This document shows, in pieces, positions 1 through 20,167 of a stretch of 20,167 bases of DNA. The DNA comes from a virus. The notes beneath the pieces are model-generated. The model saw only the letters and a program-made list of their open reading frames with translations, did not search any database and was not told the origin of the DNA. The stretch spans positions 1 through 20,167 of the IMG/VR virus record IMGVR_UViG_3300017968_000080; one strand, given 5' to 3'. Every line of letters starts with the position of its first letter. Position 1 is the stretch's first letter. The translations under genes were made by a program, and so were the position numbers.

Positions 1-282
1 AAGGTTGGATTCCTTTTAGTTTTTGTCAGAGCATTTGCAAGAACAATCCTCAAAGGATTCTCTAAGTTTTCCCCTGTTGTTATGTTCTTGTTCTTTGCAT
101 TACTTGGAGGTGGCACTCTGAGTCTCATGGAGAACTTCAAGGGACCCGAAGGGTCTGAGGTGGTCCGTGAGTTCCGCACCCCCTTGCCTGAGGTGGTCCG
201 TGAGGGTCGCCGAGGGGATTCTGGAGGTCCCACAGGGTCCGAAAGGGTCTCAGTGGGTGGCATTGAACTTTATGAACCTTAG
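1..282 (+). CDS. C-terminal part of a small putative membrane protein (5' end outside window)
   Basis: Frame 1 is open from the first base to the TAG at 280-282, giving at least 93 residues. The other two forward frames close within about 60 bases, so this frame is the likely continuation of a gene that starts upstream. The visible part has a hydrophobic, basic-flanked stretch ending in VVMFLFFALLGGG, consistent with one membrane segment. It is followed by a polar, Gly/Glu/Arg-rich tail containing a near-repeat (SEVVREFRTPL then PEVVREGRRGD). The ATG at 82 lies inside the hydrophobic stretch and has no Shine-Dalgarno sequence, so it is probably not the start. The 3' end overlaps the next gene by 11 nt, a normal phage arrangement. 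I do not recognise the family. The tail is richer in G+C than its surroundings and repetitive, so its coding status is less certain than that of the hydrophobic part. Confidence 0.5.
   Translation, partial: KVGFLLVFVRAFARTILKGFSKFSPVVMFLFFALLGGGTLSLMENFKGPEGSEVVREFRTPLPEVVREGRRGDSGGPTGSERVSVGGIELYEP
155..204 (+). repeat. In-frame direct repeat in a GC-rich island
   Basis: The 17-mer CTGAGGTGGTCCGTGAG occurs at 155-171 and again at 188-204, 33 nt (11 codons) apart, inside the last part of the first gene. A related pair, GGGACCCGAAGGGTCTGAG (141-159) and GGGTCCGAAAGGGTCTCAG (235-253), flanks it. GACCC-GAA-GGGTC at 143-155 can fold into a tight hairpin. The island is more G-rich than the rest of the window. 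Confidence 0.7.
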
Positions 283-487
283 AGAAAACCGCGTGGAAAA
301 TCCCGAAAAAACCGTCCGTAAAGAAATCCGCGAAGAACTGGAGCAAATGACGGATGAGGAACTTGATGTGCTTGAACTGCTGTGTGATCTAACGTTGTTT
401 CATCGGGAGTTTGCACGGGCACAAGCAATTGTCTTTAATGTGTCTTGGGGTAAGGATGCAATCCGAACTGTTCTTAAGACCAGCTAA
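272..487 (+). CDS. Small charged protein of unknown function, 71 aa
   Basis: The protein starts MNLRENRVENPEKTVRK and is rich in Glu, Arg and Lys. A predicted helical centre (EEELEQMTDEELDVLELL-like acidic and leucine pattern) is followed by a more hydrophobic C-terminal half ending in VLKTS. The same frame is open back to an ATG at 167, but that extension would lie entirely within the upstream gene and is Pro/Gly-rich and unlike the rest. The ATG at 272 is preferred because it gives a short 11-nt overlap with the upstream stop and has GGTGG 12 nt before it. The stop codon (485-487) lies inside a CTAAATAA octamer that probably drives the next gene. No domain was recognised; a helical DNA- or protein-binding accessory protein is only a guess. 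Confidence 0.65.
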   Translation: MNLRENRVENPEKTVRKEIREELEQMTDEELDVLELLCDLTLFHREFARAQAIVFNVSWGKDAIRTVLKTS

Positions 488-491
488 ATAA
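484..491 (+). promoter_or_regulatory. Putative T4-type late promoter, CTAAATAA
   Basis: The octamer CTAAATAA starts 48 nt upstream of the glycosyltransferase ATG. It resembles the T4 late promoter core TATAAATA and the CTAAATA-like sites reported upstream of cyanomyovirus structural genes. It overlaps the TAA stop of the preceding gene. Similar octamers occur at 2409, 4907 and 16974, each shortly before a structural gene. Confidence 0.6.
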
Positions 492-531
492 GACGTTATA
501 ATTAAGACTGAAGTGGAGTGAATTAGTTTTC

Positions 532-1341
532 ATGGCCAAAGGGTTTACCGTTAAGGCATCAAAGCCTAATACGAAGAAAGATGGTCCCGAGTGGGACTAT
601 GATGCAATTAAAGCACGAATGAAGGGGAAGGCAATTGTCTTCTGTCTTCCAGGGCGCGGTTGTTCTTATGCATTCCTGAAGAACTTTGTTCAGTTGTGTT
701 TCGATCTGGTACAGAACCAGATGAGTATTCAGATCTCACAAGACTACAGTTCCATGGTGAACTTTGCCCGTTGTAAGTGTCTGGGTGCCAATGTTCTGCG
801 TGGTCCCAATCAGATTCCCTGGGATGGTAAGTTGCAATATGATTGGCAACTGTGGATTGACAGCGACATCATCTTCAACACCGAGAAGTTCTGGCAACTG
901 TGTGATGTTGCGTTCCCTGCTGATGCAGTGGATGAAGAAGGTGAAATCATTCAGGAGAACATGCGTCCCATTAGTGCTGGTTGGTATTCAACTGAGGATG
1001 GTCGCACGACTTCTGTTGCACACTGGTTGGAAGAGGATGACTTCCGCAGTAATGGTGGTGTCATGAATCATGAGATGGTTGATGGCATTCAGAAGCGTAA
1101 GAAACCCTTCACCGTTGACTACACTGGTTTCGGTTGGGTCATGATTCAGAAAGGTGTCTTCGAAGATGAGAAGATGACTTATCCTTGGTTCGCTCCTAAG
1201 ATGCAGGTGTTTGAATCTGGTGCTGTTCAGGATATGTGTGGAGAGGACGTTTCGTTCTGTCTGGACGCAATCGAAGCAGGATATGAAATTTGGTGTGACC
1301 CTCGCATTCGAGTTGGTCACGAAAAGACTCGTGTAATCTGA
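532..1341 (+). CDS. Putative GT-A-fold glycosyltransferase, 269 aa
   Basis: The family is inferred from two motif regions. The first, LWIDSDIIF around residues 107-115, has D110 and D112 in a D-x-D arrangement preceded by hydrophobic residues, as in nucleotide-sugar- and metal-binding GT-A enzymes. The second, around residues 237-265, reads CGEDVSFCLDAIEAGYEIW then CDPRIRVGHEK, resembling the acceptor-side ED motif and C-terminal metal-binding His (H263) of this fold. The N-terminal half has KAIVFCLPGRGCSYAFLKNF (residues 33-52), which fits the first beta strand and loop. Cytosolic action on a phage protein or host glycan is expected, but donor and acceptor are unknown. A GGAG (515-518) lies 14 nt before the ATG. 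Similar enzymes are often found among structural genes of T4-like cyanophages; a role in decorating virion proteins is inference. Confidence 0.75.
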   Translation: MAKGFTVKASKPNTKKDGPEWDYDAIKARMKGKAIVFCLPGRGCSYAFLKNFVQLCFDLVQNQMSIQISQDYSSMVNFARCKCLGANVLRGPNQIPWDGKLQYDWQLWIDSDIIFNTEKFWQLCDVAFPADAVDEEGEIIQENMRPISAGWYSTEDGRTTSVAHWLEEDDFRSNGGVMNHEMVDGIQKRKKPFTVDYTGFGWVMIQKGVFEDEKMTYPWFAPKMQVFESGAVQDMCGEDVSFCLDAIEAGYEIWCDPRIRVGHEKTRVI

Positions 1342-1348
1342 GGTATCA

Positions 1349-1495
1349 ATGGCAAAGTTTTCAAAGGGTAAGGGTGGAGTTGACATTCTGGAGTCACTCC
1401 CCAAGAACACACGACAGGGTTCTGGACGCAATACCAAATACGCAGCAACATCACGCAACAAGGCAAAGAAAAGGTACAGAGGCCAAGGACGATGA
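1349..1495 (+). CDS. Small very basic protein, 48 aa
   Basis: The ATG at 1349 opens a 48-codon frame ending in TGA at 1493-1495. The protein begins MAKFSKGKGGVDILESLPK and ends NKAKKRYRGQGR, with a strongly positive charge concentrated at both ends and a short acidic/hydrophobic middle (VDILESL). A good ribosome binding site, GAGG at 1340-1343, overlaps the stop of the glycosyltransferase. The last bases overlap the next start as ATGA (1492-1495), indicating translational coupling. These contexts make it a real gene despite its size. The composition suggests nucleic-acid or ribosome-like binding, but I do not assign a function. I believe similar short basic ORFs occur at this place in other T4-like cyanophages; this is recalled and unchecked. 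Confidence 0.8.
   Translation: MAKFSKGKGGVDILESLPKNTRQGSGRNTKYAATSRNKAKKRYRGQGR
1485..1489 (+). promoter_or_regulatory. Ribosome binding site AAGGA inside the upstream gene
   Basis: AAGGA ends 2 nt before the ATG at 1492 and lies within the coding sequence of the 48-aa gene. Together with the ATGA overlap it supports coupled translation of the two genes and fixes the downstream start, although the spacing is short. Confidence 0.45.
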
Positions 1496-2163
1496 ATTTA
1501 ATCTGCAATCTCCCCGCACAGAAGGTTTGGGTTCGTAAAGAATATCTTCGTGATCATCAAGATGGTCATGGGGAGTTTGTAGAGGGTGTCTGGATCTCAG
1601 CAAAGTCGATTCCTGGACGTGCTTTTTACTTTGAGACTTATCTTCCAAAGTATGGAGCAATGTTTGACAAACTGCCCATCAGTGCGTTTGTAAGCAGACC
1701 AGAGACTCCAGATCCAGACTTGGATCTTCCTAACCTGCAGTTCTGGAACTGTATGGATTATGGAGTGACTTGTATGAATAAGGCATTCATCTCTTCAATG
1801 GATGCCGAAGTCTTTTCTCGTGACCATGGTTTCCTCAAGGGTCAGTATCTGTTTACTCTTGACAATTATCATGCAAACCCAGATGTAATTGATTACAGTG
1901 TCTCTGAAGTTCCACAGGAACACAAGTCACACAACTGTGTTGAGTTGGATAACGGACAGTTTGCTCTTTATCCCAACAACAGAATGAGACTGTATGATCT
2001 GTCCATCACACCTGAAGAACCATTGGTTCCTGACTTCAAGGTTTCAACCATTGAGTATCAGGTTGAGTGTGGAGTTCGTTGGGGACGACTTGGTGACACA
2101 GATGATTATTACTGGCAGACAGAGGAAGAGAAGACAAACCTGTATAAGGACATAAATTATTAA
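1492..2163 (+). CDS. Protein of unknown function, 223 aa (conserved-looking, cyanophage structural region)
   Basis: The protein begins MNLICNLPAQKVWVRKEYLR and has a soluble, aromatic-rich composition. Features visible are a G-V-W-I-S-A-K-S-I-P-G-R-A-F-Y-F-E-T stretch near residues 32-49, a Cys-containing segment FWNCMDYGVTCMNKAF around residues 84-99, and an acidic, Tyr-rich C-terminus (DDYYWQTEEEK). There is no signal peptide, membrane segment or catalytic motif that I recognise. It is translationally coupled to the 48-aa gene and followed by a hairpin and another small gene, so it belongs to the accessory block between the glycosyltransferase and gp25. A role in virion assembly is possible from position only. 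Confidence concerns the gene being real rather than its function. Confidence 0.85.
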   Translation: MNLICNLPAQKVWVRKEYLRDHQDGHGEFVEGVWISAKSIPGRAFYFETYLPKYGAMFDKLPISAFVSRPETPDPDLDLPNLQFWNCMDYGVTCMNKAFISSMDAEVFSRDHGFLKGQYLFTLDNYHANPDVIDYSVSEVPQEHKSHNCVELDNGQFALYPNNRMRLYDLSITPEEPLVPDFKVSTIEYQVECGVRWGRLGDTDDYYWQTEEEKTNLYKDINY

Positions 2164-2188
2164 AGGGATAGGAACCCCTTAAAAAGTT

Positions 2189-2208
2189 CTGATTTCTTCG
2201 CAAATCAG
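2189..2208 (+). other. RNA hairpin just upstream of a start codon
   Basis: CTGATTT (2189-2195) and AAATCAG (2202-2208) form a perfect 7-bp stem with the 6-nt loop CTTCGC. It ends 4 nt before the ATG at 2213. No U-run follows, so it is not a typical terminator. It could limit translation from read-through transcripts or stabilise the 3' end of the upstream message. In T4 some late genes carry hairpins that hide the start region on early transcripts; whether this one does so is untested. Confidence 0.5.
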
Positions 2209-2212
2209 TAAC

Positions 2213-2404
2213 ATGCACGACTTTTTAGACAACGAAGGCAACCACATGCATCAGAAGATGCTCCGTGAGATTGCAAACGATAAACTTACACCTAAGAAGC
2301 ACGACTTCATTCATCAGAACGAACTTCACGAAAAGATCAGAAACGAAGACGATTATGATGATTGGGAATATGGAACAGAACCCATTCCTCTAACCGAGTT
2401 TTAA
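2213..2404 (+). CDS. Small acidic, His-rich protein of unknown function, 63 aa
   Basis: The protein starts MHDFLDNEGNHMHQKMLREI and continues with alternating charged residues, a histidine-rich helix (HDFIHQNELHEKI) and an acidic, aromatic end (NEDDYDDWEYGTEPIP). No membrane segment or known motif is visible. The start is uncertain. The ATG at 2213 directly follows a hairpin and lacks a nearby Shine-Dalgarno sequence. The in-frame ATG at 2246 has GAAGG 7 nt before it and would give 52 residues. I keep 2213 because the residues between the two starts (FLDNEGN) continue the same charged character. The gene ends 4 nt before a CTAAATAA promoter-like site that precedes gp25. Confidence 0.7.
   Translation: MHDFLDNEGNHMHQKMLREIANDKLTPKKHDFIHQNELHEKIRNEDDYDDWEYGTEPIPLTEF
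2234..2238 (+). promoter_or_regulatory. Alternative ribosome binding site GAAGG for a start at 2246
   Basis: GAAGG sits 7 nt before the in-frame ATG at 2246, a better arrangement than anything preceding the ATG at 2213. It may mark the true start of the small gene or permit two protein forms. Confidence 0.35.
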
Positions 2405-2408
2405 GCTT

Positions 2409-2416
2409 CTAAATAA
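2409..2416 (+). promoter_or_regulatory. Putative T4-type late promoter, CTAAATAA
   Basis: CTAAATAA lies 32 nt upstream of the gp25 GTG start and is identical to the octamers at 484 and 16974. It probably starts the late transcript for gp25 and gp6. Confidence 0.65.
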
Positions 2417-2440
2417 GGTTGAATTGTTGTAAGTACTTCT

Positions 2441-2851
2441 GTGCCGATTCAACCTGCACAAAGAACCAGTCTTGGTTTCAAAGACATCAGCGCATCGTTT
2501 CAGATTAACCCTCTGAATGATGATTTGATTGCTTTGAAGAATGAGAACGCGATTGCTCGTGCTCTCAAGAATCTTGTGTTGACTGTTCCTGGAGAGAAAC
2601 CTTTCCAACCTGATGTGGGTTCTAACGTTTATGCGTTATTGTTTGAGAACTTTGATAAGTTGACTGCTGAGTCAATCAAATCAGAAATCGAAAACACCAT
2701 CAATAACTTCGAACCTCGTGTTCGTTTGAATAAAGTTACTGTTGAACCAAACTTTGACTCTTATGAGTTTAATGTAACTGTTCAATATTACATCGTTGGC
2801 ATCGATGTCCCTACACAACAACTCACCTTTGCCTTAGAACCCAACAGGTAA
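2441..2851 (+). CDS. 25: Baseplate wedge subunit gp25 (GPW/gp25 family)
   Basis: This is the 136-residue homologue of T4 gp25, a small wedge protein near the baseplate hub that helps start tail sheath assembly and has a lysozyme-like name only by history. The family signature is clear: AIARALKNLVLTVPGEKPF (residues 37-55), then QPDVGSNVYALLFENFD (56-72), and the FEPRV motif (90-94) that in contractile tails holds the EPR core. T4 gp25 is of similar length (about 132 residues). Translation must begin at GTG 2441, because an in-frame stop (TGA at 2420) lies just upstream with no ATG between them. The gene follows a CTAAATAA octamer and is separated from gp6 by one base, matching their joint role in the wedge core. 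Confidence 0.95.
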   Translation: MPIQPAQRTSLGFKDISASFQINPLNDDLIALKNENAIARALKNLVLTVPGEKPFQPDVGSNVYALLFENFDKLTAESIKSEIENTINNFEPRVRLNKVTVEPNFDSYEFNVTVQYYIVGIDVPTQQLTFALEPNR

Positions 2852-2852
2852 A

Positions 2853-4898
2853 ATGCCGTTAGTTAATTTTAGCAACGTAAACTTTGATCAGATCAAGCAA
2901 TCCATTCGTGATTACTTGAAGGCGAACTCAAACTTTACTGATTACGATTTCGAAGGGTCTAACCTGACGACAATCGTAGATGCTCTTGCATATAATACGT
3001 ATATTACTTCGTACAATGCCAACATGGTAACGAACGAAGTGTTCCTCGACAGTGCAACACTGCGAGAGAACGTTGTGTCTTTGGCAAGGAACATTGGGTA
3101 CGTTCCTAAGTCAAGGAAGTCTTCGATTGCGAATATCTCTTTTTATGTTAATGCCTCTGACAGTGACGCTGTAACGCTCACGCTCAAAGCAGGCATTGTT
3201 GCCATCACAAACAAGCAGTTCAATAATAACTCTTACGTCTTCTCAATTATTGACGACATCACAGTTCCTGTTGATTCAAATGGAATCGCTTTCTTCAATA
3301 ACATCAACATCTATGAAGGAACTTACGTCACACAAAACTGGACGGTCAGTTCCCGTAATCCAAATCAAAAATATTATCTGACCAATAGTGGAATTGACAC
3401 ATCACAACTGAAGGTTACAGTTCGTGAGTCAGAACAGTCCACCGTAAGTCGCACATACACACAATTCAGCTCGTTGGTGGGTGTGACACCTACAAGCACA
3501 ATCTATTACCTTCAGGAGTCTCCTGGAGAGCGCTACGAACTCTTATTCGGTGACAACGTATTCGGTGCAGCACTGCAGGAACCAAACTTTGTCACTGCAA
3601 ATTACATTACTTGCAACGGAGCAGCTGCCAACGGAATCTCTGCTTTCTCTTATGCTGGTCGTTTGATTGACAACGAAGGAAGAGTCGTTACTAAAGGCGT
3701 TTCTCTTCTTGCAACAAACTCTTCATCTCAAGGCGGAACAGCAATTGAAAGTTCTGACTCTGTAAGAAAGTATGCACCACAGATTTACGCTTCACAAAAC
3801 AGAGCGGTAACTGCTGCTGATTATGAAGCAGTTGTTCCTCAGGTTTACCCTGAAGCAGAATCGGTTTCTGCTTTTGGTGGTGAAGAACTTGATCCTCCAT
3901 CTTACGGAAAGGTTTTCATCAGCATCAAACCTTACAACGGTGTTTATCTCTCTGCTGACATCAAGAGAAACCTTCAAGCAGCATTGAGACAGTATTCTGT
4001 TGCTGGTATTGTTACTGAGATCATCGACCTCAAGTATCTTTATCTTGAGGCAGACAGTCGTGTTTATTACAATTCTAACCTTGCATCTTCTGCAAGTGCA
4101 ATCAAATCGGTTGTAAGTCAAAACATTGTCAATTATGCCAACTCGTCTCAACTGAACCAGTTTGGTGCACGCTTCAAGTATTCAAAGTTCCAGAATGTTA
4201 TTGACAGCAGTCACGAAGCGGTAACCTCAAACATTACCAACATTGCCATGAGAAGAGATATGGCTGCTCAGTTGAACACATTTGCTGAGTATGAGATCTG
4301 TTATGGAAACAGATTCCACATCAAGAACCATGGTCACAATGCTGTTTATGACGGTAAGATTATTGGTTACAACATCAAGTCTTCTGGTTTCAAAGTAAGT
4401 GGAATCAGTGAGACTGTTTATCTTGGTGACTCACCAAACATGGATCAAAAGACAGGGACCATCTTCCTGTTTAAACTGAGATCAGCAACTGAACCAGTTA
4501 TTTTGAAGAAAGGGATTGGAACCATTGATTACATCAAAGGTGAGATCAAACTCAATCCAATCAAGATTCTTTCAACTGTTGTCAGCAAAGGTAATCAACC
4601 CATCATTGAAATCTCGGCAACTCCTTTCTCAAATGATGTCATTGGTCTCCAAGATCTTTATCTTCAACTGGATAACACCAAGACAACAATCAATATGGTT
4701 CTTGATGGAATTGATTCTGGCGACGATGTTTCTGGAAGCAATTACATCGTCTCGTCCAGTTACAGTAATGGAAGTCTGATTAGGGGACCAATCCAAGTTG
4801 AAACGACAACTTCAACAACAACGACAACCACGACTGCGACCACAACAACAGTTACGACGACAGGATCTTCAGCAAGTTCCTCCTCAACGTCCTACTAA
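2853..4898 (+). CDS. 6: Baseplate wedge subunit gp6 (baseplate J-like)
   Basis: At 681 residues it is close to T4 gp6 (660). In T4, gp6 forms the continuous ring of wedges with gp25 and gp53. The N-terminus (VNFDQIKQSIRDYLKANSNF, then TDYDFEGSNLTTIVDALAYNT near residues 30-50) and the following FLDSATLRENVVSLARNIGY (residues 65-84) are typical of gp6/baseplate J proteins, as is the AVTAADYEAVVPQVYPEAESV segment near residues 320-340. A C-terminal domain around residues 480-585 (YEICYGNRFHIKNHGHNAVY onward) looks T4-like. After residue 648 the protein changes abruptly into a Thr/Ser-rich tail, 18 Thr and 8 Ser in the last 33 residues, not known to me in T4 gp6. AGG (2846-2848) inside the end of gp25 serves as ribosome binding site; the 1-nt gap implies coupling. 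Confidence 0.93.
   Translation: MPLVNFSNVNFDQIKQSIRDYLKANSNFTDYDFEGSNLTTIVDALAYNTYITSYNANMVTNEVFLDSATLRENVVSLARNIGYVPKSRKSSIANISFYVNASDSDAVTLTLKAGIVAITNKQFNNNSYVFSIIDDITVPVDSNGIAFFNNINIYEGTYVTQNWTVSSRNPNQKYYLTNSGIDTSQLKVTVRESEQSTVSRTYTQFSSLVGVTPTSTIYYLQESPGERYELLFGDNVFGAALQEPNFVTANYITCNGAAANGISAFSYAGRLIDNEGRVVTKGVSLLATNSSSQGGTAIESSDSVRKYAPQIYASQNRAVTAADYEAVVPQVYPEAESVSAFGGEELDPPSYGKVFISIKPYNGVYLSADIKRNLQAALRQYSVAGIVTEIIDLKYLYLEADSRVYYNSNLASSASAIKSVVSQNIVNYANSSQLNQFGARFKYSKFQNVIDSSHEAVTSNITNIAMRRDMAAQLNTFAEYEICYGNRFHIKNHGHNAVYDGKIIGYNIKSSGFKVSGISETVYLGDSPNMDQKTGTIFLFKLRSATEPVILKKGIGTIDYIKGEIKLNPIKILSTVVSKGNQPIIEISATPFSNDVIGLQDLYLQLDNTKTTINMVLDGIDSGDDVSGSNYIVSSSYSNGSLIRGPIQVETTTSTTTTTTTATTTTVTTTGSSASSSSTSY
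4803..4862 (+). repeat. ACN-codon repeat encoding the Thr-rich end of gp6
   Basis: Twenty consecutive codons are almost all ACN (Thr), interrupted once each by TCA, GCG and GTT. Third positions vary (ACA, ACC, ACG, ACT), so the tract is kept at protein level rather than being a recent pure microsatellite expansion. It encodes residues 651-670 of gp6. Confidence 0.85.
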
Positions 4899-4906
4899 AA
4901 ACCATA

Positions 4907-4914
4907 GTAAATAA
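4907..4914 (+). promoter_or_regulatory. Putative late promoter variant, GTAAATAA
   Basis: GTAAATAA lies 33 nt before the start of the giant gene, in the 41-nt gap after gp6. It differs by one base from the CTAAATAA octamers at 484, 2409 and 16974, with the same spacing range to the start codon. A separate late promoter for this 12-kb gene is plausible. Confidence 0.5.
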
Positions 4915-4939
4915 TAACACAAGAACCTTTAACTAGGAA

Positions 4940-7900
4940 ATGGCAGTCGATAGAGTAAGGATTCAGGATATCATCGAGAACCAACTCCCCACTTATGTGA
5001 GGGAGGATTTTCCTTTGCTTGGAGAGTTCTTAAAACAATATTACTTGTCCCAGGAAGTTGATGGGGCAGCATATGATTTGGTTCAAAATCTGGACCAGTA
5101 TATCAAGGTTGATGAGTTGTTTGATCTGACAACCACAACGGTTCTTGCTTCTAACGTTTCTTACACAGACCAGACCATCACTGCCGATGTTTCTGGTAAC
5201 TTCACTTACGGTTTCCCCGAAACAAACGGTCTGATTCAAATTGATGACGAAATCATCTTTTATGAGTCCAAGACAGATTCGACGTTTGAGGGGTGCAGAA
5301 GGGGTTTCAGCGGCGTTACAGATTACGTTGGGTCTAACACCCCCGACCAGCTGTTATTTGAAGAAACAGAGGCAGACAAGCACACTGCAGGCGCAACGAT
5401 CACGAACCTGAGTGTTCTGTTCCTGCAAGAGTTCTTCAAAAAGATTAAGTATCAGTTTGCTCCAGGATTCACCGAAAGATCTCTTTTCTCTGGACTGGAT
5501 CAAAGAAACTTTATTTTCGGTCTCGACAGTTTCTATAATTCAAAAGGAACAGAAGAGTCTTACAAGATTCTGTTCGGAGCACTTTATGGTGTTGCTGTTG
5601 ATGTCATTCGTCCAAGTGAATTTCTTCTTCGTCCTTCCAACGCTGATTATAAGGTAACTCGTGATTACATCGTCGAAACCATTCAGGGCAACCCACTTGA
5701 CCTCCTGAACCTGACACTGTTCCAAAAGTCAACAGATGCCAGAGGTTCTGTCAGTAATGTTGTTCCCATTGATTACGATCAAGGACAATATTATCAGATT
5801 AGTCTTGACGCTGGTTTCGACAGAGACGTTGAGGTTCAGGGTACCATCTTTGGTGAGTTCAAAGTCAACCCCAAGACCAAACTGCTCAACACTGTCTCCG
5901 CAGGTTCAACGATCCTCGACGTTGACTCGACCGTTGACTTCCCCGTCAAAGGTGATCTGGTAACCACAGACTTGGATGACAACATTATCAACCTGTCTTA
6001 TGACGGCAAGTCATCGACTCAACTTCTGAATGTGACTGGTGTTGATTATCAAATCAACGAGAAGACCGACATTCGTTTTGATGATTATTCTTATGGTTAC
6101 GTTGGAATTAACACTTCAAATGAAATTAGAGTTCGCATTGCTGCTTCTCTGAAAGATTTCCAACCTCAGTCTGGGAATTATGGTTATCTTGCAGGAGACA
6201 CTGCGGAAATTCAATCTCTTGGTTATGAGTCTTCAACCAAACTTTCGAAGAACTGGTTCCACAATAACAAGACCAGTTGGACTGTTGCAAGCGTAAGTCT
6301 GGTTGACTCGACAACTAACTCTTACGAAATTGAAACGTTTGACCCACACGAACTCAAGCCAGGTTATTCACTCAACCTAATCAACACAGTTGGTGGACAA
6401 ATTGTTGGTGCAACTGTTCTGAGAACAACAGGAGCAAAGTCCGTTATTGCGAGACTGACTGGAGTTATTGATGTCAACTCTTCTTACACACTTGAGCAGC
6501 AGATTCTGAAGGGAAGATCAGCATCTTACACTCAACTGAATGATTTTTATGCCAACGTTCAGAACACTTACACTAAGTTCAATGGTGATCTGTTGGTTGC
6601 TTCGAACTCAATTGCAAGATATGTAAACCTCGAAACTAATCCTGATTCCAAAATCAGAACTTTCAGTGGTTCGTTCAGCAACACTTACACCATTACGATT
6701 CCTAACCACGGTTTCTACACTGGACAAACTGTTTATTATCAACCAGGAATTACTAAGACAACCACAACGACTCCCGATGGAATCAAGGTTGTAACAGAAA
6801 CAGAAAGTAAGTTTGCAAGTGTTAGTGCTGGTCCTTTCTACATCAAGAGAGTTGATGTAAACACAATCAGTCTGGCAAAGAGCAGATCTGACATCTATGC
6901 CGACAAACTCGTTCTTCTGAATGGTGACGTTGAAAATAACACTCTGACTCTGTTTGAGTTTTACGGCAAGACCGTTAGACCTCAGGCACTTTACAGAGAG
7001 TTCACTACTCCAACAGACGAAAGCAAAGTCCATGTGACACAAGATGGTCACATCGGAATGCTTCTCAATGGTGTTGAAATTATCAACTATAAGTCAAAAG
7101 ACAGTGTTCGTTATGGTGAAATTCAATCCATCGACGTTGACAGTGGTGGTAAGGATTATGACGTAATCAACCCACCAGTTCTTCACATCGCCGATGATGT
7201 TGGTGTGGGAGCAACAGGAACTTGTGCCGTCACTGGTTCTCTGAGCAGAATCGAAATCATCGATCCTGGTTTTGATTATCAGGACACACCTGTCATCACC
7301 ATTTTGGGTGGCAACGGAACAGGTGCTGAAGCAAAAGCCAACATGACATCTGTTGAGCATTATGTTTCTTTCATTGCTGATCCTGGTTCAACTGATGTCA
7401 ATCTAACTAACAATACAATTGGTTTCTCAACTTTCCACAAGTTCAGAGACAATGAAAAAGTAACTTACATCACCGACACTCAAACCGCTGTTGGTGGAAT
7501 CAGCACAGGTGCACAATATCACGTCGGTGTTGTTAATGCCTCAACAATCAAACTGTATAACACTGAACTCGATGCTGTCAGTGGTGTCAACACGGTTTCG
7601 TTGACCTCTAATGGTTCTGGAACACATCGTCTCAAGTCAACCTCACTGAAGAGAATCATCTCGAACATTGTTGTTCCCTCCAGTGGTAGTGGTTATTCTA
7701 ACAATCAACAGAACATCCCCACCGTTGCTGGTGTCAGCACTGCTCTGAACCAGTTCAACATTCCAAACCATGGGTTCAACAACAAGGAAATTGTCAAGTT
7801 CACTCCAACTGGCGATGGAGTTCTTGGTCTTTCCTCGACCAGAGAATATTATGTTCACAAAGTAAACAACAACTCCTTCTCTGTCAGTGAAGTTGGAGTT

Positions 7901-10900
7901 GGTTCGACTGCTGTTGATTACTTCTATAATAACAATCTTTACGTCGATGTCCAGAGCGCAGGAACTGGTTCATTCAACTACAGACCAATCACCGTTACTG
8001 TTCAAGGTGTAACTGGCGTTTCGACTCTGACTGGTCAAGACTTCAATGCTGTTGTTCAACCAGTCTTCAGAGGACCCATCAGTTCGTTCAGTGTTTCGGC
8101 AACTGGTGTTGGTTATGGTTCTTCTGATATTATCAACTTTGACAGACAACCAACCATCACATTTGTAAGTGGTGCTCAGGCATCTGTTACTCCCGTAATC
8201 AGCAACGGTAAGATTGTTGAAGTCGTTGTCAATAACAAAGGTTATGGTTACAACTCACCACCAAATTTGACCATCAACAGCAATGATGGGAACTTTGCTG
8301 TTCTGACTCCAGTTATTGGTAACGGACAACTCCTGGAAGTTAAGGTCATCAAAGGTGGTGCTGGTTATTCTGCTTCTGACACATCAATCACAGTCACCCC
8401 AGCAGGAAGTCAAGCAAGAGCAATTGCAAACATCAGAAACTGGACAGTCAACCTGTTCCAAGAACATTATGCAAACTTGGAATCTGATGACGGAATCATC
8501 ACACAAAACATTGACAACTCAACTCTTCAGTACTCTCACCTTTATGCTCCTCGTCCTCTGAGAGAGTCCGTCTATTCAATCAGTGGAACGGATGCTGATA
8601 ATAATGTTTATGGTGTTGCTGACCTAAGCATTGTTTCTTCCAGTGAAGCAGAGAGCATTTTCCACTCTCCAATCATTGGATGGGCATATGACGGTAACCC
8701 AATCTATGGACCTTATGGTTTCGCCAATGCCGACGGAACTGGGGCAATCAGAAGAATGGTTTCCAGTTATGGTTTGGGGAACATTGCCAACCTCGATCAA
8801 GGAAACGAACCACCAATCGCATCTTGGCCAAATGGTTTCTTCGTTGAAGACTACATCTACAATGCAGATGGAGACCTTGACGAGCACAACGGAAGATATT
8901 GCATCACTCCCGATTATCCAAATGGTGTTTATGCTTACTTCGCAACAATTTCTCAAAACATTGACACCGATGGTCCATTTGAAAATTATAAGAGTCCAGT
9001 CTTCCCTTACTTGATTGGTAACACCTATCAATCAAAACCAATTGACTTCAACTTCAAGACGGTTTCAAACCAAACTGCTTATGATGTTGAGGGTCAAGGT
9101 TGGTTTAGAGAAACAACCTCTTATCACACTAACAGTCCCAGAAGTCAATATGATTATCTGTTTGACTCTTCTAAAGTTGTCAAGCAACTGGTCGAAGTTA
9201 CTGCAACCTCAACTGGTGGAATCGAAAGCGTTGGTATTGTAACTGGTGGTACTGGTTATAAGGTCGGTGACAAAGTTGTCTTCAACAACACAGGAACTGG
9301 TGGAAAACTCCTCGACGTTAAGGTTGCCAGAGTTGCTGGACAAGAACTTGATACTGTCAGTGTTGCTTCAACTTCATTCTCGAATGTTGAGTTTACAAGA
9401 AATACTGTTTATCCAAACAGATTCATTGGTCTGACTTCTGCACCACACAACTTCCTCAACAATGATGTTGTGACCATCAGTGGTGTCTCAACTTATTATG
9501 AGGGTTTCGGTGGAAGTTACAACGTTGGTGTTAGAAGTGACAACTTTGTTCTCACACTGGGTGTTGGAACTGCTGGCGCAACTGGCATCGTCACTTACTT
9601 CTACGTCTCTGGCGCATTTGACAACTCACACGTCAGAGAGAATGATCTGCTGACCATCGATCAAGAGATCGTTCGTGTTCTGAACATCGATGCGGTCACT
9701 GGAAGACTAAGAGTTCGTCGTGAGGAAGAAGGAACCACTGGTCTCGCTTATACCAATGGTAGTGTTCTTTATGAAGATCCCAGAAAGTTCTATGTGAACG
9801 TGGGTGTCATTAAGACTGATTACTCCTTCCCCATCAACAGAGAACTGTATTTCGATCCAGCAGAAGCGATCGGTGTTGGAACTGCTCTGGGAACTGGAGT
9901 CGGAACGACCATCACATTCGGTGATCCTGGAGTTGGAAGAACAAACATCTTCATTCAACCACAACAGTTCTACTTCCCAAGTCACAAACTGAGACTGAAT
10001 GATAAGGTTCTTTATGCAACCAATGGTGGTAACTCCATTCAGGTTTGGAACGGAACCGCAGGAACTGCTTACACAAGTTTGAGTCAGTTCTCTCCACTTT
10101 ATGCTGTTCCTTTCAACGAGAACTTCGTTGGTTTCGGAACAAACAAAGTTGGTCTTGGAACCACTGGTGGTTTTGTCGGTGTCAACACATCAACTGGACT
10201 CCTTTACTTCACCTCAGTCGGAACTGGCAACACTCACAGTTTCACAACTGACCTTCTGGGTGTTCTGTCTGGTAAGACCGCAAGAAACATCGTCACGGTC
10301 TCCACAGCGTCCACTCACACTCTCCAGAAGGGTGATGCGGTTTACGTCAACATTAAACCAGTTGGCGTCACAACAGTTACTGTTAAGTATGACGATTATA
10401 ACCGTCGCATTGTCTTTGATCCACAAGACTTTGTTGCTGGCAATGTCAACACAACACTCAACACCATTGAATTCTCCAACAACCCATTCAAACGTGGCGA
10501 CAAGGTAATTCACACGGCAACTTCACCTTCTGGTGGATTGACTGATGAAGCAATGTATTATGTCATTCCTTATGATGAGACCAAGATTCGTTTGGTCGCT
10601 AATAAGTTTGAACTGTCTGCCTTAGATCCAAAGTTTGTCAACCTCACAAGTGCTTCAGCAGGAACACTTTCTAAGATCAACCCTGCTGTTGAGACAACTA
10701 AGAATAGAACACTGAAGTTTGATCTGTCTGATTCTTCACTGTCCTTTGTTGTTAACGGAATCACTTATTCCGCATTTGATATGAATCTCTATAGTGATGC
10801 GGATTATGCGAACCTGTTCGTTAAGACTCCACTCACCGATTCATTTGAAGTTGTCAAGTCTGGAAGACCTGGCATCGATGCCACTGCTAATCTTCAACTG

Positions 10901-13900
10901 AAGTTCACGGATGAGATTCCTGATCAACTCTTCTATCGTTTTGATCTTGACAATGAAAATCTTATCACAGATGTCAAGAAAGAAATTGAAATTGATAAGG
11001 ACGTTCCCAATAACAGTGAACTTAACGTTGAGTTCACAGCGTTTGATGGAAGACACGTTATTACTGGAATTGGAACAACCACATTCCAATATGACATTCC
11101 AGAAGTTCCATCGGTCACACAATATAACATCAGCAACTCTCAGTTCACTTATGAGACTAATTCGACCAATGTAACTGGTCCAATTTCTAAACTGAGAATT
11201 GATGGTGCAGGTGTTGGATTCAAAGTTCTCCCTGGTGTCACTTCTGTTAGAAGTGCAGAAGGTTCTGGAGCAATTGTAAGACCAGCAAGCACAAAGATTG
11301 GATCAATCTTGCAAACCAAGTTCAATAACATTGGTTTTGATTATCCTTCCGACTCCACCCTCAGAGCAGTTTCTAATCTCCCAGAGATCCTGGAAGTCGA
11401 ATCTCTTGCTTCTTTTGAGAGCATCGGAATCTCTTCTCAAGGTAGAAACTATCTGAGAGCACCAAATCTGGTTGTTATCGATGGATTCACTGATGAAATC
11501 GTTGATGGTCTGGATCTTGCTTATGATCTTGGCGATGAGCAAGTCACAATCATCGACAACACCACTGGAATTTACGATGTTCCCCCAAGAATCATTCCAG
11601 TCAATAACACCAACGGACTTGGGATTGCCTCTGTCTCTTACAACTCAACCACAAAGATTGTCAGAGCATTTATTGATAGAAACTTCACAACTCCAGAAGC
11701 AAGTCAGTTTAATTTCCCAATCGGCGCTAAGGTTCTGGTTGAGAACCTGAGTGTTGGTGTTGGAAGCACTGGTGTTGGTTATAACTCAGCAGATTACGAT
11801 TACACATTCTTTGAAGTTGTTGGTTTTGATAAGAAACTTGATTCTTCCAAACCTTATGTCGATTACAGTCTTGTCAATCTGATTAAAGAAGGAGAAATTC
11901 CAGGTAATCTGGACGAAAACAACTCTTATGGTCGCATCATCAACACACAAGATCTTGCGACTTATAATCCAACTCTCCAAACAAACAACTATTTGGTTGG
12001 TGAAAAAGTAACAAACCAAAATGATCTTGTTGGAACTGTCCAGAGATGGAATTCAACAACACAACAGTTGGTCATTTTGTCTGCCAGTGAGTTTGCTGTG
12101 GATGACAGAATCACTGGTCGTTCTTCGAACACTCAAAGCGTTGTCAAAACAAAAGTTGATTTTACTTCTGAAATCAACACTGGTGCTGGTTCGACTGTCA
12201 ATGATGGTTGGCAAACCACTTCTGGTTTCTTGAATGACAACCTGCAAAAACTTCCAAACAATGAATATTATCAGAACTTCTCTTACTCACTGAACTCCAC
12301 CATTCCTTATGCCACTTGGAATGATCCAGTGAGTGCTCTGGACCACGCAGCAGGTTTTGCTAAGTTTGCCGATTTGGACATCATTTCAAAAGAAGATGTT
12401 TCTAGAGCAATCATTCAGACTGAAGATTCCAATGTTGAAAGAATCATCGACATTGTTGGTGAGGCAAGTCTGCATTGTGAATATGATTGGGATCTGGTTT
12501 CTGAAGAGACAATCACTGTTGGTAATCAAATCGTTTCAACAGAAGTTCTGTTTGATGACAAACTTGTCAAAGATTATGTTGAGTGTGTTGGAAACAGAGT
12601 CATCCCAATCGATGACATCAGTGATCAGTTCAACAGCACACAGAGAACCACACCTTTCGCAATTGTTGAATCGTTCAGTGACAATGAACCTTACACCAAG
12701 TTCCTGACTTTCGTAAGAGATGCCAACTTCACAAATGAGAGACAGTTCTCAATTGTTGCTGTTGTTCAAGATGGAACGAACACTTTCATTCAAGAATATG
12801 CAACAACTCAGATCAACGATGAACTGGGTTCATTTGATGCAGTTGACACAACTGTTGGTTGGGATCTTTATTATTATCCTCAACAGTTTGCGTTCAATAA
12901 CTATGACATCTCCACATTGTCGTTCAACATCTTTAGTGACAGTGTAGTTGAGAAAAACGACTTCTTTGGTAACAATGTTTTGGTTGCAAGTGCCACCACT
13001 GATGTTGGTGCTGGAACCACAACCACTCTGGTGTCCATCTCAAGCACTTACAGATCCGCTAAGTGTCTGGTGATGACAAGAGACGGAAACGATCAAGCAA
13101 CTGGAACTGAACTGAATTTGATTCATGATGGAACAGATGTTTACCTGAATGAATTCGGCAATATGATGACCAGTGGTGACGCTGTGTTCAACGGAATCGG
13201 AACATTTGGTGCTTCAATCTCTGGTTCAAATATTGTTATTCAATACACTCCAGACTCTGGAGTTGGATCAATGACTGCCAGCACTTCAGTTGTTGCGATT
13301 GCATCTTCTGCAACTGGAGTTGGTTCAACAGCAATGGAAACTGCTCTGTTGTCCTCAACTTATTATGAAATCTCTCCCGATGCATCACCAACAGCACAAA
13401 CTGTTGCTTCTTATGAGGAACCTTATCAGGCAAATTACTTTATCGTTTCAGTTGAAGATGTAACCAACTCAAATTATGAAATGTTTGAGTTTGTCATTTT
13501 GAATGATGAAACAACTCAGCATGTTCTTGAGTTTGGAAACATCAGAACGGGTGGCGCAGTTGGAACGGTTGGTATTGCACAAACCGTTGGTGATCGAATC
13601 GACCTGACCTTCACTGCAAACACCAGTTCAAACACAACAGTTAGAACGTTCTCTGTTGGTCTCCAACCATTCAACAACAATGGTCAGTCAACGGTCTTTG
13701 ATAATGGTCTTGTTCAGATTGAAAGTGACAATGAGCGCTATGTTGGAACCAAGGTTGAAGTTACCAGTACCTTTGGACTGAAGTCTGGTGGTCTTGAAAT
13801 CTTCAGAAGGTCATTCGACGGAAGTGACTCAGCAATTGTTGATGTCAATGATCACACAGTCAGACTGAACAATCACTTCTTTGTCACTGGTGAGAGAGTT

Positions 13901-16900
13901 GAATATCGTTATGGTGACACTCCAATTGGAATTGTCACAGCGACTGTTCCTGGAATTGGTTCAACTGATCTTCTCCCACAGGATCTTTACGTTGTTAAAA
14001 CTGGTGCCGATAAACTCAAGTTTGCAACCACTGCTGAGAATGCACTGAAAGCAAACCCAGTTGTTCTGGAACCAAATGTAGTTGGTGTTGGAACATCTCA
14101 CAGTTTGACTGCATATAACCAGAACGCAAAGGTTATGGTTGCCATTGATAACATGATTCAGTCTCCAATCGCTGAGACCAGAATCTTCTCTGTTCTCAAT
14201 CAAGACATCGTTCTTGGACCAACTTTGGAGACAACAGGAATAACGTCATTCTATGCAAATGATATCATCAAGGTTGAAGATGAATACATGATCATCACGG
14301 GTGTTGGTGGTGACAATCCAACAGACCTTCAGGTTCTGAGAGGTCAGTTGGGAACCATTGCAATTCCACACCAGAGTGGAGTCACTATTCAGAAATTCAT
14401 CGGTCAATATAACATTACCGACAGCACAATCAACTTCGTTGATGCTGCGAAAGGTAAGACACCTCTGAGCACAACAACTGGAAATCCAAACTACAGAGAC
14501 TGGACTGGAATCACAACTCACTCCACATTCCAAGGAAGAGCATTCTTCAGACGTGCTCCAGTTGGTTCTTCGAGCGAAACTTATCACAACAACTTTGTCT
14601 TTGATGACATTTCGCCCGACTTTAGCGGAATCACCAGTGAGTTTGTTCTGAAGTCTGGTAATGCAACTCAGATTGGTTTCTCCACTGATAATGGAATCGT
14701 CCTTTACAACGGTGTCTTCCAACAACCTAACAGCCCAACCGTAATCAACAACTACGGAATGGCAGAAAGTGGCATCACAACAATCACTTTCCAAGGGACT
14801 GCGATTCAGGACGGAACCGACATCAACAAGGCAACTCTCCCAGTTAAGGGAAGAATTCTTTCTGTTGGTTCAACTCAAGGATTTGGTTTCCAACCTCTGG
14901 TTTCTGCAGGAGGAACGGCAAACGTTTCTGTCGCTGGAACAATTACATCCATCAGCATTGGTAACACTGGATCTGGTTACAGATCTGGAATTCAAACAGT
15001 TGTCAATGTTGGTGTTCAAACTTACAGCAACGGAATTCCCAACCTTGAGTTCATTGGAACTGCTGCCATCAGCGGCGGTCACATTGTAAGCATTGCAATC
15101 ACCAATCCTGGAACTGGTTACACTTCAACTAATCCACCAGAAGTTGTTATTGATTCACCATTCCCCTACACCAACATCCCTCTGATTTACAGCGGAATCA
15201 CAACCGCAGGTGTTGGAACAGATGCAAAAGTTGACATCATTGTCGGTGGTTCTTCAAGCGTTAGATCTTTCGAGTTCACGCAGTTTGGTTACAACTATGG
15301 TGATGGAGACATCCTCACAGTTGCAGTCGGCGGAGCAACTGGAATTCCAACTGACACAACTAAGACTTATGGTGAGTTCCAACTGACTGTTGAAAGTCTT
15401 TATGATGATTCTGTCAACATGTGGACTGTTGGTTCTCTCAAGGTTCTTGATCCTCTTGATTCTCTGTTCAACAGTGAGAGAACAAGATTCCCACTTAGTG
15501 TTGCTGGAATCACAACTTGGGTCAATCCAGAAGAGGGACGTGGACTTGATCTAAACTATAACCTGTTGGTCTTTATCAATGATATTCTTCAGCAACCCAA
15601 GATCGCTTACACCTTCGATGGTGGAAGTCAGATCACTTTTGCTGAAGCACCACAACTCGGTGACTCTTCCAAGATTCTGTTCTATCAAGGAACTTCTGAG
15701 ATTGACATCGTTGATGCAGAAATTATTAGCAACGTGAAGGCAGGAGATACTCTTGAAATTCGCCACGATGTTGACAGAGGTCAAGATGTAACTCTCGATC
15801 AGGATCCAAGAATTGTTACTGAAGTTGTTACCAGTGATCTGGTTGAAACTGACCCATACACTGGCGGTGGAATCACACAGGATGAAACACTTCAGAGACC
15901 AGTTACATGGTGTCGTCAGTTGTCCGACTTGATTATCGATGGTGCTCCAGTTGGTAAAGACAGAGATGAATATGAGGGTAACTTCTTCCCAACAACTGCA
16001 ATTCTAAAGGCTGTTGGTGTTGGTTCAACTGTCGTTTACGTTGAAAACAGCAACCTGTTTGATCAATCAAATGAAGGTGCTGGAATTAGCACTTATCAGA
16101 AGGGTCTGATCATTAGATCTCAAGACACTCTGACTGCTGCCGCTGCGACAGCAACCGTTTCCACTGCTGGAACAATCACTGCATTTACAGTCACAAATGC
16201 TGGTTTCGGTTACACTGTCGCTCCTGCTGTCACAGTTTCAACTCCTGTCGGTGTTGGAACAACACAAAGAGCAACAGGAACTGCTGTTCTGAGTGGATCG
16301 ACTGTCGATTCTATCACGGTTACTTCACCTGGAACTGGTTATTCCTCAGTTGCACCTGCTGTTCTGATCGAAGAACCAACCATCACTTATGAAAACTGTC
16401 TCGCTTACAGTTATGAAGGTGATTTCGGTACGATTGTTGGTGTCGGAACAACAACTTCTGGTTCACAAAGTCAGTTCTACTTTGACACCTTCATTCCTTC
16501 TGACTCGACAATGAGAAATGCGCTTTATGTTGGAACCGCAGTTACGGTTAGTGGCATTTCAACGTCAGATTATCTGGTCATCAAGAACACAAACTTGTCA
16601 ATCGGTGGAACATTTGCTTCACAAACAACCACTGGTGCTCATATTGGCATTGCAACAACTGCTCTCGACTGTGTTTATCAGGTTGCTTCTTTCGAAGACA
16701 ACGATCAAATCATCCATGAGGGTTCTCTGGTTGGATTTACAACCACTTTGAGAAGAATCTTCGTGAATGTGGACAACGCAGGAAGCGTCGGTTACACAAC
16801 CGCACCCTATATGGGCGACTTCAGTTGGGGCAAAATCACTCTGGAAGACAGAGCGAACCCACAATCCTTCAACTTCTATGGCGACAACGGTGTTTCTGGA

Positions 16901-16966
16901 ATTTCAACTTCCGCTTTGGTCATTCGCCAGAACCCATTGAAGGATAGTGGTTTCACAACCACCTAA
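4940..16966 (+). CDS. Giant modular virion structural protein in the gp7 position, 4008 aa
   Basis: One unbroken 12-kb frame encodes about 0.43 MDa of protein. AGGAA (4935-4939) touches the ATG. It lies between gp6 and gp8, where T4 has gp7 (1032 aa), so it is probably a baseplate wedge protein doing or extending gp7's job, but no gp7 sequence was recognised. The N-terminal 280 residues (RIQDIIENQLPTYVREDFP onward; FPLLGEFLKQYY; GTEESYKILFGALYG) look like a unique docking domain. The rest is beta-rich and repetitive: G-x-G-Y modules (residues about 728-1155, 1425-1457, 2081-2182, 3333-3467, 3744-3813), H-G-F/G-D-x-V modules (584-1891 and 2972-3033), I-D-x-E modules (97, 1568, 3107), a YHYH-like domain (1235-1341), a tandem triplet (2585-2909) and fibre-like segments (3257, 3545). 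About nine cysteines occur in the whole chain; no signal peptide or transmembrane segment is evident. Giant structural ORFs are known in T4-like cyanophages. Confidence 0.9.
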   Translation: MAVDRVRIQDIIENQLPTYVREDFPLLGEFLKQYYLSQEVDGAAYDLVQNLDQYIKVDELFDLTTTTVLASNVSYTDQTITADVSGNFTYGFPETNGLIQIDDEIIFYESKTDSTFEGCRRGFSGVTDYVGSNTPDQLLFEETEADKHTAGATITNLSVLFLQEFFKKIKYQFAPGFTERSLFSGLDQRNFIFGLDSFYNSKGTEESYKILFGALYGVAVDVIRPSEFLLRPSNADYKVTRDYIVETIQGNPLDLLNLTLFQKSTDARGSVSNVVPIDYDQGQYYQISLDAGFDRDVEVQGTIFGEFKVNPKTKLLNTVSAGSTILDVDSTVDFPVKGDLVTTDLDDNIINLSYDGKSSTQLLNVTGVDYQINEKTDIRFDDYSYGYVGINTSNEIRVRIAASLKDFQPQSGNYGYLAGDTAEIQSLGYESSTKLSKNWFHNNKTSWTVASVSLVDSTTNSYEIETFDPHELKPGYSLNLINTVGGQIVGATVLRTTGAKSVIARLTGVIDVNSSYTLEQQILKGRSASYTQLNDFYANVQNTYTKFNGDLLVASNSIARYVNLETNPDSKIRTFSGSFSNTYTITIPNHGFYTGQTVYYQPGITKTTTTTPDGIKVVTETESKFASVSAGPFYIKRVDVNTISLAKSRSDIYADKLVLLNGDVENNTLTLFEFYGKTVRPQALYREFTTPTDESKVHVTQDGHIGMLLNGVEIINYKSKDSVRYGEIQSIDVDSGGKDYDVINPPVLHIADDVGVGATGTCAVTGSLSRIEIIDPGFDYQDTPVITILGGNGTGAEAKANMTSVEHYVSFIADPGSTDVNLTNNTIGFSTFHKFRDNEKVTYITDTQTAVGGISTGAQYHVGVVNASTIKLYNTELDAVSGVNTVSLTSNGSGTHRLKSTSLKRIISNIVVPSSGSGYSNNQQNIPTVAGVSTALNQFNIPNHGFNNKEIVKFTPTGDGVLGLSSTREYYVHKVNNNSFSVSEVGVGSTAVDYFYNNNLYVDVQSAGTGSFNYRPITVTVQGVTGVSTLTGQDFNAVVQPVFRGPISSFSVSATGVGYGSSDIINFDRQPTITFVSGAQASVTPVISNGKIVEVVVNNKGYGYNSPPNLTINSNDGNFAVLTPVIGNGQLLEVKVIKGGAGYSASDTSITVTPAGSQARAIANIRNWTVNLFQEHYANLESDDGIITQNIDNSTLQYSHLYAPRPLRESVYSISGTDADNNVYGVADLSIVSSSEAESIFHSPIIGWAYDGNPIYGPYGFANADGTGAIRRMVSSYGLGNIANLDQGNEPPIASWPNGFFVEDYIYNADGDLDEHNGRYCITPDYPNGVYAYFATISQNIDTDGPFENYKSPVFPYLIGNTYQSKPIDFNFKTVSNQTAYDVEGQGWFRETTSYHTNSPRSQYDYLFDSSKVVKQLVEVTATSTGGIESVGIVTGGTGYKVGDKVVFNNTGTGGKLLDVKVARVAGQELDTVSVASTSFSNVEFTRNTVYPNRFIGLTSAPHNFLNNDVVTISGVSTYYEGFGGSYNVGVRSDNFVLTLGVGTAGATGIVTYFYVSGAFDNSHVRENDLLTIDQEIVRVLNIDAVTGRLRVRREEEGTTGLAYTNGSVLYEDPRKFYVNVGVIKTDYSFPINRELYFDPAEAIGVGTALGTGVGTTITFGDPGVGRTNIFIQPQQFYFPSHKLRLNDKVLYATNGGNSIQVWNGTAGTAYTSLSQFSPLYAVPFNENFVGFGTNKVGLGTTGGFVGVNTSTGLLYFTSVGTGNTHSFTTDLLGVLSGKTARNIVTVSTASTHTLQKGDAVYVNIKPVGVTTVTVKYDDYNRRIVFDPQDFVAGNVNTTLNTIEFSNNPFKRGDKVIHTATSPSGGLTDEAMYYVIPYDETKIRLVANKFELSALDPKFVNLTSASAGTLSKINPAVETTKNRTLKFDLSDSSLSFVVNGITYSAFDMNLYSDADYANLFVKTPLTDSFEVVKSGRPGIDATANLQLKFTDEIPDQLFYRFDLDNENLITDVKKEIEIDKDVPNNSELNVEFTAFDGRHVITGIGTTTFQYDIPEVPSVTQYNISNSQFTYETNSTNVTGPISKLRIDGAGVGFKVLPGVTSVRSAEGSGAIVRPASTKIGSILQTKFNNIGFDYPSDSTLRAVSNLPEILEVESLASFESIGISSQGRNYLRAPNLVVIDGFTDEIVDGLDLAYDLGDEQVTIIDNTTGIYDVPPRIIPVNNTNGLGIASVSYNSTTKIVRAFIDRNFTTPEASQFNFPIGAKVLVENLSVGVGSTGVGYNSADYDYTFFEVVGFDKKLDSSKPYVDYSLVNLIKEGEIPGNLDENNSYGRIINTQDLATYNPTLQTNNYLVGEKVTNQNDLVGTVQRWNSTTQQLVILSASEFAVDDRITGRSSNTQSVVKTKVDFTSEINTGAGSTVNDGWQTTSGFLNDNLQKLPNNEYYQNFSYSLNSTIPYATWNDPVSALDHAAGFAKFADLDIISKEDVSRAIIQTEDSNVERIIDIVGEASLHCEYDWDLVSEETITVGNQIVSTEVLFDDKLVKDYVECVGNRVIPIDDISDQFNSTQRTTPFAIVESFSDNEPYTKFLTFVRDANFTNERQFSIVAVVQDGTNTFIQEYATTQINDELGSFDAVDTTVGWDLYYYPQQFAFNNYDISTLSFNIFSDSVVEKNDFFGNNVLVASATTDVGAGTTTTLVSISSTYRSAKCLVMTRDGNDQATGTELNLIHDGTDVYLNEFGNMMTSGDAVFNGIGTFGASISGSNIVIQYTPDSGVGSMTASTSVVAIASSATGVGSTAMETALLSSTYYEISPDASPTAQTVASYEEPYQANYFIVSVEDVTNSNYEMFEFVILNDETTQHVLEFGNIRTGGAVGTVGIAQTVGDRIDLTFTANTSSNTTVRTFSVGLQPFNNNGQSTVFDNGLVQIESDNERYVGTKVEVTSTFGLKSGGLEIFRRSFDGSDSAIVDVNDHTVRLNNHFFVTGERVEYRYGDTPIGIVTATVPGIGSTDLLPQDLYVVKTGADKLKFATTAENALKANPVVLEPNVVGVGTSHSLTAYNQNAKVMVAIDNMIQSPIAETRIFSVLNQDIVLGPTLETTGITSFYANDIIKVEDEYMIITGVGGDNPTDLQVLRGQLGTIAIPHQSGVTIQKFIGQYNITDSTINFVDAAKGKTPLSTTTGNPNYRDWTGITTHSTFQGRAFFRRAPVGSSSETYHNNFVFDDISPDFSGITSEFVLKSGNATQIGFSTDNGIVLYNGVFQQPNSPTVINNYGMAESGITTITFQGTAIQDGTDINKATLPVKGRILSVGSTQGFGFQPLVSAGGTANVSVAGTITSISIGNTGSGYRSGIQTVVNVGVQTYSNGIPNLEFIGTAAISGGHIVSIAITNPGTGYTSTNPPEVVIDSPFPYTNIPLIYSGITTAGVGTDAKVDIIVGGSSSVRSFEFTQFGYNYGDGDILTVAVGGATGIPTDTTKTYGEFQLTVESLYDDSVNMWTVGSLKVLDPLDSLFNSERTRFPLSVAGITTWVNPEEGRGLDLNYNLLVFINDILQQPKIAYTFDGGSQITFAEAPQLGDSSKILFYQGTSEIDIVDAEIISNVKAGDTLEIRHDVDRGQDVTLDQDPRIVTEVVTSDLVETDPYTGGGITQDETLQRPVTWCRQLSDLIIDGAPVGKDRDEYEGNFFPTTAILKAVGVGSTVVYVENSNLFDQSNEGAGISTYQKGLIIRSQDTLTAAAATATVSTAGTITAFTVTNAGFGYTVAPAVTVSTPVGVGTTQRATGTAVLSGSTVDSITVTSPGTGYSSVAPAVLIEEPTITYENCLAYSYEGDFGTIVGVGTTTSGSQSQFYFDTFIPSDSTMRNALYVGTAVTVSGISTSDYLVIKNTNLSIGGTFASQTTTGAHIGIATTALDCVYQVASFEDNDQIIHEGSLVGFTTTLRRIFVNVDNAGSVGYTTAPYMGDFSWGKITLEDRANPQSFNFYGDNGVSGISTSALVIRQNPLKDSGFTTT
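5228..5330 (+). repeat. First copy of the I-D-x-E module (giant protein residues 97-130)
   Basis: The segment reads IQIDDEIIFYESKTDSTFEG followed by CRRGFSGV. It matches later copies at 9641 (LLTIDQEIVRVL, then RVRREEEGTTG) and 14258 (IIKVEDEYMIIT, then LQVLRGQLGTI). The shared plan is hydrophobic-(I/V)-D/E-x-E, a hydrophobic strand, then R-R/G-x-x-G-T. It is probably a small beta domain. Confidence 0.6.
7121..8410 (+). repeat. Dense array of G-x-G-Y and H-G-F modules (residues about 728-1157)
   Basis: Six G-x-G-Y-type modules lie here: IQSIDVDSGGKDYDVINPPV (728), LSRIEIIDPGFDYQDTPVI (768), IVVPSSGSGY (911), FSVSATGVGYGSS (1050), IVEVVVNNKGYGYNSPPNL (1092) and LLEVKVIKGGAGYSASD (1131). The plan is strand (I-x-x-I/V-x-V), two or three residues, G-x-G/D-Y, then P-x-V/I strand. 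Two H-G-F modules (residues 826-876 and 938-985) are interleaved. Similarity is at protein level; codons differ, so the duplications are old. Confidence 0.75.
8645..8962 (+). other. YHYH-type domain lacking the YHYH residues (giant protein residues about 1236-1341)
   Basis: The segment GWAYDGNPIYGPYG (residues 1247-1260) and DLDEHNGRYCITPDYPNGVY (1312-1331) match the core of the YHYH domain (D-G-x-P-I-Y-G-P-Y ... L-D-E-x-N-G-R ... P-D/E-Y-P-x-G-x-Y). Where the name-giving Tyr-His-Tyr-His is expected, this protein has Y-A-Y-F (1331-1334), losing both histidines. The domain is found in secreted and viral proteins; its role is not well established. Here it would be surface-displayed as part of the virion (inference). 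Confidence 0.7.
12692..13666 (+). repeat. Tandem triplet of about 120-residue beta units (residues 2585-2909)
   Basis: Three segments align: FLTFVRDANFTNERQFSIVA then VVQDGTNTFIQEYATTQ (from 2585), CLVMTRDGNDQATGTELNLI then HDGTDVYLNEFGNMMTSG (from 2705), and FIVSVEDVTNSNYEMFEFVI then LNDETTQHVLEFGNIRTGG (from 2830). Spacing is 120 and 125 residues. Common plan: strand, R/E-D, E/Q-hydrophobic strand, D-G/E-T, hydrophobic strand ending E-F-G/E-Y-A, then a long strand pair. The units are diverged at DNA level. The second and third are closest. Confidence 0.75.
15572..15685 (+). other. Fibre-like F-I-N-D-I-L-Q segment (residues 3545-3582)
   Basis: FINDILQQPKIAYTFDGGSQ followed by ITFAEAPQLGDSSKILFYQG resembles a motif common in phage tail fibres and baseplate proteins: hydrophobic-N-D/G-x-x-Q-x-P, Y-x-x-x-G, I-x-F-x-x-A-P-x-x-G-D and a final strand. 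A second, weaker copy begins YNGVFQQPNSPTV near residue 3256. It suggests that the C-terminal quarter forms a fibre- or arm-like beta region. Confidence 0.6.
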
Positions 16967-16973
16967 AACACCA

Positions 16974-16981
16974 CTAAATAA
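16974..16981 (+). promoter_or_regulatory. Putative T4-type late promoter, CTAAATAA
   Basis: CTAAATAA lies in the 32-nt gap between the giant gene and gp8, 25 nt before the gp8 ATG. It is identical to the octamers at 484 and 2409. It would start a transcript for gp8 and the DUF4815-like gene, which has no octamer of its own. Confidence 0.65.
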
Positions 16982-16998
16982 AGAAAAACTTTCTCAAA

Positions 16999-18552
16999 AT
17001 GGCAGCAATAATTACTGACCAACTTCGTATTTTGAATGCCAAGAATTTTGTTGCTGGCGTCCAGTCAACATCAAATTCTTATTACACATTCATTGGTCTT
17101 CCCAATGCGACGAATTATTCGTCAACTTGGGACACGGATCCTCCTGCGCCGAAGGATAACCTGACCGAATCGAATGATTATTATGACACAATGTTGGCTT
17201 TGAAAAAAGTCAACACAAACGACGTTGCCCAGGTTGTGAGAAAGATTTCCTGGCAGTCTGGAACCACATATGATATGTGGAGAAATGACATCAGTCGTTC
17301 AAATCCATCAGAACCCTCTGGTGCGTTTGATATTTACGACTCGAATTTCTATGTGATGAACTCTGACTTCAGAGTTTACATCTGTCTTTATAATAATGCC
17401 ACTCCTGAGAACAATTATCAGGGTGGTCCTTCTTTGGATGAACCAACTTTCACAGATTTGGAACCCAGATCTGCTGGTTCAAGTGGTGATGGTTACATTT
17501 GGAAGTATCTTTACACCATCAAACCATCCCAAGCAATCAAATTTGACTCCACAGATTACATTCCAACCCCAAGTAACTGGGATACCAGCTCTGATAACGC
17601 TGCCGTTCGTAATAACGCTGGTACAAGTGGTCAATTGAAGATCATCACCATCAGAAATCGTGGTGTTGGTCTCGGAACTGCTAACTCAACTTACAGAAAT
17701 GTCCCAATTTTGGGAGATGGACAGGGCGGAAAGTGCACAATCGTCATTGATAACGACTCAAAGGTCAATTCTATCACTGTTTCTGACGGTGGAACGGGAT
17801 ATACCTTCGGAACTGTCGATTTGGTTGCTGGTGGAGTCCCAACTGGAACCACTTCTCCCGTTTTTAATGTCATTATTCCTCCAAATGGGGGTCACGGAAA
17901 GGATATTTACCGTGAATTGGGCGCATTTAACGTTCTGACTTATGCCAGATTCGAAAATGACACCGAAAATCCTGATTTTATCACTGGAAACCAGTTTGCA
18001 AGAGTCGGATTGATCGAAAATCCACTCGCTGCGGGTTCAGAAAGCAATTTGGACACCGATAAAGCAGCTGCAACTTATGCAGTTCGTCTTGCAGGTGCTG
18101 GATATAGCGAAGCAACCTTCACTCCTGACTCATACATCACGCAAACTGTCGGTGTTGGGTCAACTGCGGTCGGAAGAGTTGTTTCTTATGACCAAACAAC
18201 AGGTGTTTTGAAGTATTGGCAGGACAGAACCAACTGTGGATTCAATTCTGACGGCACTTTGAACACAAGTCCTGTTTATGGTTTCAGAGAAAATCGTTTC
18301 ACAGCGACTCCCAACAGTGGTGACCTCACAATTAGTGGTGGAAGCATCAATTTGTCGATTAGCACCGCTTTCCAGGGTGTCTCTACGGTAATAAATAACA
18401 GAACATACTACCTGGGACAGACATTTGTGTCTGGACTGGCTGACCCAGAAGTCGAAAAATACTCTGGAAACATCGTTTATGTTGACAACAGACCTTCTGT
18501 AACCAGAAGTTCCTCTCAGAAAGAAGACGTTAAAATCATCTTGCAGTTCTAA
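16999..18552 (+). CDS. 8: Baseplate wedge subunit gp8, enlarged (517 aa)
   Basis: The T4 gp8 signature is visible. GDGYIWKYLYTIKPS (residues 163-177) matches T4 GDGYVWEYLFEIPPD, FARVGLIENPL (333-343) matches FRQISIITNPL, and the C-terminal SGNIVYVDNRP (489-499) then EDVKIILQF matches SGEMIYMENRPP and the hydrophobic T4 end. T4 gp8 is 334 residues. The extra length lies mainly between residues about 205 and 330 and between 344 and 480. The first insertion contains two G-x-G-Y-like modules (IITIRNRGVGLG and INSITVSDGGTGY-type), the same module that fills the giant neighbour, and the second has VGVGSTAVGRVVSYDQTTGV. In T4, gp8 dimers bridge wedge proteins gp7 and gp10. No clear Shine-Dalgarno sequence precedes the ATG; the upstream sequence is A-rich. 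Confidence 0.9.
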   Translation: MAAIITDQLRILNAKNFVAGVQSTSNSYYTFIGLPNATNYSSTWDTDPPAPKDNLTESNDYYDTMLALKKVNTNDVAQVVRKISWQSGTTYDMWRNDISRSNPSEPSGAFDIYDSNFYVMNSDFRVYICLYNNATPENNYQGGPSLDEPTFTDLEPRSAGSSGDGYIWKYLYTIKPSQAIKFDSTDYIPTPSNWDTSSDNAAVRNNAGTSGQLKIITIRNRGVGLGTANSTYRNVPILGDGQGGKCTIVIDNDSKVNSITVSDGGTGYTFGTVDLVAGGVPTGTTSPVFNVIIPPNGGHGKDIYRELGAFNVLTYARFENDTENPDFITGNQFARVGLIENPLAAGSESNLDTDKAAATYAVRLAGAGYSEATFTPDSYITQTVGVGSTAVGRVVSYDQTTGVLKYWQDRTNCGFNSDGTLNTSPVYGFRENRFTATPNSGDLTISGGSINLSISTAFQGVSTVINNRTYYLGQTFVSGLADPEVEKYSGNIVYVDNRPSVTRSSSQKEDVKIILQF

Positions 18553-18558
18553 AAAATC

Positions 18559-20167
18559 ATGCCACAGGAAACTAATCTCAACGTTGCTCCTTATTTTGAC
18601 GACTTTGAACCTGACAGTAACTATTATAAGGTTCTGTTCAAACCTGGATATCCTGTTCAGGCGCGAGAATTAACGACTCTTCAGTCAATTCTTCAGAACC
18701 AGATTGAAGATGTGGGCAATCACCTCTTCAAAGAGGGTGCTGCTGTCATTCCTGGTGGCGTAACTTACGAAAAAAGCTTCTACGGAGTCCAAATCCAAGC
18801 GGAATATCTTGGAGTTCCCGTTTCACTTTACCTTGATCAGATTGTAGGTCAGACAATCACTGGTGCAACGTCTGGTGTAACCGCAAAGGTGGTCACTTAC
18901 ATCACTAATGAGCAGTCTGAGAAGGGAAATTACACACTTTATCTGAATTATCAGAATTCAGGAAGCACTGACGCAGCAACAGCGACGTTCATTGATGGTG
19001 AAGTTCTTCTAACCAACAGTGCGATCACTTATGCAACAACCTTTATCTCCGCTGGAGAAGGTTTTGCTTCGACAGTTCCTCAACAAGCAGCAATTGTTGG
19101 TTCTGCCTTCACTCTGAGTGCTGGTGTCTTCTTCCTCAGAGGTTATTTTGTCGATGTTCCTGATTCACTTCTGATTCTGAGTCAATACACTAACACACCA
19201 AGTGTTAGAGTTGGTTTGAATGTTTTGGAGGAGATCATTAACTCCGAAACTGACCCAACACTCAATGATAACGCAAAAGGGTTTAATAATTACACTGCTC
19301 CAGGCGCAGATCGTCTGAAAATCACTGCAACACTGTTTGCAAAACCACTTGACGACTTTGATGATCAATCTTTCGTCCAGTTGGCAGAAATCCAAAACGG
19401 AAATCTCCGCAAAATCACCGATAACACCCAATATAACTTTATTGGGGACGAATTTGCCCGCAGAACTTACGATGAGTCAGGTCATTATTATGTAAAAGAG
19501 TTTGTCACCACCGTTCGTGAAAATTTGAACGATGGACGAGGAAATAGAGGCATTTATAACGCTGGTCAGACCACTTCGAGTGGAAATGCTCCAAGTGCAG
19601 ACAATATTGTTTACAAAATTTCCCCAGGTAAGGCATATGTAAGGGGATATGAGGTTGATTTGCGTGCATCAACGCTAATTGACGTTGCAAAACCCAGAAC
19701 CACAAAAACTCTGGATCCACAAGCGATTAATTTTGGGTTTGGACCCACTTTTACGCTGAATAACGTTTATGGTTCAGCAACAATCGGTTTCAACACCTCA
19801 AACACCATCAGTTTGAGAGACGAAAGAGTTGGATCCGACCAAGAGGCAAGAGCAGGTAAAGAAATTGGTGTTGCCCGCATTTATGACTTCGCTCTGGAGT
19901 CTGGATCTTACAATTCTGCTGTTCCAACAGCAAACGAGTGGGATTTGTCACTTTGGGACGTTCAGACTTACTCTGATTTCACTGTAAACACTGCAGTTAC
20001 ACTTTCCACACCAACTCACATCAAAGGTGAGTCAAGTGGGGCGAGTGCTTTCCTCAAATATGGTGTTTCTGCTGGAACTGCCTTCACTGCTTACGATGTT
20101 CAAGGTGATTTCTTCAATGGAGAGAGACTTCTCTTCAATGGAGTCGCAGATGAAAGCAGGTATGTCA
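18559..20167 (+). CDS. DUF4815-like virion structural protein (3' end outside window)
   Basis: An ATG at 18559, 6 nt after the gp8 stop, opens a frame that runs without a stop to the window end (536 complete codons). The protein starts MPQETNLNVAPYFDDFEPDS and continues with NYYKVLFKPGYPVQARELTT, which is the typical opening of DUF4815 proteins found in T4-like cyanophages. Further typical segments are LQNQIEDVGNHLFKEGAAVIPGG-like text (residues about 46-70), FFLRGYFVDVP (about 192-202) and VYKISPGKAYVRGYEVDL (about 351-368). TITGATSGVTAKVV (about 98-111) resembles a small repeat also seen in the giant protein. Position after gp8 suggests the place taken by gp9/gp10 in T4, i.e. a baseplate or fibre-attachment protein, but no homology to those was recognised. 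It has no strong ribosome binding site and probably depends on gp8 translation. Confidence 0.85.
   Translation, partial: MPQETNLNVAPYFDDFEPDSNYYKVLFKPGYPVQARELTTLQSILQNQIEDVGNHLFKEGAAVIPGGVTYEKSFYGVQIQAEYLGVPVSLYLDQIVGQTITGATSGVTAKVVTYITNEQSEKGNYTLYLNYQNSGSTDAATATFIDGEVLLTNSAITYATTFISAGEGFASTVPQQAAIVGSAFTLSAGVFFLRGYFVDVPDSLLILSQYTNTPSVRVGLNVLEEIINSETDPTLNDNAKGFNNYTAPGADRLKITATLFAKPLDDFDDQSFVQLAEIQNGNLRKITDNTQYNFIGDEFARRTYDESGHYYVKEFVTTVRENLNDGRGNRGIYNAGQTTSSGNAPSADNIVYKISPGKAYVRGYEVDLRASTLIDVAKPRTTKTLDPQAINFGFGPTFTLNNVYGSATIGFNTSNTISLRDERVGSDQEARAGKEIGVARIYDFALESGSYNSAVPTANEWDLSLWDVQTYSDFTVNTAVTLSTPTHIKGESSGASAFLKYGVSAGTAFTAYDVQGDFFNGERLLFNGVADESRYV

Follow-up and report, generated by a model that had tools for sequence, protein, structure and literature searches.

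The window analysed here is a 20,167-nucleotide stretch of viral DNA. Two conserved cyanophage genes are found upstream, one at 532–1341 (PHROG 1574, unknown function) and one at 1492–2163 (PHROG 3704, listed as ferredoxin). They are followed, on the plus strand, by homologues of the sheath initiator gp25 (2441–2851, PHROG 261, E = 2.5e-56) and of gp6 (2853–4898, PHROG 219, E = 1e-192; Pfam Gp6-like_1st, E = 3e-16), by a giant gene at 4940–16966, and by a gp8 homologue (16999–18552, PHROG 438, E = 3e-163; Pfam Phage-Gp8, E = 1e-12). The last gene (VrlC/DUF4815, 18559–20166, Pfam PF16075, E = 3e-34) is open and cut by the window end, and its match in S-SM2 is a gene annotated as VrlC. The gene order is gp25-gp6-giant gp7-gp8-VrlC. 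The giant gene starts with ATG, encodes 4008 residues and includes its stop codon within the end coordinate. It is a single uninterrupted ORF with gp6 on one side and gp8 on the other. A sequence-only reading of this DNA had described a single intact 12-kb frame in the gap between gp6 and gp8, and this description holds, because the frame has no internal stops and recurs at full length in other contigs. These independent contigs carry frames of 4008 aa (99.9% and 91% identity), 4009 aa (75%) and 4025–4028 aa (51%). A T4-type late promoter (TATAAATA) was looked for and not found, and a nucleotide search against the phage collection returned no match.

The giant protein matches PHROG 2885 ("baseplate wedge subunit") with 3521 bits, residues 4–3362 aligning to positions 8–3356 of the 4179-position profile. 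When residues 1–300 were used in tblastn, matches were found in 468 phage records, nearly all of them cyanophages, and many of these records carry the name "gp7, baseplate wedge initiator". Therefore, the family was previously known and named, and the window protein is a new member of it. The N-terminal 280 residues had been called unique, which does not stand, since the 468 records encode a match to this region. Annotated giant gp7s in Kyanoviridae include those of P-TIM68 (4307 aa) and P-SSM2 (5195 aa). The smallest protein in the gp7 slot has 482 aa (ACP17) and the largest 6817 aa (ACG-2014d), and 4008 residues is mid-range for the family. P-TIM68 gp7 is 44.7% identical to the window protein over residues 5–3885 and shares with it the slot and the N-core, YHYH domain, C-core and C-terminal block described below, but in P-TIM68, unlike in the window, gp7 and gp8 are separated by a gp10-like gene. 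The same gap differs between two contigs (L257 and L259) whose giant gp7s are alike in length and equally identical to the window protein: in one of them it is occupied by a gp10-like gene and a gene of 512 aa, and in the other both are missing, as in the window. From this contrast the gp7-gp8 gap looks like an exchange site. In the complete record of ACG-2014b (NC_047718), the window gp8 as query found no gp8 and gave no more than a short stretch of similarity within the giant protein.

The N-terminal conserved region (N-core, residues 1–290) has three segments. Residues 1–60 (4940–5119) are predicted as a helix-turn-helix, to which shorter slot proteins of other phages (compact gp7s) can be aligned. 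In the AF2 model helices were placed at residues 8–14, 18–23 and 25–39 with pLDDT of about 42–56, and we propose this segment as a putative gp6-binding bundle. Residues 62–155 (5123–5404) are a beta insert, with strands over residues 61–120 modelled at pLDDT of about 76–87; about 500 further residues are inserted at this site in ACG-2014b/d. Residues 156–290 (5405–5809) contain the motif FYxSKGT..LFxxLYG at about 198–216, and this segment is backed by the matches to T4 residues 727–758 and 727–813 given below.

A plain phmmer search of the whole protein against PDB gave no match. Pfam PF23786 (Baseplate_wedge) scored 20.5 bits at the window N-terminus, under the 27-bit gathering cut-off, and reached 40 bits in Melnitz-1 and 31.8 bits in ACG-2014b. 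A profile of 51 N-termini (A2) was then searched against all PDB sequences, and its best two matches were both T4-type gp7s, the KP1-type protein (E = 7e-6) and T4 gp7 at residues 727–758 (E = 1.5e-5), with no credible match besides these two. When A2 was aligned by hhalign with the T4, Aeh1 and KVP40-like gp7s, the probability was 96.7% and E was 4.5e-10 over T4 residues 727–813. The direct similarity between the window N-core and T4 is limited to about 90 columns, and the longer alignment leans on intermediates. In the fold comparison with T4 gp7 that the sequence-only reading had suggested, Foldseek matches of the N-core model alone reached E = 0.003–0.06 only, the TM-scores to T4 gp7 were low, and the model itself was weak (mean pLDDT 62.6). 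Because this model was too weak alone, a second structure prediction was made on a compact relative.

The compact gp7s were reached by searching outward from Methylophilales phage Melnitz-1, which has an 896-aa protein in the slot. The slot proteins are 498 aa in Xanthomonas X1, 482 aa in Acidovorax ACP17, 503 aa in Stenotrophomonas IME-SM1, 767 aa in Caulobacter Cr30 and 1006 aa in Sinorhizobium phiN3. An alignment of these five (A4) matched T4 gp7 at residues 643–829 with E = 2.9e-11. The AF2 model of Cr30 gp7 was weak (mean pLDDT 48.6), being better at residues 100–210. When it was compared with PDB by Foldseek, three T4-type gp7 chains were found at E = 1.4e-6 to 1.2e-5 (chain 5iv5_BJ was assigned as gp7 by its length); these were the sole matches below E = 0.001, and the next match was at 0.13. 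The compact gp7s (482–1006 aa) have the slot, the N-core and the C-core as in the window, but lack the giant insertion. The N-core beta insert is absent from all five aligned proteins, and among the compact gp7s it is found in the Methylophilales phage alone. The compact-gp7 profile also matches a 663-aa frame of T4 outside gp7 (NC_000866, 98821–100047, E = 3.5e-8), and this match covers profile columns 257–441, which are the beta-module part.

The PDB profile matches, the hhalign alignment, the bridge through the compact gp7s and the Foldseek result together indicate that the N-core and an internal stretch of T4 gp7 are homologous. T4 gp7 (NP_049765, 1032 aa; PDB 5iv5, 5hx2) occupies the same slot between gp6 and gp8, with the homologous core at residues 643–829. 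Gene order and the N-core match thus agree with the earlier assignment of the protein to the T4 gp7 slot. The layout is different. T4 gp7 has about 640 residues ahead of the core, whereas the window protein has no such N-terminal extension, its core beginning at residue 1, and instead carries about 2100 residues inside the core and a further 1500 or so behind it. Consistently, the T4 gp7 profile matches the giants just around the core region. T4 domains V and VI (PF21427, PF21456) were not detected in the window protein at E ≤ 1, nor in P-TIM68, ACG-2014b and two contig relatives at E ≤ 0.1, while T4 matches both. The earlier proposal that the N-terminus may carry the wedge docking function is supported in that this region carries the conserved gp7 core, but its counterpart is the T4 interior at about 643–829 and not the T4 N-terminus.

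A second conserved piece, the C-core, was found far downstream. The C-terminal part of the compact gp7s contains a conserved motif (DS.YQ.FSY.I.S....Y...V...LHP.G), and an HMM built from the five non-cyanophage compact gp7s only was used to search the giants. It matched residues 2422–2485 of the window protein (12203–12394) with about 40 bits and E of about 6e-10 at Z = 50000, values taken from copy L271, which is 99.9% identical. The HMM matched every giant tested, with reversed and shuffled decoys below 3 bits, and the C-core was also present in 114 of the 116 closed compact-type ORFs having an N-core. On T4-type gp7s the matches were weak (T4 862–890, Aeh1 970–997 and KVP40-like 932–959; 12–15 bits, E = 0.04–0.3; decoys at most 3.5 bits), and the extension of the C-core to these proteins is suggestive only. 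With the piece at 2422–2485, the core extends past the N-terminal 280 residues that the sequence-only reading had set apart. In the window about 2130 residues lie between the two pieces, against a few hundred in the compact gp7s (480–1000 aa). The ancestral core is thus divided into halves by about 2100 residues of beta modules. Some 1500 residues come after the C-core in the window; the gp7s of ACG-2014b and S-CREM2 end shortly past it. Annotations of giant gp7 genes in marine cyanophages existed before, and it is the split-core layout that appears not to have been described previously.

The beta-module region of residues 581–1896 (6680–10627) contains seven 'HGF' and seven 'GxGY' modules. 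In the whole protein there are 11 GxGY modules, each of which, when held out, outscored 200 shuffles of itself, by a narrow margin in three cases, and eight HGF modules, of which five passed leave-one-out and the other three are tentative. The mosaic of beta modules noticed earlier is borne out by these held-out tests. A trace of a GxGY module (9.6 bits) was also seen in gp8 (16999–18552) at residues 255–271, which suggests, on sequence similarity, some sharing of modules among wedge proteins. Residues 1242–1340 (8663–8959) form a YHYH domain (PF14240, E = 5.5e-26, 92.2 bits against a cut-off of 25). A hydrolase role has been proposed for this domain (PMC7824862). With the canonical motif inferred from the family name and not from an alignment with bacterial members, the window motif reads YAYF, the histidines being lost; it is similarly changed in most aligned relatives, and the second histidine is kept in two only. 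The enzymatic activity of the window domain is thus doubtful. Several more YHYH matches occur in ACG-2014d, in separate proteins. The long insertions of relatives are located at fixed points, chiefly near window residues 3350–3400. The hot spot at residues 3321–3414 (14900–15181), between two GxGY modules, holds about 620 extra residues in G021, 1080 in P-SSM2 and 1780 in S-SSM7.

Selection was estimated along the chain. Against two of the contigs with full-length frames, dN/dS of the giant gp7 was 0.084 and 0.173, with every segment at 0.04–0.22; against the closest diverged relative it was 0.04–0.10 in each segment. The neighbours gp6 and gp8 gave 0.05–0.12. All segments are at low dN/dS, and thus the constraint is common to the whole chain; the inference that the frame is under selection, drawn earlier from its integrity, is confirmed as purifying selection over the full length. 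No hypervariable tip or accelerated region was visible in the per-segment dN/dS. These values bear on the possibility that the protein kept a gp7 core while its main job became host recognition, as an adhesin array of beta modules, lectin-like domains and repeats. Such an array would fit the concanavalin-like lectin domain found in viral contig G009/L260 at about residue 2970 (E = 3e-14), a concanavalin-like domain in ACG-2014b (E = 2e-5, under the Pfam cut-off), the repeated F-C-D-YPR motifs in the long insertions of relatives and the presence of the YHYH domain in all aligned members. However, the window protein has neither a lectin domain nor YPR repeats, its YHYH motif is degenerate, and the even purifying selection leaves no fast-evolving tip. 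Because lectin domains and repeats do occur in relatives, a host-recognition role keeps some probability, but we consider it unlikely as the main job.

The C-terminal block (residues 2934–4008, 13739–16966) is a separate gene in some phages. Window residues 2934–4006 align with an ORF of 1101 aa that stands on its own in contig G022/L265, and residues 3132–4000 with portions of a 3001-aa S-SSM7 gene located beyond a gp10-like gene. A sequencing error was rejected for these two splits, since a stop and a start of their own delimit the parts and a gene intervenes in S-SSM7. A two-gene split in contig L038 is likely such an error, being a frame shift at about 2906–2909 after which the giant frame continues. 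The annotation of SSSM7_103 of S-SSM7 as a second gp7 was rejected, because this protein matches window residues 3132–4000 only; the gene at 67650–76655 of NC_015287 (L268:10151–19153) matches the C-terminal block only, so its gp7 name looks misplaced. The occurrence of the two parts as separate genes in G022/L265, and in S-SSM7 with a gp10-like gene between them, would fit a chain that is translated whole and then cut into a gp7 of about 2900 residues and a separate protein of about 1070. Against this, most close relatives keep the single frame, and such cleavage seems very improbable.

The window record comprises just 20,167 bases, so the whole-genome tests were run in complete relatives. 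In nine of these, the T4-type gp7 profile never matched more than one place in a genome, and that place was always the N-core of the giant; the match was found in six, and was below threshold in P-HM2, S-H34 and Melnitz-1. The compact-gp7 profile found gp7 in all nine, and in other genes it also picked up module sequence that is shared. None of the nine showed a second, true gp7 at another site, which the sequence-only reading had named as an observation that would count against it. For cyanophages, these results conflict with a previous report (PMC7029224) that gp7 is absent from cyano- and pelagimyophages and that VrlC is its substitute. VrlC homologues were located beside the giant gp7, downstream of gp8, in all six cyanophage genomes tested. 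Absence of gp7 and its substitution by VrlC in cyanophages are therefore not supported by the sequence comparisons. That gp7 is missing, VrlC acts in its role and the slot is filled by chance with a giant structural or fibre protein of other descent, as that report and the empty phmmer search against PDB might suggest, can hardly be maintained when profile searches tie the N-core to T4 gp7, VrlC and the giant coexist in the same genomes, and no complete relative has another gp7.

Evidence from virions is available for a distant member. The S-CREM2 orthologue (1937 aa), which has both core pieces but is distant from the window protein, was detected in virions by mass spectrometry with 91 unique peptides (PMC10665884), so this gp7 family reaches the particle. 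In T4, six gp7 copies are present, and gp7 and gp8 form the platform for gp6 dimer binding (PMC3004832). In Vibrio phage XM1, the N-terminal helices of the 242-aa gp7 orthologue form a core bundle with gp6-type proteins, and tail spikes are attached on a loop inside the core domain and on the C-terminal tail (PMC10457771). This protein, gp17, is a minimal one compared with the 4008 residues in the window, and its attachment sites resemble the places expanded in the window, the two being likened by description and not by sequence.

Taken together, we consider it probable that the giant protein is the Kyanoviridae gp7 orthologue, whose two-piece core binds gp6 and whose beta modules form an outward peripheral scaffold. 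The N-core (1–290) and the C-core (2422–2485) would fold together, and the folded core would dock on the gp6 dimer below gp25 and nucleate the wedge, as happens in T4. By analogy, the beta modules may extend outward and form a covalent scaffold at the periphery, replacing the N-terminal 640 residues of T4 gp7 and probably also part of the gp10/gp11/gp12 periphery. Such a scaffold would hold the fibres and would not itself be the variable receptor tip. The arm, skirt or receptor-probing array that the sequence-only reading suggested for the rest of the chain is a hypothetical arrangement. A stronger version is put forward tentatively and is somewhat doubtful: in marine cyanophages the wedge initiator absorbed the baseplate periphery into one chain, its core closing once about 2100 inserted residues have been translated and the fused proteins doing the work of gp10, gp11 and fibre attachment.

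Sources disagree on marine T4-like phages: a giant gp7 is named in genome records, whereas the comparative study reports gp7 as missing with VrlC instead. The bipartite core indicates by sequence which gene is gp7, and the domain limits that it supplies can guide cloning and model building. One orthologous slot, from 482 to 6817 residues, would represent a structural hub that grows by internal insertion while its core is retained.
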